Assembly: GCF_000517085.1 (NCBI RefSeq)
Contig: NZ_KI912107.1
Coordinates: forward strand, 1,240,398 to 1,304,397
DNA length: 64,000 nucleotides
Direction of reading: 5' to 3'
DNA from: Saccharicrinis fermentans DSM 9555 = JCM 21142
Lineage (GTDB): Bacteria; Bacteroidota; Bacteroidia; Bacteroidales; Marinilabiliaceae
In this document: positions 1 to 64,000 of the stretch, one piece after another
How the letters are laid out: every line of letters begins with the position of its first letter
Position numbering within the stretch: position 1 is the stretch's first letter
The notes under the pieces: model-generated
What the model saw: the letters and a program-made list of their open reading frames with translations, nothing else
What the model was told of the DNA's origin: nothing
Databases searched by the model: none
Position numbers and translations under genes: made by a program

Positions 1-486
1 TGGGTAAAAATATCTGATGCAACTGCCACATCTTCTCCATTCCTTATGAGTACAAAAGAATTTATTAAGGAAGAAGGCTTGTCAAAGACTGTGTATTTAA
101 AAAAAGGAAGTTTGATTTTATCCAATAGTGCAACACCAGGTCTACCTAAATTTCTTGAGCTTGATGCATGTATTCATGATGGATGGCTCTATTTTCCAAA
201 GATATCAGTAATTACTCAGAATTATATGTATTTATTATTTCTGCACCTGAAAAAGCATATTGTACAGCAGGGAAGTGGAAGTGTTTTTACAAATTTAAAA
301 ACGGATATTTTAAAAGAGCAATTATTACCTGTTGCAACCACTGAAATTATAAAATCATTCGATTCTTTGATAGATTCATATTTTAATAAAATAAGAAACA
401 ATACAAACGAAATTCAAACCCTTACTCAGTTACGAGATACCTTGTTGCCTAAGCTAATGAGTGGAGAGTTGAGAGTTACGAAATAA
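1..486 (+). CDS. hsdS: Type I restriction-modification specificity subunit HsdS (3' part)
   Basis: The reading frame is open from the first base (WVKISD...), so the gene begins upstream of the window and only about 161 C-terminal residues are present. They match the second target-recognition domain and the C-terminal conserved helix of HsdS: a WVKISD opening, DGWLYFP, and an end containing LRDTLLPKLMSGELRV, which is very typical of these subunits. HsdS gives sequence specificity to the HsdM methylase and HsdR nuclease. HsdR lies downstream at 3977 in the same direction, with two inserted genes between. HsdM is presumably upstream, outside the window. An internal ATG at 46 should not be taken as the start. 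Confidence 0.9.
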   Translation, partial: WVKISDATATSSPFLMSTKEFIKEEGLSKTVYLKKGSLILSNSATPGLPKFLELDACIHDGWLYFPKISVITQNYMYLLFLHLKKHIVQQGSGSVFTNLKTDILKEQLLPVATTEIIKSFDSLIDSYFNKIRNNTNEIQTLTQLRDTLLPKLMSGELRVTK

Positions 487-502
487 GAAAGGAACAATTA
501 AT

Positions 503-1456
503 ATGGCAAAGGCAGACCAAATAAAAAACTTAATTAAGATGCACTTTGATGGGCAAAACGAACGCTTCATCACTATTGCATTGCAGATAGCTGCACATGA
601 AGCTAAGTTGGGTCATACAAAGCTTGCAGATGACATCAAGAAAATTATAGATAGTGCTAAAACACAAAAACCGAAGCTAAAGCCTTTAAATAGAGATTTA
701 CAAGAATTGGTTATTGAGGTAGAACCAATTGAACGTATTTCAGATTTAATAGTTTCGGATAATATGTCTGAAAGAATTCAACGTATAGTAACTGAATATG
801 TAAAGTTAAATACTTTAAGAAAGCATAATTTAACAAATAGAAGAAAACTACTCTTAACTGGCCCTCCAGGTACAGGAAAAACAATGACTGCATCTATTAT
901 TTCAAATGAATTGAACCTGCCGTTAAATATTGTTCTAATGGATAAAATGGTTACGAAATTCATGGGAGAAACAAGTGCTAAATTAAGGCAAGTATTTGAA
1001 ATTATTTCTGAAAACAAGGCGGTATATCTATTTGATGAGTTTGATGCAATTGGAACTAATAGAAATGCGGAGAATGATGTAGGAGAAATGAGGCGTGTCC
1101 TAAATTCCTTTTTACAGTTCATTGAACAAGATAAATCAGAAAGCCTTATTGTCGCAGCTACAAACAATTTAAAACTGTTAGACCAAGCATTATTTAGACG
1201 TTTTGATGATGTTATTCATTACCATTTACCTAATGATGATGAAGTTTTACTTCTTCTAAATAATAAATTAGGTTCGTATAAAGATGATATTCAACTGGAA
1301 ACAATAATAAAAAAATGTCATGGTTTAAGCCATGCAGAAATATCCTTGGCATGTATGGATACTATAAAATCTTGCATTTTAAGTGATAAGAAAAAAATTA
1401 CAAAAACAATGCTTGTAAAAACAATTGAAGAAAGGAAACAAGCCTACATAAAATAG
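503..1456 (+). CDS. ietA: AAA+ ATPase, IetA-type partner of a subtilisin protease
   Basis: 317-aa AAA+ ATPase. Walker A is GPPGTGKT at about residues 120-127, Walker B is YLFDEFD with D178/E179, and an RRFD arginine-finger region follows. The first ~90 residues look like a helical substrate-binding segment. It lies 16 bases after hsdS and 7 bases before a subtilisin-like gene. The pairing of a small AAA ATPase with a large S8 protease is that of IetA/IetS, described as an ATPase/serine-protease plasmid-stability pair on Ti plasmids and later reported among anti-phage systems. By that precedent the ATPase would restrain or activate the protease; that role is inference here. The assignment as an ATPase is secure, the IetA label less so. 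Confidence 0.85.
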   Translation: MAKADQIKNLIKMHFDGQNERFITIALQIAAHEAKLGHTKLADDIKKIIDSAKTQKPKLKPLNRDLQELVIEVEPIERISDLIVSDNMSERIQRIVTEYVKLNTLRKHNLTNRRKLLLTGPPGTGKTMTASIISNELNLPLNIVLMDKMVTKFMGETSAKLRQVFEIISENKAVYLFDEFDAIGTNRNAENDVGEMRRVLNSFLQFIEQDKSESLIVAATNNLKLLDQALFRRFDDVIHYHLPNDDEVLLLLNNKLGSYKDDIQLETIIKKCHGLSHAEISLACMDTIKSCILSDKKKITKTMLVKTIEERKQAYIK

Positions 1457-1463
1457 CTAAACC

Positions 1464-3965
1464 ATGAACGAACCTCAAGAGCATATCTTCATAGAAAACA
1501 GACATGAAACGCTAAAATATACGACAACCCAAACAGGTAGAGGAAATACAGTAATTCCTGAAAGAGATCGGCAAACTCATTCACAAAAATTATTAGCGAA
1601 ATTTGATGATATATGGAATTCTCAACAAAGCCTGAAAGACAATCGTCAAGCGGTATCTTTGTCGACAAGAAGTGGTATGTATCTTGAATTTAGAAGTGGA
1701 AAAAATGCAGACCTTATTACTAAGAGTATTGAGGATATGCGACAAAATATTAGGCTACTAAATATTAGGACAGAGGAAGTTGAGCAAGGTTCTTCGGTAT
1801 GTAAAGCTACAGTTTATATTCCAGAAAGTAAACAAAGCAAGTTTCTAAAAAAAATCAATGATTACGCATTAGAAGATACTAAATTAGGAAAACCAAAAAA
1901 CAAAGACTTGGTTAATAGTATCGAAGATGTTGAATTAGCAATAATAGAATCTCTATGGACTGATAAAAAAGAACTTATCCCAAATCAAATCCCAAGATGG
2001 TGTGAGGTTTGGTTAAGGATTGAAGAAGATAGTGATTATGACACACAAATATCTAAATTTTACCAACTAATACAAGATAAAAATATTGGATACAAAGGAA
2101 AGGCGTTACACTTTCCTGAACGAGCCGTTTTTTTAATTAATGCTAATAATGATATCCTTAAAGAATTAATCAATTCATCAGACCAATTAGCAGAATTTCG
2201 CTTTGGTCAGGAGGCAACAGGTTTTTGGTCAGAAGAAAGCAATGTTGGTCAAATCGAATGGGTTGAAAATTTACTCTCAAGACTAGAAATTGAAGATTCA
2301 AATGTAAAAGTATGTGTATTAGATTCAGGTGTAAATAACGGACATCAACTTATATCACCAATACTTGAAGACAATGATTGTCTCACTCTATCTCCAGACT
2401 GGGGCACTGATGATGTGTGCCAAATTGCAGGCAACAAAGGGCATGGTACAATGATGTGCGGTATTGTAGGGTATGGAGACTTACAGGAAGCGTTGGAATC
2501 AAATGAACAAATAATTTTAACACACAAGCTTTGTTCTGTAAAAATACTACCACGTACTGGAGAAAACGAACCCGAAAATTGGGGGCATTATACTGAACAG
2601 GCTGTTTATAGAGCAGAAACTCAAAATTCTAATCACAATTTACTTTTCTGTATGGCAGTTACCTCAAAAGACGGTGTCGATAGAGGTAAACCATCAGCTT
2701 GGTCAGGTATGATTGACGCAATTTCTTTTGGAGAGTCTAATAAAAAAAGATTATTCATAATTTCTGGAGGAAATATTAGGAATGATGATACTTGGAAAGA
2801 ATATCCAGATGCCAATAAACTTGAAAGTATTCAAAATCCTGCTCAATCGTGGAATGCTTTATCTATTGGAGCATACACTGAAAAAATATTTGTAGATGAT
2901 GATGTAGAAGACTATTATCCTATTGCCTCTGCAAAAGAAATATCGCCTTATAATTCTTCATCATATAATTGGCAGAACAAATGGCCTATTAAACCGGAGG
3001 TTGTATTTGAAGGAGGTAATATATTAAGAAAAGACAATAATGGTGAGTTTGAAGATTTTTGGCAACATCAAGATTTAGAAATACTGACCACATCTAAAAA
3101 CTTTCAACTAAAACAATTTGAAACTTTTAATGCAACAAGTAGTGCATCTGCAAAAGCTTCTTGGTTAGCTGCAAAAGTTGCCCAAAAGTATCCTAGTCTA
3201 TGGGCTGAATCAATTAGAGGTGTTATAGTACATTCAGCAAGTTGGACAGATGAGTTAATTTCTCAGTTCAATATTGATTTGAGCAGAAAGAAAAGCGTAT
3301 TAGAATTATTGAGAATTTGTGGATATGGAGTACCTAATATTGATAAAGCATTAAATAGTTACGAAAATGGATTGACACTCATAGCACAAGAAACAATACA
3401 ACCATTTATCAAAGAAAACTCTAAATATCAAACAAATAATATGCACCTTTTTGATTTTCCTTGGCCAAAAGACGAGTTGTTGGCACTTGGAGATACTCCG
3501 GTAAAGCTTAAAATCACATTATCGTATTTTATAGAACCAGGTCCGGGACGGATCGGTTGGAAAGATAAATATAGGTATCAATCTTTCGGATTGCGGTTTG
3601 ATGTTAATAAAGAAGGTGAAACAGAAGACGAATTTAAACAAAGAATAAATAAAGCAGTACGGGATGAAGATTATGAAAATGAATCACACGGTTCCGATAC
3701 TCGTTGGGTAATAGGAAAGGATAATAGAAGTATTGGTTCAATTCATTCAGATATATGGGAAGGCAATGCAGCAGATATTGCGGATTGTAATATCATTGCG
3801 GTCTATCCTGTAATTGGATGGTGGCGTGAAAGGCACAATCTAAAAAGATATAATTCTAAAGCCAGATATTCGCTGCTAGTTTCTCTCGAAACTCCGACAG
3901 AGGATGTTGAACTTTATACAGCAATAACTAACAAAATTGCTACTCCTATTACTGTTGAGATTTAA
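1464..3965 (+). CDS. ietS: Subtilisin-like (S8) serine protease, IetS-type
   Basis: 833-aa protein with an S8 peptidase core. The catalytic Asp is D287 in VCVLDSGV, the His is H327 in NKGHGTMMCG, and the nucleophile is probably S559 in FNATSSASAKA, a divergent form of GTSMAxP with Ala for Gly and no Pro. The long N-terminal region (about 1-270) has no secretion signal, so a cytoplasmic protein is likely. A ~200-residue C-terminal extension follows the protease core. It begins 7 bases after the AAA ATPase and was almost certainly co-transcribed with it. In the described IetAS pairs the protease is the toxic or effector half. Here the pair is embedded between hsdS and hsdR. Confidence 0.85.
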   Translation: MNEPQEHIFIENRHETLKYTTTQTGRGNTVIPERDRQTHSQKLLAKFDDIWNSQQSLKDNRQAVSLSTRSGMYLEFRSGKNADLITKSIEDMRQNIRLLNIRTEEVEQGSSVCKATVYIPESKQSKFLKKINDYALEDTKLGKPKNKDLVNSIEDVELAIIESLWTDKKELIPNQIPRWCEVWLRIEEDSDYDTQISKFYQLIQDKNIGYKGKALHFPERAVFLINANNDILKELINSSDQLAEFRFGQEATGFWSEESNVGQIEWVENLLSRLEIEDSNVKVCVLDSGVNNGHQLISPILEDNDCLTLSPDWGTDDVCQIAGNKGHGTMMCGIVGYGDLQEALESNEQIILTHKLCSVKILPRTGENEPENWGHYTEQAVYRAETQNSNHNLLFCMAVTSKDGVDRGKPSAWSGMIDAISFGESNKKRLFIISGGNIRNDDTWKEYPDANKLESIQNPAQSWNALSIGAYTEKIFVDDDVEDYYPIASAKEISPYNSSSYNWQNKWPIKPEVVFEGGNILRKDNNGEFEDFWQHQDLEILTTSKNFQLKQFETFNATSSASAKASWLAAKVAQKYPSLWAESIRGVIVHSASWTDELISQFNIDLSRKKSVLELLRICGYGVPNIDKALNSYENGLTLIAQETIQPFIKENSKYQTNNMHLFDFPWPKDELLALGDTPVKLKITLSYFIEPGPGRIGWKDKYRYQSFGLRFDVNKEGETEDEFKQRINKAVRDEDYENESHGSDTRWVIGKDNRSIGSIHSDIWEGNAADIADCNIIAVYPVIGWWRERHNLKRYNSKARYSLLVSLETPTEDVELYTAITNKIATPITVEI

Positions 3966-3976
3966 TTTATTAAGAA

Positions 3977-6900
3977 ATGACCAAAATAACTGAAAACGAT
4001 ATAGAGCTATGGGCAATTGAGGAACTGGAGAACCTTGGTTGGAACTATATTCATGGTGCTGTTATTGCACCTGATGGTGAGGAACCGGAACGAAATTCTT
4101 TTAGTGATGTCATTTTAAAAGGTCGTTTGGCTGAAGCCATTGTCCGAAATAATGCGCACATCCCTTACGAAGCCCAACAAGAAGCTTTAAAAGTAATTGA
4201 ACGGATTACTTCGCCCGAGTTAATGGTGAACAACCAAGAATTTCATAAGTTGCTCACCGAGGGTGTTCCTGTGGAGTATCGCAAAGATGGTGTGCAGCGT
4301 GGCGACCGGGTTCAGTTGGTCAATTTTAGTAATCCAAAGCAAAACGATTTCCTGGTGGTAAATCAATTTACCATCATTGAGAATAATAGCAACAAACGCC
4401 CTGACTTGATTCTGTTTGTGAACGGCTTACCCCTGGTCATATTTGAATTAAAAAATGCTGTTGATGAAAATGCAACTTTACATTCAGCATTTAAGCAGAT
4501 TCAAACCTATAAAGATACTATACCAAGTCTGTTTACATTCAACACTTTTTGTGTGCTGTCTGATGGTGCTGATGCAAAAGCAGGTTCATTATCGGCAGGC
4601 TATTCTCGTTATTTAGCTTGGAAAACAAGTGATGGCATTCAGGAAGCATCTACGCTTACCAGTCAATTGGAAGTACTAATAAAAGGTTTAACCAATCCTG
4701 AAACCTTATTAGATTACATACGCCACTTCATTGTTTTTGAAGAAGTAAAGACGTTTCATGAAACGTCTCAACAAGTATCTATTACCACAATAAAAAAGGT
4801 AGCAGCCTATCATCAATACTATGCCGTAAATAAAGCCATTGAATCTGTAAAAAAAGCATCGGCTGATAATGGCGACCGAAAAGGTGGTGTAGTATGGCAT
4901 ACACAAGGTAGTGGTAAGTCACTCTCAATGGTGTTTTTTAGCGGTAAGTTGGTTCTACAGCTTAACAATCCGACCATATTAGTAATAACTGACCGTAACG
5001 ATTTAGACGACCAACTGTTTGATACTTTTGGTTCATCGAAGCAATTGTTGCGCCAAGTTCCGATACAGGCAGAAAGCAGAGAACACTTAAAAGAATTACT
5101 TAAAGTAGCATCCGGAGGAATTGTATTTGCTACTATTCAAAAATTCCAACCCGAAGATGGCTCAAATGTATATGAGCAACTTTCTGACCGTACTAATATT
5201 GTAGTGGTTGCCGATGAAGCCCACCGCACGCAATATGGATTTAAGCCAAAAACTATTGATGTAAAAGATGATAACGGCAATGTGATAGGCCAACGTTTGG
5301 TTTACGGCTTTGCCAAATATATGCGTGATGCTTTGCCCAATGCAACCTATTTAGGTTTTACAGGAACTCCGGTGGAATCAACCGATGCAAATACCCCGGC
5401 TGTTTTTGGTAACTATGTAGATATTTATGACATAGCCCAAGCCGTGGAGGATGGTGCTACTGTTCCTATTTACTACGAAAGCCGTTTGGTGAAAATCAAT
5501 CTTTCGGAAGAAGGAAAACAGCTTATCGAGGAGCTTGATGAAGAACTGGCAAAAGATGAATTAACGGAAACCCAAAAAGCTAAAGCCAAGTGGACAAAGG
5601 TTGAAGCCATTATTGGTAGTGAGGCTCGACTAAAAAAAGTAGCAGAAGATATTGTTTTTCACTACGAGGAACGTACCAATAGCGGTATTGAAGGTAAAGC
5701 AATGATTGTTACCATGAGCCGACAAATCGCTGCTGACTTGTATAAAGAAATTATTAAAATACGCCCACATTGGCATGATGATGATTTGGATAAAGGTGTG
5801 CTAAAAGTAGTGATGACTGCTTCTTCATCCGATGGTCCAGAGCTAATGAAACATCATACATTAAAAGACCAACGCAGAGCATTAGCCGACCGAATGAAAG
5901 ATACCTCAGACCCGATGAAATTGGTAATTGTTCGGGATATGTGGCTGACAGGATTTGATGCACCAAGTATGCACACTTTATACATAGACAAACCAATGAA
6001 AGGTCATAATCTGATGCAAGCCATAGCTAGGGTTAACCGTGTATATAAAGATAAACCGGGCGGTTTGGTAGTCGATTATTTTGGTATCGCCTCTGATTTA
6101 AAAAAGGCACTATCCTTTTATTCCGATAGCGGTGGTAAAGGCGACCCGGCAGAAGCACAGGAAAAGGCGGTTCAGTTGATGTTGGAAAAGCTAGAAGTTG
6201 TTTCTCAAATGTTTTCAGAAAATCCTATCGTACAACATGCTGATTATGCCATGGCAGCAGAACCTAAAGTGCCTTACGGTGATGGCTTTGCTTATGAGAA
6301 TTATTTTGATGCTTCAATAAAAGAGAAGTTAGAGTTAATAATTTCTGCGGTTGAACATGTGCTTAGTTTGGAAGATGGTAAAAACCGATATGTAAGAGAA
6401 GTGACAGCCCTCTCTAAAGCATTCTCTATTGCGCTACCGCATGATGAAGCCATGGATGCTAAAGATGAGATTGCATTCTTTCAAGCAGTAAAAGCTCGCA
6501 TTCAAAAATTGGATATGGGTACAGCTTCTGGTGGCAAAACCGATTACGAGATAGAAACAGCCATCAAACAAGTGGTTGATGAAGCGATTGTTTCAGAACA
6601 GGTAGTTGATATTTTTGATGCAGCAGGAATTAAAAAGCCGGAATTATCTGTATTGGATGATGATTTTCTTGAGGAAATGAAAGACATGAAGCATAAGAAT
6701 TTGGCGCTGGAAGTCCTCAAAAAACTACTCAATGATGAAATTAAGGTTAGAGCCAAGCATAATATCGTTCAGAGCCGTACCCTAATGGAAATGTTAGAAT
6801 CATCCATTAAACGCTACCAAAACAACTTAATCACCGCTGCCGAAATCATTCAGGAAATGATTGAACTGGCTAAAGAAATAAAAGAAGCCGACAAGCGTGG

Positions 6901-7198
6901 CGAAAAAATGGGCTTATCAAAAGATGAGCTTGCCTTTTATGATGCCGTGGCATCAAACGAAAGTGCCAAGGATATGCTTGGTGATGAAGTTCTTCTAAAA
7001 CTTGCAAGGGTACTTGTTGAACGTGTTAAAGCCAATGCAACAATAGACTGGACAGTTAAGGAATCCGTAAAAAAGAAGCTGAAAGTAATTGTAAAGCGTA
7101 CTCTTAGACAATATGGTTATCCACCCGATTTACAAAAATTGGCTACTGAGACGGTATTGAGTCAGGCAGAGATGTTGGCGGAGTTTTGGAGTGAGTAA
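3977..7198 (+). CDS. hsdR: Type I restriction enzyme HsdR (motor/nuclease subunit)
   Basis: 1073-aa HsdR of usual length. The N-terminal PD-(D/E)xK nuclease has D143 (RPDLILF) and the E157-L-K159 triad of IFELK. The SF2 translocase has Walker A around residues 309-315 (TQGSGKS) and a DEAH box at D413 (VVADEAHRTQYG). Later helicase motifs are visible (LGFTGTP, RVNRVYKDKPGGLVVDY). The C-terminal third is helical, as needed to dock on the methylase core. It starts 11 bases after the protease gene, so hsdS-ietA-ietS-hsdR looks like one transcription unit. In complex with HsdM and HsdS it translocates and cleaves DNA lacking the host methylation. The gene appears intact. Confidence 0.95.
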   Translation: MTKITENDIELWAIEELENLGWNYIHGAVIAPDGEEPERNSFSDVILKGRLAEAIVRNNAHIPYEAQQEALKVIERITSPELMVNNQEFHKLLTEGVPVEYRKDGVQRGDRVQLVNFSNPKQNDFLVVNQFTIIENNSNKRPDLILFVNGLPLVIFELKNAVDENATLHSAFKQIQTYKDTIPSLFTFNTFCVLSDGADAKAGSLSAGYSRYLAWKTSDGIQEASTLTSQLEVLIKGLTNPETLLDYIRHFIVFEEVKTFHETSQQVSITTIKKVAAYHQYYAVNKAIESVKKASADNGDRKGGVVWHTQGSGKSLSMVFFSGKLVLQLNNPTILVITDRNDLDDQLFDTFGSSKQLLRQVPIQAESREHLKELLKVASGGIVFATIQKFQPEDGSNVYEQLSDRTNIVVVADEAHRTQYGFKPKTIDVKDDNGNVIGQRLVYGFAKYMRDALPNATYLGFTGTPVESTDANTPAVFGNYVDIYDIAQAVEDGATVPIYYESRLVKINLSEEGKQLIEELDEELAKDELTETQKAKAKWTKVEAIIGSEARLKKVAEDIVFHYEERTNSGIEGKAMIVTMSRQIAADLYKEIIKIRPHWHDDDLDKGVLKVVMTASSSDGPELMKHHTLKDQRRALADRMKDTSDPMKLVIVRDMWLTGFDAPSMHTLYIDKPMKGHNLMQAIARVNRVYKDKPGGLVVDYFGIASDLKKALSFYSDSGGKGDPAEAQEKAVQLMLEKLEVVSQMFSENPIVQHADYAMAAEPKVPYGDGFAYENYFDASIKEKLELIISAVEHVLSLEDGKNRYVREVTALSKAFSIALPHDEAMDAKDEIAFFQAVKARIQKLDMGTASGGKTDYEIETAIKQVVDEAIVSEQVVDIFDAAGIKKPELSVLDDDFLEEMKDMKHKNLALEVLKKLLNDEIKVRAKHNIVQSRTLMEMLESSIKRYQNNLITAAEIIQEMIELAKEIKEADKRGEKMGLSKDELAFYDAVASNESAKDMLGDEVLLKLARVLVERVKANATIDWTVKESVKKKLKVIVKRTLRQYGYPPDLQKLATETVLSQAEMLAEFWSE

Positions 7199-7271
7199 TA
7201 GTACAACAATAGAAAACATTTAGTTCATACAATTTAATTGATTGATTTTTAACTGCATTGAATTGATATTA

Positions 7272-9764
7272 ATGAATAGATATATAAAGCGTTTGTGTGA
7301 ATTAATAGTTCTCACTGTAATTGTAATTAATTTCGATAAAGTAATACAAGTGGTTTTAAACAAAACCATAGTAAAATTTTGGGATATATATTTAAATACA
7401 AATTTCATCTTAGAGTATTTTGTAATTCTTTGTGCAGCAGTATGCATTATTAGATTAATTGTAAAATTATATAAAGGCTATGTTGTAAACGGTTCGTTAG
7501 CACGATTTGTCATATACTTAGCATTAGTATATGGTTATTATAGCTTTTACTCTGATGCATATGTATTTAATCACTTTGACTTTTGTAACAATGTTTTTTT
7601 ACTAGATATTATATTAGTTGTAGGATTTTACTTTCTCGCTCTGCAAGGATACAGAGAATATAGGTTACTTTTAGTTACTGCTGATGAATTTAATGAAAGT
7701 AGAGATATTCCATTAATAAGTGGTGAATTTGACACCCTAAACAGAAAACCCCAAGCCCAAAGCTTAGCAAGAGATATACATCATATTGGGTATTATAATG
7801 TTGGAATTGTTGGTGCCTGGGGTGAAGGTAAGACCTCATTTGTCAATATGGTACTTGATGAGCTTAAAAACCTTGATAATGTTGTTACGGTGAGATTTAA
7901 CCCTTGGCAAAGTAAATCACCAGAGCAAATATCTAAGGATTATTTTAGGACTCTAAAAATATGTCTTAAGCCCTTTAGTGGAGAAGTATACCCTGAATTA
8001 AACAAATACTTGGATATACTTTTAAATACAGAAAAGAATGTAGTTACTAAACTAACAAGGCAGTTGAGTTCGGTTATTACTTTAGAGCAACAAAAAGAAA
8101 AGTTTGTAAATGAAGCCCTTAAGCGAATAAACAAAAAAATAGTTGTTTTTATAGATGATATAGATCGATTAGATAGCAACGAAGTTATTGAGGTTTTTAA
8201 GCTTATTAGGAATACTGCAGACTTTACTTCTGTTACATATATCGGAGCATATGATAGAAATTATTTAATAAATTCAATCTCTAAGATAAACGGTTATAAG
8301 CCTGAGGAATATTTGGCGAAAATATTTCAATCGGAATATGTACTTGCACAATATGATGAATTTAGTAGAGTTATTTTTTTTATAGAATCTTTAATGAAAA
8401 GATTTAAGGAAGGTAGTGATGAGTATAGATTAATTGAAGAGAAGAAAGGTGAGTTGATTCAAAATAGATCTAAATGGAATTGGTTTATAAGGTTAATAAC
8501 CAACATGAGAGATGTAAAACGAATGGTTGATAGTTTCTCTTATGCTTTTCCAAAAGTGTGGGCAGACGTAGATTTTTACGATTTAGTTAATTTATACTGT
8601 ATTCGAACGAAGCACTTTTCTTTGTATGAGATTTTAAAATCAAAAAAAATTGTAAAAGTTATGTCTGATGGTGTTCATGTTTTTGATTCAAATTTAATAG
8701 AAGAAAAGAAGATTGAGATACCTGGAGAAGTCGACAAATTGCTAAGTGTTTTGTTGCCTAAACAAGAAACCAATTCATTTAGTTTATTCCATAATGATGA
8801 ATCAAGCAGTTTATCTCTTGCTAAAAATTTTGAAAGGTATTTTTCTCCTGATTACTATAAGAAAATGCCAAGAGCAACATTTTTAAAATATAAGAATTAT
8901 AGCAATAAAAAGCTTAAAGAAGAATTTGCTGAATGGTATATTAAAGGGTATTTAAGTAAAATCTATAGTTATTTACAAATTGAAACAATAGATGAGCTTA
9001 GGGATGTTCAAGAGTATAAAAATTACATACAATTATGGACTTTAACTATTGCAAAAGCAAGTGGATATAATTACAAACCTTATTTTGATTTATTAATCTA
9101 TAATGAATGTCAAAGTGTTGCAAATAGGTTTTTTGTCAATAATTTAATTGCATTAAAGATTTTTTGGGAAGAGCAGCTTAAAAGTATAATAGACCACAAT
9201 TGTTTAGGAACTATATATTATTCTTTAATTGTAGGTTATGATAGAGATCCTGATTACCGTATTCTCTTTTCAAAGAAAGAATTGCAAAGGCAGATATTGA
9301 AGAAACTTAAAGCGAGTATCAAAGAAATTACATGTGAAGAGGAAAATACAAAAGAAGTTTTTAATAAAATTAACGCATTGTACTATGGTTGTTTAGACTA
9401 TATAAATAAAACTAATGACCATGTAATGTTCTTAGGTGAAGCTAATCGAGTAATGAAAGATTATATTTTAACATTTCCAAAGCAATATTTAGAACATTAC
9501 ATTAGGCCAAAGGTAGTACCTGATGATGGAATAAGTAGGGATGGGGATCCATTTACGGAACAGATTTTTGGTGATCCAAATATGAAGTATAGGGATTATT
9601 TTGCATACAAAAAAGGGGCATATGACATTATTTGTTTCTTAGTTCGAAGAAGCAAAAATGACTTTAGTCTTCTAGAAGAGTTCATGAGAAAATATAGTAC
9701 GAATAAATATCAGGTTATAAGATTTGAGAAGTACCCAAAGCAGAATTTTAGTAATTTAACCTGA
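7272..9764 (+). CDS. KAP family P-loop NTPase, membrane-anchored
   Basis: 830-aa protein when started at ATG 7272 (MNRYIKRLCELIVL). An in-frame ATG at 7242 is also possible but adds only ten atypical residues. Three to four hydrophobic helices fill the first ~130 residues. A KAP NTPase core follows: Walker A GAWGEGKTS at about residues 181-189 and Walker B VVFIDDIDRLDS with D295, the typical DDxDRL signature. The remaining ~450 residues are helical and unassigned. It lies 73 bases after hsdR in the same direction. KAP NTPases include the phage-exclusion protein PifA, so a defence role is reasonable by family and position but is not shown by the sequence. Confidence 0.85.
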   Translation: MNRYIKRLCELIVLTVIVINFDKVIQVVLNKTIVKFWDIYLNTNFILEYFVILCAAVCIIRLIVKLYKGYVVNGSLARFVIYLALVYGYYSFYSDAYVFNHFDFCNNVFLLDIILVVGFYFLALQGYREYRLLLVTADEFNESRDIPLISGEFDTLNRKPQAQSLARDIHHIGYYNVGIVGAWGEGKTSFVNMVLDELKNLDNVVTVRFNPWQSKSPEQISKDYFRTLKICLKPFSGEVYPELNKYLDILLNTEKNVVTKLTRQLSSVITLEQQKEKFVNEALKRINKKIVVFIDDIDRLDSNEVIEVFKLIRNTADFTSVTYIGAYDRNYLINSISKINGYKPEEYLAKIFQSEYVLAQYDEFSRVIFFIESLMKRFKEGSDEYRLIEEKKGELIQNRSKWNWFIRLITNMRDVKRMVDSFSYAFPKVWADVDFYDLVNLYCIRTKHFSLYEILKSKKIVKVMSDGVHVFDSNLIEEKKIEIPGEVDKLLSVLLPKQETNSFSLFHNDESSSLSLAKNFERYFSPDYYKKMPRATFLKYKNYSNKKLKEEFAEWYIKGYLSKIYSYLQIETIDELRDVQEYKNYIQLWTLTIAKASGYNYKPYFDLLIYNECQSVANRFFVNNLIALKIFWEEQLKSIIDHNCLGTIYYSLIVGYDRDPDYRILFSKKELQRQILKKLKASIKEITCEEENTKEVFNKINALYYGCLDYINKTNDHVMFLGEANRVMKDYILTFPKQYLEHYIRPKVVPDDGISRDGDPFTEQIFGDPNMKYRDYFAYKKGAYDIICFLVRRSKNDFSLLEEFMRKYSTNKYQVIRFEKYPKQNFSNLT

Positions 9765-9909
9765 TAATATTAATCTTAAACTTTATTTCAAGTAAAATAA
9801 ATGCGACAACTATTTTTTTAAAATCTCAATATTCAAAAAATAGCCAATTCTAACCACATCTACATTACTCTAGCCAAATACAGCCAATTCCCCACCTACC
9901 ACCTACTAT

Positions 9910-10350
9910 ATGTTTGTTTCTATTATGGAAGGAGCAAGCACAAAGAAAATACTAGGCACATTAGCAGCAGTTGCAGCCGTTGGTGGAGGTTTCTACCTTA
10001 TTAAGAAAGGCAAAAAGCTTCTAGCTGGGGCAAAAATGAATTTTGCCCTCTTGGGATTCCGCATCCACAAGATGAATTTATAGGAAGTTCAATTTGCCGT
10101 AAAGCTTTGTTGCTACAATCCCACCAAAGCACCCATCACATTGGCCGTTAACCAGGTAGTTGCAAATTACAAAGGTTCGGCAGTCGCTTATTCCACCTCC
10201 GATATTAAAGGTCTTACTATTGGAGCAGACCTTACGCAAGAGCCTGAAATCCTTTTTCAAGTGCCATACCTGAACCTAATGGGTAAAGGAATTAATCTCA
10301 CAGCACTTTCCAATACAGAGCGTAAGTTTTCGGCCTTTCACGTATTGTAA
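9910..10350 (+). pseudogene. Small LEA-like membrane-anchored protein with an in-frame amber stop, truncated by an insertion
   Basis: From ATG 9910 (or 9925) the frame encodes a short N-terminal transmembrane segment (LGTLAAVAAVGGGFYLI) followed by KKGKKLLAGAKMNFALLGFRIHKMNL. A TAG at 10081-10083 then interrupts it, and the same frame continues as EVQFAVKLCCYNPTKAPITL through VPYLNLMGKGINL to a stop at 10348-10350. The continuity of frame and sense across the TAG (probably a former Gln codon, CAG) indicates one ~145-codon gene. The NPT..API motif and the beta-rich layout recall LEA type 2 proteins. The end (FSAFHVL) coincides with the left end of IS66 remains, so the 3' part has been lost. 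Function is unknown. Confidence 0.65.
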
Positions 10351-10385
10351 ACTTTATGCTAGAGCCGTTTCTTTGAAGGCAAAAA

Positions 10386-10464
10386 ATGAGAATGACATTA
10401 ACAGCATTTAAGCGTTTGTATAAGCATTATCAGGAATCAGGTTTGAACATAAAAGATTTCTGTA
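10386..10464 (+). pseudogene. 5' part of an IS66-type tnpA interrupted by an IS21-family element
   Basis: Translation from ATG 10386 gives a helix-turn-helix start (AFKRLYKHYQESGLNIKDFC) of the kind that opens IS66 TnpA. At 10465 the IS21-family element begins. If that element and one copy of its 6-bp target duplication are removed, the reading continues at 13218 as TNQDLAPSIFYYWRN, which completes the expected HTH region. The IS66 left end probably lies near 10347 (GTAAAC...), where the LEA-like gene stops. This remnant is distinct from the complete IS66 element at 49966-52410. Confidence 0.75.
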
Positions 10465-10467
10465 TGG

Positions 10468-10514
10468 AAAAAACGGTCTATGCCCACCCAGTGAAAACGG
10501 CCATACCCGTTCAC
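10468..10514 (-). repeat. IS21 left-end transposase-binding repeats (2 copies)
   Basis: On the minus strand there are two copies of the pattern GGGTGGGCATAGACCGTTTT / GAACGGGTATGGCCGTTTT, at 10468-10490 and 10494-10514. They resemble the six repeats at the other end of the element. Multiple terminal binding sites for IstA are characteristic of this family. Confidence 0.7.
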
Positions 10515-10549
10515 TTTTTTTTAATCAGCCATGAATTTACAAAAAATTA

Positions 10550-11275
10550 TTAATTCTGTTGTTTACGCCTTGTATCTCCTTTGAGATCGAAGCGGTATGC
10601 AGTATGCACGATTCTATCCATAATGGCATCGGCAGCCGTAGTGTTCGACAACATTACATCATACCAGTCAGCAACCTTTAACTGGCTCATGATAATAGTG
10701 GACTTTCTTGCGTGTCGGTCTTCAATAAGCTCCATAAAATCCAGTAACTGTTGGCCATCCATTTTTCTTACAGCAAAATCATCAATGATGAGCAGGTCCA
10801 TTCGAGCCATCTTGTCAAAGAACTTCGGTAAGGATGCTTCAACCCTGTGAAGAGTCATGGTTTCAAAAAGCTTCATGATATTAAAGTAGGCCACCTTATA
10901 GCCCATTAAACAAGCGTGGTGCCCTAGTGCGGTTCCCAGCCAGCTCTTACCTGTACCTGTAGGTCCGGTGATGATGATCGGTGCCCCCTGTTTGATATAT
11001 TCACAAGTAGCCATTTGCATAACTTTACCACGCTCCAGTCCTCTGGCCGCATCAAAGCTTAGTTCTTCGATGGTTACCTGATAGCGGAAGCGTGCAGCCG
11101 ATATTAAACGTGCGTTACGGTTTGTTCTGCGCTGATCCTTTTCCGCCTGTAATAACAATTGCACGCCCTCATAAAACGAAAGGCCGTCCAGTTTTCGCGT
11201 TTCAAGCAGCGAAGCCCAGCATTGGGCCATGCCCGGCATTCGTAAACTTTTAAATTGATCTGTAACTTCATTCAT
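10550..11275 (-). CDS. istB: IstB-like ATP-binding protein of IS21
   Basis: 241-aa AAA+ ATPase related to DnaC. Walker A is IITGPTGTGKSWLG near residue 100, Walker B is DLLIIDDFAVRKMD, and the end contains an R-rich tail (KGDTRRKQQ). IstB is the target-selection and helper ATPase of IS21 transposition and works with the IstA DDE transposase encoded just upstream on the same strand (26-bp gap). Length is normal for the family. The start MNEVTDQFKSLRMPGMAQCW is the standard IstB N-terminus. Confidence 0.92.
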   Translation of the reverse strand: MNEVTDQFKSLRMPGMAQCWASLLETRKLDGLSFYEGVQLLLQAEKDQRRTNRNARLISAARFRYQVTIEELSFDAARGLERGKVMQMATCEYIKQGAPIIITGPTGTGKSWLGTALGHHACLMGYKVAYFNIMKLFETMTLHRVEASLPKFFDKMARMDLLIIDDFAVRKMDGQQLLDFMELIEDRHARKSTIIMSQLKVADWYDVMLSNTTAADAIMDRIVHTAYRFDLKGDTRRKQQN

Positions 11276-11300
11276 AATGAAAATATTTTAGGGGTAATAA

Positions 11301-12872
11301 TTAATTATATTCCTCTTTCCCTCTTACATTGTCATGGGAAGGGAAGGTGTTGAACAAGTCCCGGCATTGCACATCTTCCACGCCCCGGCATTCAGTCCTG
11401 ATTAAGCGCTCAATAAAACCATAGCGGTATTTTTGATACAGTAGTGCCGTGTCGCATGCCTTTTTAAACAAATGAGGATCTGTATCTCTCTGTAGTTTCA
11501 GCAAGCCCTCACAGCCTTTGTAAAATGTTTCAACTGGAACCGTTGCTGTTGCAAACATGTACTCGACCACTTCTCCAAGTTCCTGCGATGCATTTTGTGC
11601 ACGTCTGACATAGTATTGGGGCGAACGATCCCGATAGGCCTGAGTGTTGGAAGCCAGGTGCTCCTTCTCGTAAGTATACCTACCCTGATTATAGGATCTC
11701 TTGTGCATGGCCACGCATTCACCGTTGATGTAAATCTTGACAAGGCTGCGTGTGTAAATAACACTGGTTTGCTGACCGATGTACACATGTGGTGTTGAGT
11801 AATGGTGCTTGTCACGTCCTAGGTAAACGAAACCGTTGGGATTGACTTTTAGACTTGCATAAAAGCGAACCTCAAACCGTTCTTTCGGAAGAGGGCGAAG
11901 CTCTGGTTTTTCTGTTGCTATAAACTGCTCTTCGCGCGTGTAAGGATGTTGCTGCATACGCTTACGGTTATGTGCCTGCATCTTCGTCCCAATGGCCTTG
12001 TTCAGCTCTTCCAGTGAGTAGAACTTTTGGTTGCGAAGTTGGGCATAAACCCGGTTATAAACAATCTTAACCTGATTTTCAACCAAACTTTTGTCCTTTG
12101 GTTTCCCGGACCTTGCGGGGATAACCACAAAGCCGTAATGATTGGCCATGTCTTCTAAGATGCGGTTGATTTTCGGTTCGTGAGGATCGGTCTTTACCAC
12201 TGCCGCCTTTAAATTGTCACTTACAACTATCTTTGGCACACCCCCAAGCGAACCCAAGCACATAGCCAGGGCATGTATAAAATCTTCACTTCTTTGAGAG
12301 CGAACTGCAATTGCAAAACCGTAGTCTGTTGCCGGCATACAGGCGACAAAAACTTGCACCTTAACTATCTCTCCAGTTTCTCTATCGACGTACTCTAATC
12401 GATCTCCTGCATAATCAATCATTAGTTTTTCGCCCGGCGTGTACAAATCTTTCAACAACGAAGAAGATACCGGACGTTTAGCCTTCGTATGTTGGCGGTA
12501 ATGATAGCGAAACTGAGTTAGCCCATAACCTTTAGGATGCTCCGCAATGTACTCTTCCCAAAGTAATTTAAGGGTTACATGGGGACGTTTCATTTCGTCC
12601 TCAAAGTAGGACAGCTTCTTCTTAAAGTCATCGAACCGCTCCCCTTCCGGATAAGAAGGACTGCCTCCGTTCATACGATGTTGCAAAACAGGATCATCCA
12701 GTTTTAGCAAATCCGTTATGGACAACTCATCTAATTTTGCGAGCTTTACATAGCGATTAACAGTTTCCTTATTTACTGAAAGGTCTTTGGCTATCTGGCG
12801 GTTTGAAACACCGTTATGATGTAGCCTGAGCATTTGTTTTACTTTACTCATATCTTTTTCTTTTCCTGCCAT
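11301..12872 (-). CDS. istA: IstA-like transposase of IS21 (DDE integrase core)
   Basis: About 523 aa when started at the ATG complementary to 12870-12872 (MAGKEKDMSKVKQML). The open frame continues to 12971, but the extra residues are encoded by the terminal-repeat region and are probably not translated. The N-terminus has an HTH (HHNGVSNRQIAKDLSVNKET). The central rve-type core has LMIDYAGD, VSDNLKAAV and a downstream Glu in the VENQVK segment as candidate catalytic acids. A Mu-transposase-like C-terminal region follows. It carries out cleavage and strand transfer together with IstB. No disruption is visible. Confidence 0.92.
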   Translation of the reverse strand: MAGKEKDMSKVKQMLRLHHNGVSNRQIAKDLSVNKETVNRYVKLAKLDELSITDLLKLDDPVLQHRMNGGSPSYPEGERFDDFKKKLSYFEDEMKRPHVTLKLLWEEYIAEHPKGYGLTQFRYHYRQHTKAKRPVSSSLLKDLYTPGEKLMIDYAGDRLEYVDRETGEIVKVQVFVACMPATDYGFAIAVRSQRSEDFIHALAMCLGSLGGVPKIVVSDNLKAAVVKTDPHEPKINRILEDMANHYGFVVIPARSGKPKDKSLVENQVKIVYNRVYAQLRNQKFYSLEELNKAIGTKMQAHNRKRMQQHPYTREEQFIATEKPELRPLPKERFEVRFYASLKVNPNGFVYLGRDKHHYSTPHVYIGQQTSVIYTRSLVKIYINGECVAMHKRSYNQGRYTYEKEHLASNTQAYRDRSPQYYVRRAQNASQELGEVVEYMFATATVPVETFYKGCEGLLKLQRDTDPHLFKKACDTALLYQKYRYGFIERLIRTECRGVEDVQCRDLFNTFPSHDNVRGKEEYN

Positions 12873-12924
12873 GACTTTAGTTTTTTCTATGTGGATGTGA
12901 ACAGAAAAAACTAGCAAAAAATAA

Positions 12925-13206
12925 GTGAACGGCAATGCTCCGTTTTTGAAAATGGTCCACGTGGGTGGCAATACTCCGTTTTGTGTTGTACTTCAAGCTT
13001 TTATATGCTCAAAATGGGTGGCAATGCTCCGTTTTTGACCCGTTTTTCACTACTTGTCAATTGACTGGGTGGCAATGCTCCGTTTTCTGAGCCATTTTTT
13101 CCTTTTTTTTGCGTTTTTGAACGGCAATGCTCCGTTTTTTTGACGCTTTTTAGGCAATTTTTGAGCCTGAAGAAAAACCGTTTTTTGGGTGGGTAAGCTC
13201 CGTTTT
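12925..13206. repeat. IS21 right-end repeat array (6 copies)
   Basis: Six copies of a ~20-bp repeat with consensus GGGTGGCAATGCTCCGTTTT (or GAACGGCAATGCTCCG) start at 12925, 12961, 13016, 13067, 13119 and 13187, with irregular spacing. Together with the two left-end copies this makes eight. They are the likely IstA binding sites. The number on this side is high for IS21 ends, where a few copies are more usual. Confidence 0.75.
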
Positions 13207-13217
13207 ATCTATCTGTA

Positions 13218-13457
13218 CCAACCAAGATTTGGCTCCTTCAATTTTTTATTACTGGCGAAACAAAATTGGAAGAGGTATTAGCGCATGAGCCAGATAGCTT
13301 CGTTTCACTAGAATTTAATTCTAATCCGTTAACGAAGGATAACCAAACGAGTCTACCTATCATAAAGAGTAAGCCTACTTTAAATAATGATGCACCCATT
13401 GAATTCGTATTTCCCAATGGGGTTAAGGTGCTATTAAGGGAGAATATAAACACGTAA
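13218..13457 (+). pseudogene. 3' part of the split IS66-type tnpA (with a frameshift)
   Basis: This continues the tnpA reading after the IS21-family element: TNQDLAPSIFYYWRN, then a change of frame at the A-run near 13261-13265, then LEEVLAHEPDSFVSLEF and an end of IEFVFPNGVKVLLRENINT, the typical TnpA C-terminus. One extra A in the run explains the shift. The gene was therefore damaged twice, by a frameshift and by insertion of IS21. The DNA-binding partner role of TnpA in IS66 transposition is lost. Confidence 0.7.
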
Positions 13458-13495
13458 GTATTAAAAACAATTGTTCACTTATTTGATTAAGTCTG

Positions 13496-13556
13496 ATGTT
13501 TCATTTACACGATAAACTTAAATACTTTCTATATCCGGCACCACTGGATGTTTTGT
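13496..13556 (+). pseudogene. N-terminal scrap of an IS66-type tnpB
   Basis: After the tnpA end, ATG 13496 starts MFHLHDKLKYFLYPAPLD, the conserved opening of IS66 TnpB. The match ends within ~20 codons at the left boundary of the 945-bp repeat at about 13557, so the rest of the IS66 element (tnpB, tnpC) has been replaced or deleted. Confidence 0.6.
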
Positions 13557-14503
13557 GGATTGTCAGTATAATTTTGGTCGGTTTTTCTTGTTGTTAGGGA
13601 TTCAAATTGTTTTATTTTTTTTTGAACCAATTTTCTAAAAGCTCATATGGAAAAGCTTTCGGGTTCTGTCAAGGGCGGCTGAGGCACGAAGCCGTTTATA
13701 TACCCTTGACAGGTTCTGAAAGCGACCTATCTTTGCTTTTGAAATTTGGTGATAATCTTTCATGATTCGTCTTTGGGTGAAGTTTTGTAATTATTATTAG
13801 ATGTTTGTTTCCAGGGAGTGTTAGTTTGTTAGTGTTAAGGTATTTTCCTCATCGTGATGAGTTTAGATTTGTGTTTATTTAGTTTGGGTGCTGTGTAGAT
13901 GAGGATGGTTTGTTTTTTTTAATGGGAGGTGGATGAGGAATGTATGAATTGTTGGGTGTGAGTAGTTTCTAGTTTTATTATTGGAGTGAGGAAGTGTCTG
14001 GAGAGGAGAGGCTGGCCAGTGGTTGCAATGAATGGAGCCTGTGGGACATTATTTCAATCTTTTGTTTAGTGTTTTTTCACAGGGGGAATGGGTTGCGACC
14101 ACTGGCCAATCTTGCGAGCCGACTGCGAGTGGAGCGAGGGTGGTACAAATAGTAGCTTGAGGAAGGATAGCGGTTTGTAGCATATGTTGGGAGCGAAGCG
14201 GACAACACAAAACCGCCTACCTGCCGGAGGCTATTGAATATTACTGGTTGCAGCCCGAAGCGACCTGCAGGCGAGCCTAACATGGGTAGCGGTTGATTTT
14301 TTAACTTATTGCTGGAGTTTACGGAAGGAATGGGTTAAAAAAGCAAAAGGAGCTACCGTGAGGAGGAGGGAGGAGCGCAAAAAGCATGACAAGCTGCGAA
14401 GCACCTTTGGCTTTACCGTTCTTTTTTTAGCGATTGAAGGTTAAGTGAAAAAAGTACGGTAAAGGCTTGGCGTGTGTTTTGCGGACGACTGAGGACGAAC
14501 ACC
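13557..14503 (+). repeat. ~945-bp structured direct repeat, copy A
   Basis: This ~947-bp non-coding stretch is repeated at 52994-53936 in the same orientation with high identity over its whole length. No open frame is shared by both copies. It contains several strong inverted repeats: the nested hairpin at 13666-13712, TGGCCAGTGGTTGCAA at 14013-14028 pairing with 14093-14108, GGTAGC...GCTACC at 14285-14357, and a 17-bp arm pair at 14411-14464 (CTTTACCGTTCTTTTTT with its complement, one mismatch). It cuts a tnpB remnant on the left and a coiled-coil gene on the right, so it arrived as a unit or through recombination. I do not recognise the family. Confidence 0.85.
13624..13751 (+). ncRNA. Candidate ~128-nt multi-branched structured block, copy A
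   Basis: The block begins AACCAATTTTCTAAAAGCT and ends GAAATTTGGTG; the two ends pair imperfectly. Inside lie AAGCT/AGCTT, then a nested hairpin (CTGTCAAGGG, CGGCT, 9-nt loop, AGCCG, CCCTTGACAG, 13666-13712), then AAAGC/GCTTT. Copies exist at 53062-53189 and, on the minus strand, at 45284-45410. The third copy changes GTCAAGGG/CCCTTGAC to GCCAAGGG/CCCTTGGC, a compensatory pair. It could be an RNA or a MITE-like DNA element; transcription is not shown. Confidence 0.5.
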
Positions 14504-14676
14504 TTATAACCAAAGAATTAGCTTCATCTGAAAGCAAGTTTACTGTTTTGCACAAACGCATCTCCGATTTAAGAGATAGCTCCAAAGAAATATATGTGAG
14601 CAAAGAACTATTCCACCAAACCATTAAGCAGCTTAACGACAAGCTCGACACTATTTTAAAATTTGTAGAGAGGTAA
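14504..14676 (+). pseudogene. Truncated small coiled-coil protein gene upstream of the holin-like gene
   Basis: The frame entering from the 945-bp repeat becomes protein-like only from 14504 (LITKELASSESKFTVLHKRI...), continues as a charged amphipathic helix and ends KLDTILKFVER. The residues upstream in the same frame belong to the repeat, so the native 5' end has been replaced. It ends 5 bases before the holin-like gene and was probably the first gene of that cassette. Function is unknown; a coiled-coil accessory protein is all that can be said. Confidence 0.5.
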
Positions 14677-14681
14677 TACTG

Positions 14682-15092
14682 ATGAAACTATTTGGAAAAC
14701 TAGCAAATGCCGGAGTAGCAGAAACTCTGAAAGAAGGCACGAAACTCATTGATGAAATATTTACCACCCAAGAGGAAAAGCTTCAGGGAAAAATGGAGCT
14801 ATTTAAAATGGCAGTTACCGACCGTGATTCTGCACGAGAGATGTACTCAAAAGACAGTTGGCTACAAAAGGTCTTTGCCCTTTTCTTCCTACTTGCATGG
14901 ATTGCACTTACCACTTTAATGCTGATTTATTTTGTGTTCCAAGCCATTCAACTACAAGATTGGCAAATAGCCTTTATAAGTAGCATTAACGGTGGAATTT
15001 CAACCAAACTAAGCACCATTATAGACTTCCTTTTTGGAGGTGCAATCAGCGGTGTTAATGACATAAACCTTAAATCAAAACGTAAAGGATGA
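14682..15092 (+). CDS. Holin-like protein with two transmembrane segments
   Basis: 136 aa. An amphipathic N-terminal half (MKLFGKLANAG... through a long charged helix to about residue 65) is followed by two hydrophobic segments, about 66-90 (VFALFFLLAWIALTTLMLIY) and about 100-128 around a Gly-rich FLFGGAISG, with a basic tail. Its stop overlaps the start of a GH108 muramidase by ATGA, the usual holin/lysin arrangement. The layout matches the 186-aa protein at 39811, also followed by a lysis-type gene. Holin activity is inferred from topology and neighbour only. Confidence 0.65.
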   Translation: MKLFGKLANAGVAETLKEGTKLIDEIFTTQEEKLQGKMELFKMAVTDRDSAREMYSKDSWLQKVFALFFLLAWIALTTLMLIYFVFQAIQLQDWQIAFISSINGGISTKLSTIIDFLFGGAISGVNDINLKSKRKG

Positions 15093-15649
15093 AGACATTT
15101 GATGAACTCTTTATTGGTGTAATAAAGCATGAAGGATATTATGCCAATGTTACTGGCGACCGTGGTGGAGAAACCTATATGGGTGTAGCCCGAAACCTGC
15201 ATCCAAAATGGGAAGGTTGGGCGTACATAGATGCTTTTAAAGAGATGCACGGCACAATCAAGCGGAATTTCAAAATAGATATTCCAGAACTGACCCAATT
15301 GGTAAAAGACTTCTACAAAAAAGCATTCTACGATAAATACAATATCGAGAGCATCAATAATGGCTCACTACAAGAAATTATCTTTGATTGGTGCGTTAAT
15401 AGTGGACATTGGGGAAGCCGTGGTGTTCAGCGTGTGTTGAATCAGTCGTTTCATACTAACTTAAAAATGGATGGAGTAATTGGAAAAAATACGATTTCAG
15501 CTATCAACCATTGCAATGCTCAATCCCTATTTGATGCCATTAAAATGGCTCGAATTAGGTATTACTATTCCATTGCTAAACGAGGTGAGAATTATAAGTT
15601 TTTAAAGGGATGGTTGAAGAGGATTGATGGAATTAAGTTTAGAGAATGA
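15089..15649 (+). CDS. GH108-type N-acetylmuramidase with peptidoglycan-binding domain
   Basis: 186 aa. The N-terminus FDELFIGVIKHEGYYANVTG, followed by DRGGETYMGVA, is the glycoside hydrolase 108 signature, with the Glu of KHEGYY as the expected catalytic acid. The C-terminal third (MDGVIGKNTISAIN) matches the peptidoglycan-binding domain usually found with it. It would hydrolyse cell-wall glycan as a phage or mobile-element endolysin. It overlaps the holin-like gene by 4 bases (ATGA), so the two are translationally coupled. No signal peptide is seen, consistent with holin-dependent export. Confidence 0.85.
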   Translation: MKTFDELFIGVIKHEGYYANVTGDRGGETYMGVARNLHPKWEGWAYIDAFKEMHGTIKRNFKIDIPELTQLVKDFYKKAFYDKYNIESINNGSLQEIIFDWCVNSGHWGSRGVQRVLNQSFHTNLKMDGVIGKNTISAINHCNAQSLFDAIKMARIRYYYSIAKRGENYKFLKGWLKRIDGIKFRE

Positions 15650-15675
15650 TAAAAATAAATCCCAAGAATTAGGGA

Positions 15676-15705
15676 TTGAAGTTCAACATACCTAGTTTAA
15701 CTTTG
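15676..15705 (+). promoter_or_regulatory. Bacteroidota-type promoter for the metal locus
   Basis: TTG at 15676-15678 and TAACTTTG at 15698-15705 are separated by 19 bases and match the Bacteroidota sigma-70 pattern TTTG / TAnnTTTG. The site lies 26 bases before the first CDF reading frame. Confidence 0.45.
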
Positions 15706-15730
15706 TTACTTTCAAATAGACTAAAAAAAA

Positions 15731-16392
15731 ATGGAACATCATCAACACGAGAAGAAAACACTTTGGGTAGTTTTATTAACAGCCATTACAATGGTAGTGG
15801 AAATCATTTATGGGATTACTACCAATTCAATGGCTTTGTTGGCTGATGGTATTCACATGGGGTCACATGTATTGGCGATAGGATTAAGTTGGTTAGCTTA
15901 TGTGATTGTACGAAGGGTTTCAAAAAGTAAAAAGTTTAATGGAAACTCAAGTAAAATACTTTCACTATCTGGATATAGTAGTGGGTTAATGCTACTGATA
16001 TTCGCATTGTTATCATGGTAGAGGCTATTGAACGGTTCTTTAACCCTGCCGAAATTGTTTATAAAGAAGCAATTTTTGTTGCTATAATTGGATTGGTTGT
16101 AAATATTGCAAGTGCATTTTTGCTTCATCATAAAGATGAACATTCAGACCATAATATTAAAGCAGCATATTTACACGTAATTGCCGATGCTTTAACAAGT
16201 GTTTCTGCAATTTTAGGGCTAATTGCTGCTATGATTTGGGACATTCCATTTATTGATACCATTGCTGCAATTCTAAGTTCGCTGGTTATTATAAAATGGT
16301 CTGTAGGCTTATTGAGGGATTCGGGTTCTGCATTATTGGACATTAAAACCGAGCATAAAGGACATAGCCACGGTCACGGGCATCATCATTAA
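15731..16392 (+). pseudogene. Cation diffusion facilitator (CDF) transporter split by a frameshift
   Basis: Two frames together make one DmeF/CzcD-like CDF protein. 15731-16021 (96 aa) has a His-rich start (MEHHQHEKK) and the first helices with the metal site ALLADGIHMGSH. 16015-16392 (125 aa) has AIFVAIIGLVVNIASAFLL, the second metal site HVIADALTSV, and a His-rich tail. The first frame ends TGG TAG and the second begins ATG GTA in the overlapping sequence ATGGTAG, where a CDF protein would read straight through. One missing base (or two extra) explains it. Expression as two coupled half-proteins is possible but unproven. CDF proteins export divalent metal ions in exchange for protons. Confidence 0.75.
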
Positions 16393-16402
16393 ATATGAAT
16401 TT

Positions 16403-17200
16403 ATGTATAAATCATTATACCACATATCAAAAATGGATTGTCCATCCGAAGAAAACATGATACGCATGAAGTTGGATGGATTGGTGGTAATCAAGAAACT
16501 AGAGTTTGATATTGAAAATCGAAACCTTACCATCTTTCATTCTGAAAATGATGATGAAATACTTTCTCGATTGGAAGCGTTAAACTTTGGAGCGAAATTG
16601 TCTAATTCCGAAACTATTGAGGAAAGCGAATTAGTATTAGAAGATTCCAATGTGCAGTCAAAACTACTTTGGTCTGTGCTTATTATCAATTTCGTTTTCT
16701 TTATAATCGAAATGTCAACTGGTGTTATTTCCAAATCAATGGGTTTGGTTGCAGATTCTTTGGATATGTTAGCCGATTCATTTGTTTATGGATTAAGCCT
16801 TTGGGCAGTTGGTTCTACAGTATTACGAAAAAAGAAAGTAGCACTTTGGAGTGGATATTTTCAATTATCGCTTGCTCTTTTGGGTATTATAGAAGTTGTA
16901 AGAAGGTTCATAGGTTCTGAAGAAATGCCAGATTACCGAATTATGATTGGAGTTTCTATTTTTGCCCTTATTGCAAATGCGGCTTGTTTGGTCTTACTTC
17001 AAAAGTCAAAAAGCAATGAAGCGCACATGAAAGCAAGTATGATTTTCACTTCCAATGATGTAATAATAAATGGAGGAGTAATTCTTGCAGGGGTTTTGGT
17101 ATTACTCACGCAATCCAAATATCCTGATTTAATTATTGGTTCAATTGTATTTCTGATTGTTGTAAGAGGGGCTGTGAGAATTTTGAATTTAGGAAAATGA
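16403..17200 (+). CDS. CDF-like cation transporter with an N-terminal HMA-like domain
   Basis: 265 aa. The first ~75 residues resemble a heavy-metal-associated ferredoxin fold but carry MDCPSEE instead of MxCxxC, so one metal Cys is missing. The remainder is a CDF membrane domain of five to six helices, with SMGLVADSLDMLADSFVYGL supplying the Asp-rich first metal site. The matching site in the penultimate helix reads SMIFTSNDVIINGG, with Asn-Asp in place of His-x-x-x-Asp, so metal preference may differ from classical zinc exporters. It lies 10 bases after the split CDF gene and is probably co-transcribed. Such fusions occur in other Bacteroidota metal clusters. Confidence 0.8.
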   Translation: MYKSLYHISKMDCPSEENMIRMKLDGLVVIKKLEFDIENRNLTIFHSENDDEILSRLEALNFGAKLSNSETIEESELVLEDSNVQSKLLWSVLIINFVFFIIEMSTGVISKSMGLVADSLDMLADSFVYGLSLWAVGSTVLRKKKVALWSGYFQLSLALLGIIEVVRRFIGSEEMPDYRIMIGVSIFALIANAACLVLLQKSKSNEAHMKASMIFTSNDVIINGGVILAGVLVLLTQSKYPDLIIGSIVFLIVVRGAVRILNLGK

Positions 17201-17317
17201 AAAGTTGTTAATTTGTTGTTAAATAACCAGTAATCCAAAGATATTCTAAATCTTTTCCATGTTTTTGTAAAACATTTTGAATATAAATCCGTTACTTTGT
17301 TTATATAGATTATAATA

Positions 17318-17695
17318 ATGCTTAGAAAAATAACAAATATCGTTGTAGCTCTGTTTCTTCTGGTTTCGACCACAGGAATAACTATTTCTATGCATTATTG
17401 TGGAGGTGAATATGTTTCAACATCAATCAATAAAGAAGCTAAATCATGCTGTGATGGCACTGGTGGTTGCTGTGAAAACAAATCACTCCATTTTGAAGTA
17501 AAGGATGACTATGTAAATGCAGTACAATTTGAAACAACTAAAATTGTATCTATAGACATTCTATTTCCGATTCTTTTAGCCATTAATTTAGAATTATTTC
17601 CAGAGGAAATTAATGTCATTAAAGAATTCATTGACACTTCACCACCCCCTAAAATACAAACTCGCCTTTCTTTACTGCAAACATATCTTTGTTAG
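17318..17695 (+). CDS. HYC_CC_PP family exported protein
   Basis: 125 aa. An N-terminal hydrophobic segment (NIVVALFLLVSTTGITI) is followed by the MHYCGGEY motif, a Cys cluster (SCCDGTGGCCEN), a second hydrophobic stretch around IDILFPILLAINL, and a TSPPPK motif near the end. These define the HYC_CC_PP family, a Bacteroidota-specific group often found beside metal-efflux genes. The Cys/His content suggests metal binding in the envelope, but no activity is established. A 117-bp gap separates it from the CDF gene upstream, and cusA begins 107 bp downstream. Confidence 0.8.
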   Translation: MLRKITNIVVALFLLVSTTGITISMHYCGGEYVSTSINKEAKSCCDGTGGCCENKSLHFEVKDDYVNAVQFETTKIVSIDILFPILLAINLELFPEEINVIKEFIDTSPPPKIQTRLSLLQTYLC

Positions 17696-17802
17696 ACATT
17701 TAATTAATTGATTTTAAATTCACTTTAAAAGTTGAATTGAGTTGTCGTGTAATTTTATTACCGTAACTTTTATTAATTAAATGTTTACCAAATTTATGAA
17801 AT

Positions 17803-20800
17803 ATGTTGAATAGAATAATCAAATTCTTTCTTGATAACAGATTAGTAACCTTACTGGTATTGACTGTTTTCATATCGTGGGGAATAGTAAATTCTCCCTT
17901 TGGATGGGAAACAGGTATTCTGCCATCCGACCCTGTTCCTGTTGATGCCATTCCTGATATTGGCGAAAATCAACAAATAGTTTACACCGAATGGGCTGGT
18001 CGCTCCCCACAGGATATGGAAGACCAAGTTTCTTATCCTTTAACGACTTCTCTTTTAGGGATACCCGGTGTTAAAACGATTAGGAGTAATTCCATTTTTG
18101 GGGTTTCAAGTATCTATATCATTTTTGATGATGATGTAGAATTCTATTGGAGTCGTACCCGAATTTTGGAGAAACTAAACTCGCTTCCGGCAGGTACATT
18201 ACCCGATGGTGTTACCCCATCATTAGGGCCAGATGCTACAGCGTTAGGTCAAATTTATTGGTACACACTTGAAGGTAGAGACAAACATGGAAATCCATCA
18301 GGAGGTTGGGATCCCCACGAACTTCGTACCATACAAGATTTCTACGTAAAGTATTCCTTAACATCTGCAAAAGGTGTATCAGAAGTTGCTTCAATAGGTG
18401 GCTACGTAAAGGAATATCAAGTTGATATTGACCCTAATGCAATGAAAGCTCATGGCGTGGATGTGGCTGAAATAATGTCTGCCGTTAAAAATAGTAATCT
18501 CGACATTGGGGCGAGAACCCTAGAGTATAATCGTGCAGAATACCTTATCAGAGCAATTGGATATATTAAAACCATTGAAGACCTCGAAAAAAGCGTAGTT
18601 GCAGTTCGTGAAAATGTTCCTATCCGTCTTAAAGATGTGGCTAAGGTTCACTTTGGGCCAGCAACACGAAGAGGCGGTTTAGATAAAGGTGGTGCAGAAG
18701 CTGTGGGAGGTGTGGTTGTTGCAAGATACGGTGCAAATCCTTTACACACCATTGATAATGTAAAAGCAAAAATTGCTGAGATAGAAGCCGGATTACCTTC
18801 AAAAATATTGGATGATGGAACAGTCTCCAAAGTTACCATAGTCCCCTTCTACGACCGCACAGGACTGATTAAGGAAACCTTGGGAACACTGGAAGAAGCC
18901 ATTAGTTTAGAATTACTGATTAGTATTTTGGTAGTTATTGTATTGGTGCTTAATCTTCGAGCATCCTTTTTAATTTCAAGCTTATTGCCCATTGGTGTAT
19001 TAATCACTTTTATTACCATGCGCCAATTTGGTGTAGATGCCAACATTGTAGCCCTTTCGGGAATCGCTATTGCCATTGGGGTTATGGTAGATGTCGGGAT
19101 AGTTTTTACCGAAAATATTATTCGACATGCAGAACTGCCGGATAATATCGGAGCAAGAGGCAAAAAGCTAGTTACTGTTATTTACACAGCAACTACCGAA
19201 GTGGCAGGTGCGGTTATTACCGCTTTAGCAACTACCATCATTAGTTTCTTGCCTGTTTTTGCAATGGAAGCAGCCGAGGGTAAGCTTTTTAAACCATTGG
19301 CATATACAAAAACCTTTACCATGCTTGCCGCTTTAGTGATAGGTTTAATTATTATTCCAACACTGGCTCACATCGTATTTTCCATAAAATTTGATAAGGA
19401 AAAATACAAAAAACTACTAAGTGGAATTATTGCTGTTGCAGGTATCATTATCTCAATTGCCAGTGGATATTATATTGCATTGGCATTGACAGCCTACGGT
19501 GCAAATGGGTTTTTCCATGATAAATGGAAGAAGGAGAAAAAGGAATGGATAAACTATATTAATATAGGCATAACCATTGTTGTTGTAGTTTTCTTTCTAA
19601 CAAAGGCTTGGATGCCTTTGGGTGCTCAAAACAGTCAATTTGCAAACTTCTTCTTTGTAATCGCTATTGTTGGTACTGTACTTGGCGCATTGTCGTTGGT
19701 TATTGTCTTTTACGACAAAATTCTGAAATGGGCATTAGCTAACAAATGGAAGTTTTTAATCACTCCAATTTTAATCATACTTTTTGGAATTACTACTTGG
19801 CAAGGTTTTGATAAAATGTTTGGGTTTATGCCCAACTTTATTAAAAATAGCTCGGCTTATCAGAGCATAAGCGAAACCATTCCCGGTATTGGCAAGGAAT
19901 TTATGCCATCATTGGATGAAGGCTCGTTCTTGTTGATGCCCACTACCATGCCACACTCAGGCGTTGCTGAGAATGTTGAAGTGATTCAGTTGTTGGATAA
20001 ACAACTCAATTCCATCCCAGAAGTGGAGAGCGTAGTGGGTAAATGGGGGCGTGTAAGTTCTGCATTAGACCCTGCACCAACCTCCATGTTCGAGAATATC
20101 ATCAATTACAAGTCGGAGTACATGCTCAATGAAAAAGGACATCGGATGCGATTTAAGGTGAATGATGATGATGCCTTTGAATTAAAGGATGGCAGTACCT
20201 ATAATCCGAAAAACGATGCCTTTCGATTAATCGAAAAGGATAAGCTTATCGAAGCTAAAAATGGAGAGTATTTCCGTCAATGGCGTAAAGAGATTAATTC
20301 GCCTGATGATATTTGGAACGAAATTATAAATAAGGCTAAAATACCCGGATTGACTTCTGCCCCTAAACTTCAACCGATTGCCACTCGATTGGTTATGTTG
20401 CAAACAGGAATGAGAGCGCCTATGGGGATTAAAGTTTTTGGCCCCGATTTAGAAACCATCGAAAAGGTGGGGTATCAAATTGAATCATATCTAAAACATG
20501 TAGAAGGTGTTTCTGTACAATCAGTTTTTGCTGATAGAGTTGTCGGAAAGCCTTATATCGAATTGGAAATAAACAGGGATGACATTTCTCGATATGGGTT
20601 AAGTATTCTAAAATTACAGAATGTTTTAAGCGGAGTTATTGGAGGAATGAAATTGACCTCTACCGTTGAAGGTAGAGAACGTTTTCCTGTACGTATGCGC
20701 TATGCAAGGGAGTTTAGGGATAATCCAGACGAATTGAAAAACATTCTGATTCCAACTCCGTCAGGTGTTCAAGTGCCTTTGGACGAATTAGTAAGCATCA

Positions 20801-21627
20801 ACTATGTTCGTGGCCCTCAATTAATAAAGAGTGAAAACACCTTTTTGGTGGGCTATGTAATTTTCGACAAATTACCTGAATATGCAGAGGTTGACGTAGT
20901 CGAAAATGCAATTGCATATTTGGATGACCAGATTGAAAAGGGTGAGTTTGAGTTACCATTAGGAGTTAGCTACGTGTTTACCGGAAATTACGAGAATCAA
21001 ATCCGAGCAACGAAACGACTTTTAGTGGTTGTTCCCATTTCATTAATGATTATTTTCCTTATCCTTTATTTTCAATTTAAATCTGTTACATCTACAGCTT
21101 TAATATTCTCAGGCATTATTGTCGCTTTATCGGGTGGGTTTATCATGCTTTGGCTTTATGGTCAACCGTGGTTTTTGGATGCTAACATAGGAGGCATTGA
21201 ATTACGGAATCTATTTCAGGTCAACACTATTAATTTGAGTGTAGCTGTGTGGGTAGGTTTTATTGCGCTATTTGGCGTTGCCACCGATGATGGGGTGTTG
21301 ATAAGCACTTATATCCAACAACTAATGGAAAAGGATAAGCCTAGTACTGTGTCGGAAGTAAGAGCTTTAATTCTCGAAGCTGGTTCAAAAAGGGTGCGCC
21401 CTGCAATAATGACCACAGCTACTACAATTATTGCACTACTCCCTGTTCTAACATCTACAGGAAAAGGTTCAGACATAATGATACCAATGGCAATTCCCTT
21501 ATTTGGGGGTATGACCATTGAGGTATTAACGATGTTTATGGTTCCAGTCCTATACAGTATGTGGCAAGAGCGAAAAATTAAAAACAGTTCACAAACCACT
21601 CAAGAAGGAGATTATGAAAACATATAA
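17803..21627 (+). CDS. cusA: CusA/CzcA-type heavy-metal RND efflux pump
   Basis: 1274-aa inner-membrane RND transporter, somewhat longer than the usual ~1050. Extra hydrophobic and linker sequence lies around residues 530-690 (second transmembrane block and KKEKKEWINYINIG). Typical features are the first helix (FFLDNRLVTLLVLTVFISWG), the porter-domain start PDIGENQQIVYTEWAG, ALSGIAIAIGVMVDVGIVF with the membrane acid and the FTENIIRH segment, and a second repeat ending GVATDDGVLISTY. It would pump Cu(I)/Ag(I) or other heavy metals with the TolC-like and adaptor proteins encoded next. Its 3' end overlaps the TolC gene by 14 bases. The exact metal cannot be read with certainty; the CopA neighbour favours copper. 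Confidence 0.92.
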   Translation: MLNRIIKFFLDNRLVTLLVLTVFISWGIVNSPFGWETGILPSDPVPVDAIPDIGENQQIVYTEWAGRSPQDMEDQVSYPLTTSLLGIPGVKTIRSNSIFGVSSIYIIFDDDVEFYWSRTRILEKLNSLPAGTLPDGVTPSLGPDATALGQIYWYTLEGRDKHGNPSGGWDPHELRTIQDFYVKYSLTSAKGVSEVASIGGYVKEYQVDIDPNAMKAHGVDVAEIMSAVKNSNLDIGARTLEYNRAEYLIRAIGYIKTIEDLEKSVVAVRENVPIRLKDVAKVHFGPATRRGGLDKGGAEAVGGVVVARYGANPLHTIDNVKAKIAEIEAGLPSKILDDGTVSKVTIVPFYDRTGLIKETLGTLEEAISLELLISILVVIVLVLNLRASFLISSLLPIGVLITFITMRQFGVDANIVALSGIAIAIGVMVDVGIVFTENIIRHAELPDNIGARGKKLVTVIYTATTEVAGAVITALATTIISFLPVFAMEAAEGKLFKPLAYTKTFTMLAALVIGLIIIPTLAHIVFSIKFDKEKYKKLLSGIIAVAGIIISIASGYYIALALTAYGANGFFHDKWKKEKKEWINYINIGITIVVVVFFLTKAWMPLGAQNSQFANFFFVIAIVGTVLGALSLVIVFYDKILKWALANKWKFLITPILIILFGITTWQGFDKMFGFMPNFIKNSSAYQSISETIPGIGKEFMPSLDEGSFLLMPTTMPHSGVAENVEVIQLLDKQLNSIPEVESVVGKWGRVSSALDPAPTSMFENIINYKSEYMLNEKGHRMRFKVNDDDAFELKDGSTYNPKNDAFRLIEKDKLIEAKNGEYFRQWRKEINSPDDIWNEIINKAKIPGLTSAPKLQPIATRLVMLQTGMRAPMGIKVFGPDLETIEKVGYQIESYLKHVEGVSVQSVFADRVVGKPYIELEINRDDISRYGLSILKLQNVLSGVIGGMKLTSTVEGRERFPVRMRYAREFRDNPDELKNILIPTPSGVQVPLDELVSINYVRGPQLIKSENTFLVGYVIFDKLPEYAEVDVVENAIAYLDDQIEKGEFELPLGVSYVFTGNYENQIRATKRLLVVVPISLMIIFLILYFQFKSVTSTALIFSGIIVALSGGFIMLWLYGQPWFLDANIGGIELRNLFQVNTINLSVAVWVGFIALFGVATDDGVLISTYIQQLMEKDKPSTVSEVRALILEAGSKRVRPAIMTTATTIIALLPVLTSTGKGSDIMIPMAIPLFGGMTIEVLTMFMVPVLYSMWQERKIKNSSQTTQEGDYENI

Positions 21628-22864
21628 GATATATATAACATTATTATTCATTTTCTTTTTGAGCTTATCTATTCAGGCTCAAAGTGAAATTGATAGCTAT
21701 TTGATAACTGGAGCTAAAAACAATCCGGGATTAAAAGCCAAGTTTAATGAATATTTAGCAGCGTTAGAGAAAGTCCCACAAGTTGGAGCTTTGCCCGACC
21801 CTACGATGGCTTTTGGATACTTTATTCAGCCTGTTGAAACCCGTGTTGGTGCGCAACAAGCCAAAATAAGTGTAGCGCAAATGTTCCCTTGGTTCGGAAC
21901 ACTTAATGCCAAAGAGGATGTTGCAACCGAAATGGCAAAAGCTAAATTTCAATTATTTGAGGAAGCTAAATCAAAACTCTTTTATGATATTAAATCAACT
22001 TGGTATAACCTTTATTTTACAAGTAGAGCAATTGCTATTGCAAGAGATAACATTGAAATCTTGCATACATTTCAAAAATTGGCTCTTGTAAAAATAGAAT
22101 CAGGTAAAGCTTCGGCAGTTGATGAATTAAGGGTTGAGATGGAAATACTGGATATTGAAAATCAATTGTTACAACTAATTGATAAACTTCAAATTCAGAA
22201 AGTTGCTTTTAACAATTTTATAAATGTCGGAGCATCAGATGATATATATATCCCAGATGTACTTGAATCAGTTGATTTAACATTCGACCGAGCAGCCATT
22301 CTTGATAGTATTAAACTAAATAATCATCAGGTGCTAAACCTCGAATTTCAAGAAGCTTCTTACGAATATCAGCAAGTAGTCGCAAAAAAAATGGGGAAAC
22401 CAAATTTCTCTGTTGGAATCGACTACACTTTTATTGGAGAATCATCGAATACAATGCTTGCGCCGGGTGAATCAGGAAGAGATGCTATTATGTTTCCGGT
22501 GGTAGGAATAAGCATCCCTCTTTATCGAAAGAAATATACCTCAATGGTCAAGGAGGCTGTATTTATGCAGGAAGCAACTCTAAATGAAAAGGTTGATAAG
22601 ATAAACGTTCTTGAAAGCATTTATGAAAAAGCAAATGCCGATTATCAAGATGCTAAACGTCAAATTAATTTGCATAATAAGCAATTAGGGCTTGCGAAAA
22701 AATCACTACGAATATTAGAATCAGAATACGCCACTGATGGTAAAAATTTTGAGGAAATATTACGCATGGAACGAAAGGTTTTAATGCACAGTCTTGAACT
22801 TGAAAAAGCGAGAGCTGACTTGAATGCTTCAATTGCATTTATACATTATTTGATGGGTAAATAA
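21614..22864 (+). CDS. TolC-family outer-membrane efflux protein (CusC-like)
   Basis: 416 aa with an N-terminal signal peptide (IYITLLFIFFLSLSIQAQ). Long alpha-helical hairpins follow, with paired repeats such as ALEKVPQVGALPDPTMAFGY and RKKYTSMVKEAVFMQEA typical of TolC/CusC. It would form the outer-membrane channel of the tripartite pump. The start codon lies within the end of cusA (14-base overlap), so translation is probably coupled. It precedes the adaptor gene by 18 bases. The gene appears intact. Confidence 0.88.
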   Translation: MKTYKIYITLLFIFFLSLSIQAQSEIDSYLITGAKNNPGLKAKFNEYLAALEKVPQVGALPDPTMAFGYFIQPVETRVGAQQAKISVAQMFPWFGTLNAKEDVATEMAKAKFQLFEEAKSKLFYDIKSTWYNLYFTSRAIAIARDNIEILHTFQKLALVKIESGKASAVDELRVEMEILDIENQLLQLIDKLQIQKVAFNNFINVGASDDIYIPDVLESVDLTFDRAAILDSIKLNNHQVLNLEFQEASYEYQQVVAKKMGKPNFSVGIDYTFIGESSNTMLAPGESGRDAIMFPVVGISIPLYRKKYTSMVKEAVFMQEATLNEKVDKINVLESIYEKANADYQDAKRQINLHNKQLGLAKKSLRILESEYATDGKNFEEILRMERKVLMHSLELEKARADLNASIAFIHYLMGK

Positions 22865-22882
22865 CATTTAATACAGAAAACG

Positions 22883-24535
22883 ATGAAAACAAAAATAGAT
22901 ATAGATAAAAAAAGCGTTAGAAATTATTCTATCGTTCTGATTATAGGACTTGTACTTGGTTGGGTATTTTTTCATAGTTCCGAAAAAACAACAGAAGCTT
23001 CACACAATCATGTTGAACAGGCGGAAGCAGCTACAATTTGGACATGTTCAATGCATCCTCAAATTAAGCAGGACAAACCCGGACAGTGTCCTATTTGCGC
23101 AATGGATTTAATCCCTTTGGAGACAAATACGAACAACGAGGTTGGGATTGACCCAAATGAAATCCAAATGAGTGAATCTGCAATGAAACTAGCCCAGATT
23201 CAAACATTAATTGTAAAAAAGGAATATTCAAATAAGGAAGTCTATTTATTGGGTAAAGTTAAACCTGACGAACGAAATATTTCCGAGCTAACAGCTAGAT
23301 TTGGTGGGCGAATTGAAAAATTATACACCAACTTTACAGGACAGAATGTTGTAAAAGGGGAAAAATTGGCAACCATTTATTCTCCTGAATTGGTAACAGC
23401 TCAAAAAGAACTCCTTGAATCTATAGAATACAAAGAATCTAATCCTTCATTTTACCGAGCTTCAAGAAATAAACTTAAGCTTTGGGATTTAACGGATGCT
23501 CAAATTGATGGTATCGAAACAAAAGGAGAGCCACAAAACTACTTTGATGTTCTTTCTCCAATCTCTGGTACCGTTACTATGCGACATGTCTCTGTAGGTG
23601 ATTATATTAAAGAAGGTAATGCTTTGTTTCAAGTAATTAACCTTAAAAAGGTATGGTTAATGTTTGATGCTTATGAAAGCGATTTACCGTGGTTGCATGA
23701 AGGGAATAAAGTGGAATTTACAGTGCAATCCATACCGGGTGAAACTTTTACAGGAAAAGTAACCTTCATTGACCCATTCCTCGATGCAAAAACAAGAGTA
23801 GCTAATGTGCGTGTTGAAGTGGATAATCCAAAACTTGAATTAAAGCCCGAAATGTTTGCCAATGGCATAATCAAACCTAAAATATCAGGTGGAAAGAAAG
23901 ATTTAATGATACCCAAAACATCTGTTTTGTGGACAGGCAAACGAGCTGTTGTATATGTTAAAGTACCTGAGCGAGAACACAATTCCTTTCTATATCGCGA
24001 AATCACACTTGGACCAGAGGCAGGTGATTTTTATATCGTTAAGGAAGGACTTTCTGAAGGCGAAGAAATTGCCGTAAACGGAGTATTTAAAATTGATGCA
24101 GCCTCTCAACTAGAAGGTAAACCAAGCATGATGAACCCATCAGGTGGAGCAGGTTCAACGCCTCATGACATGAGTAAAATGGGTAAGAATGCAGAAAAAC
24201 AAATAGACCATTCAAAAATGGATATGTCACAAAAAGCAGAACCAACAAGTGCTGAAACAAAAGCAAATCTTGAACACGCCATGTTTAAAGTTTCGGGTAA
24301 TTGCGACTTGTGCAAAGCAACAATCGAAAAAGCAGTAAAAGGTCTTGAAGGTATTAATGTTGCCGATTGGAATGTTGAAACAAAACAAATGCATGTTTCT
24401 TTCAATAATGACAAAGTAAGCCTTGACAAAATACATAAGACTATTGCAGCAGCCGGATATGATACCGAAATGGTAAAAGGAAATGATAACGCTTATAAAA
24501 ATCTACCTGAATGTTGTCAATATACGAGAGAGTAA
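22883..24535 (+). CDS. cusB: RND periplasmic adaptor (CusB-like) with metal-binding domains at both ends
   Basis: 550 aa. The N-terminal membrane anchor or signal (NYSIVLIIGLVLGWVFFHS) is followed by a heavy-metal-binding domain (WTCSMHPQIKQ with CPICAMDL, about residues 52-76). A membrane-fusion-protein core follows with a barrel-sandwich/lipoyl region (YSPELVTAQKELLESIEYK). After a Met/His-rich linker, a C-terminal HMA-like domain has FKVSGNCDLCKATIEKA and ends with NLPECCQY. The adaptor bridges CusA and the TolC channel and hands over metal. The added HMA domain closely resembles the stand-alone protein at 28219, including the CCQY tail, suggesting a fusion of that chaperone to the adaptor. 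Confidence 0.88.
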   Translation: MKTKIDIDKKSVRNYSIVLIIGLVLGWVFFHSSEKTTEASHNHVEQAEAATIWTCSMHPQIKQDKPGQCPICAMDLIPLETNTNNEVGIDPNEIQMSESAMKLAQIQTLIVKKEYSNKEVYLLGKVKPDERNISELTARFGGRIEKLYTNFTGQNVVKGEKLATIYSPELVTAQKELLESIEYKESNPSFYRASRNKLKLWDLTDAQIDGIETKGEPQNYFDVLSPISGTVTMRHVSVGDYIKEGNALFQVINLKKVWLMFDAYESDLPWLHEGNKVEFTVQSIPGETFTGKVTFIDPFLDAKTRVANVRVEVDNPKLELKPEMFANGIIKPKISGGKKDLMIPKTSVLWTGKRAVVYVKVPEREHNSFLYREITLGPEAGDFYIVKEGLSEGEEIAVNGVFKIDAASQLEGKPSMMNPSGGAGSTPHDMSKMGKNAEKQIDHSKMDMSQKAEPTSAETKANLEHAMFKVSGNCDLCKATIEKAVKGLEGINVADWNVETKQMHVSFNNDKVSLDKIHKTIAAAGYDTEMVKGNDNAYKNLPECCQYTRE

Positions 24536-24580
24536 TTAGAGGTCAATAGATTTTAATTGAACTAATAAAAAATAAAAATC

Positions 24581-27097
24581 ATGACAAAAAATATAAAAAA
24601 ACAAGGATTTATAACTGATATGCACTGTGCATCATGTGCAAATAAAGTTGAAAAAGCCTTGTCTTCAAGCGATGCGATTACGAATGCAAAGGTTGATATA
24701 TCAAAAAAGATTGTGACAATTCAGTTTAACCCAAGCCATATCACAGAACGTGAATTAAAAGCTTTGGTCAAAGATGTTGGTTATACCCTTCAATTCGATA
24801 CAGATGAGAAATATGAACCTGTTCATAAACAAGATAGTAATTCTCACAAGCATCATAACCATGAACATACACAAGGCAAATATATCTGCCCAATGCATTG
24901 TGAAGGAGATAAGACGTATGATAAACCCGGTGATTGCCCAGAATGTGGAATGCACCTAAAAAAAGAGGAAAGTGTTGGTTCATCAAAGCAAGTATATACT
25001 TGCCCCATGCACCCCGAAGTTAAACAAGATAAATCGGGTAGCTGTCCAAAATGTGGAATGGATTTAGTGCCAGAGAAAGTTGAAGAAAGCAGTGATGAAG
25101 AAAAAGCTTATAAAAAAATGGCTAAGAAATTCTGGATTGCACTTGTTTTAAGTTTTCCGGTTTTTGTAATCGCTATGTCAGATGTTATTCCTTTTATCAA
25201 TCTTGACAGTATAGCACCAAAATCTGTTTGGAACTGGATTCAATTTGCATTGGCAACACCAGTAATATTCTATTCAAGTGGAAGTTTCTTCAAACGAGGA
25301 TGGAGTTCCATACGCCGATGGTCACCCAACATGTGGACTTTAATATCATTTGGCGTAGGTTCTGCTTATTTATTTAGTGTGGTTGGATTATTGCTACCCG
25401 GTATCTTTCCATCTCAATTCAAAGATGCTACAGGAAATGTTCATCTGTATTTTGAGGCAGCAGCTGTCATTCTAACTTTAGTTTTGCTTGGTCAGGTTAT
25501 GGAATTAAAAGCACACAGCAAAACTAATTCAGCAATTAAAGCTTTGTTAGGTCTAGTGCCACCCGTTGCAAGGGTAATCAGAGATGGCGAAGAAATTGAA
25601 ATTCCTTTGGAAGAGGTTAAAGTTGGCGACCTTTTAAAAGTAAAACCCGGTGAAAAGATTCCGGTCGATGGTATCATTTATAAAGGTGAGGCGGTTATTG
25701 ACGAGAGCATGATAACAGGTGAGCCTATTCCTGTGGAAAAAGCAAAAGATGAAAAAGTAACAGGTGGAACAATAAATGGGAAAACAGCCTTTGAACTGAA
25801 AGCTAAGAAAGTAGGAAGAGATACCCTTCTGGCACAAATCATAGAAATGGTGAATACAGCCAGTCGCTCTCGTGCTCCAATTCAGAAACTTGCTGATACT
25901 GTAGCTAAATATTTTGTACAGATAGTAATTTCTATTTCAATAATAACTTTCACCGTTTGGGCAATATGGGGGCCAGAACCTGCTTACGTTTATGCTTTTG
26001 TAAATGCCGTGGCAGTGCTTATTATTGCTTGTCCTTGTGCGCTTGGACTCGCTACTCCCATGTCCATAATGGTAGGTTCAGGTCGGATGGCTAATGCAGG
26101 AGTATTGGTGAAAGATGCACGTGCTATTGAGGAAATGAATAAAGTGGATACGCTTATTATTGACAAAACAGGCACTATCACAGAATGAAAACCAAGCCTT
26201 AAAGCGTATAAATCTTTTGGGAAACTCAGCGACAAGGAAGTACTACAACTAGCTGCCTCGATTGATGCTAATAGTGAACATCCTTTAGCAGATGCTATTG
26301 TGGCTGGAGCGAAAACCAATAAACTTGAACTCATTCAGCTTGATAAATTTGAATCGGTAACTGGAAAAGGAGTAAAAGCTATTTATAAGGATGAAAAAAT
26401 AGGTTTAGGAAACCACCGAATACTGGAAGATTTTGAAGTAAGCCTTGACGATAAAAACAAGAAAATCGTTGAAGAATGGCAGTTGGCAGGGCAAACGGTG
26501 ATGTACCTTGTACTTAAAAATACGGTTGAAGGTATTGTTAGTGTAGCTGACAAAATTAAGGAATCCTCAGCCAGTGCTATCAAAGACCTGCAAAATATGG
26601 GTATAAAAGTTCACATGCTCACAGGCGATAATCAGTTCACGGCAAAATCTGTAGCATCAGAGCTAAATCTCGATGGTTTTCAGGCAGAATGTATGCCAGA
26701 AGAGAAATACAAATTTGTAAAGGATTTACAGGATAAAGGTCATGTTGTGGCTATGGCTGGTGATGGCATTAACGATGCTCCGGCTCTTGAACAAGCTAAT
26801 GTTGGAATTGCAATGGGAACAGGAACAGATATTGCGATGCAGAGTGCAGAGATAACTCTGGTTAAGGGAGATTTGAACGGAATAGTTAGAGCAAGGGAAT
26901 TAAGTCATAAGGTAATGCGCAACATAAAACAGAATTTGTTTTTTGCTTTTTTCTATAATGCAATTGGAGTGCCTGTTGCAGCAGGAGTGCTATTTCCTTT
27001 TTTCGGAATATTACTTAGTCCAATGATTGCAGCAGCAGCCATGAGTTTTAGTTCCGTCTCGGTAATCTCAAACGCCCTGCGCTTACGAAGAACATAA
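24581..27097 (+). pseudogene. copA: Copper-transporting P1B ATPase (CopA-like) with an in-frame TGA
   Basis: One 838-codon frame interrupted by TGA at 26186-26188 (codon 536). Domains: HMA with MHCASC (C16, C19); two heavy-metal-binding modules (YICPMHCEGDK..CPECGMHL and YTCPMHPEVKQ..CPKCGMDL); membrane helices; the CPC metal motif (C484-P-C486 in IIACPCALGLATP); the phosphorylation motif DKTGT at D528; then the stop right after DKTGTITE. The same frame resumes KPSLKAYK and includes GDGINDAPAL and the last helices. Since GGA for Gly is normal there (TGTxTEGKP), a single G-to-T change explains it. Without readthrough the catalytic and nucleotide-binding parts are lost, so this is a probable pseudogene or a sequence error. 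Confidence 0.88.
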
Positions 27098-27127
27098 TTT
27101 ACAGTATAAACTATTAAAATTTAAGTC

Positions 27128-27658
27128 ATGAAAACTTTAATAATAATATTCGGATTAATGTTGTTAGTATCAACTGGGTTTTCTCAACTTGTAAAAGAAG
27201 AAGTTGTTGAAGGCAGGTTTAAAACTTTTCAAATTGATAATGGTGAAGCTAAATATTTACGGTACGATAAAAAAGCTGAGATAATAAGCATTTACAATCT
27301 TGACCATACAATATGGAAATCTGTAAAACTTCCTTTGCCTAAAGGACATCTTCTTGATGAAATAAAACTGGTTTCAACAAAAACATTTAATAATGATGAA
27401 GCTGTTGAAATATTGTATTCATGTGTAGTATATGACAGTGAATACTTTAATACCGAAACAGTAATGGATGAAGATAACTACATCACATTCACTTTAAATA
27501 TCATAAATGAAAATGGTGAAGTTTTATTAAAAGAAGACCACAGTAATGATTATGAAATCATTGAATCAAATGGAAAGAAAAAACTTCTAGTTTACAAGCA
27601 TCTTAGTAAGGGATTTAAAACAAAATCTCAAACGGTAGTTTATTCAATTCCTCAATAG
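27128..27658 (+). CDS. Exported protein of unknown function in the copper locus
   Basis: 176 aa with a clear signal peptide (TLIIIFGLMLLVSTGFSQ). The mature part is beta-rich and charged, with KAEIISIYNLDHTIWKSVKLP and a late VYKHLSKGFKTKSQTVVYSIPQ, and a layout like small Bacteroidota secreted beta-sheet proteins of unknown role. It has no Cys/His/Met metal motif. It lies 30 bases after the CopA frame and 29 bases before a lipoprotein gene, so it shares the operon. I cannot assign a family. Confidence 0.7.
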   Translation: MKTLIIIFGLMLLVSTGFSQLVKEEVVEGRFKTFQIDNGEAKYLRYDKKAEIISIYNLDHTIWKSVKLPLPKGHLLDEIKLVSTKTFNNDEAVEILYSCVVYDSEYFNTETVMDEDNYITFTLNIINENGEVLLKEDHSNDYEIIESNGKKKLLVYKHLSKGFKTKSQTVVYSIPQ

Positions 27659-27687
27659 TTATTTGCAAATCTTTAAAATCGAATATA

Positions 27688-28200
27688 ATGAAAAAAACAA
27701 AATTGTTTTTAGGCATAGCAATAGTTGCATTTGCCTTTAGTGCGTGTGACAAGAATGGTTCAGATTCTGGTAAGGACTATATTTCAGAAATAGTAGGAAC
27801 TTATAGTGGAGAATTTGCAAACCAGTCAGGATTGAAATCTGGTAATATTGGTACAGCTGATGTTGTTCGTGTAAATAATCAATTGCAAATTCATTGTTAT
27901 GGTGATTTAATGGACACCACTTTTATGATGGACGCATTTGAAAACGGTGATTCTATAATGGTTTGCGACACAGGCGAAGCTTTTGAAATGCAATATGGTC
28001 ACATGGGAAATGGAGGAAATCACATGATGGATATGCACAGTAATCAGTCTGAATGGCAACATCATATGACGAATGACCACAATAGCGAAGATATGCATTA
28101 CGGCGGATTTAATATGACGAATCATACTTTTGAGTACATGTTTCGAATGATGGAAGGTGATTCTGCCTATTACATAGTATTTAATGGAAGTAAAAATTAA
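27688..28200 (+). CDS. Met/His-rich lipoprotein, putative metal binder
   Basis: 170 aa. The signal sequence KLFLGIAIVAFAFSAC fits a lipobox with Cys20 as the lipidated residue. The first half resembles a small beta-sandwich (VGTYSGEFANQSG... VNNQLQIHCYGD). Residues ~110-150 are dense in Met and His (YGHMGNGGNHMMDMHSN, HHMTNDHNSEDMHYGG), as in periplasmic copper-binding proteins. Placed between the CopA frame and a secreted HMA protein, it is a plausible surface or periplasmic copper buffer; this is inference from composition and context. Confidence 0.75.
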   Translation: MKKTKLFLGIAIVAFAFSACDKNGSDSGKDYISEIVGTYSGEFANQSGLKSGNIGTADVVRVNNQLQIHCYGDLMDTTFMMDAFENGDSIMVCDTGEAFEMQYGHMGNGGNHMMDMHSNQSEWQHHMTNDHNSEDMHYGGFNMTNHTFEYMFRMMEGDSAYYIVFNGSKN

Positions 28201-28218
28201 TAATTAAAATCAAAAAAG

Positions 28219-28584
28219 ATGAAAGCGATTTATTTAACAATGGTAATAGCTCTATTGAGCTTAACAACAGTTTTTGGACAAGCTAAAACAGAAAAGTTCA
28301 AAGTTTATGGCAATTGCGGAATGTGTGAAAGTCGTATTGAAAAAGCAGCAAAGTCAGTTGATGGAGTTTCAACAGCAGATTGGAATAAGGAAACTAAAAT
28401 GATTGTAGTATCACATGACAGTACAAAAACTGATGTGCATAAAGTGCAAATGGCTATTGCAAAAGCAGGACATGATACTGAAATGCACAAAGCCAAAGAT
28501 GAAACTTATAATGCACTTCCGGGATGTTGTCAATATGATAGAGCACCTGCAAAGAAAGAAGACCATAGCGGTCATATGCATTAA
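28219..28584 (+). CDS. Secreted heavy-metal-associated (HMA) protein
   Basis: 121 aa: signal peptide (IYLTMVIALLSLTTVFGQA), one HMA fold with the metal pair GNCGMCESRIEKAAK, an acceptor helix IAKAGHDTEM, then YNALPGCCQYDR and a His-rich tail (DHSGHMH). It is very similar to the C-terminal domain of the adaptor at 22883 (ADWN.ET, CCQY), so the two probably exchange the same metal or share ancestry. It is the last gene of the metal operon and is followed at 28606 by a strong terminator. The likely role is a periplasmic copper chaperone. Confidence 0.85.
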   Translation: MKAIYLTMVIALLSLTTVFGQAKTEKFKVYGNCGMCESRIEKAAKSVDGVSTADWNKETKMIVVSHDSTKTDVHKVQMAIAKAGHDTEMHKAKDETYNALPGCCQYDRAPAKKEDHSGHMH

Positions 28585-28605
28585 ACGAACGTAATTTTAT
28601 AATGC

Positions 28606-28644
28606 AAAAACTCCCGACTACATAAAGTAATCGGGAGTTTTTTT
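28606..28644. terminator. Bidirectional intrinsic terminator of the metal operon
   Basis: AAAAACTCCCGA, a 13-base loop, then TCGGGAGTTTTTTT: an 8-9-bp stem with A-run and T-run on either side, so it can serve both the metal operon (+) and the tRNA fragment on the minus strand. Confidence 0.85.
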
Positions 28645-28646
28645 AG

Positions 28647-28698
28647 TGCCCAGAACAAGACTCGAACTTGCACGCCCTTGCGAGCATTGGCTCCTCAA
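28647..28698 (-). other. 3' half of tRNA-Leu(GAG), probable integration (att) scar
   Basis: On the minus strand the sequence runs from the anticodon loop TTGAGGA through a GCTC-GCAA-GGGC variable arm and a GCAAG/TTCGAGT/CTTGT T-arm to the acceptor strand TCTGGGC and discriminator A. The 5' half of the tRNA is absent; instead integrase-linked sequence follows. A 3' tRNA fragment next to a tyrosine integrase is the classic remnant of site-specific integration. The orientation implies that the element lies to the right (from ~28700) and the original chromosome to the left. The intact tRNA should be at the element's other end, not seen here. Confidence 0.65.
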
Positions 28699-28723
28699 GT
28701 TAGTGTGTTAATCAGTCAATAAA

Positions 28724-29965
28724 TTAGTCATTTAAGCTATCTGCATCTCCTTTCTTGTTCAGCAAATCAAGCACTTTCCTATTCAAATCATCAACCAATT
28801 CATTGTCATAATCAAAATAGGTATCGGTTACGGTTGAAGTGCCATGTCCAAGAGCCTGTGCAATAAGGGGTTTACCTGCACCAATTGGCTTCTTGGCTGC
28901 TGAACCTGCCCATGAATGTCGAGCGTGATACATAATTAATTCCGGAACACCCACCTTTTTACCGATTGGTTTTAAAGCTCGATTGATAGCCTGTTGCAAT
29001 GTTTCCGAACCTTTATAACGTTCTTGATATATTAGAAATTTTTCTCGCCCTTTCCTTCGTTCAAATATTTCCTTTGCTTCTTCAGGTTCAACTTTGATAG
29101 AATAAGGTTTGGATGTTTTATTCCGGTTATATTCGATTCTTCCTTCAATAATTGAGGATATATCATAGATGTCGGAGTTATTCATTCCAATTAAGTAAAA
29201 TGATAGCATGAAGAAATCTTGTGCTAAAGCTTCAAGTTCGTTTTCCGGTTCAACATCACGAATAGCTCGTATGGTAGCAATAGGCAATCTCAGGTTACGA
29301 GCCTGTATCTTTTCTATCTTAAATTTTCTAAATGGATAGCTATTCTATTCTGAGGAACTAATTCATCAACATCAATAGCTTGATTAAAAACAATTTTAAT
29401 CACGGACAAGGTTAAGCTTGTGGTGGATTGTGCAACTTCTGCCTGTCTCCATCTCTTAAATCGGCTTAACCATGCAGTTGTAATTTCATCAAAATAAAGT
29501 TTATTCCCATCACCAACGTATCGTTTTACAGCCTTTAAAGCTGCGGTATAGGTGTGTTGAGTGTAGGAATGAAATGTAATCACTAAAGTATTGCAGGAAA
29601 TCAACCCTTTCACCATGTTCTGCATCTTGCTTAATTGCAGCACCTTTCTTATGGTCACTCTCAATACTACCATAGTTCTTGATGAAATCCGAAATGTCGG
29701 AAACCTTCATGCTGTCAAGCTTCCTTGAGTTCTTCAAAAATTCAATACGGTTCCAAGCTTTACTTAATTCATCGTTGAGATAGTTATTAATTAAACGAAG
29801 GTTGTCATGTTGGGGACATCCCTTTTTTACTCTATCCTTGGCATCTTTATCCCAAAAATCAGAATAGACTGATTTATTCAATGATATTTCTGTGTTTTTA
29901 CCTTTGTGTGAAAGACCAAGAACAATGGTATTTGTTTTATCCGCATTCTTACCTCTTCGTAACAT
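28724..29965 (-). pseudogene. Decayed tyrosine integrase (three frames)
   Basis: Reading right to left: 29965-29510 (151 aa, N-terminal arm-binding part, MLRRGKNADKTNTIVLGLSH), 29673-29314 (119 aa, core-binding helices with LKAVKRYVGDGNKLYFDEI), and 29287-28724 (187 aa, catalytic part with YHARHSWAG, LGHGTSTVTDTY). At least two frameshifts separate them. The second-box Arg, the late His and the nucleophile Tyr are still visible. The intact gene would have been ~410 codons and would have integrated its element into the tRNA-Leu whose fragment lies 26 bp away. As it stands the enzyme is unlikely to be made. Confidence 0.8.
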
Positions 29966-30284
29966 TAATTTTGCAGTCGCTATTTTAATTCAATTTAAGT
30001 TTAACAATCATTTCTATTTTCTAATGATTGAGTTAAAACTTGTCCTTGGTTTAATCACGAAAGTAATATTACAGGGCAAAATTCAACGCATTTTTATACT
30101 TCAAAAAGGACTTTTTTTTACCCCAAATGGGTATTTTGGCAAAATTGGCGTAATAAGAATTATTACGAAGCAAAAGTCTAATATTCAGCTAATTGATTAA
30201 TTTTAAATAAGTGATATATTTAGAAAAAAATTAGCGTTACTTATTATCACAGCTATTATTTTATATATCGTTATGAGGTGTAAT
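29966..30284. other. Intergenic, no gene seen
   Basis: AT-rich stretch between the decayed integrase and the HEPN gene. Frames across it have no recognisable protein character. It holds the presumptive upstream region of the integrase and the 3' side of the Shedu/HEPN cassette. I see no convincing terminator. Confidence 0.5.
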
Positions 30285-30965
30285 TCATTTATTATAAATC
30301 TTTTCCTTAAAATATTTTATAGATATTCCTGCAAAATCAAGAAAAAACTCTGCATCCTCTTTGGATATATTCTGTTGCTCAGTTCCTCCATGTCTTACAA
30401 AATCTTTATTGCTTACAAAACCATACATTTGGCTAATTAATCTTTGAATATCAGTATCTATTTCCGCTGATTTTATTGACTTACCCAATGTTTCCCCAGG
30501 TTTATTTAGGATGATTTGTAATGCACTTTCAATTGAATTTGTGGCTTCTTTTATACAATTCTCAAAATCGGGTTCGTTTGCTAATAAAAAGTTTTTAGCC
30601 TTTAGCCATTGCATTCTTATTGGCAACAATTTATCCACCAGAATATCATTTGTTTTTTTCCATTGTTTAGGTTCAGGTAATAATCTTATCTTTCTTTCTA
30701 AATCAATTAAAATATCGCTATACATTTCATTAACATTAGCTCTACGCTCTGCATATGTTGGGAATTTTAACTTACAATATCCCCATATTTCCTCAAGTGT
30801 TCTATATTGGTTTGGATTTGAATAACCTAACTTCTCAATTAGAATTAAAGTATCAATGTAAAGTTTTTTATATTCATCGGTTTGACCGTCTTGTCTGCCA
30901 TTTGTAACATAAGCAACAATCAATCCTTGTAGTCTTTCAATATTAGAAATTGTCTCTTTAATCAT
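30285..30965 (-). CDS. HEPN/Abi-C-like protein paired with a Shedu-like nuclease
   Basis: 226 aa, all-helical. The C-terminal ~90 residues (ATNSIESALQIIL ... LISQMYGFVSNKDFVRHGG ... EDAEFFLDFAG) match the abortive-infection C-terminal domain, a HEPN-type fold. R191-H192 (VRHGG) stand in the position of the conserved R-H of that family. HEPN proteins of this kind are often toxic RNases in defence; activity here is inferred. The gene overlaps the upstream nuclease gene by 4 bases (ATGA), so the two are translationally coupled. The N-terminal ~120 residues are unassigned. Confidence 0.65.
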   Translation of the reverse strand: MIKETISNIERLQGLIVAYVTNGRQDGQTDEYKKLYIDTLILIEKLGYSNPNQYRTLEEIWGYCKLKFPTYAERRANVNEMYSDILIDLERKIRLLPEPKQWKKTNDILVDKLLPIRMQWLKAKNFLLANEPDFENCIKEATNSIESALQIILNKPGETLGKSIKSAEIDTDIQRLISQMYGFVSNKDFVRHGGTEQQNISKEDAEFFLDFAGISIKYFKEKIYNK

Positions 30966-31618
30966 AATTTCCTTATTATTGCATTGTAAGTTCGAATTTC
31001 TAAATTAGGTTTTGTTAATCTATTCCACGCAGATTTGAAATTTTGCTTTATTTCATCTGATTCAAATTCATTTTCATTACCAATTACCAAAATACCTGAA
31101 GGTTCTCTAAAATCCTTAAGCTTAAATGCATCTCTTAAATGTGATTGGTATTTTCGACAGTAATCAATATACTCAGTCAATTGCGAAATACCTTTATTTC
31201 CCTCAATTGTGAAATAAACTTCATTTTGTGCGTTTACTTTTAAAAGTTTTTCATTAGCTCCTTTCAATTCGATTACCCACCATTGAAATCCATCTGAGCT
31301 TTTTCCCCCAACAATAAAATCAGGTATTAAACCTCTTTCGTTTCCAATTCTTGTTTTTATTTGTTGTTTTGGAATTACCCAAATTCCATGGTGTCCTGAT
31401 GTGTCAAGCAATGTTTCAAATATCTCAGGGTTTTTACTTAAAAACTTATCAATTAGTTTTTCATCAGATTTTTCTTCAATCAATTTTACAAAACTCTCTT
31501 TTGCTCCATCCTTTAAGAAATCTCGATGAGTAAAAAACTCCTTCAACGGATAATCCTCAGGATGTTTAATTTCATCCTTTGGTTTGGGAACTTTAGTTTT
31601 TTCAAAAGGTAGTTTCAT
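30962..31618 (-). CDS. Shedu-like (DUF4263) PD-(D/E)xK nuclease
   Basis: 218 aa. Residues ~50-190 match the Shedu/DUF4263 nuclease: LIDKFLSKNPEIFETLL, then D100 in GLIPDFIVGG, E117-x-K119 in WWVIELKGAN, and Q146/Y150 in ISQLTEYIDYCRKY. These are the expected PD-(D/E)xK active-site residues plus the family Gln/Tyr. The protein is short compared with full-length SduA, lacking a long N-terminal sensor region. The HEPN/Abi-C gene that follows may take that role. The pair stands alone between the decayed integrase and an IS91-like element, in the same orientation as the former. Confidence 0.7.
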   Translation of the reverse strand: MKLPFEKTKVPKPKDEIKHPEDYPLKEFFTHRDFLKDGAKESFVKLIEEKSDEKLIDKFLSKNPEIFETLLDTSGHHGIWVIPKQQIKTRIGNERGLIPDFIVGGKSSDGFQWWVIELKGANEKLLKVNAQNEVYFTIEGNKGISQLTEYIDYCRKYQSHLRDAFKLKDFREPSGILVIGNENEFESDEIKQNFKSAWNRLTKPNLEIRTYNAIIRKL

Positions 31619-31964
31619 TCGCGTTTTGCTTTATGCCCCATAACTTATAAGGATTTTATCCTTTGTTCGACCAAGATAAGTAAAAAGTTGAACATTGATA
31701 AATATCCAAAATTATGATTGCTAATATTTATTAGTCATGAAGGATAAAATTACGTTGAACGAAGGCGGCCTAACCTATGCACATTTCATCTAGTTCTTTT
31801 TCTTTGTAAACGCTCTGATCCTAATATTTCTCTGTTATTTATACAACATTCTTTCATCAGCATGTTAATTTCGTTTGGTTTAAGGCATAACAATCCCGTT
31901 ACACCCACATGAACGGTTGTTTTATTTGCATCCATGAAACAAAGAACGTTTTATCTGCTTAATG

Positions 31965-33128
31965 TCATTCTAGTTGGTGCAATATCCTTGTGCGAACCAT
32001 TATGCCTTTATTGCATTTGGGGCATATGCAAGGATCCTTTCCTATTAATGCTCTTAACACTTCATATGAGGTAAGGCCTTCGAGGTTTGACAACCACATA
32101 TTTTCACCCACTAGTGCAATTACCTGTTCTCGTTTACCATGTATATGTACCGTTGCAAGTATGCCAACATATCTGATTTTAAAGAATCCGCTAGGTAAGA
32201 CGTGATGTATAAAACGCCTCACAAATTCAAGTTGATTTAAGGTCATTTGTTTTTGCTTGCTATTTTGTCTGTAATCTTTATAGGTAAAGCTCACTTGCTT
32301 GTCCGATAAAGATGTTAGCCTATTATTAGATATAGCTACCCGATGGGTGTATCTGCCCAAGTATTGTAATACACTGTTGATACCCCCAAACGCCTTTTTA
32401 CAGTATACATTCCATCGTTTACTGTACAGTTCTGATTTCAACATTTGAGCTCCTTCAAACTCCTTAGGTAACCTCAGTTTTTCCTTGATCAGTAGTTTTT
32501 CGAGTTGCTTAACTAGTATACCTCTAAACATGCCAGACAATGCCTTTACGGGCACAAAGAACTTCTTGGGCGAAGCAACCCATTCCATACCATCCGTAGA
32601 CAGGCCGCCAGCGGGAACCAGCATATGAATATGGGGATGATACATTAATGTTTGCCCCCAGGTATGCAGTACACATAGTGCTCCAACATCAGCACCTAAA
32701 AATGAAGGATTGCGTCCTGCATTTTGTAAAGCTTGGGAGGCAGAACGAAACAGTAAGTCATAACATGCTTGTTGGTTGATGTAAAACAATGGATGTAGCT
32801 CCCTTGGTATGGTAAATACAATATGAAAGTAGCGTCCGGGCATTAATCGACTAGTGAGCTTATTGACCCATTGCTGCTGCTTTAAATACTGACACTTGGG
32901 GCAATGTCTATTGCGACAAGAGTTATAGGACTGTTGACTGTAACTACAGCTGCTGTTATTACAATACGCAATATGACCGCCTGCTTCTGATGTACGGCAC
33001 CTTGTTATAGCTTCAATAGCTTTTTGTTGTTCTTTGTTCAACCTTAACTTGGTAGCAATATCATCTTGACAGCTCCTCACAACATCGGCCACTTCTATTT
33101 TCTGTTTACTATTTTCGGTGTGACTCAT
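31965..33128 (-). CDS. IS91-family transposase (Y2 HUH type)
   Basis: 387 aa. The N-terminal zinc-finger motif includes CNNSSCSYSQQSYNSCRNRHCPKCQ (Cys/His cluster about residues 55-80). The replicative transposase core has YFHIVFTIPREL and the HUH motif YHPHIHMLVPAGG. Family members use a catalytic Tyr (pair) in the C-terminal part for rolling-circle transposition. Length is normal and no interruption is seen. It follows the tyrosine recombinase with a 4-base overlap. Confidence 0.9.
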   Translation of the reverse strand: MSHTENSKQKIEVADVVRSCQDDIATKLRLNKEQQKAIEAITRCRTSEAGGHIAYCNNSSCSYSQQSYNSCRNRHCPKCQYLKQQQWVNKLTSRLMPGRYFHIVFTIPRELHPLFYINQQACYDLLFRSASQALQNAGRNPSFLGADVGALCVLHTWGQTLMYHPHIHMLVPAGGLSTDGMEWVASPKKFFVPVKALSGMFRGILVKQLEKLLIKEKLRLPKEFEGAQMLKSELYSKRWNVYCKKAFGGINSVLQYLGRYTHRVAISNNRLTSLSDKQVSFTYKDYRQNSKQKQMTLNQLEFVRRFIHHVLPSGFFKIRYVGILATVHIHGKREQVIALVGENMWLSNLEGLTSYEVLRALIGKDPCICPKCNKGIMVRTRILHQLE

Positions 33129-33934
33129 GGCTGTGCCTGTTTTATTGGAATTAACAAATTGGGAACTTCGCCAAGGTAAGGGTGAGCCAAATGAAGATAA
33201 CCTGAGGTTGTTTTTAGTGAACTGTGTCCCATCAGTAACTGCAACCGTTTCAAATTGATACCTCTTTCAAGCATATGAGTAGCAAAACAATGTCGTAACA
33301 CATGAGGCGATACGCCTTTATTTATACCTACTGATAAGGCAGCACGTGATACTATCTTACGAAAACTTGTTGCGGAATATTTCTTCCCTTTTTTAAAGCC
33401 CTCAAAAAGATACTTCGAAGGACGATACTGTTTAAAATAAATTCTGAGTTGTTCTAATATATCCTCTGGAAGTGGTACTTCTCGGCTTTTATTACCCTTG
33501 CCCTTTATGCGTACAACCAAACGTGCCGAATCTATTTGCTCAGGCAACAAACTTAGAGCTTCTTCGCACCGCATGCCCGTTGCATAAGTCAACATCATTA
33601 ATGTACGATGTTTGACATTATATGAACTTGTCACCAAACGATAGGCATCTGACTGAGACAAAACCGTGGGTAGTTTCTTCGCTACTCTTGGACGCTTTAT
33701 CTTAATGCCATCCCACTTGTTCCCAAGTATATCCACCCAAAATATTTTCCAGGCACTAATCATTTGGTTGATGGTACTGTTCGAAAGCTTTTTTTCTTGA
33801 AGAAGATAATAGCAGAAATCTTTTACTTCCTGATGACTAAGTGTTGACGGAGACCTCCTGTAATACTTTGCCAAAATCGAGAGCATAGATACATAAGTAT
33901 CTACAGTTCTCTCACTGTAACCGCGTAAGCGCAT
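33125..33934 (-). CDS. Tyrosine recombinase of the IS91-like element
   Basis: 269 aa with a short SAM-like N-terminal domain (MRLRGYSERTVDTYVSMLS) and a catalytic domain containing YATGMRCEEALSL (first Arg), HVLRHCFATHML (His/Arg box) and MGHSSLKTTSGYLHL (His and nucleophile Tyr). All expected catalytic residues are present. It overlaps the IS91-type transposase by ATGA. Recombinases like this accompany Bacteroidota IS91-like elements and probably assist integration or resolution. The gene appears intact. Confidence 0.88.
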   Translation of the reverse strand: MRLRGYSERTVDTYVSMLSILAKYYRRSPSTLSHQEVKDFCYYLLQEKKLSNSTINQMISAWKIFWVDILGNKWDGIKIKRPRVAKKLPTVLSQSDAYRLVTSSYNVKHRTLMMLTYATGMRCEEALSLLPEQIDSARLVVRIKGKGNKSREVPLPEDILEQLRIYFKQYRPSKYLFEGFKKGKKYSATSFRKIVSRAALSVGINKGVSPHVLRHCFATHMLERGINLKRLQLLMGHSSLKTTSGYLHLAHPYLGEVPNLLIPIKQAQP

Positions 33935-34048
33935 TTCTTGAATGACCTGCGCGCGTAATGTTTTTTTTCATCTTATAAAGTATTAATGAATAATACTTTA
34001 AGTTACCACTTTTCTAATTAGCGACGAAGGAGCTTTCGTTCAACGTAA

Positions 34049-34974
34049 GCATAAATGCATTACGTTTATGACTGTTATATATTACTCTTTTATTGTGATA
34101 ACTATTTGATTTAACGCTAAATATATGTTTTTATATATTCTGTTATTTGCGTTTGTTACTAGAATGTAGTTTTATGAAAGTATATCTATGGAGAATGTAT
34201 TGCACTCATTAAATTAGTTTTAGGTTTAATAATGGAAGTCTAAATTTAAAAAATTTTTAATTAAACGGTATTTATTTAGGGGACTTATTTTCGTTTTCCT
34301 TTTTTAGTCTGGCTTCATATTGCTAACGTGTAATCATACTTTGACTGCGATTTAGGCTTGGTTGATCCTCATCTTTCTATCTTAAAAAAATACAAGTATG
34401 CTATTAGGTTACCGAATATTCTGATGAATATGATTAGGGTCATGCGGAGTTTCTAAAACCTGAATTTTCAAGTTGAAATAGCCGGTTTATTATATCGTTT
34501 ACTAATTAAATACAAAATAAATCATGTGCTTGATGCAAGCATCGTGTTATGAATAGAAAAAATTAAAACTCCAGGATGGAAAATGAAACGAACCATGATA
34601 AAATATTTTGCTTCGCTGATCTTTGATTCTTACACAGAGGAATGATTAATACTGGTGAGTTCCATGTGGCCATTGAAAAATAACTTTAAACGTATGTAAA
34701 TACTAATTGGTTAATGTGGTGGAGTGAGATTTGCTCATTAGAAGTAATGATAATGCTTTGGTAGGGTCGCTTTTATGTGTTTAAAATTTACTGTTTGTAA
34801 TCATTTATTTTGTTTTGTTTTAATGTGCTAAGTGAATGTTTTTTTGTATTTTTATGATTGTCAAAGGACAACAAATCAATACATAATAAGTCAAATGGTG
34901 AGTGTAAATTAAGTGTAACTTCGGTTAGGGTTGTTGTGTATAATATTGGTTTATTGTAGTTTATGAGTAAAGAT
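34049..34974. other. Intergenic, no gene recognised
   Basis: About 0.9 kb of AT-rich DNA to the right of the IS91-like element. Short frames (for example on the minus strand around 34788-35018) show no protein-like composition. I see no repeat shared with other parts of the window and no tRNA other than the short match at 34975. Confidence 0.5.
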
Positions 34975-34996
34975 AATCGTCTCTCCACCCCGACGA
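34975..34996 (+). other. Possible att core with a tRNA 3'-end-like sequence
   Basis: AATCGTCTCTCCACCCCGAC resembles the acceptor end of a tRNA-Ser (TCTCTCC + A). It is followed by a terminator 22 bases on and by the integrase arm-like repeats. Only ~18 bases match, so it is no more than a candidate attachment core for the integrase at 35411. Confidence 0.25.
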
Positions 34997-35017
34997 AACA
35001 AATGTTAGTTTGTATCA

Positions 35018-35057
35018 AAAGCCTGTAAATTTCATGATTTACAGGCTTTTTTGTTTT
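35018..35057 (+). terminator. Intrinsic terminator
   Basis: AAGCCTGTAAAT, 6-base loop, ATTTACAGGCTT followed by a T-rich tail: a 12-bp perfect stem. There is no gene immediately upstream on the plus strand, so it may be the terminator of the tRNA whose 3' end is suggested at 34975. Confidence 0.8.
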
Positions 35058-35095
35058 TTGTTATTTCAATATAAACGGAAATAATTCAAAAGACT

Positions 35096-35259
35096 TGGTG
35101 AATAGATAGGGAGTAAAATTTATCGTTATATTTGTTCACCAAAGAATTTTATCTAAAAACTAGATAAAGAGGTAAGGAATAGTTTTATACTCTTTTAAAT
35201 CTGAAAATACTGGTGAACAGGTAGGGAGTAAGTTGCTTATTATGAAAACTGTTCACTGG
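35096..35259 (+). promoter_or_regulatory. Candidate integrase arm-binding repeats
   Basis: Direct repeats with consensus GGTGAAYAGRTAGGGAGTA start at 35097 and 35212 (full units 35096-35116 and 35211-35231). The inverted half-sites GTTCACCA (35134-35141) and GTTCACTGG (35251-35259) are also present. The cluster sits within 320 bases upstream of an integrase gene, where arm-type sites and the int promoter are expected. Confidence 0.5.
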
Positions 35260-35410
35260 GAATTATGTAAGTTGCATATATAGTGTTATTTACATGGATG
35301 TTATTCCTGGAGTGAGTCATGAATTTGATTGATATTGATTGGTTTTAGTATTGTCCTTTGATGCCAAACAAAGGATTTGTAATTATTAACCTCAATTAAA
35401 AATAATCATT

Positions 35411-36679
35411 ATGACTAGTAATCAAACATTTGCAATATCATTTGTTGCAAGGGCAGACAGAAAGGGAAACGAAAAGAATACATTAAACATTTATGCAAGG
35501 ATTACGGTAGGCGGAAAACGAGCTGAGATTTCTGTTGTTAAATCTGTCGCTAAAGAATCCTGGAATTCTTCAAAGGAGAGGTTGAATAGTAAATATAAAG
35601 ACTTTCGTCAAGGTAATGCTTACATTGATCAGGTTCGATCGAAATTAACGAGTATTTATAGAGAATTATCGCTTAAGGGGGCATTTATATCTCCTTTGGT
35701 AATTAAGAATTGCTTTATTGGTATTACAGATACAGGAAAAACACTTATAGAGCTATTGGACTATCATAATGAATCTCAAAAAAATACATTGATGCCAGGG
35801 ACTCTTAAAAATTATTTTACTACTCAAAAATATGTGCATAAATATCTAAAGGAATGTAAGAAAATTGATGATATACGCTTGGGTGAGATTAATTATAAAT
35901 TTATTACTGAGTTTGAGGCTTATTTGAGGGGGTATGAACCTATAGATCATCATAAGGCTTTATCTAATAATGGGGTGATGAAGCATTTGGAAAGGTTGCG
36001 GAAAGTGACTAGTATGGCTGTGCGTTTAGGTTGGCTGGAAAAGGATCCTTTTGAAAAGTATAAGTTATCTTTCGTGAAGGTTGATCGCGAATTTTTAACG
36101 GATAGGGAGTTAGAGGTGTTGAGGGAGAAAAGCTTTCAGATTAAAAGACTGCAGTTTGTTAAAGATTTATTTGTTTTTTCGTGTTATACTGGTTTGACTT
36201 ATATTGATGTGCACAATTTAAAGCGTGATAATTTGATTTTAGGTATTGATGGTGAGTATTGGATTCAGACCATTAGACAAAAGACTCATATGGTTGTTAA
36301 TATTCCGATTTTGCCAGTTGCGTGGGAAATTATTAATAAGTATAAGGATGATCCAAGAGCTGTTAATAATGGAACTATTTTTCCAAAATTATCGAATCAG
36401 AGGTTGAATAGTTATTTGAAAGAAGTTGCTGATTTATGTGGAATAACTAAGACCTTAACGTTTCATATGGCACGACATACGTTTGCTACAACTGTTACCT
36501 TGAGTAATGGAGTACCTATTGAAACAGTTAGTAAGGTGTTAGGCCATAGTAATTTATCCACAACCATGATTTATGCAAGAGTGTTGAAAGATAAGATTAG
36601 TGCTGATATGAAAGATTTGAAGCAAGTGTTGCAAAATAAAGAGGATAATGCTGGGTTGAAACGGCATGTTAAAAGATAA
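35411..36679 (+). CDS. int: IntDOT-like tyrosine integrase
   Basis: 422 aa with three domains: N-terminal arm-binding (FAISFVARADRKGNEKNTLNIYARITVGGKR), core-binding, and catalytic. In the catalytic domain SCYTGLTYIDVHNL has Thr where most recombinases have the first catalytic Arg. The CTnDOT integrase also lacks this Arg, so the enzyme may well be active. Later boxes are complete: HMARHTFATT, VLGHSNLSTTMIYARV. It is the first gene of the 35-42 kb element and is preceded by candidate arm sites and a terminator. The start MTSNQTFAIS follows an A-rich leader, typical of Bacteroidota. Confidence 0.9.
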   Translation: MTSNQTFAISFVARADRKGNEKNTLNIYARITVGGKRAEISVVKSVAKESWNSSKERLNSKYKDFRQGNAYIDQVRSKLTSIYRELSLKGAFISPLVIKNCFIGITDTGKTLIELLDYHNESQKNTLMPGTLKNYFTTQKYVHKYLKECKKIDDIRLGEINYKFITEFEAYLRGYEPIDHHKALSNNGVMKHLERLRKVTSMAVRLGWLEKDPFEKYKLSFVKVDREFLTDRELEVLREKSFQIKRLQFVKDLFVFSCYTGLTYIDVHNLKRDNLILGIDGEYWIQTIRQKTHMVVNIPILPVAWEIINKYKDDPRAVNNGTIFPKLSNQRLNSYLKEVADLCGITKTLTFHMARHTFATTVTLSNGVPIETVSKVLGHSNLSTTMIYARVLKDKISADMKDLKQVLQNKEDNAGLKRHVKR

Positions 36680-36779
36680 TTTTTGATTAGTATTGTTGGT
36701 ATTTAGTCGTTGAATTATTATGTTTATGGTTGGGATTCTCTACAAATCAACCTTTTTACATTCAAATCGACTAAAAAAA

Positions 36780-37940
36780 ATGCCGTATTTATTGGAGCAA
36801 TTTGAAAGGGTTGTTGAGTATATCGGCAACCCTAAAAACTGTGGTGTTAAATTTCAATTTGAGAACGAAAAGCAATTCGTTTATAGCATAAGTTTATTTG
36901 ATTTAAAGCAAGGTTTGTTGCTTTTGGCTGCATCTAAAGCTTTGCCGGGTATTGTGTGTCAGCAGGTACGATTGTATCAGAGTAGTTCGATAAGAATGCT
37001 AAAACATTTGCATGATAGACCTGATTGCTGTTGTTTCTCAGCAAGGTGTTGGGGTGATATTTTTTATGGGGTTGTGAATACACTTATTAGTTTCATCAAC
37101 TTTTTACATATACAATTTCCGGAGTATTTTGATAAAGAGTTGATTGCTCCGGCGCTCTACTATGATTACTATAGGGTTCGTTTTAAAGATAAAGTAGAGA
37201 AAATATTGAAATTAAAGGTTGATGCTGAAAAGCTTGAATCTATAAAGAAGGTTGTTGATTATTTTAAGGAGTTGGGGTATACAAATTGTTCGTTTAGAAG
37301 AATCTGGTATATAGATAAACTACTTACTAAGATTAATACAAAGATTTGTAATGAGCATGTAATGGGTGATAAATTTGAAGAATTGGTTAAGCTGATTATT
37401 TCGTATAATTTTAATTCAACAGAGGTTTATCATCAAATCATTGAATGGATCAAGCGCGATTTAGCCATGGGGACCAATGTAAATGCTGTACTTGAAAAGT
37501 TACAATGTTATAAAAAACAAGTATCGCAGATTATGGTGATAAAAGGAGATGGTTTTTCGCGTAAATCAAAAAAATTAAAAATATCGATTATTAATTGGAT
37601 CAATAAGGAAATGAATTCATTTAATTATCATGTTCATATATTTGATGAGGTTAAGAAGGTAAAGGAACCGGAGCAACTGTATATTAGGCCTCAAAAAATA
37701 CAGACTAATTTATCTGTTGCGGAGATAGCATGCGTGCTTAGGCAGTTCATTGAAGTGGGTATTATATATGCAGATAACAAAAAAGAAATCTTTAGATTGG
37801 TTTCTGAAATTTTTGCATCAAAGCATAATCATCAAATATCATATAAGAGCTTAAATAATAACTTTTTTAATATTGAACTTTCTACATATAAATCTACAAA
37901 ACAACTGTTTCTTAAACTTTTTAGATCCATCGAAGAATGA
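36780..37940 (+). CDS. RteC-like protein
   Basis: 386 aa from ATG 36780 (MPYLLEQFERVVEYI); an in-frame ATG at 36720 gives a less likely 406-aa form. The C-terminal ~90 residues (TNLSVAEIACVLRQFIEVGI ... NKKEIFRLVSEIFASK ... ISYKSLNNNFFN) match the RteC family of Bacteroides conjugative transposons, where RteC activates excision. The N-terminal two thirds are helical and less conserved. It lies 100 bases after the integrase in the same direction. A regulatory role in excision is inferred from the family. Confidence 0.75.
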   Translation: MPYLLEQFERVVEYIGNPKNCGVKFQFENEKQFVYSISLFDLKQGLLLLAASKALPGIVCQQVRLYQSSSIRMLKHLHDRPDCCCFSARCWGDIFYGVVNTLISFINFLHIQFPEYFDKELIAPALYYDYYRVRFKDKVEKILKLKVDAEKLESIKKVVDYFKELGYTNCSFRRIWYIDKLLTKINTKICNEHVMGDKFEELVKLIISYNFNSTEVYHQIIEWIKRDLAMGTNVNAVLEKLQCYKKQVSQIMVIKGDGFSRKSKKLKISIINWINKEMNSFNYHVHIFDEVKKVKEPEQLYIRPQKIQTNLSVAEIACVLRQFIEVGIIYADNKKEIFRLVSEIFASKHNHQISYKSLNNNFFNIELSTYKSTKQLFLKLFRSIEE

Positions 37941-38031
37941 TATGATTTAGATATACATTTTATGGTTTAAGTATCTTAAAAGTTTGCGGTTAAAAAAAAT
38001 ATATCCTTGTAACTTATTGGTAATCTTTGGG

Positions 38032-38061
38032 GTTGTTGGGGGTTGTACAACCCCCAACAAC
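38032..38061. repeat. 30-bp perfect palindrome
   Basis: GTTGTTGGGGGTTGT followed directly by its exact reverse complement: 15-bp arms, no loop, no mismatch. It is strikingly GC-rich in AT-rich surroundings and stands in the 178-bp gap between the RteC-like gene and the HTH gene. There is no T-run, so it is not a standard terminator. A dimer operator, a replication or resolution site, or a cruciform are the options. Confidence 0.9.
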
Positions 38062-38118
38062 TGTTTTCGTATTGCTTTTGTATTTTTCTTTGTGTCATAT
38101 CAATATTAATCAATAAAT

Positions 38119-38388
38119 ATGGCAACAGAAATTATTACAACAGACGATTTGCGGGAGTTCAAAATTGAACTTCTGGAAGAGCTTGAGAAACTTCTCAAAC
38201 AGAACTCAGGGAGTCAGCATAAGAAATGGTTGAAATCCTATGAGGTGAAGGAACTTTTAAATGTGTCTTCTGGTACACTTCAACATCTGCGAGTGAGTGG
38301 TATGCTGCCCTATACAAAAGTTGGAGGTACAATCTATTACGATTACAATGATATTCAGAATATGATTACTCAAAACAAATGTGGGTAA
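38119..38388 (+). CDS. Helix-turn-helix (MerR/excisionase-like) protein
   Basis: 89 aa. An N-terminal coiled-coil helix (LREFKIELLEELEKLLKQ) is followed by a winged HTH of the excisionase type: KSYEVKELLNVSSGTLQHLRVSGMLPYTKVGGTIYYDYNDIQNM. This form is common in Bacteroidota conjugative and integrative elements, often beside integrase or replication genes. It starts 57 bases after the 30-bp palindrome, a natural candidate for its binding site. The role could be excisionase or regulator of the replication genes downstream. Confidence 0.8.
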   Translation: MATEIITTDDLREFKIELLEELEKLLKQNSGSQHKKWLKSYEVKELLNVSSGTLQHLRVSGMLPYTKVGGTIYYDYNDIQNMITQNKCG

Positions 38389-38409
38389 TGCTTTTTCAAA
38401 CAATTGGTT

Positions 38410-39117
38410 ATGAACTTCATCCAACATTTGCTGGATGCGTTTGCGAAAATGGACAGGGAAAAGCTTCTGAAAGCATACCACGTTAGCCTTTATATTTCTC
38501 TGTTTAGGATATGGAACCGTAACCGTTTCGATAATCCTATTTGGGTAAATCGGGATGAGTTAAAAACTATGTCAAAGATTGGGTCTAATAATACTTACTA
38601 TAAGGCTCTTAGAACACTGGAGGATTGTGGTTTTATTAAGTATACACCGTCTTTTGATCCGCAGGTAGCTAGTAAAGTTTACCTGTACACTTTTGATATA
38701 GGTACCTGTACACCACCTATATCAAAAGTGAACCCTTTATATAAACATATAAAATATATATACTCTATATATAGTAATGAAGAAAATCAAAAAGAGATGA
38801 AAGAAACTAATATGAATGATAAGTCGAAAAAAGCGTTTCAGAAACCACCAATTGAGCATATTCAAATCTATTTTGAACAAAAAGGTTATTCGGAAATAGA
38901 AGCTCAACGTTTTTTCAATTACTACGAAAGCAATGGCTGGATGGTAGGGGGTAGATCGAAAATGAAAGATTGGAAAGCAGCTGCTCGTAATTGGATGTTA
39001 AATATTCAACGTTACCAAGTAAATTCATTTGAGAAGCAAGGAACCAATGCACAGGACAAAATGGCATCGAAGGAACAAAGGAATTTTTCCTCGCGAAATT
39101 ATAATGAACCTCTTTGA
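38410..39117 (+). CDS. Phage O-like replication initiator with an origin inside its gene
   Basis: 235 aa from ATG 38410 (MNFIQHLLDAFAKMDREKL). The N-terminal ~100 residues look like a winged helix (WVNRDELKTMSKIGSNNTYY, ALRTLEDCGFIKYT). The C-terminal ~75 residues (IEHIQIYFEQKGYSEIEAQRFFNYY ... MKDWKAAARNWML) match the terminal domain of phage-type initiators. Between them, codons at 38681-38800 carry repeats and an AT-rich block that look like an origin. It is followed 33 bases on by a DnaC-like loader. This is the order and logic of lambda O and P. An initiator function is inferred from these features. Confidence 0.75.
   Translation: MNFIQHLLDAFAKMDREKLLKAYHVSLYISLFRIWNRNRFDNPIWVNRDELKTMSKIGSNNTYYKALRTLEDCGFIKYTPSFDPQVASKVYLYTFDIGTCTPPISKVNPLYKHIKYIYSIYSNEENQKEMKETNMNDKSKKAFQKPPIEHIQIYFEQKGYSEIEAQRFFNYYESNGWMVGGRSKMKDWKAAARNWMLNIQRYQVNSFEKQGTNAQDKMASKEQRNFSSRNYNEPL
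38681..38800. other. Candidate replication origin within the initiator gene
   Basis: Two copies of ACCTGTACAC (38681-38690, 38704-38713) lie with a perfect 15-bp inverted repeat ACTTTTGATATAGGT (38689-38703 and complement 38715-38729, 11-base spacer). Immediately after, 38733-38790 is almost pure A+T (TATATAAACATATAAAATAT and onwards), a likely unwinding region. Iterons plus an AT-rich block inside an O-like gene is the lambda arrangement. Confidence 0.65.
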
Positions 39118-39150
39118 ATTTCTTTAACATGAAAATCTAAAATAAGAGTG

Positions 39151-39798
39151 ATGTTTTACAATATCCAGAATAACTATATCGTCTATAACTATCAAAAGAG
39201 CCTTGATTTTATGGTAAAGAAGGGCAGGGAGATATACGGTGAGTGTTTTAGCTTACAGAGTGCGGATATGCCTATTATTCGAAAATTGTTTGTTTACATG
39301 ATTAGGGATGAGGAACTAATGGTTGAGGAAGGTTTAGATTCGCGAAAAGGCATAATGCTTTGTGGACCTATTGGGGTAGGAAAAACTTCTTTGATGCATT
39401 TATTGAGGCTGATTTTGCCAGAAAGCAAAAGCTATATGATGAAATCATGTAGGGATATCAGTTTTGAATTTCATAGGGATGGTTATGATGTAATTGACAG
39501 ATATAGTAAAAAAAGCCTCAGGTTTAATCATGGAATAATGAAAAAACAGACCATCTGTTTTGATGATTTGGGTGCTGAGCAAAACTTAAAACATTTTGGC
39601 AATGAATGCAATGTATTGTCTGAAATATTATTATCCAGATATGATTTGTTTATTTCTGATAGCCTTATCACTCATATAACAACAAATCTAAATGCTACTG
39701 AGATAGAAAAACAATATGGAGTTAGGGTAAGAAGTCGTTTAAGAGAAATGATGAATGTGGTTTCTTTTTCGGATGAGGCACCAGATAAGCGTAGATAA
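39151..39798 (+). CDS. DnaC-like AAA+ helicase loader
   Basis: 215 aa from ATG 39151. P-loop GIMLCGPIGVGKTSLMHLL (about residues 68-80), Walker B TICFDDLGAEQ, and sensor and Arg-rich C-terminal motifs (HITTNLNATEIEKQYGVRVRSRLREMMN) are those of DnaC/DnaI-type helicase loaders and IstB relatives. Position after an O-like initiator suggests it brings the host DnaB helicase to the element's origin, as lambda P does. It is one of the most conserved-looking genes of the element and has no frameshift. Confidence 0.8.
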   Translation: MFYNIQNNYIVYNYQKSLDFMVKKGREIYGECFSLQSADMPIIRKLFVYMIRDEELMVEEGLDSRKGIMLCGPIGVGKTSLMHLLRLILPESKSYMMKSCRDISFEFHRDGYDVIDRYSKKSLRFNHGIMKKQTICFDDLGAEQNLKHFGNECNVLSEILLSRYDLFISDSLITHITTNLNATEIEKQYGVRVRSRLREMMNVVSFSDEAPDKRR

Positions 39799-39810
39799 AA
39801 TATATTTGTT

Positions 39811-40371
39811 ATGAAGAATAATTTATTAAAATCAGCTTTATTACAAAAAGGACTTCCTCTATTGGCAAATGTACTTACTGGAGGAACAGCTAAGCCGGCT
39901 TTTGAATTGGTGAAATCAATATTAAGCTTAAAGGTTAATGATGACGATGGTTTTTTAGAGCAGTTAACTCAAAAGCCGGACCTCATCGATAAGTTACGTG
40001 AATTTGAAATTAATCAAGAGATAGAACTTCAAAAACTAGCTTTACAATCAACTCGTTTAGAGATTGAAGAATCAAAAGCGTATTTACTAGATAAACAGAG
40101 TGCACGTTTAAGAGAGACGCAGTTGGCACAAGCGACTGGACAACGTGATTGGTTAATGTTGTCGTTGGCGATTGTAGTCGTAATAGGATTTTTTAGTCTG
40201 ATTTCAATTATGATATTAGGCGATAATGCTCAAAAAGTAACCAATAATGGTCCCGTAAATCAATTGTTTGGCGCTTTGGTTGCGGGGTTTAGTATGGTAC
40301 TATCGTACTTTTTTGGGTCAAGTAAAAGTTCGGCAGATAAAACTAAAACGATTGCTAATCAAAGGATATAA
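39811..40371 (+). CDS. Holin-like protein with two transmembrane segments
   Basis: 186 aa. An amphipathic N-terminal region (KSALLQKGLPLLANVLTGGTAK) and a long charged helix (residues ~55-105) are followed by hydrophobic segments at about 112-136 (WLMLSLAIVVVIGFFSLISIMIL) and 148-166 (FGALVAGFSMVLSYFFGSS), with a Lys-rich tail. It starts 12 bases after the DnaC-like gene and precedes the DUF5675 gene by 7 bases. The topology parallels the protein at 14682. A membrane-pore or lysis role is suggested by context only. Confidence 0.6.
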   Translation: MKNNLLKSALLQKGLPLLANVLTGGTAKPAFELVKSILSLKVNDDDGFLEQLTQKPDLIDKLREFEINQEIELQKLALQSTRLEIEESKAYLLDKQSARLRETQLAQATGQRDWLMLSLAIVVVIGFFSLISIMILGDNAQKVTNNGPVNQLFGALVAGFSMVLSYFFGSSKSSADKTKTIANQRI

Positions 40372-40378
40372 GTTTATT

Positions 40379-40840
40379 ATGGATTTAACAGTTTTACGTT
40401 ATAGTTCAGGGGTAGAGAGTACTCTGGGGTTGTTGTATATTGATCAAAAATTTGCTTGTTATACTCTTGAAGATGAACATCGTGAGAAGAAAGTGTATGG
40501 AGAAACCAGGATACCTGCAGGGAGGTATAAGGTTATACTCAGAACGGTAGGCTCTCACCATAAGCGTTACAAGCAAAAGTTTCAGGAGTTTCATAAAGGT
40601 ATGCTGCACATTACAAATGTACCTAATTTTACAAATATTTTAATCCATATAGGAAATACAGATGATGATACAGCAGGTTGTTTGTTGGTGGGAGAATCGA
40701 GTTATTCAAATGTAAATCAGCCAGGGAGAATTAATAGTAGTACAATTGCTTACAAAAGGATTTATCCTATCATTGTTAACGCAATAGGAAAAGGCGATGA
40801 GGTTTGGATAAATTATTTGGATGAGGTAAAGTTTGAATGA
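40379..40840 (+). CDS. DUF5675 family protein
   Basis: 153 aa from ATG 40379 (MDLTVLRYSSGVESTLGLLYIDQ). Residues ~1-125 match DUF5675: FACYTLEDEHREKK, GETRIPAGRYKVILRT, MLHITNVPNFTNILIHIGNT and DDTAGCLLVG, with a His and a Cys in a layout like L,D-transpeptidase/YkuD-type active sites. The family occurs in phages and integrated elements of Bacteroidota, usually next to a holin-like gene. A cell-wall role is likely but not proven. It lies 7 bases after the holin-like gene, in the same direction. Confidence 0.8.
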   Translation: MDLTVLRYSSGVESTLGLLYIDQKFACYTLEDEHREKKVYGETRIPAGRYKVILRTVGSHHKRYKQKFQEFHKGMLHITNVPNFTNILIHIGNTDDDTAGCLLVGESSYSNVNQPGRINSSTIAYKRIYPIIVNAIGKGDEVWINYLDEVKFE

Positions 40841-40905
40841 ATACAAACAGGATTAAAATGAATGAGGTTTGAGAATGTGTTTCTGACAAATAGGGAAAGA
40901 GATTA

Positions 40906-41109
40906 TTAATCATACAGATACTCTTGAATTGTTTCAATTGAAATGCCGGAATATTCGGCAAATTCTTTAGTTGTGATGAACTGTTGTTTCTCTTTTCCTA
41001 ATTCCTTTTTTATTTTTGTTAAAAGTCGTTGGGCGGATTTTTCACTTTTGCCAGTTATCCTTTGTATATCTTTAGGATAAATGCAAATCCGTTTTAGTTT
41101 AATGTCCAT
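40906..41109 (-). CDS. Small HTH protein, possible element regulator
   Basis: 67 aa, the only minus-strand gene of the 35-42 kb element. Basic start (MDIKLKRICIYPKDIQRITG) and two short HTH-like stretches (SEKSAQRLLTKIKKELG and TTKEFAEYSGISIETIQEYL). It is probably a DNA-binding regulator. Two tandem 11-bp repeats lie directly upstream of its start codon at 41112-41133, a plausible autoregulatory operator. No family name can be given with certainty. Confidence 0.6.
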   Translation of the reverse strand: MDIKLKRICIYPKDIQRITGKSEKSAQRLLTKIKKELGKEKQQFITTKEFAEYSGISIETIQEYLYD

Positions 41110-41111
41110 GG

Positions 41112-41133
41112 TGCTTTATCGATGCTTTATCTA
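41112..41133. promoter_or_regulatory. Tandem 11-bp repeat upstream of the small HTH gene
   Basis: TGCTTTATCGA and TGCTTTATCTA, adjacent, differing at one base, 3-24 bases upstream of the HTH start on the minus strand. One helical turn per unit is consistent with an operator for a small HTH dimer. Confidence 0.4.
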
Positions 41134-41287
41134 TACTGTATTCATACCTTTGAATGGCATAATCGATACTCTAAGATAATAAAAAAAATAGGGTCAAAAC
41201 GGCCAAAATGGGACAAATTGGACACTGTTATTTGCAATTTAGGACATAATGCTATTACATTAAAGGTGTTGTTTAAATTAGTTGATT

Positions 41288-42046
41288 ATGGCAAGGCAAA
41301 AGAGTATTTTGAAACTAGAAGGAAGTATTGGGGATGTTTCTTTTTACAAAAGTGGAGGGGAATATTTGGCCCGAACTAAAGGGGGCGTAGATGGAGATCG
41401 AATTAAAACAGATCCAGCATTTGCGCGTACCCGGGAAAATGGAGCTGAGTTTGGGGTTGCCGGTAAGGCAAGTAAATTGTTGCGCACTGCATTTAAAGCA
41501 CCTATTGCTGCGATTGCAGATAACAGAGTTGCTAGCAGGTTAACTACCCAAATGTTGAAAGTGGTGCAGTCTGATACTGTGCATTCGAGAGGAGAGAGGA
41601 CTGTTCAGGATGGTGATTTAGGTCTTATTCGGGGGTTTGAGTTTAATGTGAATACAGGATTAGAAGATGTTGTAAAAGCAGCTTATTCTGTAACATTTGA
41701 TAGAGTTTCTGGTGAAGCTAGTGTTGCTATTGATTTTAGTAATCCACGTTTAGAGTTAAATCAGGTTGATGGTGCAGACCAGGCACAAATACTTATTGGG
41801 TTGGCAGCAGTTGATTTTGAGAATAGCGAATATGAGGTGGATGTGGTAGAAGCAGAAGCTATTGCTATTGATTCAACAGAAGCTGTTGTTGTTGAGCAAA
41901 CGGCTGCCATTTCGGCGAATAGTACCCGTCCTGTGTTTGTGATTGTTGGTATTATGTATTATCAATCAGTTAATGAAGAGTTATACCTTATCAATAGTCA
42001 GGATAGCAGAGCGCTGGCATTAGTAGCGGTGGATCAGCCAGAATAA
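41288..42046 (+). CDS. Conserved mobile-element protein of unknown function (254-aa type)
   Basis: 252 aa from ATG 41288 (MARQKSILKLEGSIGDVSFY). The N-terminal ~60 residues are basic and Gly-rich (GEYLARTKGGVDGDRI, DPAFARTRENGAEFGVAG). The rest is beta-rich and acidic (VDVVEAEAIAIDSTEAVVVEQ) with a C-terminal sheet (STRPVFVIVGIMYYQ). No catalytic motif and no signal peptide are seen. A basic head plus a beta-sandwich-like body would suit a structural or DNA-coating protein, but this is speculation. I have the impression that similar proteins accompany holin/DUF5675 genes in Bacteroidota elements; I cannot check that here. Confidence 0.6.
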   Translation: MARQKSILKLEGSIGDVSFYKSGGEYLARTKGGVDGDRIKTDPAFARTRENGAEFGVAGKASKLLRTAFKAPIAAIADNRVASRLTTQMLKVVQSDTVHSRGERTVQDGDLGLIRGFEFNVNTGLEDVVKAAYSVTFDRVSGEASVAIDFSNPRLELNQVDGADQAQILIGLAAVDFENSEYEVDVVEAEAIAIDSTEAVVVEQTAAISANSTRPVFVIVGIMYYQSVNEELYLINSQDSRALALVAVDQPE

Positions 42047-42097
42047 AAAGGTTATATGTGTTAATTTTGTAAAGTATCGTGTTTAAAATAGGATCAA

Positions 42098-42268
42098 ATG
42101 GATAGTAAAGTTGGTTTTATAGGAGGGAGTTTGGTTGCTATTTTAAAAAGTATTACTTTGCATAATATTGTTGAAACAGTAGTATACACTGTTATAGGAA
42201 CAGTAGTAAGTTACTTTGTTTCTTTGTTGTTAAGATGGATGTTTGGTAAGTCGAGGTTTGGTAGCTAG
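42098..42268 (+). CDS. 56-aa single-pass membrane protein
   Basis: Frame from ATG 42098: MDSKVGFIGGSLVAILKSIT, then VVYTVIGTVVSYFVSLLLRW and a basic end. One transmembrane helix. It lies between the 252-aa protein and a terminator, so it is the last gene of the element's plus-strand unit. Size and topology would suit a minor holin or a membrane component. No family recognised. Confidence 0.55.
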   Translation: MDSKVGFIGGSLVAILKSITLHNIVETVVYTVIGTVVSYFVSLLLRWMFGKSRFGS

Positions 42269-42289
42269 GATAGATGGTTAGGTTTGGTA

Positions 42290-42325
42290 TAAAGGTCTTT
42301 ACATTGTTGTAAAGACCTTTTTTTG
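42290..42325 (+). terminator. Intrinsic terminator closing the element
   Basis: AAAGGTCTTTAC, 6-base loop, GTAAAGACCTTT followed by a T-run: a perfect 12-bp stem, 22 bases after the 56-aa gene. Confidence 0.88.
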
Positions 42326-42691
42326 ATATACAATAAATTTTTATTATTGCTGAATATAAGCCATTTTGTTTTTTTTATGTGGCCTGGTTACTTTGAATAG
42401 CCAAGTCATACAAAGTGGTTTTGTATAATTGGATTTTATATAGTAATTGGAAATAATGGTGATGTTGCCCCCCTCCAACGGGCATATTTTACCCATGTCT
42501 TACTTTTTTATGTGGTAACTCAGAAGTAGGCAAAACTTGATAGTTCATGAAAATGTTCGATCCGGTTACTTTTTACCGGACGCTAGTGATACTGAATATA
42601 ATTATGCTAGAAAGATTAGGTATTGACATTTGTTTTTTAATTACAGACATTAGCATCTATAAATGTTATTTATGTGCTTAAATTTTACGTT
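42326..42691. other. Intergenic, no gene seen
   Basis: AT-rich gap of ~365 bases between the element's terminator and the outer-membrane-type protein. It contains a small hairpin (CCGGT-ACCGG near 42563) and two copies of TTTTTTATGTGG (also found near 52748). The right end of the 35-42 kb element may lie here, but I could not identify an att copy. Confidence 0.4.
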
Positions 42692-43960
42692 ATGAAAAGC
42701 CTATTAATTCTCTTTGTAGTTTTATTCCATTCTTTTTTAGCATCAGCGAATATTATAGCTTCAACTGATAGTGTTTTTCAAGGTGTTGTATATAAAGTAG
42801 ATACGGTTTCTGCGCAATTAATTAATAAAATTGAGAAGCTACAGAATAAAGTTGACGAATTGTTAAAGAATGACAGCATCACTTCCTTGAAAAGTGATAC
42901 GTTAGGTAATTTCTTTATCAAGAATTATGATTTAATTATAAAAGACAGAAGTAAAGATGATCCAGAATGTAAAGATGAGTTAAAAACCATAGAAATATAT
43001 ATAAGAGACGGTGCAATATTTGAGATTAATGCTATTACAACAAAAGGAGAATCATATATGACGAATTATATATTCCTATTGTCTTCATGGCACAAATATA
43101 GAAGATTAAGATTATTCAAACGCAACCCCTCAAACATAGATTTGTATATAAATATTATGGATAATCTACAATGGATACCCGAAATAGGTAAAAGATATTT
43201 CTCAGGAGGGACATCAAAGATAATATTGTCACAAGGAAATGATAAGCAAGGGATATTGTACAATTCAGATCTAAACTCTATGATAGAATTGAATCTATAT
43301 ACTGATTTTATGGGGCTAATTGATAAAGCGGATAATGGTATAATTCAGACAGAAGCAAAGACATCAATTGATATATTCAATTTTAAGGCAATCAATTTGC
43401 CTATTTTCTTTTTGAAAAATATAGATGTTTTATTTAGATATTCAAAGTTTGATGAAAGCATCAAAAATTATTCAGTAGAAAATCTCTCAGATCCAACAAG
43501 TATTGATAAATTAAAAATAGATCAGCAATCTTATGTAAGTTTTGGAATAAGCTTAGACCTTATTTCCCTATATCTAAGCACTGGTAAGATAAATTTAATT
43601 ACTGGGCTTGATTACAGTTACACAAATATATTACATGGAGAAGATGAAGCTGACCCCATTAATATGATATCATATAAATTCGGTTTTGACGGAGAGGTAT
43701 TAAAATTCGAAAATTTTGGAGCAGACTTGTCTCTACAACTAAATTATAAACAGATGCGACATAACTCTTTTGATGAAGATGTTACGGATCACTACGATGG
43801 CTTCCTAGATTTTAAAACAAGATTGTATTATAAAGAAAATAAAACAGGTAATAAGTATTTCATTAGGTTTAACAATGTAAAAGAATTATCTAATAGTAAG
43901 TTCTATAACTTGTTGCAATTTGGATATTCCATCTCTTTAGCACCCTCGAAACCGAAATAG
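42692..43960 (+). CDS. Outer-membrane beta-barrel-like protein of unknown function
   Basis: 422 aa from ATG 42692 with a clear signal peptide (LLILFVVLFHSFLASANI). A short coiled-coil helix (LINKIEKLQNKVDELLKN) is followed by alternating beta strands ending in an aromatic residue pattern (FYNLLQFGYSISLAPSKP), as in outer-membrane barrels. A barrel reading is suggested by the repeated amphipathic strands (INLITGLDYSYT, ADLSLQLNYKQM, KYFIRFNNVKEL). No family is recognised. It is a lone gene between the replicative element and the IS256-type element. Confidence 0.6.
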   Translation: MKSLLILFVVLFHSFLASANIIASTDSVFQGVVYKVDTVSAQLINKIEKLQNKVDELLKNDSITSLKSDTLGNFFIKNYDLIIKDRSKDDPECKDELKTIEIYIRDGAIFEINAITTKGESYMTNYIFLLSSWHKYRRLRLFKRNPSNIDLYINIMDNLQWIPEIGKRYFSGGTSKIILSQGNDKQGILYNSDLNSMIELNLYTDFMGLIDKADNGIIQTEAKTSIDIFNFKAINLPIFFLKNIDVLFRYSKFDESIKNYSVENLSDPTSIDKLKIDQQSYVSFGISLDLISLYLSTGKINLITGLDYSYTNILHGEDEADPINMISYKFGFDGEVLKFENFGADLSLQLNYKQMRHNSFDEDVTDHYDGFLDFKTRLYYKENKTGNKYFIRFNNVKELSNSKFYNLLQFGYSISLAPSKPK

Positions 43961-44040
43961 TAAGTAAGGTCTCTTGAAGGTTATATTGAGACTGTAAACT
44001 CAACTCTGTCCATAATTTAAAAATTATATTTTTGAAGATT

Positions 44041-45278
44041 ATGGAAAAAAAAGAATTGAACCCCGAGTATATCGCTATGCGTGATATGGCACTCGAACAG
44101 TTAAAGAGCGGTAAATCCCTGACGGGTAAGGGTGGAGTATTTGCACCCATTATAAAGGAGTTTTTGGAGAGCGCTTTGGAGGCCGAGATGGACGAGCATT
44201 TGACCTCCGAGCGTCGCTCCCAGGGCAATAAGCGCAACGGCAAGGGTAACAAAACGGTTAGATCCGAAGGCGGTAGTGTGGACATTGAACCGCCCTATGA
44301 CCGCCACGGGGATTTTGAGCCCGAAATAGTAAAGAAGCGGCAGACCGTTTTGGCAGACAGCCTTGCCCCCAAGATTATTAGCCTTTACGGCAAGGGTATG
44401 AGCCTACGTGACATCGGATCATATATCCGGGACATGTACGACGTTGAGGTTTCCCCACCGTTTTGAGCAACATTACCGACAGGGTGATCCCACAGGTCAA
44501 GGAGTGGCAGAACCGACCCCTAGACGATGTTTACCCCCATTGTTTGGATGGATGCTATGCAACTACAAGGTAAGGGACGGGGGAAGGGTAGTATCGCCCG
44601 GCCGTATACAAAATTTTGGCTATCAACAAAAGCGGGCAGGAAGGAACTCATAGGGATGTACATTTCCGAAAGCGAGGGCGCTAACTTCTGGCTGTCGGTA
44701 TTGACAGACCTAAAGAGCCGCGGAGTAAAGGATATCCTGATTGCCTGTACGGATAATCTGACGGGTTTTTCACAGGCGATATTAAGCATATTCCCCGATA
44801 CAGAAATTCAAAAGTGCGTGATACACCAAATTCGGAATTCGCTCAAATACGTGGTCTCCAAAGACCAGAAAGAATTTATGAAGGACTTGAAAAAAGTGTA
44901 CCAGGCCCCAACCAAGCCCCAACCAAGTCACAAGCCGAGAGCGAGCTGATTAACCTAGAAGTAACGTGGGGCAAAAAGTACCCCGTGGTGCTGCGCTCGT
45001 GGAACGACAACTGGGAGGAGCTGTCCGCTTACTTTAAATATGACGCCCCCATTAGGAAGCTGATTTATACCACAAACGCCGTTGAAGGCTTCCACAGGCA
45101 GGTTCGCAAGGTAACCAAGACCAAGGGTGCGTTTTCCAGCGACATGGCTTTGATGAAATTCATTTATCTGGCCACCGAAAACATATCGAAAAAGTGGACT
45201 CAACCCATACAGAACTGGGCATTGACAGCCCAGCAGCTTTGTATCATGTTTGAGGGGAGGTTTGTTATCAATCTGTGA
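44041..45278 (+). pseudogene. IS256-family transposase with several frameshifts
   Basis: Reading pieces: 44041-44466 (MEKKELNPEYIAMRDMALEQ ... DIGSYIRDMYDVEVS), a shifted stretch to ~44610, 44527-44949 (IVWMDAM ... ACTDNLTGFSQAIL) and 44814-45278 (TTNAVEGFHRQVRKVTKTKG). The Asp residues of VWMDAM and CTDNLTG and the Glu of NAVEGFH are the DDE triad of this family. A 10-base direct duplication (CCCAACCAAG twice, around 44907-44926) causes one shift; others lie near 44455 and 44570-44610. The intact protein would be ~410 aa. It cannot encode a functional transposase as read. Confidence 0.8.
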
Positions 45279-45283
45279 GCACA

Positions 45284-45410
45284 CACCAAATTATAAAAGC
45301 GAAGGTAGGTCCGCTTATGAGTTCTGCCAAGGGTATATAAACGGCTTCGTACCTCAGCCGCCCTTGGCAAAAATCATAAGCTCCCCGATGAAGCTTTTAG
45401 AAATTGGTTA
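45284..45410 (-). ncRNA. Candidate ~128-nt structured block, copy C
   Basis: On the minus strand: AACCAATTTCTAAAAGCTT, AAGCT/AGCTT hairpin, then TGCCAAGGG, CGGCT, loop, AGCCG, CCCTTGGCA (45325-45369), then AAGCG/CGCTT, ending AATTTGGTG. It lies 6 bases after the IS256 transposase stop, inside that element. Compared with copies A and B it has paired changes in the long stem (GTC/GAC to GCC/GGC). Confidence 0.5.
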
Positions 45411-45504
45411 AAAGAAAAATAATGAGTTAATTTGAAATCGTAAAAAAACAACAGGACAGAGTTCAGCTAACATTCCCGTTATAACCATATGAGAATTATA
45501 GTAC

Positions 45505-45846
45505 TTATTGGGAATGCCTGATGAGACCTTTATTTATAGTAATATGAAACGAGCCATTCCCATGATAAAAGTCATTAAACATTTCTTCATCACTTTTGGC
45601 ATTAACGAAACTCTTCTTACTATCATCTCCTTCATGATATTTCTTGACATCCAAACCTGTACTTAGAAATCCCAATACTTTAGCATAGATAGTTTCCTTA
45701 TCGTAAATTGCTTTCTCATAATAGCTGCAAGCTGAAGTATTTGTTCGTGTGTTGAAGCTTGCAAATGTGTCAAATGCGCGTTGGCAATCATGATATACTA
45801 TTTCGTTTATTTTATGCACGGTCTCTTTTTTTTGTATGGCACACAA
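45505..45846 (-). pseudogene. Hypothetical frame, probably a chimeric remnant
   Basis: 113-aa frame whose C-terminal half (DVKKYHEGDDSKKSFVNAKS, EEMFNDFYHGNGSFHITI) looks like real protein. The N-terminal half (FASFNTRTNTSACSYYEK) is translation of a hairpin repeat also found at 52424 and is not likely native. No signal peptide, no family. It probably represents the 3' end of a lost gene. Confidence 0.3.
45726..45763 (+). repeat. Degenerate hairpin repeat, copy 1
   Basis: TGCAAGCT ... AGCTTGCA arms around GAAGTATTTGTTCGTGTGTT. A similar hairpin with a similar loop lies at 52424-52465. The similarity extends ~60 bases further right (GCAAATGTG..., TATACTAT.TTATTTCG). Confidence 0.5.
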
Positions 45847-46088
45847 ACGGATGGCAATATGTGGAGGCCGAGATTTCGAAGCTCCAACCTGTTAAACCGT
45901 TGTGAATTTGAGAAAATGTACAAAAGTTTAAATTAGCGACATCATCCGGTTTACGTATATTACGTGATAGCGTTTCGTGCTTTATCTTCTCGGTCAGTTC
46001 ATGCGTTGGCAAGGCGAGCTCTTTGACTGGTTTTGGTTGTGTGTCAGCTTGTGTGACTAGACAATGTACTTGACTTTTAGGGGTGGCA

Positions 46089-47861
46089 TTAAACTGTTTC
46101 ATATTTTACATTAATTTCTTCTAATTTCTTTATATCATCCTGATTAAAGTCTGGAATACTAATAAACAGTCTATCTTTTGCCCTACTACAACCAACATAA
46201 TAAATCCGACAATCATCCTCTGCATCGTCAATGTGATTCAGACCATTAAGTATATAGTTCCTAAATTCATTTGTAGTTTCGAAATGAACAAGAGTGTTTT
46301 TGAATTCAGTTCCTTTTGCACTATGAATTGTTCTTACTTTATCGTCGGATTTAGTGTCTACCTTTACGTAAGGAAGAATTTCATTTAGGTTATGATTTTC
46401 ATAAAATGTTTTAGCATTTCCTCGGTTTAAATTGCTTCCAATTTTGAAACCATATTCATCTAATACATAAGTTCTTAATTCTAAATAAAATTCTGCAATC
46501 GTTTTATTTCTATTTGCATCAATTTGTAATGAATCGATTATTCTAATCGCAAGCCTTTTTAGGCTTAATTTTAAAACGGATGTACCACTTACTCTACGTA
46601 AAGACTTATAAATTTCATTTAAAGCATTTTTTAAATCACCTTTTTTATGAAATTTAAAGCTCATTAATAAAGAGTGTACGAACCTTACTCTTTGCGGATT
46701 TGTATCATTCGAATACAAGTCTTTTAAGAGGTTTGTATTAGCTGTACCAATTTGGTTGTTTATTTCAGAGACGGTCGTGTTTTTTCTCGTAAGAATATAA
46801 AGTGGTGAATCAGGAAAATTTCTTTCATACCAAACTTTTGCATTCTGAATTGTCCCAACCAATACATTAATAGAAACTCCATCAGGTTGTCCCTGACCGT
46901 ATTCTTGATTGATGTCGGATCTAAGTTGATTAAGAAAGTCAATTATACGTTTTGTAGAGCGATGATTGTGATTTAATTTATATTCCGAAATTTTATCTCT
47001 TTTAAAATCAATAAAATCAGCTCGTTTTGCACCTGTAAACTTATATATTGATTGTGCAATATCCCCTACGACTCCTACTATTGTGTTTTGTTCTGTAATT
47101 TTATCAATAAGCCATGTTTGTATTTCTGTTGTATCCTGAAACTCGTCAATAAAAATATATGGAAACTTTGCTCTAACAAATTCTGCAACCCTTGGTGAAC
47201 GAGTCAGAATTAGATAAGAAAAATATAATACGTCTTCATGGTAAAGAATTCCTTTTTTCCAACATACTCTTTTGTATTCCAATAACTTAGTAGATGGCAT
47301 TCTAATTTTACTAGCCGTAGAAATTGTCCATTGGTTTCTAAATTTCAATTGCGGAATACCTGTGTCATTAAAAAACCAATCAGCATCTGATAAACATTTC
47401 GCTAGTTCAGGGTAGTTTTCTTTAGAAGTCAGGTACCAATATTTGGTTCTACCTTCACTTATCTTTTTAACCCACGAATCAATGATATCTCTACGCGGAA
47501 TATGCTCGTCATGTCCATCCAAACTTGCTGAATCAAATAATATCTCACCATCGTCCTTTTTTTCAATCAAATAGGAAAATGGTTTGACAATGTTGCGATA
47601 TAAAAAGCTATGAATTGTAGATATATCAAAACGACTTTTATCACACTTTAATCGATTCAGTATTTCTTCTGCAGCGACATTCGTATATGTAATACAAGCT
47701 ATCTTGCCTGTTCTGTTTAATCTGTCAGATTCACATAAAACCCGCTCCAAGTGTGAAATTAGCCACCTTGTCTTACCTGCACCAGGGCCTGCAAAGACTT
47801 TGAAGTGTGTCTCAATATCGCTTAAGGTTGATATATGTGGTAAGGAATTAATATCAGGCAT
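46089..47861 (-). CDS. gajB: UvrD/Rep-like helicase, GajB-type
   Basis: 590-aa SF1A helicase: Walker A VFAGPGAGKTRWLI (residues 22-36), motif II FIDEFQDTTEIQTW, motif III region VVGDIAQSIYKFTGA, and motif V/VI KVRTIHSAKGTEFKNTLV and YYVGCSRAKDRL. It overlaps the OLD-nuclease gene upstream by 8 bases, so the two are coupled. UvrD-like helicase plus OLD nuclease is the Gabija arrangement. The protein is ~100 residues longer than the described GajB. In Gabija the helicase works with GajA in nucleotide-sensing phage restriction. The gene appears intact. Confidence 0.82.
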   Translation of the reverse strand: MPDINSLPHISTLSDIETHFKVFAGPGAGKTRWLISHLERVLCESDRLNRTGKIACITYTNVAAEEILNRLKCDKSRFDISTIHSFLYRNIVKPFSYLIEKKDDGEILFDSASLDGHDEHIPRRDIIDSWVKKISEGRTKYWYLTSKENYPELAKCLSDADWFFNDTGIPQLKFRNQWTISTASKIRMPSTKLLEYKRVCWKKGILYHEDVLYFSYLILTRSPRVAEFVRAKFPYIFIDEFQDTTEIQTWLIDKITEQNTIVGVVGDIAQSIYKFTGAKRADFIDFKRDKISEYKLNHNHRSTKRIIDFLNQLRSDINQEYGQGQPDGVSINVLVGTIQNAKVWYERNFPDSPLYILTRKNTTVSEINNQIGTANTNLLKDLYSNDTNPQRVRFVHSLLMSFKFHKKGDLKNALNEIYKSLRRVSGTSVLKLSLKRLAIRIIDSLQIDANRNKTIAEFYLELRTYVLDEYGFKIGSNLNRGNAKTFYENHNLNEILPYVKVDTKSDDKVRTIHSAKGTEFKNTLVHFETTNEFRNYILNGLNHIDDAEDDCRIYYVGCSRAKDRLFISIPDFNQDDIKKLEEINVKYETV

Positions 47862-49947
47862 CTTTCTTTATAATTTCGGTTAATGCGTTTTCAATATAAG
47901 AAGGGACTTTAAAATCAAGCCTTTTATCATCTTCTTTGATTTTGTAATTGTCTCTTAATTTTTGTTCAAGATAAAACGCATGTTGTCCTTTAGCATTAGA
48001 TACAACTTTGTAGTAAATGGCAGCAATTAATGCCTTTTTCTTTTCTGTTTCATCACCCCATGTACATTCCGAAATGCTTTTTAGGATTCTATTTTCGTCT
48101 AAATTATCTATTTTTAGTTTTGTTTTATATTCTTCTATTATGGCATTCAGATCATCTTCATATCTTGAGATTATTGCAGTATAATTATCAGGAGTATGTG
48201 CGCTGTTTTGACTAGGAAAAGCATCTGTAATCAACTGTGGAGACTTAGGATTTTCCTTACATAATTCATACTCTAAAGTTTTGCCAGTCCCTTCTGGTGG
48301 ATGGAAAACAAAAATATTTGCATACTTGTCCTCGAATTTTTCTTTTAACTCTGTAACATGAGTAGAAAGCGATTTGCTGTTTTCTGAATCATCTAATTCA
48401 AAAGGAAAAGCAGAAACCCATTTGTTACTTTTTTTTATTGTCGGGTCTGCATCGGTTATACATACTACCTTTTTATTTATTGCATAAGGACTGTCTGTCT
48501 CATCATATGCGTATAGTTTAAGGAAATGTTTGAATGTCCTACTATCTACGCTAATAATACCAACATGTTTATCTACTAGAGAGTCTTCAATTTCTAAGTA
48601 TTGCGCAAAACTTGGAATCAATAATTGTTCCGCTAATCCTTCTATAAATACTAGTCTTTCAGCAAAAAGCATATTAGACTTTGTAGCATCTAAAAACCTC
48701 TGAACATATATTTTTGAATCCTTATCTTCTTTCGATTCAGAAAATACTTTGCCAGGATAGCCAACAGCAGAATTCCCAATTATATCATCATATAAACAAA
48801 TAATGCTTTCAAGATTTATCGCAGAAGTAATATGGGTGGAATGTGAGGTTATAAAGATTTGTCGAGCTTGGTTATTTGTATTTAGGAACTTGAGGAATTT
48901 AGATTGCATTGAAGGATGTAAATGTGCCTCGGGCTCTTCAATTGCTAAAACAGGAAAAACTTTAGCATTATCCCCCATATAACTGGAAGACTCCATTTGC
49001 ATTTTTGCTAGAATAAGTGCTATAAAAAGTAAGTTATTATATCCTAAACCATTGTTTTTTATTGGTATTTTAAATCCACTTTTTTCAACTATTAATCTTA
49101 ACGCAAATAGTAGTTCTTGTTCTGTGATTTCTGCATCAAAATTCGGTTTCCCTCCTTTATCAGCTCCTGTTTCATTTGAGTATTGAAGTATTTTATCTCT
49201 ATCTATGCGACCAATTAATATTTTAAGTAATTCTTTTGATTTTGTATTAAATTCTTGCTCTCGTTGTTTCAGTAATTCGATGTTCTCGGCTGAAAGATTC
49301 TCAAAACCTTGCCCATTTGTTAGATCATAATCAAGAAAATAATTCAGAACATCTCTTAGTAATGTATTATTGCCGAAGAACATTTGTCTTTCAGCATCTC
49401 TAATTGCGTCCAGAAATTGAAAATCAAACCTTTCAAGGTTTTCAGAATCAGCTTTTTCTTGTTTTGAGGGATTACCGCCATATATTCGAGGAACATATTT
49501 TTGAAGAAATTTCTTACTTATTAGTTTTAAACATTTCTCTTGGTCAAAACCATTTCCATTTTTGCACTCTTCAATTTGTTTCTTATATTCTTCATGGTTT
49601 TTTGTTGGCAACTCAAAAATATATGTTAATTGAGCTGTGTATTCAGGTGATTCATTAATCAACCAATCATAAACAACATTTTTATCATCTGCCTTATCAT
49701 TATGTTCTTTGATAAAAATGGATATTTCTATTGAGGGTGGTTTAGCATAATCAAGATTAGTTTTACAAAAATCATCTATTGAAGGCTTTTCTTTTAAATC
49801 TCTATCTAATACTAGTTGAAGAGCTTTAATTAGATTAGTTTTACCTGCATTATTATGTCCAATAATTACATTTAATCCATGATTGAATTCAATGTTTAAA
49901 TTTTTGAAGTTTCTATAATTATTGATTTTTATTCCTGATATATACAT
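47854..49947 (-). CDS. gajA: OLD-family ATPase/TOPRIM nuclease, GajA-type
   Basis: 697 aa. N-terminal ABC-type ATPase: Walker A GHNNAGKTN (residues 30-38), signature and Walker B around PVLAIEEPEAHLHPSMQSK, and an H-loop ITSHSTH. The C-terminal TOPRIM nuclease has E436 in VFIEGLAEQ and the DAD motif in VVCITDADPT. This is class 2 OLD organisation, and with the adjacent UvrD-like helicase it makes a Gabija-like system. It is ~120 residues longer than the described GajA, with an extra helical insertion in the ATPase half and a longer C-terminal tail. It starts the operon on the minus strand. Confidence 0.82.
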   Translation of the reverse strand: MYISGIKINNYRNFKNLNIEFNHGLNVIIGHNNAGKTNLIKALQLVLDRDLKEKPSIDDFCKTNLDYAKPPSIEISIFIKEHNDKADDKNVVYDWLINESPEYTAQLTYIFELPTKNHEEYKKQIEECKNGNGFDQEKCLKLISKKFLQKYVPRIYGGNPSKQEKADSENLERFDFQFLDAIRDAERQMFFGNNTLLRDVLNYFLDYDLTNGQGFENLSAENIELLKQREQEFNTKSKELLKILIGRIDRDKILQYSNETGADKGGKPNFDAEITEQELLFALRLIVEKSGFKIPIKNNGLGYNNLLFIALILAKMQMESSSYMGDNAKVFPVLAIEEPEAHLHPSMQSKFLKFLNTNNQARQIFITSHSTHITSAINLESIICLYDDIIGNSAVGYPGKVFSESKEDKDSKIYVQRFLDATKSNMLFAERLVFIEGLAEQLLIPSFAQYLEIEDSLVDKHVGIISVDSRTFKHFLKLYAYDETDSPYAINKKVVCITDADPTIKKSNKWVSAFPFELDDSENSKSLSTHVTELKEKFEDKYANIFVFHPPEGTGKTLEYELCKENPKSPQLITDAFPSQNSAHTPDNYTAIISRYEDDLNAIIEEYKTKLKIDNLDENRILKSISECTWGDETEKKKALIAAIYYKVVSNAKGQHAFYLEQKLRDNYKIKEDDKRLDFKVPSYIENALTEIIKKDA

Positions 49948-49991
49948 ATACTCAATTTATTGGTGATATACGTATCCGCCCGAGCAAATAC

Positions 49992-51599
49992 TTATTCCTG
50001 AAGCAAACTTTTATCAATAAATTGCGGCAAAAGTTCTTTGAAATTTTCGGCGGGTGTAATGTGGATGTTTTCCATGACGTACTTTAGCCATTTTTGCGGA
50101 TCAATGTCAAGTTTCTTGCAAGTTCCAAAGAAGCTGTAGAACATTGCGATATTTCTGGCAGCATCATGTGATCCGGCAAACAAATAGTTCTTACGTCCCA
50201 GAGCCAGAGGGCGAATAGAGTTCTCAACCAGATTGCTGTCTATCTCCAGCATTCCGTTGGTAAGATAGTTCTGCAGGCTTGTCCAGCGATTTTTGCAATA
50301 TTCAAAAGCTTTGCCCAGAGGACTTCTTGGTATTACAGATCCTTTGTGCTTGTTAATGTATGCTCCAATTTCGTTAATTACAGGCAGAGCTTTTTCCAGC
50401 CGCAGAGCATGCCGTTGCTCATGGGATAGATTTTGTTCCCGTGCAATAGCCTCAATGGCATAGAGAAGCTGAATGAGGCTTAGCACATGCGAGGCCCGTT
50501 CCTGATCGTTCTTCAGTGCGGCATCAAAATACCGTCTGGCATGTGCCCAGCATGATAAATGAGTCAGTCCTGCTTTTTTTGCCAAAAAGGTATAGCCACT
50601 ATAACCGTCGGTTTGAACAAATCCACGGAACGAACTCAAGTCGTCGATGGGGCCATTGGCCGATCGGCTCTTGTAGTACTCAAACAGCACGCTTTTTGAC
50701 AATGGGGCATACCGAACCCACATGTACCCCTGATGACACGTTCCTTTTTTGTTGCGATCCTGCACTTTTATTGGTGATTCATCGATCATCTGATAAATTT
50801 CCCTAAAAACATGTAATCGATGTACCACGTATAAAGGTCGCAATAAATTGGCTCCAAGTTTTATCCATGATTCCAGCGTGGACTCCGGAATGGTAACTCC
50901 CATTTGGATGAGCATCTGGCGGGTGCGGTAAATCGGTAAGTGGTAGAGGTATTTATTGGTAAAGATCATTCCTAGCAGATTGGCACTGGCGATGCATTTA
51001 TGAAGAGGTCTGTTTAAAGGAGCAATTACTTGCTTTTGATCGGCTTTCTCGTCCTCTTTGGTAATAAATTTGTAACGGATGTAATGGTTCTTAAACAACT
51101 TGGCAGGTGTATAATCCAGCTCCTCAGTGACTTCCTTACCAATACATATCATGCCTGTAGTGTCTTGCTCCGGCTCTAAAATAATTTCGTTAACAGGCAA
51201 GTGATCAGGCAGTTGCATACGGCCAGGATGTTCTTTTCTGACTTTCCTGCGTTCATACTCAACACGGATCTTTTCCTGCTCTTCTTTAACAGCTTTGGAA
51301 ACAGCAGCAACCTCCTCTTCGAAAGACAATGTAAGTTGATCGGGATGAACCTGAGGAATGAAGCGTTCTCGTTTGGAACCGAATATTAAACGACGCATCT
51401 GATCATTCTGAAAAGCAAGATGTTCTACATCCTGCGTAAGCTTTTGTATAGAAGAGTCTTTTTCTGAAATAACAGCTTCTTTCTCCAAAAGATCCGCTTT
51501 CAGAGCCGCTATCTTGGCCTCCAGTTGAGCAGTATTTTGGCTATGTGAAATGTGCTGTTTTTTCATACACAAATATAATATTAAATATTTGACTGACAA
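49992..51599 (-). CDS. tnpC: IS66 transposase TnpC
   Basis: 535 aa. An N-terminal coiled coil (LEAKIAALKADLLEKEAVIS) and a zinc-ribbon-like region are followed by a DDE domain: IDESPIKV with the first Asp, GFVQTDGYSGYTFLA with the second, and the C-terminal NGMLEIDSNLVENSIRPLALGRKN containing the Glu. Length and motifs match complete IS66 TnpC proteins. It performs DNA strand transfer and needs TnpA and TnpB. Confidence 0.92.
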   Translation of the reverse strand: MSVKYLILYLCMKKQHISHSQNTAQLEAKIAALKADLLEKEAVISEKDSSIQKLTQDVEHLAFQNDQMRRLIFGSKRERFIPQVHPDQLTLSFEEEVAAVSKAVKEEQEKIRVEYERRKVRKEHPGRMQLPDHLPVNEIILEPEQDTTGMICIGKEVTEELDYTPAKLFKNHYIRYKFITKEDEKADQKQVIAPLNRPLHKCIASANLLGMIFTNKYLYHLPIYRTRQMLIQMGVTIPESTLESWIKLGANLLRPLYVVHRLHVFREIYQMIDESPIKVQDRNKKGTCHQGYMWVRYAPLSKSVLFEYYKSRSANGPIDDLSSFRGFVQTDGYSGYTFLAKKAGLTHLSCWAHARRYFDAALKNDQERASHVLSLIQLLYAIEAIAREQNLSHEQRHALRLEKALPVINEIGAYINKHKGSVIPRSPLGKAFEYCKNRWTSLQNYLTNGMLEIDSNLVENSIRPLALGRKNYLFAGSHDAARNIAMFYSFFGTCKKLDIDPQKWLKYVMENIHITPAENFKELLPQFIDKSLLQE

Positions 51600-51639
51600 A
51601 TATTTAAACCTATATTTTGTAGTTATTTAACAACAAAAA

Positions 51640-51990
51640 TCAGCTGATTTTAAATCGCTTTTTTCGTTTCAAATTTTTAAAGGAAAGACCTTCCAAAATC
51701 ATCATCAACTCTTCCCGGGTAATGAGTCGTGATGGTGTTGTTTTATCCTGGTCTTCTAAAAAATATCTACCTCGCTCCAGACGTTTGTAAAACAAGGCAA
51801 AACCATCTCCGTCCCAAAATAACAGCTTTATATGTGTTCCGGTGCGATTTATAAAAATGAAAACGGAACCACTGACAGGATCCTGCTTCAATATATTGCG
51901 CACGATTCCGGCCAGTCCATCAAAGCCATTACGCATATCAACAGGCTTGCAGCACACATAATACTGCAAGTTTGCACTCAGCCCAATCAT
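51640..51990 (-). CDS. tnpB: IS66 accessory protein TnpB
   Basis: 116 aa: LQYYVCCKPVDMRNGFDGLAG, the family hallmark, then SGSVFIFINRTGTHIKLLFWDGDGF and a basic tail. It lies between tnpA (3-base gap) and tnpC. It is essential for IS66 transposition, mechanism unclear. Intact; the N-terminal scrap at 13496 belongs to a different, decayed IS66. Confidence 0.92.
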   Translation of the reverse strand: MIGLSANLQYYVCCKPVDMRNGFDGLAGIVRNILKQDPVSGSVFIFINRTGTHIKLLFWDGDGFALFYKRLERGRYFLEDQDKTTPSRLITREELMMILEGLSFKNLKRKKRFKIS

Positions 51991-51993
51991 GAG

Positions 51994-52353
51994 CTAGTAA
52001 ATTTTCAGGCTCATGCCGTTCGGAAAAGTAAGGCTCATTTGCGGCAATCGCTCATCCTGTAGCGATGAAACTGCCGTTGTTGCCGAAGATTCTGTTGAGA
52101 TGAAAGAATCAACCTGTGCATTCTGAAGACCGAATGAGTTAAGGTCAATAAATTTCAGGCTGGTGTCGCTTTCTGTTTTTTGAGTCTTTTCAAGGGCCTT
52201 ATATTTACTTACCCAGTATTGCATTTTCGAGCATGTTACACCAATTTGTTTGGCGTAACTTCCAATAGTTTGGCCGCTTTCCTGCTGAAGGGCCACATGC
52301 TCAAGCATGCTTCGGTTTAAGGACTTTCTGCATTTCATGATTTTTTGAGGCAA
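51994..52353 (-). CDS. tnpA: IS66 accessory protein TnpA
   Basis: 119 aa with an N-terminal HTH (MLEHVALQQESGQTIGSYAKQ, IGVTCSKMQYWVSKYK) and a C-terminal beta segment MSLTFPNGMSLKIY, the usual TnpA ending. It is the first gene of the IS66 operon. It is probably the DNA-end-binding partner of TnpC. Confidence 0.88.
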   Translation of the reverse strand: MPQKIMKCRKSLNRSMLEHVALQQESGQTIGSYAKQIGVTCSKMQYWVSKYKALEKTQKTESDTSLKFIDLNSFGLQNAQVDSFISTESSATTAVSSLQDERLPQMSLTFPNGMSLKIY

Positions 52354-52410
52354 AAATAACAGTCATTGAAATGGCAGGAAACATGGGTTTGGTGGGGTGG
52401 ATACTGATAT

Positions 52411-52993
52411 ACAAAAAAAATCTTTTGCAAGCAGTAGTATCTGCTTGTGTGTTAGGGCTTGCAAATGTGCTATTTGTACGTTTGGCTTTCAAGGGTTTAT
52501 ACTATGTTATTTCGGTTTTTTTGCATGAACTCTAAGGTGTATATTAGTAATTGTTTTTATTTATATTATATGCCGTTATTTAGTTGTTTTTACTCCAATA
52601 ATGGGATATAAAGACAATGTTATAATATATTCAATGTTATCAGATTTAGCAAATAAATTTACTATTTGAAATTATTTTGGTTATGAAACTACAGGTATGT
52701 TGTCAAAGGTATAGGGTTGTTATTAATATTTTTGTCCGGCTCATATTTTTTATGTGGAACTAGTCGGGCAAGATTGCCGCAAGTGCGCTTAGAGAAGATT
52801 CTCGTCAGGGGCGGTTCAGGGGCTATTGCTATGGGCAACGCTACTTTCTACTGGTTGGTAGTTTCGTAATTAAATAGGAGATATTCATTAACTGTTTTGC
52901 CAACTTTATATCTCTTCAATTCAATATTTAATAATGGTTTTAATGTTGATTTCTGTTCGTATAAGGTATAATTAGTTTGAAGTATGGGGTGTT
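52411..52993. other. Intergenic, holds a hairpin repeat and no gene
   Basis: Between the IS66 end and repeat copy B. It contains the degenerate hairpin at 52424-52465 and one TTTTTTATGTGG box near 52748. Around 52760-52850 there is a relatively GC-rich patch (GGGCAAGATTGCCGCAAGTG) without a protein-like frame. Confidence 0.5.
52424..52465 (+). repeat. Degenerate hairpin repeat, copy 2
   Basis: TTTGCAAGC ... GCTTGCAAA, perfect 9-bp arms around AGTAGTATCTGCTTGTGTGT. Similar to 45726-45763. The two copies lie just outside the Gabija-like operon plus IS66, in the same orientation. Confidence 0.5.
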
Positions 52994-53936
52994 GGATTGT
53001 GAGCTGGATTTTGGCCGTTTTTCTTGTCGTTTGGGATTCAATTTGTTTTATTTTTTTCTTTGAACCAATTTTCTAAAAGCTCATATGGAAAAGCATTCAG
53101 AACCTGTCAAGGGCGACTGAGGTACGAAGGCGTTTATATACCCTTGATAGGTTCTGAATGCGACCTATCTTTGCTTTTAAAATTTGGTGAAAATTTTTCA
53201 TGATTTGCCACTTTGGTGAAGTTTTATAATTATTATTAGATGTTTGTTGCCTGGGTGTGTTAGTTTGTTAGTGATAAGGCGTTTTCCTCATCGTGATAAG
53301 TTTAGATCAGCGTTTTTCTAGTTTGAGTGTTGTGTGGATGGAGTGTTTTTTTTCAATGGATGGTGGATGAGGAATGTATCAATTGTTGGGAGAGAGTAGT
53401 TTCGAGTTTTACTATTGGAGTGGGGAAGAGTCTGGAGTGAAAAGGCTGGCCAGTGGTTGCAATGAATGAACCTTGTGGATATTACCTCAATTTTTGTTTA
53501 GCGTTTTTTCACAGGGGGAATGGGTTGCGAACACTGGCCAATCTTGCGAGCCGACTGCGAGTGGAGCGAGGGTGGTACAAAGAGGAGCTTGAGGAAGGAT
53601 AGCGATTTGTAGCATATGTTGGGAGCGAAGCGGACAACACAAAACCGCCTACCTGCCGGAGGCTATTAAATATTTATGGTTGCAGCCCGAAGCGACTTGC
53701 AGGCGAGCCTAACATGGGTAGCGGTTGATTTTTTAACTTATTGCTGGAGTTTACGGAAGGAATGGGTTAAAAAAGCAAAAGGAGCTACCGTGAGGAGGAG
53801 GGAGGAGGGCAAAAAACATGACAAGCTGCGAAGCACCTTTGGCTTTACCGTTCTTTTTTTAGCGATTGAAGGGTTAAGTGAAAAAAGTACGGTGAAGGCT
53901 TGGCGTGTTTTTTGCTGACGACTGACGACGAACACC
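52994..53936 (+). repeat. ~945-bp structured direct repeat, copy B
   Basis: Near-identical to 13557-14503 over its length, same strand, 39 kb away. The main hairpins are kept (53104-53150, 53447-53540, 53843-53897) with scattered differences, several of which preserve pairing (G-T in place of G-C). The short frames across it differ between the two copies and are not genes. Downstream it abuts unrelated DNA and the relic of a nuclease gene. Confidence 0.85.
53062..53189 (+). ncRNA. Candidate ~128-nt structured block, copy B
   Basis: Same layout as 13624-13751: end pairing AACCAATTTTC/AAATTTGGTG, long hairpin CTGTCAAGGG ... CCCTTGATAG (53104-53150, one G-T). The inner stem (CGACT/AGGCG) has a mismatch, so this copy is slightly decayed. 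Confidence 0.45.
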
Positions 53937-54031
53937 GATTTACCTGTGTTTTAAATTACTATCTATTAAGATTTTTATGCCAGAGGACCTGCTGTCCGTT
54001 AAAGTTTTTAGGGTGTAAATTATCGTTGGAT

Positions 54032-54172
54032 TTATTTTAAGCCTATTTCGATGTATATGGGGAAGTGATCGCTATAAGTTGATCGCCAGTCATAAAAGCC
54101 TTTATTTGTTGTGTCTGAAGGAAGATATATGGATGCTTTGTTGTTGATGAATGGAAATATCAATGGAGAAGA
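54032..54172 (-). pseudogene. C-terminal relic of an endonuclease/exonuclease/phosphatase-family gene
   Basis: Minus-strand translation gives NNKASIYLPSDTTNKGFYDW then RSTYSDHFPIYIEIGLK and a stop. The SDHFPI motif is the conserved C-terminal active-site motif of EEP-family enzymes. Only ~46 codons remain; upstream is a stop, so the gene was truncated, probably when the 945-bp repeat or another segment arrived. Confidence 0.6.
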
Positions 54173-54287
54173 TTAATTTATGAGTTAGAATTGATTTGAT
54201 TTTTAGGCAGAATGAAAAAAGATAGGTCAGAGCGTATGGTTTTACTTTTGTTATTATTATTTTTAAAAATATTTTATTTATTGATTA

Positions 54288-55295
54288 ATGGCTACAAATA
54301 AAAATGCTACTATCCGATATCAAATTTTAAATCGCTGTTTCCGCAATCCTGGGCGCAAATATTACATTGAGGATTTAATAGACGCATGCACTGATGCTTT
54401 ATTAGATGTAGATCCTTACTCAACAGGAGTTAAACGCCGCCAAATATTTGATGATATCAAGTTCATGAAAGACTCTAAGGGATTTGATGCACCGATAGAA
54501 GCATTACCAGAGGGGAGAAAGCGCTATTATCGTTATTCAGATTGTAACTTTTCGATTAATAATCAACCGCTGAATGAACAGGAGGCGCAGCAGCTAAAGG
54601 AATCGCTGATGACTTTATCAAGATTTAAAGGTTTGCCCCAATTTGATTGGGTTGAGGAAATAAAAGTGCGTTTGGAACAAAGTTTTAGTTTAAAAACGGA
54701 AGATAATATATTAAGTTTTGATGAGAATCAATATTTAACAGGACGAGAATATATTGAGGATTTATACAATGCCATAATAAATAAGCAAGTTATAAAAGTT
54801 GTTTATAAACCGTTTTCTGTTGAAGAAGAGATTGTATTTGAGTTACATCCATATTATCTTAAGCAATATAATAACAGGTGGTTTTTGTTTGGGAAGAACG
54901 AGTTATTTGATTGTATCACCAATGTAGCATTGGATAGAATACATAAAATAGAAAACTCAAGGCTCGCTTATAGAGAAAATACGGATATAGATTTTGATGC
55001 GTTTTTTGATGATGTTATCGGTGTATCTATTACTCCAGAGACAAGTATACAGAAGATTTTACTAAAAGTGAATCGTAAACAATGGAAATATATTGAAACC
55101 AAGCCATTGCATGGTTCGCAGAAAGTAAAAGAGGTTACGGATGAAAGTGCCATAATTCAAATTGATGTGATACCAAATTATGAGTTAGAAGCCTTATTGC
55201 TATCGTTTGGAGAAAGTGTAGAAGTGTTATCCCCGCAAGATTTCAGAAATAAGATAAGGGAAAGAGTATTAAGCTTAAATAATATTTATAGTTAG
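54288..55295 (+). CDS. WYL-domain transcriptional regulator at the head of the BREX locus
   Basis: 335 aa. An N-terminal winged-helix part (TIRYQILNRCFRNPGRKYYI, GVKRRQIFDDIKFM) is followed by a WYL-type domain (YNAIINKQVIKVVYKPF, HPYYLKQYNNRWFLFGKNE) and a WCX-like C-terminus ending IRERVLSLNNIYS. WYL regulators such as BrxR often stand upstream of BREX operons, where they repress defence genes and may sense nucleic acid or nucleotide ligands. It precedes brxA by ~490 bp, with one small HTH gene between. Confidence 0.82.
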   Translation: MATNKNATIRYQILNRCFRNPGRKYYIEDLIDACTDALLDVDPYSTGVKRRQIFDDIKFMKDSKGFDAPIEALPEGRKRYYRYSDCNFSINNQPLNEQEAQQLKESLMTLSRFKGLPQFDWVEEIKVRLEQSFSLKTEDNILSFDENQYLTGREYIEDLYNAIINKQVIKVVYKPFSVEEEIVFELHPYYLKQYNNRWFLFGKNELFDCITNVALDRIHKIENSRLAYRENTDIDFDAFFDDVIGVSITPETSIQKILLKVNRKQWKYIETKPLHGSQKVKEVTDESAIIQIDVIPNYELEALLLSFGESVEVLSPQDFRNKIRERVLSLNNIYS

Positions 55296-55608
55296 TGTGC
55301 AGGAACTTTGCACACCTAGATAATTACTTTGTATTAAAGTTCGCAGCTCAATATAAAAGAATGGAATAGCATAATTTTATAGAAGGTTAGATTTAACTTG
55401 TTATATGGCCAGAGAAAAAGATATATTTAGTAGAGACTAAGGCGAAAGAGTGATTCACAAGAGATTGCAAAGTAACGATCAATTAATAAGCTTGCTTAAG
55501 CATTAATTATGAACCCATCATAAAATATTAATCAAGTGATGAAGAGTAATACGAATTAAATAATAATTTTGTGTCAGTAAAACTTTAATTTATATTAAAG
55601 AGTAACTG
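55296..55608. promoter_or_regulatory. Intergenic, likely promoter region of the BREX operon
   Basis: A 313-bp gap between the WYL gene and the small XRE-type HTH gene. No protein-like frame. It is the natural place for the BREX promoter and the binding sites of the two regulators, but I cannot point to a clear motif. Confidence 0.35.
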
Positions 55609-55782
55609 ATGAAAGAATTGTTGAAAGCAAAGGGGATCAAGCAAAAGTGGCTAGCTCAAAAGATAGGGGTTAGCGAGGTGACTGTAAGTAATTGGGTTAA
55701 GGAAAAAAGTTTTCCCAGCAATAAGCACCTGGAGAAATTAAGCCAATTACTAGATGTACCCATTAAAGAGTTGAAGCATTAG
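55609..55782 (+). CDS. 57-aa XRE-type HTH protein
   Basis: From ATG 55609: LLKAKGIKQKWLAQKIGVSE, then VTVSNWVKEKSFPS and a C-terminal LSQLLDVPIKEL, a bare XRE/Cro-type HTH domain. It ends 3 bases before the brxA start, so it is the first gene of the BREX unit. Probably a regulator of the operon; it is too short to hold more than the DNA-binding domain. Confidence 0.75.
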   Translation: MKELLKAKGIKQKWLAQKIGVSEVTVSNWVKEKSFPSNKHLEKLSQLLDVPIKELKH

Positions 55783-55785
55783 ACC

Positions 55786-56391
55786 ATGGAGGATGTAATA
55801 AAATACGATTTTTCATTTACAGCCTCATCTTTGCGGCGAAATGACATGGTGATGGTGGCGAAGAATTTAATTGGTAGAGAGAAACTGAATTTGGAGCAGG
55901 AATTAGGAAGAGGGAAAGGCGCTACCGGAAAGAGGATTTTACGAGAATGCAATAAAAGAATAGCAAAACTCACCCATGAACAGATTGATTTGCTGATTGA
56001 TGGAGATCTGATAACTCAAAACCACATGGCCTTTTTGGCGATATGTAAACTGCACTCTTTTATTAGAGACTTTGTGGTGGATGTGGTTAGAGAGAAACTT
56101 TTGGTATATGATTATGGGTTGACTGAAGGAGAGTATATTTCCTTTTATCGTAGAAAAGCAGAGTTGCATAGTGAAATGGAAAGCTTAAAAGAATCAACAC
56201 AGAGGAAGATTAAGCAGGTTACTTTTAAAATACTTGAGCAAGCAGGGCTTATTGATGGAGTGAAGACAAAAGTCATTCAAGCCCAGATACTCGACCATAA
56301 AGTATGCAGAACCATTGTAAGTGATGATAAAGAATGGCTTAAAGTGTTTTTATTAACCGATCAGGATATAAACAGTTGGACAGAATACTAA
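55786..56391 (+). CDS. brxA: BREX protein BrxA (DUF1819)
   Basis: 201 aa: KYDFSFTASSLRRNDMVMVA, ending NSWTEY, all-helical, with features of the DUF1819 family (short helical repeats around LITQNHMAFLAICKL and IKQVTFKILEQAGLI). BrxA is a conserved small DNA-binding component of type 1 BREX, needed for some functions of the system. It is followed by brxB with a TAATG overlap, and brxC then starts at 56972. Its neighbours fix the assignment. Confidence 0.88.
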   Translation: MEDVIKYDFSFTASSLRRNDMVMVAKNLIGREKLNLEQELGRGKGATGKRILRECNKRIAKLTHEQIDLLIDGDLITQNHMAFLAICKLHSFIRDFVVDVVREKLLVYDYGLTEGEYISFYRRKAELHSEMESLKESTQRKIKQVTFKILEQAGLIDGVKTKVIQAQILDHKVCRTIVSDDKEWLKVFLLTDQDINSWTEY

Positions 56392-56969
56392 TGAAAGATA
56401 TATCAGAAAAATTCGACCATTTATATAAAGTTATTTCATCTAAAAGTTTTTTAAACAAAGAAGCATTAGGTGGTGAAATTCCTTTTTTTATTTCGGCATA
56501 TGATGCAAAAAAAGAGTTGCTAGTGGATGAATCAATAAAGTTATTGATAAATAAGCTAGATACATCAGGTGTGCCGGTATTGGAACTGAATTTGTATGAA
56601 TTAGTATGTGAAATACTGGAAAACAAAGGAGGTGTTGAACGAATGTTTAAGGTTGAGAAATTAAAATCGAAAGAAAAATTTTTAAGAGCACTACAATCTT
56701 CTTTAAATATTCATCAAGTACTTATGCCCTTAATTCAACGTAAAATAGAACAGGCAAATGCTCATGTTTACTTTTTAACAGGTATTGGCAAAGTGTTTCC
56801 TTTTATACGTTCGCATAATGTTTTAAATAATCTGCAAAATATAGCCAAAGAAGCCCCGACGGTTGCTTTTTTCCCTGGAGACTACAATGGGCATACCTTA
56901 AATTTGTTTGGGTTATTGAAGGATGATAATTACTACCGAGCATTTAATATTGAAAAAATAGAAGCCTAG
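56391..56969 (+). CDS. brxB: BREX protein BrxB (DUF1788)
   Basis: 192 aa from ATG 56391, overlapping the brxA stop by one base (TAATG). A longer frame starting at 56376 lies inside brxA and is not preferred. MKDISEKFDHLYKVISSKSF, GGEIPFFISAYDAKKE and FLTGIGKVFPFIRSHNVLNN, HTLNLFGLL are DUF1788 features. Its exact role in BREX is unknown, but it is required with BrxC and PglX. Confidence 0.88.
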   Translation: MKDISEKFDHLYKVISSKSFLNKEALGGEIPFFISAYDAKKELLVDESIKLLINKLDTSGVPVLELNLYELVCEILENKGGVERMFKVEKLKSKEKFLRALQSSLNIHQVLMPLIQRKIEQANAHVYFLTGIGKVFPFIRSHNVLNNLQNIAKEAPTVAFFPGDYNGHTLNLFGLLKDDNYYRAFNIEKIEA

Positions 56970-56971
56970 CC

Positions 56972-59900
56972 ATGAATATAAAGTCATTTTTTGAGAAGGA
57001 TATCAATAGAAATATTGAAACAGTTATTAAAGCTGATGATAGAGCGCATATCTCTGACGAAGTAGCAGAATATGTTATTACCCATGAAATAGCGAAGAAA
57101 ATAAGAGATTTTTTTCAGTCGTATAATGATTATGCTGGAGCCAATGGTGTATGGATATCTGGTTTTTTTGGTAGTGGTAAGTCGCACTTATTAAAGATTT
57201 TATCCTATGTTTTAGAGAATAAGTCTTTTAATGGCTACAAGAGTGGCGAATTATTTGCTGAGAAGATTGAAGATGATGAGATGTTAAAAGGAGATGTGAT
57301 GGCGGCCACTCGTATTCCCTCAGAATCTATTCTTTTTAACATAGACCAGCAGGCACAGATTACTGCCAAGTCGGATGAGAATGCAATACTATCGGTATTT
57401 TATAAAGTGTTTTTTGATCACTTGGGATATTATGGTTTTCAGACCCATGTAGCAGAATTTGAGATGTGGGTAGATAAACAAGGGCATTTTGAGACTTTTA
57501 AAAGTAAGTTTGCTGAAAAACATAAAAGCCCTTGGGAGGAAGCTCGCTTAGACTATTTTGATCCTTTGGTGACAGATGCCATTGCGGAAGTATTAGGCGA
57601 ACTAAATAATACGGATGCATCGAAATATGAAAATATATTAGAAGGACTGGAAGACAGGCAAAAACAATCGATAGAAGACTTTTGCTTGCGCGTGCATGAT
57701 TATATTAAAACAAAACCTAAAGGTTTCCGATTAAACTTTTTTGTGGATGAGGTAGGGCAATATATCAGCGATAATACCAAGTTGATGTTAAACTTGCAAA
57801 CTATAGCAGAAACGTTAGCTACCAGAACCAAGGGGTGCTCGTGGATATTGGTTACTTCGCAGGAGGATATGGAGAAAGTAGTAGGAGATATGAGTAAAAG
57901 TCAACAGAATGACTTCTCCAGGATTCAGGCTCGCTTTAAGCTTAAAGTACCTTTAACTTCAGCTAACGTAGATGAGGTGATTGAGAAAAGGTTGTTAAAG
58001 AAAAATGACAATGCGCAGAAACGATTGGTGTCTTCTTATAAAGAAGAGAAGGCCCATTTGGATACTCTTTTATCGTTTTCAGATGCAGGTGTGCAATTTA
58101 AAGGATATAAAGAAGATACGGATTTCAGTCATAAATACCCTTTTGTACCTTATCAGTTCGATCTTTTTCAGCATTGTCGCAGAGCCTTATCTACGCATAA
58201 TGCTTTTCAGGGAAAACATGCTTCTGTGGGAGAACGTTCGATGCTGGGGGTATTTCAGCAAGTGATTCAAAGTATTGAAGAGAGAGATGACAGGGCCTTA
58301 GTTAGTTTTGACAAGATGTATGAAGGGGTTCGTAACGAACTGCGTGGAGAAATACAAAGTTCAGTTATATTGGCTGAGCGTAATCTGGATAATCGTTTTG
58401 CAGTGCAGGTGTTAAAAGCGTTATTTCTGGTAAAATACTTCGCTAATTTTAAAACCACACGGCGAAATATATCCGTTTTGATGATTGATGATATCAATGT
58501 TGACCTTAAAAAACATGAGCGCAATATCGAAGAGGCACTCAATACGCTTGAGAATCAAAGTTATGTGCAGCGTAATGGGGATATATATGAGTTTTTAACT
58601 GATGATGAAAAAGATGTAGAGGAAGAAATTAAAAGTACGGATATTGATGAGCAAGCAGTAACCGATTTGTTAAAAGCGATATTTTTTGATGAGATTATCC
58701 GTGACAATAAAATAAAATTTCTGGACAATAAACAGGATTACGATTTCACTAATAAGATTGATGGTTCTATTCTGGGTAGAGAAAAAGAATTGGAAATAGA
58801 AATCATAACACCGAATTATGTTGATTACGATAAATTAGACATTATAAAAGCACAAACCATGGGTAGTGCTTCCATGAAAATGATTTTACCATTGGATGCG
58901 GTTTTTATGAAAGACCTGAAGATGTATTTACGTACGCACAAATATGTGAAGCAAAGTCAGTCTACCACAAATCGACCAGAGGTAAAAAGAATATTACAAG
59001 ACAAAGGACAACAGAATGCGGATCGTCGTCGCAATTTATTGTTGATTGCCAACAAACTGATGGCTACTTCTACAGTTATTATGAACGGCCAAAAACATGA
59101 GATGGGTCAAAATACTGAAGGTAAGACCCGTGTAGTGAATGCTTTTCAGGATCTGATAAAAATAGTTTATTCTAATTTACGGATGCTGGGTAGTGTGCAA
59201 TATAGTGAAGACACCATTAAACAAGTTATCAGAGACAAGCAAGATGCTCTTTTTGGAGCAGATGATAAGTCCATGTCTGAAGCTGAATCAGAAATAATAA
59301 ATCTTATTAAACGGCGCAAGAAACAATCGGACAGGACATCGCTGAACGATTTAAAAACACATTTTTTGCGCAAACCATACGGCTGGTATCCCAATGCTAT
59401 TTGGACGATAAGCGCAAAACTATACAAACGAGGTAAGCTAGAATTAAAGCAAGATACCAATTTGTTAGATGACGATAGAGTATTAAATGCTTTGCTTAAT
59501 AGTGCCTATCATGCCAATACATTGCTTGAACCACAGGCTACTTTTGATGTAGCTATGGTGAAAAAACTGAAACAGACGTATGCGGATGCTTTTGATGAAA
59601 ACTGTGCGCTAACGGAGGCTAAAGATGTGGCCAATGCTTTTAAAGAGAGACTGAAAGAGATGCAGGTGGAACTCGGTAAATTATTGGCGAAGAGAAATAG
59701 TTATCCTTTTATTAGTGGCTTAAGTGATTTTAATGAAAAGTTATATCGTTGGAGCACGAAAGAATACAGCTATTACCTTACAAATATAAGTGATTTTGAA
59801 GATGACTTGCTAGACACAAAAGAAGACTTGTTGGATCCGATCAAACGATTTATGAATGGAGATCAGGTACAAATATACGATGCTATACATGCGCTATTAA

Positions 59901-60490
59901 ATGGCGATCGCTCTAATTTAGATTATATTGAAGGGAATGAATTTAAAACTCTTGAAAATTTATTGGCTCACCCTAAGCCTTATACTGGCAATTTAATCAG
60001 AGAAGCCAAGGCAGCCAAAGAGGAGTTAAGTAAAAAAGTATTAAATCTTATTGAGGAAGAAAAAACTTCAGCCATTGCAACAGTAGAGAAGACCATTAAA
60101 GTTTTACAAAGCAAGGATGAGTATAAAAACTTAGAATCAGGCAAACAAAATATAATTGTAAGGCCCTTGCAGGATGAAATGCAGAAGTTGCATAATCAAA
60201 AGTATATTGCCATTATACGTGATATCAAGCATAAGGTAAAAGATAGACTTTTGGAGCAACAGCTCAACGAAATGATTCGTTTATCCACACCGATAAAAGA
60301 AGAGGCTGCTAAAAAAGATGGTGCGCCTGTGGTACACGACCCGATTCCGCATTACATCAGAAAGAGTGCGGTGAAAGTAAATTTTAGCAAAACAGAATTA
60401 CGATCAGAAACGGATGTGCAGGAGTATATAGAAGCCTATAAAAAGGCCTTGTTAAAAGAAATAAAAAATAACAGACGTATTTCGCTATAG
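56972..60490 (+). CDS. brxC: BREX P-loop ATPase BrxC
   Basis: 1172 aa. Walker A GFFGSGKSH at residues 64-72 in the typical ANGVWISGFFGSGKS context, a Walker B-like LNFFVDEVGQYI, then a very long helical region ending with YKKALLKEIKNNRRISL. Length is normal for BrxC/PglY (~1200). It starts 2 bases after brxB. In BREX it is the large ATPase of the core complex. The gene appears intact. Confidence 0.93.
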   Translation: MNIKSFFEKDINRNIETVIKADDRAHISDEVAEYVITHEIAKKIRDFFQSYNDYAGANGVWISGFFGSGKSHLLKILSYVLENKSFNGYKSGELFAEKIEDDEMLKGDVMAATRIPSESILFNIDQQAQITAKSDENAILSVFYKVFFDHLGYYGFQTHVAEFEMWVDKQGHFETFKSKFAEKHKSPWEEARLDYFDPLVTDAIAEVLGELNNTDASKYENILEGLEDRQKQSIEDFCLRVHDYIKTKPKGFRLNFFVDEVGQYISDNTKLMLNLQTIAETLATRTKGCSWILVTSQEDMEKVVGDMSKSQQNDFSRIQARFKLKVPLTSANVDEVIEKRLLKKNDNAQKRLVSSYKEEKAHLDTLLSFSDAGVQFKGYKEDTDFSHKYPFVPYQFDLFQHCRRALSTHNAFQGKHASVGERSMLGVFQQVIQSIEERDDRALVSFDKMYEGVRNELRGEIQSSVILAERNLDNRFAVQVLKALFLVKYFANFKTTRRNISVLMIDDINVDLKKHERNIEEALNTLENQSYVQRNGDIYEFLTDDEKDVEEEIKSTDIDEQAVTDLLKAIFFDEIIRDNKIKFLDNKQDYDFTNKIDGSILGREKELEIEIITPNYVDYDKLDIIKAQTMGSASMKMILPLDAVFMKDLKMYLRTHKYVKQSQSTTNRPEVKRILQDKGQQNADRRRNLLLIANKLMATSTVIMNGQKHEMGQNTEGKTRVVNAFQDLIKIVYSNLRMLGSVQYSEDTIKQVIRDKQDALFGADDKSMSEAESEIINLIKRRKKQSDRTSLNDLKTHFLRKPYGWYPNAIWTISAKLYKRGKLELKQDTNLLDDDRVLNALLNSAYHANTLLEPQATFDVAMVKKLKQTYADAFDENCALTEAKDVANAFKERLKEMQVELGKLLAKRNSYPFISGLSDFNEKLYRWSTKEYSYYLTNISDFEDDLLDTKEDLLDPIKRFMNGDQVQIYDAIHALLNGDRSNLDYIEGNEFKTLENLLAHPKPYTGNLIREAKAAKEELSKKVLNLIEEEKTSAIATVEKTIKVLQSKDEYKNLESGKQNIIVRPLQDEMQKLHNQKYIAIIRDIKHKVKDRLLEQQLNEMIRLSTPIKEEAAKKDGAPVVHDPIPHYIRKSAVKVNFSKTELRSETDVQEYIEAYKKALLKEIKNNRRISL

Positions 60491-60498
60491 TTATTATC

Positions 60499-60921
60499 AT
60501 GACGCAAGAGGAACTTATACCTATATTATCGGATACGATAGATTCTAAGTTATTTAGAATGGTGAAGATGGCAGAGAATGCCGGTTTTGGATTTGATAAG
60601 ATAGAAAGCAATTGGCAAGACTATAACCAGATGGCACCAGAATACGATTTGGCTTTTGACTCTACCATTGTAAAACTCACTTTATCTGCTGACAAAGTGA
60701 GTTTCGAGAAGACTGAGTACGGAATAGGTTCGGATAAAAACGATAAAGAATTCGGCTTAGGTTCGGCTTAGGTTCGGAATAAATGGGGAGATACTTGGGA
60801 GAAAAAACAACAACAGTTAGGAGAAAACTTAGGAGAAACATTAGCTAAGGTATTTTTTGAAATACAAAAAGATTCCAATGTTACTACTGCAAAGTTGAGT
60901 CAACTAATTGGTAAATCATAA
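60499..60921 (+). pseudogene. Relic of a COG2865-type ATP-binding/HTH regulator
   Basis: From ATG 60499: MTQEELIPILSDTID, then KLFRMVKMAENAGFGFDKIE and SNWQDYNQMAPEYDLAFDST, a segment of the C-terminal ATPase half of COG2865 (AlbA-domain) proteins. An in-frame TAG occurs at 60769-60771 just after an imperfect tandem 11-bp repeat (TTCGGCTTAGG twice). The same frame continues RNKWGDTWEKKQQQLGENLG and ends TTAKLSQLIGKS at 60921, part of the C-terminal winged helix. N-terminal domain and end are missing. It sits between brxC and the AAA ATPase gene. Confidence 0.6.
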
Positions 60922-60945
60922 GCCCTTACAATAAAAATAGCAAAC

Positions 60946-62988
60946 ATGATAAATAAAATAGGTATTCAGAATTTTAGAATATTTCAGAATCTTCAAAGCT
61001 TTAATTTGGATAAAATAAATATTCTAACCGGAACAAATGGAGTTGGTAAAAGTACTTTTAAAAATGGATTTCGCCTTTTAAAAGAAGTACTTGCATTTGA
61101 TAAAAAACAACGTTTAATTTCTTTCAATAATCTTAATTTAAGTCCAGAACAGAAGCTTATTTTCGGTTCGTTTAAAGCAAATATCAGTTATGAAAGTATC
61201 TCAAAAGGGTTCAAGTTTAGTTTTGGTTTTAACCATACCATATTTGGGGATTTGACGGCTGATTTGCAGTTAGATATTCATGATTTTGAGCAAGATACAT
61301 TACTACCAACTCAATTATCATTTTATAAACAAGACCAGTTATTAGCTGATTTTATTAATGAATATGATTATAGGGAAGAGAATGGTTTCTGGGGGGTAAA
61401 TCAATCATCTATAGAACATATAATACCACGGATTCACGAGGCTTTAATAGCATATAAAGATCTTATGCACGAACAAGAAGGTTTGTGCCTTTTAGATAAG
61501 AAACTCACAGAAAATGAAATTCTCACTACTAAGGAAACGGCATTGTATGAAAAGTATTTAGCAATGGGCTATGTTTTTAATGCTTTTAATATTGATGAGG
61601 AAAAGCATAAAATAGCTACAGGCTATGGTGATGATAAGATAAAAGACCAACGTCCTTCCACTATTTTATCGCCTGATGGAAATTATTTTGAACCCATTGA
61701 TAATCGATCTAACTTTTTAGACGATGACTTCACAGATGTTAGTGGATTATTATTTAACACAACCTTATTAACACTAGTAATCAAAGCAAATACTTTAGAG
61801 GTTTTAAATAATAATAAGTACAAAATACTTTATGAGGAATTGTTAAAAGAAAATGTTAAAACCGTAGAAGATTTTAAATCCTTGTATAAGGATTTTGAAA
61901 AAGAAGTTTTATATATTCTTTTTAAGGAATTGTTACCTGGTATTTCTACAAGTTTCTTGGAATTATTGAGCCCTTGTAAAAATATACCTTCAGCCCCCAT
62001 AGATGGCGATATAAAGAATCCTATTTTTAAAGCTTTGCTAGAAGCAGGAGATCTTGATTGGAAATGTACTTATCGTAAAGTATTGGGAGCTGAAGAAGAA
62101 GAGGAGATTAGCAATGTCGGTAAAAATAAATACAATCAGAGTAAAGACAATAAGTCTACGCACTCCAAAGATGAAGAAGATTTTCGTTTTCATAAGACCC
62201 TAAGGTATTTAACTGATATTTATAAATCCATTGCTCTTGAGTTTAGTAGGCAATTATACAGCTTGCTTGATAAAAGTATTTTCGCTCATAGTGACTTATC
62301 ATTTTCCAATAATTATTTTCTGCCTGATATAAATAAGGATAAAAACCCATTTCTACTATTTGGATCTGAATATTTAGATGAATTTCATTATGAAAGTTCA
62401 AACACAATTAAATTTATCAATAAATGGTTAAAAGAATTTGACATTGCTGATGAGATTGAAATAAAACCCATTATTGCAGGAGATGAAAAAATAGGAATAA
62501 CCTACTTCTTAAAAGTCAATGATAAAGAACGCCCTTTAATAAATTATGGCCGCGGAATTAATCAATTTGTTTGTAATTTATTGGCATTTTGTACCAATAG
62601 AGTGAATGTTGAATACTCGCATAATACAGTTTTTCTTGAAGAACCAGAAGTAAATCTTCATCCTAGTTTCCAAAGTAAATTAGCTGAAATGGTAACGGAT
62701 GCTACACAAAAATTTAATTGCTCTGTAGTTATCGAAACTCACTCTGAGTACTTTATTCGTAAATTCCAGTACTTGGTGGCTAGCCCTGAATATCCAGTGA
62801 GAGCAGATGATGTTTCCATCTCTTACCTTTATCATCCTGATAAAATACCCCAGGGTAAAAAGCAAGTGGAGAAATTAATTATTGAAGAAGATGGTGGTTT
62901 AGATGGGGAGTTTGGTAAAGGATTTTTCGATGAAGCATCAAATTGGAAGAGAGAACTGATGCGTTTAAAACACGCCCAAAAAAATTAA
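60946..62988 (+). CDS. OLD-like AAA ATPase (DUF3696-type) of a two-gene cassette
   Basis: 680 aa. Walker A LTGTNGVGKSTF (residues ~28-38), long helical insert with charged segments (about 380-410 is Lys/Asp/Ser-rich), and a late Walker B VFLEEPEVNLHPSFQSK followed by an H-loop-like VVIETHSEYFIRKFQYLV. The C-terminal region matches DUF3696-type AAA ATPases: VSISYLYHPDKIPQGKKQ, EDGGLDGEFGKGFFDEASNW. No TOPRIM nuclease is attached. It precedes an unknown gene by 2 bases, so the two probably act together. It lies where pglX would be expected in BREX. Confidence 0.78.
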   Translation: MINKIGIQNFRIFQNLQSFNLDKINILTGTNGVGKSTFKNGFRLLKEVLAFDKKQRLISFNNLNLSPEQKLIFGSFKANISYESISKGFKFSFGFNHTIFGDLTADLQLDIHDFEQDTLLPTQLSFYKQDQLLADFINEYDYREENGFWGVNQSSIEHIIPRIHEALIAYKDLMHEQEGLCLLDKKLTENEILTTKETALYEKYLAMGYVFNAFNIDEEKHKIATGYGDDKIKDQRPSTILSPDGNYFEPIDNRSNFLDDDFTDVSGLLFNTTLLTLVIKANTLEVLNNNKYKILYEELLKENVKTVEDFKSLYKDFEKEVLYILFKELLPGISTSFLELLSPCKNIPSAPIDGDIKNPIFKALLEAGDLDWKCTYRKVLGAEEEEEISNVGKNKYNQSKDNKSTHSKDEEDFRFHKTLRYLTDIYKSIALEFSRQLYSLLDKSIFAHSDLSFSNNYFLPDINKDKNPFLLFGSEYLDEFHYESSNTIKFINKWLKEFDIADEIEIKPIIAGDEKIGITYFLKVNDKERPLINYGRGINQFVCNLLAFCTNRVNVEYSHNTVFLEEPEVNLHPSFQSKLAEMVTDATQKFNCSVVIETHSEYFIRKFQYLVASPEYPVRADDVSISYLYHPDKIPQGKKQVEKLIIEEDGGLDGEFGKGFFDEASNWKRELMRLKHAQKN

Positions 62989-62990
62989 TT

Positions 62991-64000
62991 ATGGAGGTAT
63001 ATATCGATAAAAATTTCATTAAGAATTATTGGGCTGTGGATGCTGACGATGCTATTATTTCCTCATTTTGTGATGATTTTCTCAAGCATGCCAATAGGTA
63101 TACCCTTATTACCAATTATGCTTCGGAAGAAGAGATTGATGAAGATGCTGAGGGACAGTTATTCATCTATGATATTGTTCAGGAACAAAATCCAGCAGAC
63201 ATTGTGTATTTGCAAAACCTACTTGACGAAGATTGCCTCTCATCCTGCTTAAATAATGGAGGTTGCAAACTACTCTTCATCGAGTGCGATGAACAAAGAG
63301 CTATGGATTTGGAACATAAATATGGCTATCGGGTCATAACTTCTGCAACCCTAAGAACAAAGTGGAGCGAATACATTAAATACAATGATGTAGAAAAAAC
63401 CATTGTTTTACCTGTAGACGAAGCAGACGATGAAATATTCAATAGCTGGAGTGATTTGAAATTTATTGGTGCTTTTCCCACTAATTCAATAGTAATAGCC
63501 GATAAATATATTTTATCTGATAAATCACAGGGTCGACTAAAAGACAACCTTTTGCCAATGCTTGAGCAGCTGATACCTATTGATTATCAAGGCGATCTTT
63601 CCATCGCTATATTGGCAGAAAGTATATTAACAAAAGAAAAGGGTACCGACAAAGAAAGAGCCATTAAAATACATAGCTTGCTAAAGAGCCATTTTGTAAA
63701 GTATAAGCATCTAAAAATAAAATTCACGATACTAAAATTTGATCAATATTTTAACTCAGGTAAACAACCTAAGATCCACGACAGACATATCTATACCAAC
63801 TACTTTACCGTGAAATGTGGAATCGGTTTTGATCTTTTTAATAAAACAAAACGGAAGGTTGGAGATTCTGAAGTGAGTATCCGTTTCAATTTCCAACCCA
63901 GACAGATGAAGACGCTGCCTGTTAAGCTCAATGGTTTAAAGGTATATGTTAATAATATGAAGAATATGAATAAAATGGATGTTTTTAAAATGTATCCAGA
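62991..64000 (+). CDS. Partner of the AAA ATPase, unknown function (partial, 3' end outside)
   Basis: The frame from ATG 62991 (MEVYIDKNFIKNYWAVDADD) stays open to the window edge, at least 336 codons. N-terminal half mixed alpha/beta (LLFIECDEQRAMDLEHKYGY, FPTNSIVIADKYIL), later KHLKIKFTILKF. A segment IHDRHIYTNYFTVKCGIGFD resembles the HDR...G motif of PLD-like folds seen in MIT C-terminal domains, with no HKD nuclease motif visible. Two-base spacing from the ATPase implies coupled translation. Probably the effector or sensor half of the pair; unrecognised. Confidence 0.6.
   Translation, partial: MEVYIDKNFIKNYWAVDADDAIISSFCDDFLKHANRYTLITNYASEEEIDEDAEGQLFIYDIVQEQNPADIVYLQNLLDEDCLSSCLNNGGCKLLFIECDEQRAMDLEHKYGYRVITSATLRTKWSEYIKYNDVEKTIVLPVDEADDEIFNSWSDLKFIGAFPTNSIVIADKYILSDKSQGRLKDNLLPMLEQLIPIDYQGDLSIAILAESILTKEKGTDKERAIKIHSLLKSHFVKYKHLKIKFTILKFDQYFNSGKQPKIHDRHIYTNYFTVKCGIGFDLFNKTKRKVGDSEVSIRFNFQPRQMKTLPVKLNGLKVYVNNMKNMNKMDVFKMYP

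What the first reader, a model, noticed from the sequence alone, without database searches (positions are those of the whole stretch)
13557..14503. Two ~945-bp non-coding direct repeats 39 kb apart
13557-14503 and 52994-53936 are nearly identical along their length, without a shared open frame, and are packed with hairpins. Copy A interrupts two different genes (tnpB and a coiled-coil gene), so the unit has moved or recombined. The copies bracket the metal locus, the Shedu-like pair, the replicative element and the Gabija-like operon, and homologous recombination between them would delete or circularise 39 kb.
Basis: seen in the sequence. Interest (0 to 1): 0.7.

Follow-up and report, generated by a model that had tools for sequence, protein, structure and literature searches.

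The report
Folded non-coding ends of mobile elements
The two repeats are copies of a large, intricately folded non-coding DNA segment found across Bacteroidota; in several other genomes it is the end piece of a mobile element that joins bacterial toxin genes at one exact spot, and no published family describing it was found here.

Summary
Copies A (13556-14511) and B (52993-53944) are direct, 90.7% identical and non-coding, and are the only two copies in this genome. A 140-bp stretch near the left end of each matches the 3' end of an IS256-family IS (ten genome copies). The last ~480 nt belong to a family found in 25 of 71 genomes of the host family and sporadically across Bacteroidota, with no Rfam match. 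Long-range helices co-vary across genera, the folding strand is fixed, and within this genome the folded domain diverges three times less than the leader.

In 17 diverse units the same neighbours occur: CHC2 primase, two tyrosine recombinases, cargo, then the reverse-complemented unit. In one Bacteroidales genome, 16 junctions join the unit's leader to the same nucleotide of polymorphic toxin genes (TGGAAATACCAATGGGA, WKYQWD), just before the variable toxin tip; three other genera use the same codon.

So A and B are most likely stranded, non-autonomous ends of this element family, flanking a defence island. Loop usage (GNA triloops, not GNRA) favours folded single-stranded DNA over RNA. What the fold does is inferred. 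Identity with the 'conserved intergenic motifs' of rAID systems could not be tested.

The parts
13556..14511 (+). Copy A: leader plus folded domain
   Evidence: right edge set by homologues
52993..53944 (+). Copy B: leader plus folded domain
13612..13751 (+). A: 140-bp hairpin module matching the 3' end of an IS256-family IS
53050..53189 (+). B: the same IS256-type hairpin module, with a compensatory double change in its stem relative to A
14013..14108 (+). A: long imperfect hairpin before the first conserved block
   Evidence: I1
14114..14143 (+). A: conserved block m1 (GCGAGCCGACTGCGAGTGGAGCGAGGGTGG)
53546..53575 (+). B: conserved block m1
14245..14368 (+). A: core matched by covariance model R1 (blocks m2-m3, co-varying helix)
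53677..53800 (+). B: core matched by covariance model R1
14377..14482 (+). A: helix M4 (GCAAAAAGCATGACAAGCT / AGGCTTGGCGTGTGTTTTGC) enclosing the terminal stem 14411-14464
43988..45477 (+). IS256/Mutator-family IS with broken transposase frame, source of the shared hairpin (45284-45422); one of ten copies

Best explanation
A and B are two diverged copies of the non-coding end (a leader of ~470 nt plus a folded domain of ~480 nt) of a family of integrative elements of Bacteroidota. The complete form encodes a CHC2/Toprim primase and two tyrosine recombinases, then a cargo gene (often toxin-antitoxin or defence), then the reverse complement of the folded unit and its leader. In at least four genera the leader joins a polymorphic toxin gene at one fixed codon just before the variable toxin tip, so each insertion appears to displace the old tip behind the element. 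In the window only the ends remain: A and B are stranded, non-autonomous copies flanking a defence and metal island. Shown: repeat, family, co-varying fold, strand, sharp edges, neighbour order and fixed junction in other genomes. Inferred: that the folded strand is single-stranded DNA, exposed during transfer or replication of the element, and is read in cis by its primase (as an initiation site) or by its recombinases (as a structured recombination site).
For: Family: homologues by BLAST, pattern and model R1 (25 of 71 family genomes; 29 of 393 order; 14 of 392 phylum). Fold: core helix with 6, 12, 0 and 1 double changes; long-range helices P1, M4 and MB beat partner shuffles, which reach the observed value in only 9, 0 and 0 of 2000. 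Strand: fold z-score lower on the unit strand in 26 of 31, p=2e-4. Selection in this genome: 64 substitutions in 500 leader columns against 20 in 464 domain columns, p=2e-6. ssDNA-like loops: GCGNAGC 83 against 4 on the reverse strand and 24 expected; GNA triloops 95 against 53 expected, GNRA 35 against 36, while a 23S rRNA locus shows the reverse, GNRA 13 against 4 and GNA 3 against 6; GCGAAGC is an exceptionally stable DNA mini-hairpin (PMC4686876). Element: primase, XA and/or XB on the 3' side and opposite strand at 17 diverse units, tandemly in Alkaliflexus and genome G670; domains PF01807 and PF00589. Fixed site: 16 leader junctions at the same base of TGGAAATACCAATGGGA in G670 and the same codon in three other genera. 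Edges: homology between related units ends at the unit's 3' end in most pairs.
Against: Neither A nor B has the primase or recombinases nearby; the window's recombinase at 33125-33934 is only distantly related and is paired with an IS91-type transposase. Sixteen of 25 unit-bearing genomes of the family have no XB relative at E<=1e-20. No 5' arm of P1 was found in A or B, and their substitutions do not visibly compensate within the predicted fold. The DNA-against-RNA argument rests on loop statistics inflated by shared ancestry and on one rRNA control locus. Excision or integration was not observed.
Confidence: 0.55

Rival explanations
1. A large trans-acting structured RNA (like GOLLD or ROOL) that travels on mobile islands as an accessory gene; its neighbours are just typical island cargo.
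For: Size (430-982 nt between end motifs), co-varying long-range helices including an end-to-end P1, strand-specific folding, G-U-compatible changes; GOLLD and ROOL are also phage or mobile-element borne RNAs of unknown function (PMC12286853).
Against: No Rfam match. Loop usage is unlike rRNA: no GNRA excess, GNA excess. No promoter or transcript evidence was obtained. Fixed linkage and orientation to primase and recombinases in 17 units is not needed for an RNA gene.
Confidence: 0.25
2. An integron-like recombination site: gene cassettes each end in a very large attC-like folded site, and a recombinase inserts cassettes next to it.
For: Nearest 3'-side gene is opposite in 45 of 61 (p=3e-4), so the folded strand is the bottom strand of the gene, as in attC; cargo is TA and defence genes; sharp edges at the unit end; same-orientation arrays.
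Against: Far larger and branched, unlike 57-141-nt attC; end boxes are GGTAAA/TTTACC and variants, not GTTRRRY/RYYYAAC; most genomes have one or two units; gene-to-unit spacing is loose (17 of 36 within 120 bp); the fixed junction seen is in the toxin gene, ~450-560 bp from the fold, not at the fold's base.
Confidence: 0.12
3. A and B are inert remnants: an old non-coding segment plus an IS256 end, duplicated by recombination and kept by chance.
For: A and B lack P1's 5' arm and any recombinase nearby.
Against: The folded domain is three times less diverged than the leader (p=2e-6), and the family co-varies.
Confidence: 0.08

Closest known systems
rAID (recombinase-associated acquired interbacterial defence) clusters of Bacteroidales
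   Same: Predicted tyrosine recombinase, co-oriented toxin/immunity-type genes, conserved intergenic sequence motifs, Bacteroidales (PMC12247911).
   Different: Here two recombinases plus a primase, toxin tips as well as cargo, a fixed junction in the toxin gene, and a ~0.5-0.9-kb co-varying fold.
Integron attC sites and cassettes
   Same: A single-strand fold used as a site is proposed; gene followed by folded bottom strand; TA/defence cargo.
   Different: Several-fold larger, branched, no GTTRRRY/RYYYAAC boxes, no integron integrase found, fixed junction elsewhere.
GOLLD / ROOL / OLE large ornate RNAs
   Same: Size, complexity, long-range pairing; GOLLD and ROOL are likewise carried on phage-type mobile DNA (PMC12286853).
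   Different: No Rfam match; loop usage unlike RNA; linked to recombinase and primase genes.
IS256 (Mutator) family insertion sequences
   Same: 140 bp of each copy's leader match the hairpin at the 3' end of such an IS.
   Different: No transposase or IS256 inverted repeats in the copies; the rest of the unit is unrelated to it.
Tyrosine-recombinase integrative elements that use a gene as attachment site
   Same: Recombinase genes beside a non-coding end and a fixed junction inside a gene.
   Different: The target is the pre-toxin joint of polymorphic toxins, so insertion appears to swap the toxin tip; the element carries its own CHC2 primase and the large fold.

Membership tests
Rfam families incl. 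GOLLD, ROOL, OLE, group II intron | Covariance-model match above gathering score | tested here: not met
   Whole window, sensitive scan of A (only sub-threshold chance hits), 23 homologous loci: no match apart from an unrelated tRNA.
Integron attC | 57-141-nt palindrome with GTTRRRY/RYYYAAC boxes | tested here: not met
   430-982 nt between end motifs; end boxes GGTAAA/TTTACC and variants.
Integron | Integron integrase nearby | tested here: inconclusive
   The window recombinase 33125-33934 scores 154 bits with TIGR02249 against a cut-off of 265; XA and XB carry PF00589 but were not scanned with TIGR02249.
rAID system | Tyrosine recombinase upstream of co-oriented genes | tested here: inconclusive
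   A related arrangement is met at 17 relatives, with two recombinases plus primase; not met at A or B.
rAID system | The same conserved intergenic motif | not testable with these tools
   The defining paper (Nature 2019) is not held and the reference recombinase sequence was not at hand.
Primase + XA/XB integrative element (this report) | Primase, XA and XB on the 3' side, opposite strand | tested here: not met
   Absent within 9 kb of A and B; met in whole or part at 17 other units. A full-length XB relative (37%) and a 90%-identical fragment lie elsewhere in the genome.
Primase + XA/XB integrative element (this report) | Homology of the folded domain | tested here: met
   A and B match model R1 at E~3e-32, but they are in its training set; independently, A matches G016:C261 (74%, E=7e-35), which is L044 and has XB and XA beside it.
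IS256 family | Mutator transposase and terminal inverted repeats | tested here: not met
   Present at 43988-45477 (PF00872; inverted repeats), absent from A and B apart from the 140-bp 3' hairpin.

The most novel reading that the evidence does not exclude
A new kind of mobile-element end: a ~0.5-0.9-kb stretch whose one strand folds as single-stranded DNA (GNA mini-hairpins, co-varying long-range helices), used by an element-encoded primase and recombinase pair to insert at the joint of polymorphic toxins and swap their tips.
Probability: 0.3. Interest if true: 0.9.

Novelty: new variant of a known kind. Interest (0 to 1): 0.72.

Why it matters
Polymorphic toxins of Bacteroidota change their tips and leave arrays of orphan tips behind; how this happens is an open question. 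A recombinase-primase element with a fixed junction at the tip joint would make it directly testable. A natural, co-varying single-stranded DNA fold of this size would also be unusual, and the family (no Rfam entry) would let many unannotated repeats in Bacteroidota genomes be recognised.

Tried and rejected
Known RNA: Rfam at gathering and at E-value threshold found nothing. Simple IS256 remnant: explains only 140 bp. Assembly duplication: rejected by 9% divergence. Group II intron: no Rfam hit. Phage element: the association with MARQKG/DUF6266-like, holin and lysozyme genes looked promising, but IMG/VR had one hit at a contig edge and most units are not next to these genes. The window's recombinase pair as XA/XB: rejected, it is a distant recombinase plus an IS91-type Y2 transposase. 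Compensatory change between A and B over the predicted MFE fold: no signal. Direct repeats flanking a single element in L187: nothing convincing. Plasmid search gave only two short matches to the IS256-type hairpin. Paper searches for DUF6266, ornate RNA in Bacteroidetes, integron-like arrays and primase-recombinase-toxin elements returned no description.

Full report
What is there. Two direct, non-coding repeats of about 950 bp lie 39.4 kb apart, 90.7% identical. In the whole 5.98-Mb genome there is no third full copy. Each copy is composite. Positions 57-196 match the 3' end of an IS256-family IS present in ten copies, including a hairpin whose outer stem differs between A and B by a compensatory double change (GCTTTC/GAAAGC against GCATTC/GAATGC). 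The last ~480 nt match other genomes in blocks of fixed order: GCGAGCCGACTGCGAGTGGAGCRAGGGTGG; GCAGGCGAGCCTAACATGGG; GTGAGGAAGAGG..GGAGCGCAAAAAGCATGACA; TTGGCGTG.TTTTTTGCTGAC; GACGAACACCGATTTACC. Between A and B the leader has 64 substitutions in 500 columns and the domain 20 in 464, so the domain is constrained in this genome.

A family. A pattern scan of GTDB contigs found the first block in Marinilabiliaceae (Alkaliflexus, Geofilum, Marinilabilia, Natronoflexus, Plebeiobacterium) and in other Bacteroidota orders. A covariance model of the core (R1) finds it in 25 of 71 genomes of the host family, 29 of 393 of the order and 14 of 392 of the phylum: sporadic, as expected of mobile DNA. No Rfam family matches the window or 23 homologous loci, a lone tRNA aside.

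A real fold on one strand. The helix closing the core keeps pairing through double changes in 6, 12, 0 and 1 sequences at its four pairs. Three long-range helices were tabulated: P1, joining the two ends (GGTAAA/TTTACC, GGAAAA/TTTTCC, GGAAAT/ATTTCC, GGGAAT/ATTTCC); MB (GGGCT/AGCCC, GGTTT/AAACC, TAGTT/AACTA); M4 (AAGCT/GGCTT, AGGCT/AGCCT, AAACT/GGTTT). Partner shuffles reach the observed pairing in only 9, 0 and 0 of 2000 trials for P1, MB and M4; relatedness of the sequences is not controlled by this shuffle. Predicted folding is stronger on the unit strand in 26 of 31 units.

DNA or RNA. The unit strand is rich in GCGNAGC (83, against 4 on the other strand and about 24 expected), with all four bases at N. 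Hairpins with GNA triloops are enriched 1.8-fold and GNRA tetraloops are not. A 23S rRNA locus of this genome shows the opposite. GCGAAGC is an extraordinarily stable mini-hairpin in DNA (PMC4686876). I read this as favouring folded ssDNA, with the caveat that counts over related sequences are not independent.

The neighbours. The nearest gene on the unit's 3' side is on the opposite strand in 45 of 61 cases; by my reading of the sequences, not by a family search, many are TA toxins, ORF6N, AbiEii, Fic, DUF262 or Abi genes. At 17 units of diverse genera a CHC2/Toprim primase, XA and/or XB lie there in the order primase, XA, XB, cargo, reverse-complemented unit. In the complete genome G670 at least eight full and many partial copies stand in one orientation over 175 kb, each followed, beyond a leader, by a variable toxin tip.

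The fixed junction. In G670, 16 leader copies join the toxin gene at exactly ...TTCACT|TGGAAATACCAATGGGA, while 13 other genes read ...GGCACCGAACTT|TGGAAATACCAATGGGA, coding WKYQWD after a HELGH motif; variable tips follow in both. In Alkaliflexus, Geofilum and Marinilabilia the leader joins at the same codon. The parsimonious reading is site-specific insertion at the joint before the toxin tip, which gives the gene a new tip and orphans the old one behind the element. That insertion step is inferred, not observed.

What A and B are. They carry the leader and folded domain but neither primase nor recombinases nearby; the recombinase at 33125-33934 is only a distant relative and is paired with an IS91-type transposase. 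The genome has a full-length XB relative and a 90%-identical fragment elsewhere, so mobilisation in trans is conceivable. A lacks the usual neighbour: its 3' side is a 5'-truncated coiled-coil, holin and lysozyme set. B precedes a WYL-BrxA-BrxC (BREX) operon. They therefore look like stranded ends flanking a defence and metal island.

Known or new. The nearest described system is rAID, defined by a tyrosine recombinase, co-oriented immunity genes and conserved intergenic motifs (PMC12247911). I could not compare its motifs, so the unit may prove to be the environmental relative of an already noticed but uncharacterised repeat. The large co-varying single-strand fold, the primase, and the fixed junction at the toxin tip are the parts I found no description of.

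Noticed in passing
window 43988-45477 and nine more genome copies; L014, L017-L023, L037: IS256-family and other IS-like elements end in a ~140-nt hairpin with an almost invariant loop region (CAAGGGCGGCTGAGGNACGAAGCCGTTTATATACCCTTG) and a variable outer stem that keeps pairing; its role is unknown.
   Followed up: partly
window 35411-42046: Small phage-like integrated element: tyrosine integrase, HTH, DnaC-like ATPase, PHROG-family 186-aa protein, DUF5675, and a 254-aa MARQKG/DUF6266-like protein; relatives lie near units in other genomes together with holins and different endolysins.
   Followed up: partly
window 31965-33934: IS91-type Y2 transposase gene overlapping an upstream tyrosine recombinase gene.
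   Followed up: partly
window 12920-13210: Several copies of GGTGGCAATGCTCCGTTTT next to an IS21-type istA/istB pair, probably its end repeats.
   Followed up: no
window 54288-60490: WYL regulator, BrxA and BrxC of a BREX system start about 350 bp after copy B.
   Followed up: no
window 38032-38061: 30-bp perfect palindrome between genes of the phage-like element.
   Followed up: no
L183 (G216:C84), about 1736-1810: By eye, a tRNA-Cys-like sequence lies between the core and the 3' end of a unit.
   Followed up: no
G029:C4:244541 and G080:C118:1515: Only the last ~50 bp of the unit survive, directly after the stop codon of what looks like a glycine-oxidase-type host gene.
   Followed up: no

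Follow-up and report, generated by a model that had tools for sequence, protein, structure and literature searches.

We analysed a window of 64,000 nucleotides from Saccharicrinis fermentans DSM 9555 = JCM 21142 (contig NZ_KI912107.1, positions 1,240,398 to 1,304,397), in which an element of about 128 nt is present in three copies, here called A, B and C. Copy C lies inside a complete IS256-family insertion sequence, between the transposase stop codon and the right inverted repeat, whereas copies A and B lie near the left ends of two direct repeats that are 39 kb apart. An IS21-type element abuts copy A and an IS66 lies about 0.6 kb left of copy B. The repeats are at both ends of a 39-kb segment with metal-efflux genes, an IS91-type transposase and a tyrosine recombinase. 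No gene or function was recognised in the repeats, although short pieces of them recur in many genomes of the family. A BREX defence cluster lies directly to the right of the repeat that holds copy B. Additionally, a decayed standalone copy with a recognisable core was found elsewhere in the same genome (locus L011, 2337-2474, G000:C3:4792349-4792474), scoring 66.8 bits with a covariance model of the element (model R1).

Features of the window that bear on the folded element (positions of the window)
Feature	Positions	Strand	Description
Copy A	13624-13751	+	Outer stem ends 13626-13641 / 13735-13750; long arm 13655-13675 / 13703-13723
Conserved core of copy A	13670-13708	+	CAAGGGCG, apical hairpin, CG, TTTATATA (8-nt bulge, 13695-13702), CCCTTG (-33 box region, 13703-13708)
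-7 box of copy A	13728-13735	+	TATCTTTG, 19 nt after CCCTTG, in the internal loop of the fold
Copy B	53062-53189	+	Core 53108-53146; -7 box TATCTTTG 53166-53173
Copy C	45284-45410	-	Inside the IS256-family element, reversed to the transposase; core 45366-45328; -7-like box TACCTTCG 45307-45300
IS256-family insertion sequence	43988-45477	+	Carries copy C; inverted repeats GAGACTGTAAACTCAACTCTGTCC / GGGAATGTTAGCTGAACTCTGTCC; 10 copies in this genome, 8-bp duplications in several
IS256-family transposase gene	44032-45278	+	Open reading frame broken in this copy; 407-428 aa intact in other copies; family calls made on the relative L098
Left direct repeat	13556-14503	+	About 950 bp; holds copy A
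Right direct repeat	52993-53936	+	About 950 bp, 91% identical to the left repeat; holds copy B
WYL/WCX regulator followed by BrxC-like protein	54288-60490		BREX defence cluster

Fold and compensatory changes

The initial annotation described three copies of a multi-branched element with compensatory changes, and this observation was confirmed in all three copies. Folded as RNA, copies A, B and C gave -55.8, -55.0 and -54.4 kcal/mol, with z = -7.3, -9.2 and -7.2, and none of 200 dinucleotide shuffles folded as well. The change of GTCAAGGG/CCCTTGAC to GCCAAGGG/CCCTTGGC in copy C and the G-U form in copy B are real, and an RNAalifold consensus of 19 relatives had 22 pairs, of which 9 showed changes on both sides. 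However, the predicted fold is not multi-branched but one long irregular hairpin with an outer stem, an internal loop, a long arm, GTCAAGGG/CCCTTGAC, an 8-nt bulge TTTATATA on the 3' side and an apical hairpin. The three copies are also not equivalent, as C belongs to a transposon.

The arms differ between copies but stay complementary. Among 24 divergent copies, under 60% identical, 200 of 288 positions were Watson-Crick pairs, compared to 97 +/- 8 with partners shuffled (maximum 125 of 2000) and 24-33% when the arms were slid by 1-3 nt. G.U pairs (55) outnumbered A.C pairs (13), showing that the forward strand is the one that folds, and with DNA parameters that strand folded better in 35 of 42 copies (p = 2e-6). 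In the 25 copies with a -7 box, the -33 side was paired, the pairing fell to 0.2-0.37 at the -7 box and it returned to 0.8 beyond it.

Relatives and genomic context

By BLAST the element was found in 18 of 100 related genomes, and by covariance model in 23 of 71 genomes of the family. Model R1, which models the whole 128 nt, returned few hits outside the family over 395 Bacteroidota genomes, and no Rfam family matched at gathering or permissive thresholds. The core, CAAGGGCG-hairpin-CGTTTATATACCCTTG, worked better as a search pattern. In the form CAAGGRCG-N12-30-CGTTTATATAYCCTTG it was found in 66 contigs of one-per-species genomes, mostly Bacteroidota, including Marinilabiliaceae, Prolixibacteraceae, Sphingobacteriaceae, Saprospiraceae, Roseivirga, Flammeovirga, Dyadobacter, three candidate-phylum contigs, one gammaproteobacterial MAG and others. 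It was also found in five IMG/VR contigs. One of these (L171) carries three copies, at 11147, 12768 and 13990, one of them 0.1 kb before an opposite-strand SLOG-family gene, and looks like a leading region with several single-strand promoters. The core or its TTTATATA-CCC architecture is present on plasmids of Enterocloster, Mucilaginibacter, Pedobacter, Persicobacter, Vibrio, Aliivibrio and Actinobacillus.

Recurrent right-hand neighbours, on the opposite strand with the 3' end towards the element, were IS256 transposase (10 loci), IS3 transposase (9) and MobB relaxase (9), in addition to IS110 (4 loci, two orientations), an IS21 IstB and an ArdA, although not every member of a cluster was scanned for these counts. 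Five IS3 copies in one complete genome gave exact ends and placed the core about 100 nt inside the right inverted repeat. In IS3 loci such as L088 the transposase stop codon lies inside the TTTATATA bulge, so that the 3' arm of the putative promoter also encodes the transposase C-terminus. We also looked at IS256, IS3 and IS4/5 transposases in other families of the class. Outside the genome of the window only one weak match was found (L210, 2 mismatches), at the level seen in shuffles (5 of 1560). Most IS256 and IS3 relatives in other families thus lack the element, which is a feature of some IS lineages and not a general part of these IS families. Many of these relatives instead have a GC-rich terminator-like hairpin at this place. 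At four loci in other families (L199, L201, L231 and L239) a different conserved hairpin, GGCTCTGCTGGSGAGCAACC..AGGGATAA, with a terminator was found at the 3' end of IS256 and IS3 transposases. Rfam called a tRNA at L201 1086-1158 (-) and nothing in the other three, and this hairpin is possibly another IS-borne small RNA or a target-site feature.

After CCCTTG the sequence is variable, and T[AT]nnTT[TC]G then appears at 17-20 nt in 25 of 42 nonredundant copies, whereas 1.4 were expected from shuffles and 1 was found in the mirrored arm. The strict form TAnnTTTG was found in 11 of 42 copies. This is the Bacteroidota -33/-7 promoter. The copies from candidate-phyla bacteria have TTGCAA-N17/18-TAA instead, as a sigma70-type promoter would. 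However, about 40% of the nonredundant copies lack a recognisable -7 box at the expected place, and the IS3 copies have TTTCTTTG instead of TAnnTTTG.

A putative single-stranded DNA promoter

The region upstream of ssb on the F plasmid has the same layout as the element. The strand reads CTGTCCTGGGCAG (CCTGTCCTGGGCAG), apical hairpin, CTG, TTCATTTA, CCCTGGACAG, and its predicted fold has the same 8-nt AT-rich 3' bulge before CCC (TTCATTTA versus TTTATATA). By position this is Frpo2, which was shown to fold with -10 and -35 boxes and to drive early expression of ssb in recipients, as its deletion removes this expression (PMC9849209). However, the kinship to Frpo rests on architecture and parts of the core, as significant sequence similarity at BLAST level was absent. 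The F region was found only by a 4-mismatch search, ColIb-P9, which carries ssi, shares GGGCG..CGTACCCTTG by eye only, and a stricter structural scan requiring GGG next to the apical stem did not return the F or ColIb sites. Frpo1 was not seen in the F record with the query used. The element further differs from Frpo1, Frpo2 and ssi in carrying -33/-7 instead of -35/-10 boxes and in being found inside or beside insertion sequences and MobB elements, not only in plasmid leading regions. Single-strand origins (sso) of rolling-circle plasmids are another similar system, being folded single-stranded DNA that polymerase uses to make a primer; no rolling-circle Rep was seen near the window copies. 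In the open-access literature we found no mention of Frpo with Bacteroides or with insertion sequences as carriers, and Samuel et al. (PMC11541004) do not mention Bacteroid* in the main text.

A single-strand promoter predicts a gene 5' of the hairpin on the opposite strand. Such a gene starts 50-110 nt 5' of the core in the Mucilaginibacter and Pedobacter plasmids (a JAB gene in Pedobacter), in Actinobacillus (a zincin-like metallopeptidase gene), in Aliivibrio and one of two Vibrio copies (a hypothetical gene) and in CPR contigs, and radC lies further left in both Vibrionaceae plasmids. On the other hand, the Enterocloster plasmid copy and the linear IS copies have no gene in the predicted place, the IS110 copies occur in both orientations, and in the window IS21 and IS66, not a gene, lie on the 5' side of copies A and B.

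We consider it likely that the element is a single-stranded DNA promoter of the Frpo/ssi kind, fitted to the Bacteroidota sigma factor. In this view, the strand reading 5'-AACCAA..CAAGGGCG..TTTATATACCCTTG..TAnnTTTG..TTTGGTG-3' folds back on itself when single-stranded, and the 3' arm supplies the non-template strand of a promoter, with the -33 TTG in the double-stranded arm and the -7 box in a pre-opened loop. RNA polymerase would bind and transcribe away from the hairpin, using the DNA 5' of the hairpin as template, and in plasmids the RNA would express entry genes (ssb; in relatives JAB-domain, radC and zincin-like genes). The fold, the covariation, the strand preference, the boxes at fixed spacing, the open loop at -7 and the shared architecture with F are shown by computation, whereas the binding of polymerase, the transcription from single-stranded DNA and any role in insertion sequences are inferred from sequence. 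The interpretation in the initial annotation, that structure is under selection in either RNA or folded single-stranded DNA, was partly supported: covariation across the phylum agrees with it, but its statement that no nameable family matches did not hold, given the Frpo/ssi architecture. Identity with an IS end had been named there as a refutation, and copy C is indeed inside an IS, but the motif exists outside that IS and outside any IS, so it is not simply an IS end.

Other explanations appeared unlikely. An ordinary double-stranded promoter in the 3' arm could make an antisense RNA that represses the transposase or relaxase gene, with the hairpin being secondary. The boxes have the right order and spacing for this, and in the IS256, IS3 and MobB contexts they point into the 3' end of the gene on the other strand (44 of 60 copies with a right-hand gene). 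However, arm 1 lies upstream of the -33 box and would not be transcribed, yet it covaries with arm 2 over 12 and more pairs, which a plain promoter does not need and which is best explained by folding of the DNA strand itself, and the plasmid copies near entry genes are not antisense to anything obvious. Somewhat less likely still is a structured small RNA from the forward strand, for example a 6S-like RNA that imitates an open promoter and binds polymerase. The strong RNA fold, the tolerance of G.U over A.C and the conserved loop and bulge sequences would agree with this, but no conserved -7 box was found upstream of the 5' end (TAnnTTTG in 1 copy, 1.5 expected; the relaxed form in 10, 5.0 expected), Rfam gave no match, and the same architecture is established as single-stranded DNA in F (PMC9849209).

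A passive hairpin, either a bidirectional terminator or a MITE-like hitchhiker picked up by IS elements, seemed very unlikely. Standalone copies exist and terminator-like hairpins occupy this place in many relatives, but the core and a promoter at fixed spacing are conserved across phyla, the fold has no terminal T run at the base, and no target duplications were found around the element itself. Integron attC was considered because the element follows stop codons and the antisense strand folds, but was rejected as the core sites GTTRRRY/RYYYAAC are absent. Retron, group II intron, hammerhead and twister were likewise considered, without any supporting gene or motif.

Position in insertion sequences and significance

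Single-stranded DNA promoters are established on conjugative plasmids such as F, and the unexpected part here is the position inside IS256 and IS3 elements and next to IS110, IS21 and MobB relaxase genes. IS3, IS21 and IS256 share the figure-of-eight and minicircle route (PMC3299598), and in copy-out/paste-in elements of these families transposase is expressed from a promoter made or used only in the circular intermediate (PMC7780238, PMC3299598). That junction promoter, Pjunc, is double-stranded and split over the two ends, whereas here a complete predicted hairpin promoter lies inside the right end, on the antisense strand. RNA made on the folded strand of the IS256 and IS3 copies would run out through the right inverted repeat. 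In a single-stranded circle of that strand it would meet the left end and the transposase start codon about 120-130 nt further on (67 nt to the tip and 53 nt from the left tip to ATG), continue into the transposase gene in sense and could prime synthesis of the second strand. This role is tentative. IS2 donates its right end (PMC3299598), which would circularise the other strand, so that the model needs left-end donation in these elements. It remains possible, but no more than that, that several unrelated insertion-sequence families in Bacteroidota carry their own single-stranded DNA promoter near the right end, firing only on a single-stranded circle made during copy-out transposition, priming the second strand and expressing transposase before the circle is double-stranded.

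If this is true, it would suggest how copy-out transposons get their second strand made, a step described only as 'host replication' in the papers we read. It would also give a sequence signature for finding early-expressed entry genes in Bacteroidota, for which the leading-region papers we read name none. Single-stranded promoters would then not be a plasmid speciality but a shared part of mobile DNA in several phyla, with boxes matched to the host sigma factor.

Follow-up and report, generated by a model that had tools for sequence, protein, structure and literature searches.

A tRNA-integrating island of Saccharicrinis fermentans with a putative lysis-type operon, and its relatives across Bacteroidota

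Ten adjoining genes at positions 35096-42325 of a 64,000-nucleotide window from Saccharicrinis fermentans DSM 9555 = JCM 21142 (contig NZ_KI912107.1) raise the question of what kind of element they belong to and how it might travel. An initial annotation had read them as a compact, PICI-like or satellite-like element carrying an integrase with arm-like repeats, a palindrome, an HTH protein, a replication initiator and helicase loader, DUF5675, a 252-aa and a 56-aa protein and a terminator, and Pfam and PHROG searches together with repeat and shuffle analysis placed all of these features where they had been seen. We consider it probable that these ten genes form the core of an integrative mobile element belonging to a Bacteroidota-wide family, a grade that covers the whole explanation, including its inferred lysis-coupled steps. 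The features of the core were as follows.

35107..35231, no strand: arm-type-like direct repeat 5' of the integrase, 10-bp TAGGGAGTAA at 35107 and 35222
35411..36679, plus: tyrosine integrase, 422 aa (PF13102 3.6e-22, PF00589 2.7e-16, PF17293 1.1e-11)
36720..37940, plus: RteC-position protein, 406 aa (no Pfam match)
38032..38061, no strand: perfect 30-bp palindrome, operator-like (none this long in 200 mononucleotide shuffles)
38119..38388, plus: HTH_17, regulator or excisionase-like (PF12728 8.5e-07; phrog_66 4.9e-06)
38404..39117, plus: RepO, predicted O-like replication initiator (phrog_15768 5.9e-25, a family without an assigned function)
38688..38793, no strand: RepO-internal origin-like inverted repeat (38688-38730, arms of 16 bp) next to an AT-rich stretch
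39148..39798, plus: DnaC-like helicase loader (phrog_50 1.3e-15; alignment of relatives)
39811..40371, plus: membrane protein, holin-like by position (phrog_1544 7.4e-14, a family without an assigned function)
40379..40840, plus: DUF5675 (PF18925 3.3e-33; L,D-transpeptidase-like fold in the model)
40906..41109, minus: HTHm, small divergent HTH gene, excisionase or regulator candidate (weak Cox/Xis similarity)
41288..42046, plus: P252, 252 aa, without a match to any known family (N-part basic, C-part an acidic beta-sandwich)
42098..42268, plus: P56, 56-aa membrane protein (relatives at 55 of 80 P252 loci)
42291..42325, plus: terminator-like hairpin and T's (read by eye; homology to copy B stops here)

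Island ends, core and cargo

The core was found to be part of island A (57.2 kb), which forms a tandem with its sister, island B (47.4 kb), behind tRNA-Pro(TGG). Both islands were bounded by copies of the tRNA-Pro 3' end, so att copies at both ends, which the initial annotation had proposed to look for, were present. Island A starts at about 34982, extends beyond the window and ends at C3:1332621; 35096-42325 is its conserved core alone. The junction between the islands consisted of three parts.

34751..34981, no strand: right end of island B (some 230 bp), with homology to the island A right end at L170 13389-13620
34982..34994, plus: att core, copy of the tRNA-Pro(TGG) 3' end at the B/A junction (exact-copy search of the genome)
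34995..35085, plus: tRNA-Pro terminator and start of the left end, recurring at the far end of island A

Window positions 34751-35085 aligned to L170 13389-13724 with 81% identity over 347 columns. The att core TCTCCACCCCGAC had four exact copies in the genome, namely two tRNA-Pro genes, the B/A junction at 34982 and C3:1332621, and no further match with up to two mismatches was found in the window, nor were tRNA genes or Rfam RNAs found inside it. In an empty-site comparison within the genus, the flanking regulator had many paralogues and a single close match. Judged from sequence, the element is thus a tRNA-integrating island, with its integrase adjoining the tRNA and the 3'-end repeat at the far end.

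The cores of the two islands were 92.8% identical, while the arm-repeat stretch (35107..35231) and the integrase N-terminus were together divergent in copy B. The RteC-position protein shared 97% identity with copy B and 18-29% with the proteins at the corresponding position in five more distant elements. It had been called RteC-like; the window protein itself gave no Pfam match, and the label drew its support from the same-position protein of L171, which is RteC (PF09357, 3.9e-84). In Bacteroides conjugative transposons, RteC regulates excision. Copy B has the identical 30-bp palindrome; in L057 a 20-bp palindrome of different sequence lay upstream of HTH_17, and none of like strength was found 5' of HTH_17 in L055, L171 and L172. 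Copy B retains the inverted repeat inside RepO, and L057 has it with paired changes, but it was not detected in L055, L171 and L172; the neighbouring DnaC and this internal repeat point to RepO as a putative initiator.

Between their ends the islands carry variable cargo, which by prediction is in this genome largely anti-phage defence:

46089..49947, minus: Gabija GajB and GajA, island A (PADLOC 3.4e-187, 2.7e-247)
55786..60490, plus: BREX BrxA, BrxB and BrxC, island A (PF08849 9e-31, PF08747 7.8e-43; PADLOC BrxC E=0)
503..7198, plus: IetA, IetS and a type I restriction enzyme, island B (PADLOC IetA 4.4e-72, IetS 3.1e-35, REase_I E=0)
30962..31618, minus: Shedu SduA, island B (PADLOC 6.8e-106)

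The BREX genes PglZ and BrxL followed beyond the window, in L170.

Recurrence across Bacteroidota

P252 was present in 31 of 149 relative genomes and in 32 of 395 sampled genomes of the phylum, the S. fermentans genome being counted in both, and at least 563 of the 591 peptide-pattern stretches encoded relatives among the matches listed. HTHm relatives stood at 71 of 80 P252 loci, and the order P252, DUF5675, c10, P56 was read at 42 of the 80 (18 showed P252 alone). The gene set recurred as a unit, and nothing showed it to be a fragment of a tailed prophage or of a conjugative transposon. The operon of the window is arranged differently, with DUF5675 upstream of HTHm and c10 absent, and that of G552:C7 differs again. 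A frequent layout ran from att through HTH, P252, DUF5675 and two membrane proteins to cargo, followed by DnaC, RepO, HTH_17 and RteC, the integrase and the tRNA. Among 35 strong DnaC matches, 27 had P252 on the same contig, no more than 70 kb upstream and in all 27 on the opposite strand, and 8 had none; this pairing drew on the top 50 P252 places (E of at most 3.6e-101, with weaker, diverged ones omitted) and 35 of 39 DnaC matches (two of the own genome and two weak ones omitted).

The ends were examined in 23 elements, each consisting of P252 and a convergent integrase on one contig: 22 came from 20 named genomes and one was G001:C49. The 20 genomes represent 20 of the 80 loci and were picked for P252 on fair-sized contigs, and the counts are conditional on that choice. 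Exact end repeats of at least 15 bp were found in 18 of the 23 elements and overlapped a tRNA in 15, all 15 starting within 5 nt of the tRNA 3' end; in 21 elements the integrase was followed by a tRNA at a distance of 212-397 bp. The repeats of G552:C5, G554:C5a and G001:C49 lay outside a called tRNA, the latter two elements being adjoined by a neighbouring element, and no 15-bp repeat was found in G549:C1, G556:C4, G550:C4, G559:C3 and G560:C176. In G552:C5 a distance of 109 kb separates P252 from the integrase, and the pair may not belong to a single element; in G553:C35b another integrase stands closer, at 7 kb. Stretches G546:C14, G551:C8 (without integrase) and G552:C7 were left out of the count. 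Six relatives measured end to end were 16.7, 29.3, 29.5, 31.5, 33.7 and 35.7 kb long; with islands of 47 and 57 kb in the window's own genome, the description as compact was not borne out. An integrase within about 7 kb was absent at 72 of 80 P252 loci, and integrases further off were found among the matches listed. Since these lay far downstream, a reading of P252 as a stand-alone 3-kb mobile cassette was dropped.

A diverged relative was found in the 25.3-kb circular record NZ_CP129969.1 (Marivirga sp. BKB1-2), in which the integrase adjoins HTHm. Its P252 is 36% identical and unannotated, and its integrase and DnaC are in pieces, so the record may be decayed or misread. The family is now defined, on a phylum-wide scale, by its ends and gene order, by a relative recorded as a circle and by one conserved operon without an assigned function. 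No account of the element was found in the open-licence PMC literature.

The P252 operon

The structure model of DUF5675 (pLDDT 81.7) gave no significant PDB match by Foldseek alone. When it was compared with solved structures by VIA, the 39 top rows were all L,D-transpeptidase-fold chains (Z 9.1-6.2), and the next row scored 2.6. DUF5675 thus models as an L,D-transpeptidase fold, a peptidoglycan-enzyme fold that it is predicted to share with Pgp2, Tlde1a, YkuD and LdtMt2, although identity in the aligned parts is 9-17%. His90 and Cys101 were invariant in 44 aligned sequences and are, by their conservation, candidate catalytic residues. Cell lysis is not a necessary activity of enzymes of this fold. 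Near P252 in other loci we found Amidase_2 genes (1e-9; six loci of one genome) and GH108 genes (about 1e-22; four loci, on the strand opposite to P252), in a survey whose greedy ORF pick missed small genes. Because of the DUF5675 fold and these substitutes in some relatives, the operon with its small membrane proteins looks like a putative lysis type; the holin-like label of 39811..40371 is a guess based on membrane helices and location. Conserved gene-poor DNA after the lysin in G016 was tried as a large RNA and gave no Rfam match at the seven loci scanned.

P252 combines a basic, better conserved N-part (mean charge +6.9, mean pairwise identity 70%) with an acidic C-part (-6.8, 53%), the charges being means over 77 proteins. 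No PDB entry matched its model (pLDDT 88.7) with an E-value of 1e-3 or below, and the best VIA match was to a C2 domain (Z 5.2). Against BFVD, one match fell below 1e-3 (8.3e-4), covering part of the chain of an uncharacterised 145-aa phage protein. We take its hairpin-helices-sandwich look to resemble DUF6266, but a relationship found no support in hhalign (probability 1.2% against five DUF6266 proteins). The structural test against capsid folds suggested by the initial annotation yielded no convincing capsid match: Foldseek and VIA returned generic beta-sandwiches alone, in a comparison that cannot exclude a capsid.

Modes of travel and relation to known elements

We propose that excision would be switched on by the HTH proteins and RteC, and that the excised circle would replicate from the origin inside repO. 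The P252 operon would serve as a late, lysis-type operon in which DUF5675, with membrane helpers, may cut or trim peptidoglycan, so that the DNA would exit by lysis. P252 would be a cytosolic protein released with the DNA, possibly DNA-bound or self-assembling. Autonomous lysis-coupled release of this kind is our tentative first choice for the mode of travel; modes other than this and the satellite mode are together somewhat unlikely. The stronger claim of a phylum-wide mobile class with a new transfer route, which replicates, lyses the host cell by means of its own L,D-transpeptidase-type lysin and moves along with, or within, a P252 assembly, without terminase, portal, tail, relaxase or fixed genome length, appears rather unlikely to us. 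Whether the P252 operon acts as the vehicle is the key question, and it is directly testable in culturable Flavobacterium, Polaribacter and Marivirga.

Terminase, portal, tail and conjugation families did not stand out among the matches of the ten core proteins, as had been noted initially, and no terminase, portal, capsid or tail gene was seen among the genes scanned in the complete 16.7-kb element L171. A phage satellite would be induced by a helper, replicate by RepO and DnaC and be packaged in helper particles, with P252 redirecting or decorating helper parts. The combination of integrase, regulator, replication module and defence cargo, with no structural hallmark gene found, recalls PICI and P4-like elements as outlined in PMC6092414 and PMC9122126. 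However, the element has its own predicted lysis-type gene, and its ends lie 16.7 to 57 kb apart, so no single helper capsid fits. Moreover, P252 occurred in none of 50,697 phage records, and Terminase_6N (PF03237), the one terminase family searched, was found in 0 of 15 host genomes while 6 of 14 controls were positive, so no tailed prophage of that class resides in these 15 genomes. Packaging as a satellite is therefore judged unlikely. A tail-less virus-like element, in which the particle is made of P252, the membrane components are c10 and P56 and the lysin is DUF5675, would agree with an operon that includes a lysin and small membrane proteins, with the basic N-part and beta-sandwich C-part of P252, and with the one circular record. 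We regard it as improbable, given that no packaging ATPase was recognised, that peptide-pattern scans of viral contigs confirmed no P252, that element length is highly variable, and that a capsid match is missing from a structure comparison that could not exclude one.

Two further readings are very improbable. Mobilization through the conjugation of a resident conjugative element would agree with the presence of RteC in L171, but the relaxase PF03432, the sole relaxase family searched genome-wide, was absent from 9 of the 15 genomes, the own genome included, and its nine matches in the other six all lay outside element intervals; the circular record is also typed non-mobilizable in PLSDB. Alternatively, the P252 operon might be an abortive-infection or antagonism device, with P252 as a phage sensor or bacteriocin and the lysin killing the cell. 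A lysin-like gene with membrane proteins inside defence-carrying elements would suit such a device, as would the many loci with no integrase close by, though one may lie further off; its position at the element end, outside the cargo, in the mapped elements, the conservation of P252 in both parts and the lack of a PADLOC match for the operon argue against it.

Lysis-coupled release of an integrative element remains our tentatively preferred reading. The earlier picture of an element that integrates and carries a replication module of its own and regulators, together with predicted lysis-type genes and a single 252-aa protein left unexplained, was upheld. Specific att sites, defence cargo and the lack of phage structural hallmark genes are shared with PICI and P4-like satellites, and, as in PICIs, an integrase, a replication module and a master regulator are present, one of the HTH proteins presumably being the last of these. 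In contrast, the element is longer, very variable in length and without a known helper; PICIs typically measure 12-15 kb, and their lack of lytic genes probably does not apply to an element with a lysin-like gene. We know of no counterpart of the P252 operon in either satellite type. With Bacteroidota tRNA islands and integrative mobilizable elements it shares the Arm-DNA-bind_5 tyrosine integrase, RteC, HTH_17, cargo and tandem insertion, but it differs in its phage-type RepO/DnaC, its lysis-type operon and the absence of a PF03432 relaxase inside. For many genomic islands the means of movement is described as unknown (PMC11389934). Charybdis elements, as far as PMC12324425 describes them, are likewise circular virus-like elements without hallmark genes, with an accessory and a conserved module, some of them adjoining tRNA genes; on that description they are set apart from the present family by their size (about 4.6 kb) and their marine archaeal host.

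Tandem islands at tRNA-Pro

All features named in the initial annotation were located in the window sequence. When the whole S. fermentans genome was searched with the 252-aa protein (P252), a second copy, 91% identical, was found 47.5 kb upstream. The core in the window (copy A) and its upstream sister (copy B) shared 92.8% DNA identity over window 35735-42324, reaching the terminator downstream of the gene for the 56-aa membrane protein (P56). A second matching stretch (window 34980-35059, 80 bp, 91%) corresponded to the 3' end of tRNA-Pro(TGG) and its terminator, and two tRNA-Pro genes lay directly left of copy B. The att core, TCTCCACCCCGAC, occurred in four genome copies on the same strand: in the two tRNA genes, at window 34982, and at contig position 1332621. 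The att copies that the initial annotation had proposed to look for at both ends were present, and the window and far sites matched over ~335 bp (81%), of which ~230 bp precede the core and 90 bp follow it. A and B are therefore two tandem islands with ends of the same kinds and different middles (contig coordinates):

1228015-1275379, island B, 47.4 kb
1275379-1332621, island A, 57.2 kb

Tandem elements were also present in one relative (G001:C49). The integrases of A and B were 29.5% identical over residues 1-105 and 88.3% over residues 106-422, and the region upstream of the integrase gave no long match between copies (window 35060-35735 versus 6094-6643 of L067, the stretch holding copy B). 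This difference probably reflects a swap of the arm-binding domain together with its sites. The same IS91-type transposase and tyrosine recombinase pair was seen close to the right-hand end of each island (window 31965-33934; positions 10880-12849 of L170, the far end of island A). A broken tyrosine integrase in island B (window 28724-29965, minus strand) is probably a remnant of another element.

Island A carried GajA, GajB, BrxA, BrxB, BrxC, PglZ, and BrxL, and island B carried IetA, IetS, a type I restriction enzyme, SduA, a KAP ATPase, an RND efflux pump, and a heavy-metal ATPase. A second lysis-type cassette was observed in island B at window 14467-15649, without adjoining P252; it encoded a 69-aa coiled-coil-like protein, a 136-aa membrane protein, and a GH108 endolysin (PF05838, 3.7e-18; phrog_315 endolysin, 2.6e-30).

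Within the core, the 30-bp palindrome at 38032-38061 was perfect, and a stem of equal length was seen in 0 of 200 shuffles. The gene for the O-like initiator (RepO) contained an inverted repeat with 16-bp arms (38688-38730) adjoining an AT-rich stretch. Copy B has this repeat too, as does the compared stretch L057, where the two arms have changed in step; no counterpart was found in L055, L171, or L172.

Complete elements and recurrence in Bacteroidota

Counting the S. fermentans genome in both sets, P252 was detected in 31 of 149 relatives and in 32 of 395 genomes sampled across the phylum, and a scan of named genomes gave at least 563 P252 relatives from at least 591 stretches. Eighty loci were retained, from Flavobacterium, Lutibacter, Polaribacter, Chitinophagaceae, Cyclobacteriaceae, Marinilabiliaceae, and others. 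The small divergent HTH gene (HTHm) was found at 71 of them, and the order P252, DUF5675, c10 (a small membrane protein), P56 in 42; P252 alone was detected by this method in 18. The gene set recurs as a unit, a point that the initial annotation had proposed to check. The window and G552:C7 shared the same gene set in other orders. In a first set of 42 loci, DUF5675 lay close to P252 in 11. Six loci, all of a single genome, had an Amidase_2 gene in its vicinity and 4 had a GH108 gene, the families being checked on examples.

Pairs of P252 and a downstream opposite-strand integrase were collected from 20 named genomes picked for carrying P252; 21 were spaced 8 to 61 kb and one 109 kb. The helicase loader gene (DnaC) was a third partner, with P252 upstream within 70 kb for 27 of 35 strong DnaC hits and in opposite orientation in all 27. 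An exact repeat of at least 15 bp was shared by the P252 end and the stretch beyond the integrase in 18 of 23 elements, with none in the other five; 17 of the 18 were equalled by none of 100 shuffles and one by a single shuffle. The repeat overlapped a tRNA (Pro, Ser, Arg, Lys, Val, Leu, or Asp) in 15 elements, always beginning within 5 nt of the tRNA 3' end, and a tRNA lay 212-397 bp beyond the integrase in 21 of 23.

The Meridianimaribacter flavus element (L171; 16.7 kb between repeats) comprised att, HTHm, P252, DUF5675, c10, P56, and a four-gene Wadjet-like cassette (MksE, 2.7e-21; JetD, 1.8e-5), followed by DnaC, RepO, the regulators HTH_17 and RteC, three cargo genes, the integrase, and tRNA-Pro. 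A 25.3-kb circular plasmid record from Marivirga (NZ_CP129969.1) contained by tblastn RepO, HTH_17, integrase, HTHm, P252 (36% identity), c10, and P56, and DUF5675 by its annotation, with integrase and DnaC both in pieces. Its integrase adjoined HTHm, the arrangement expected for a joined circle.

Several minor features were noted around these loci. In G016, a long conserved stretch without clear genes lay 3' of the lysin in the six copies compared (in L052, ~2440-3900 downstream of the P252 start), with no Rfam match in the copies scanned. Diverged P252 paralogues stood head to head with typical ones (G553:C4 996-3189; G546:C26 7001-9978), hinting at a second P252 clade. A gene for DUF6266, a Bacteroidota protein of unknown function, adjoined a DUF6943 gene (L188 1486-2848), and in 34 of the 80 loci a gene resembling the same family, c11, was located 3' of P252.

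P252, DUF5675 as a putative lysin, and the kind of element

P252 had no Pfam match over the cut-off and none in PHROG, NCBIfam, PADLOC, or PDB sequences, the family being unnamed by any library searched; searches of phages gave no relative, and none was confirmed among viral contigs. Its model (pLDDT 88.7, 77 sequences) had a hairpin and helices up to residue 128, then a beta-sandwich. Comparison with known structures gave no convincing capsid match, the top matches being generic sandwiches (best Foldseek E 1.4e-3, best VIA Z 5.2). The N-part was basic and more conserved, the C-part acidic, and peak hydrophobicity was 1.22 (Kyte-Doolittle, 19-residue window) versus 1.96-2.81 in the membrane proteins of the set. 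The DUF5675 model (pLDDT 81.7, 44 sequences) matched L,D-transpeptidase-fold enzymes in the first 39 VIA matches (Z 9.1 to 6.2; next 2.6), with no significant match by Foldseek alone. His90 and Cys101 were invariant. DUF5675 is taken to be a peptidoglycan enzyme and is most likely the lysin.

Among the genes scanned in the complete L171 element, none belonged to a relaxase, terminase, portal, or capsid family. The genome-wide search for transfer genes covered one relaxase family (PF03432) and one terminase family (PF03237). The former was lacking in 9 of the 15 host genomes; the remaining six contained nine hits, all outside the elements. The latter was detected in 0 of 15 host and 6 of 14 control genomes. 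Release coupled to lysis, together with P252, may serve as the vehicle, as may a lytic helper phage or some other route. As to the PICI-like or satellite-like identity first suggested, the criteria published in PMC6092414 indicated that the element works partly as a PICI does; however, it is too large and probably has lytic genes, which a PICI lacks, and was therefore not classed as a PICI. Its place is among the tRNA-integrating islands in the broad sense, of which it is a variant that has a lysis-type operon and the unnamed P252 family. No description of the family was found in the open-licence papers searched. A weak DnaC-family hit was also seen beside a PF03432 relaxase gene (G546:C3 3591-4962), away from that genome's typical P252 elements.
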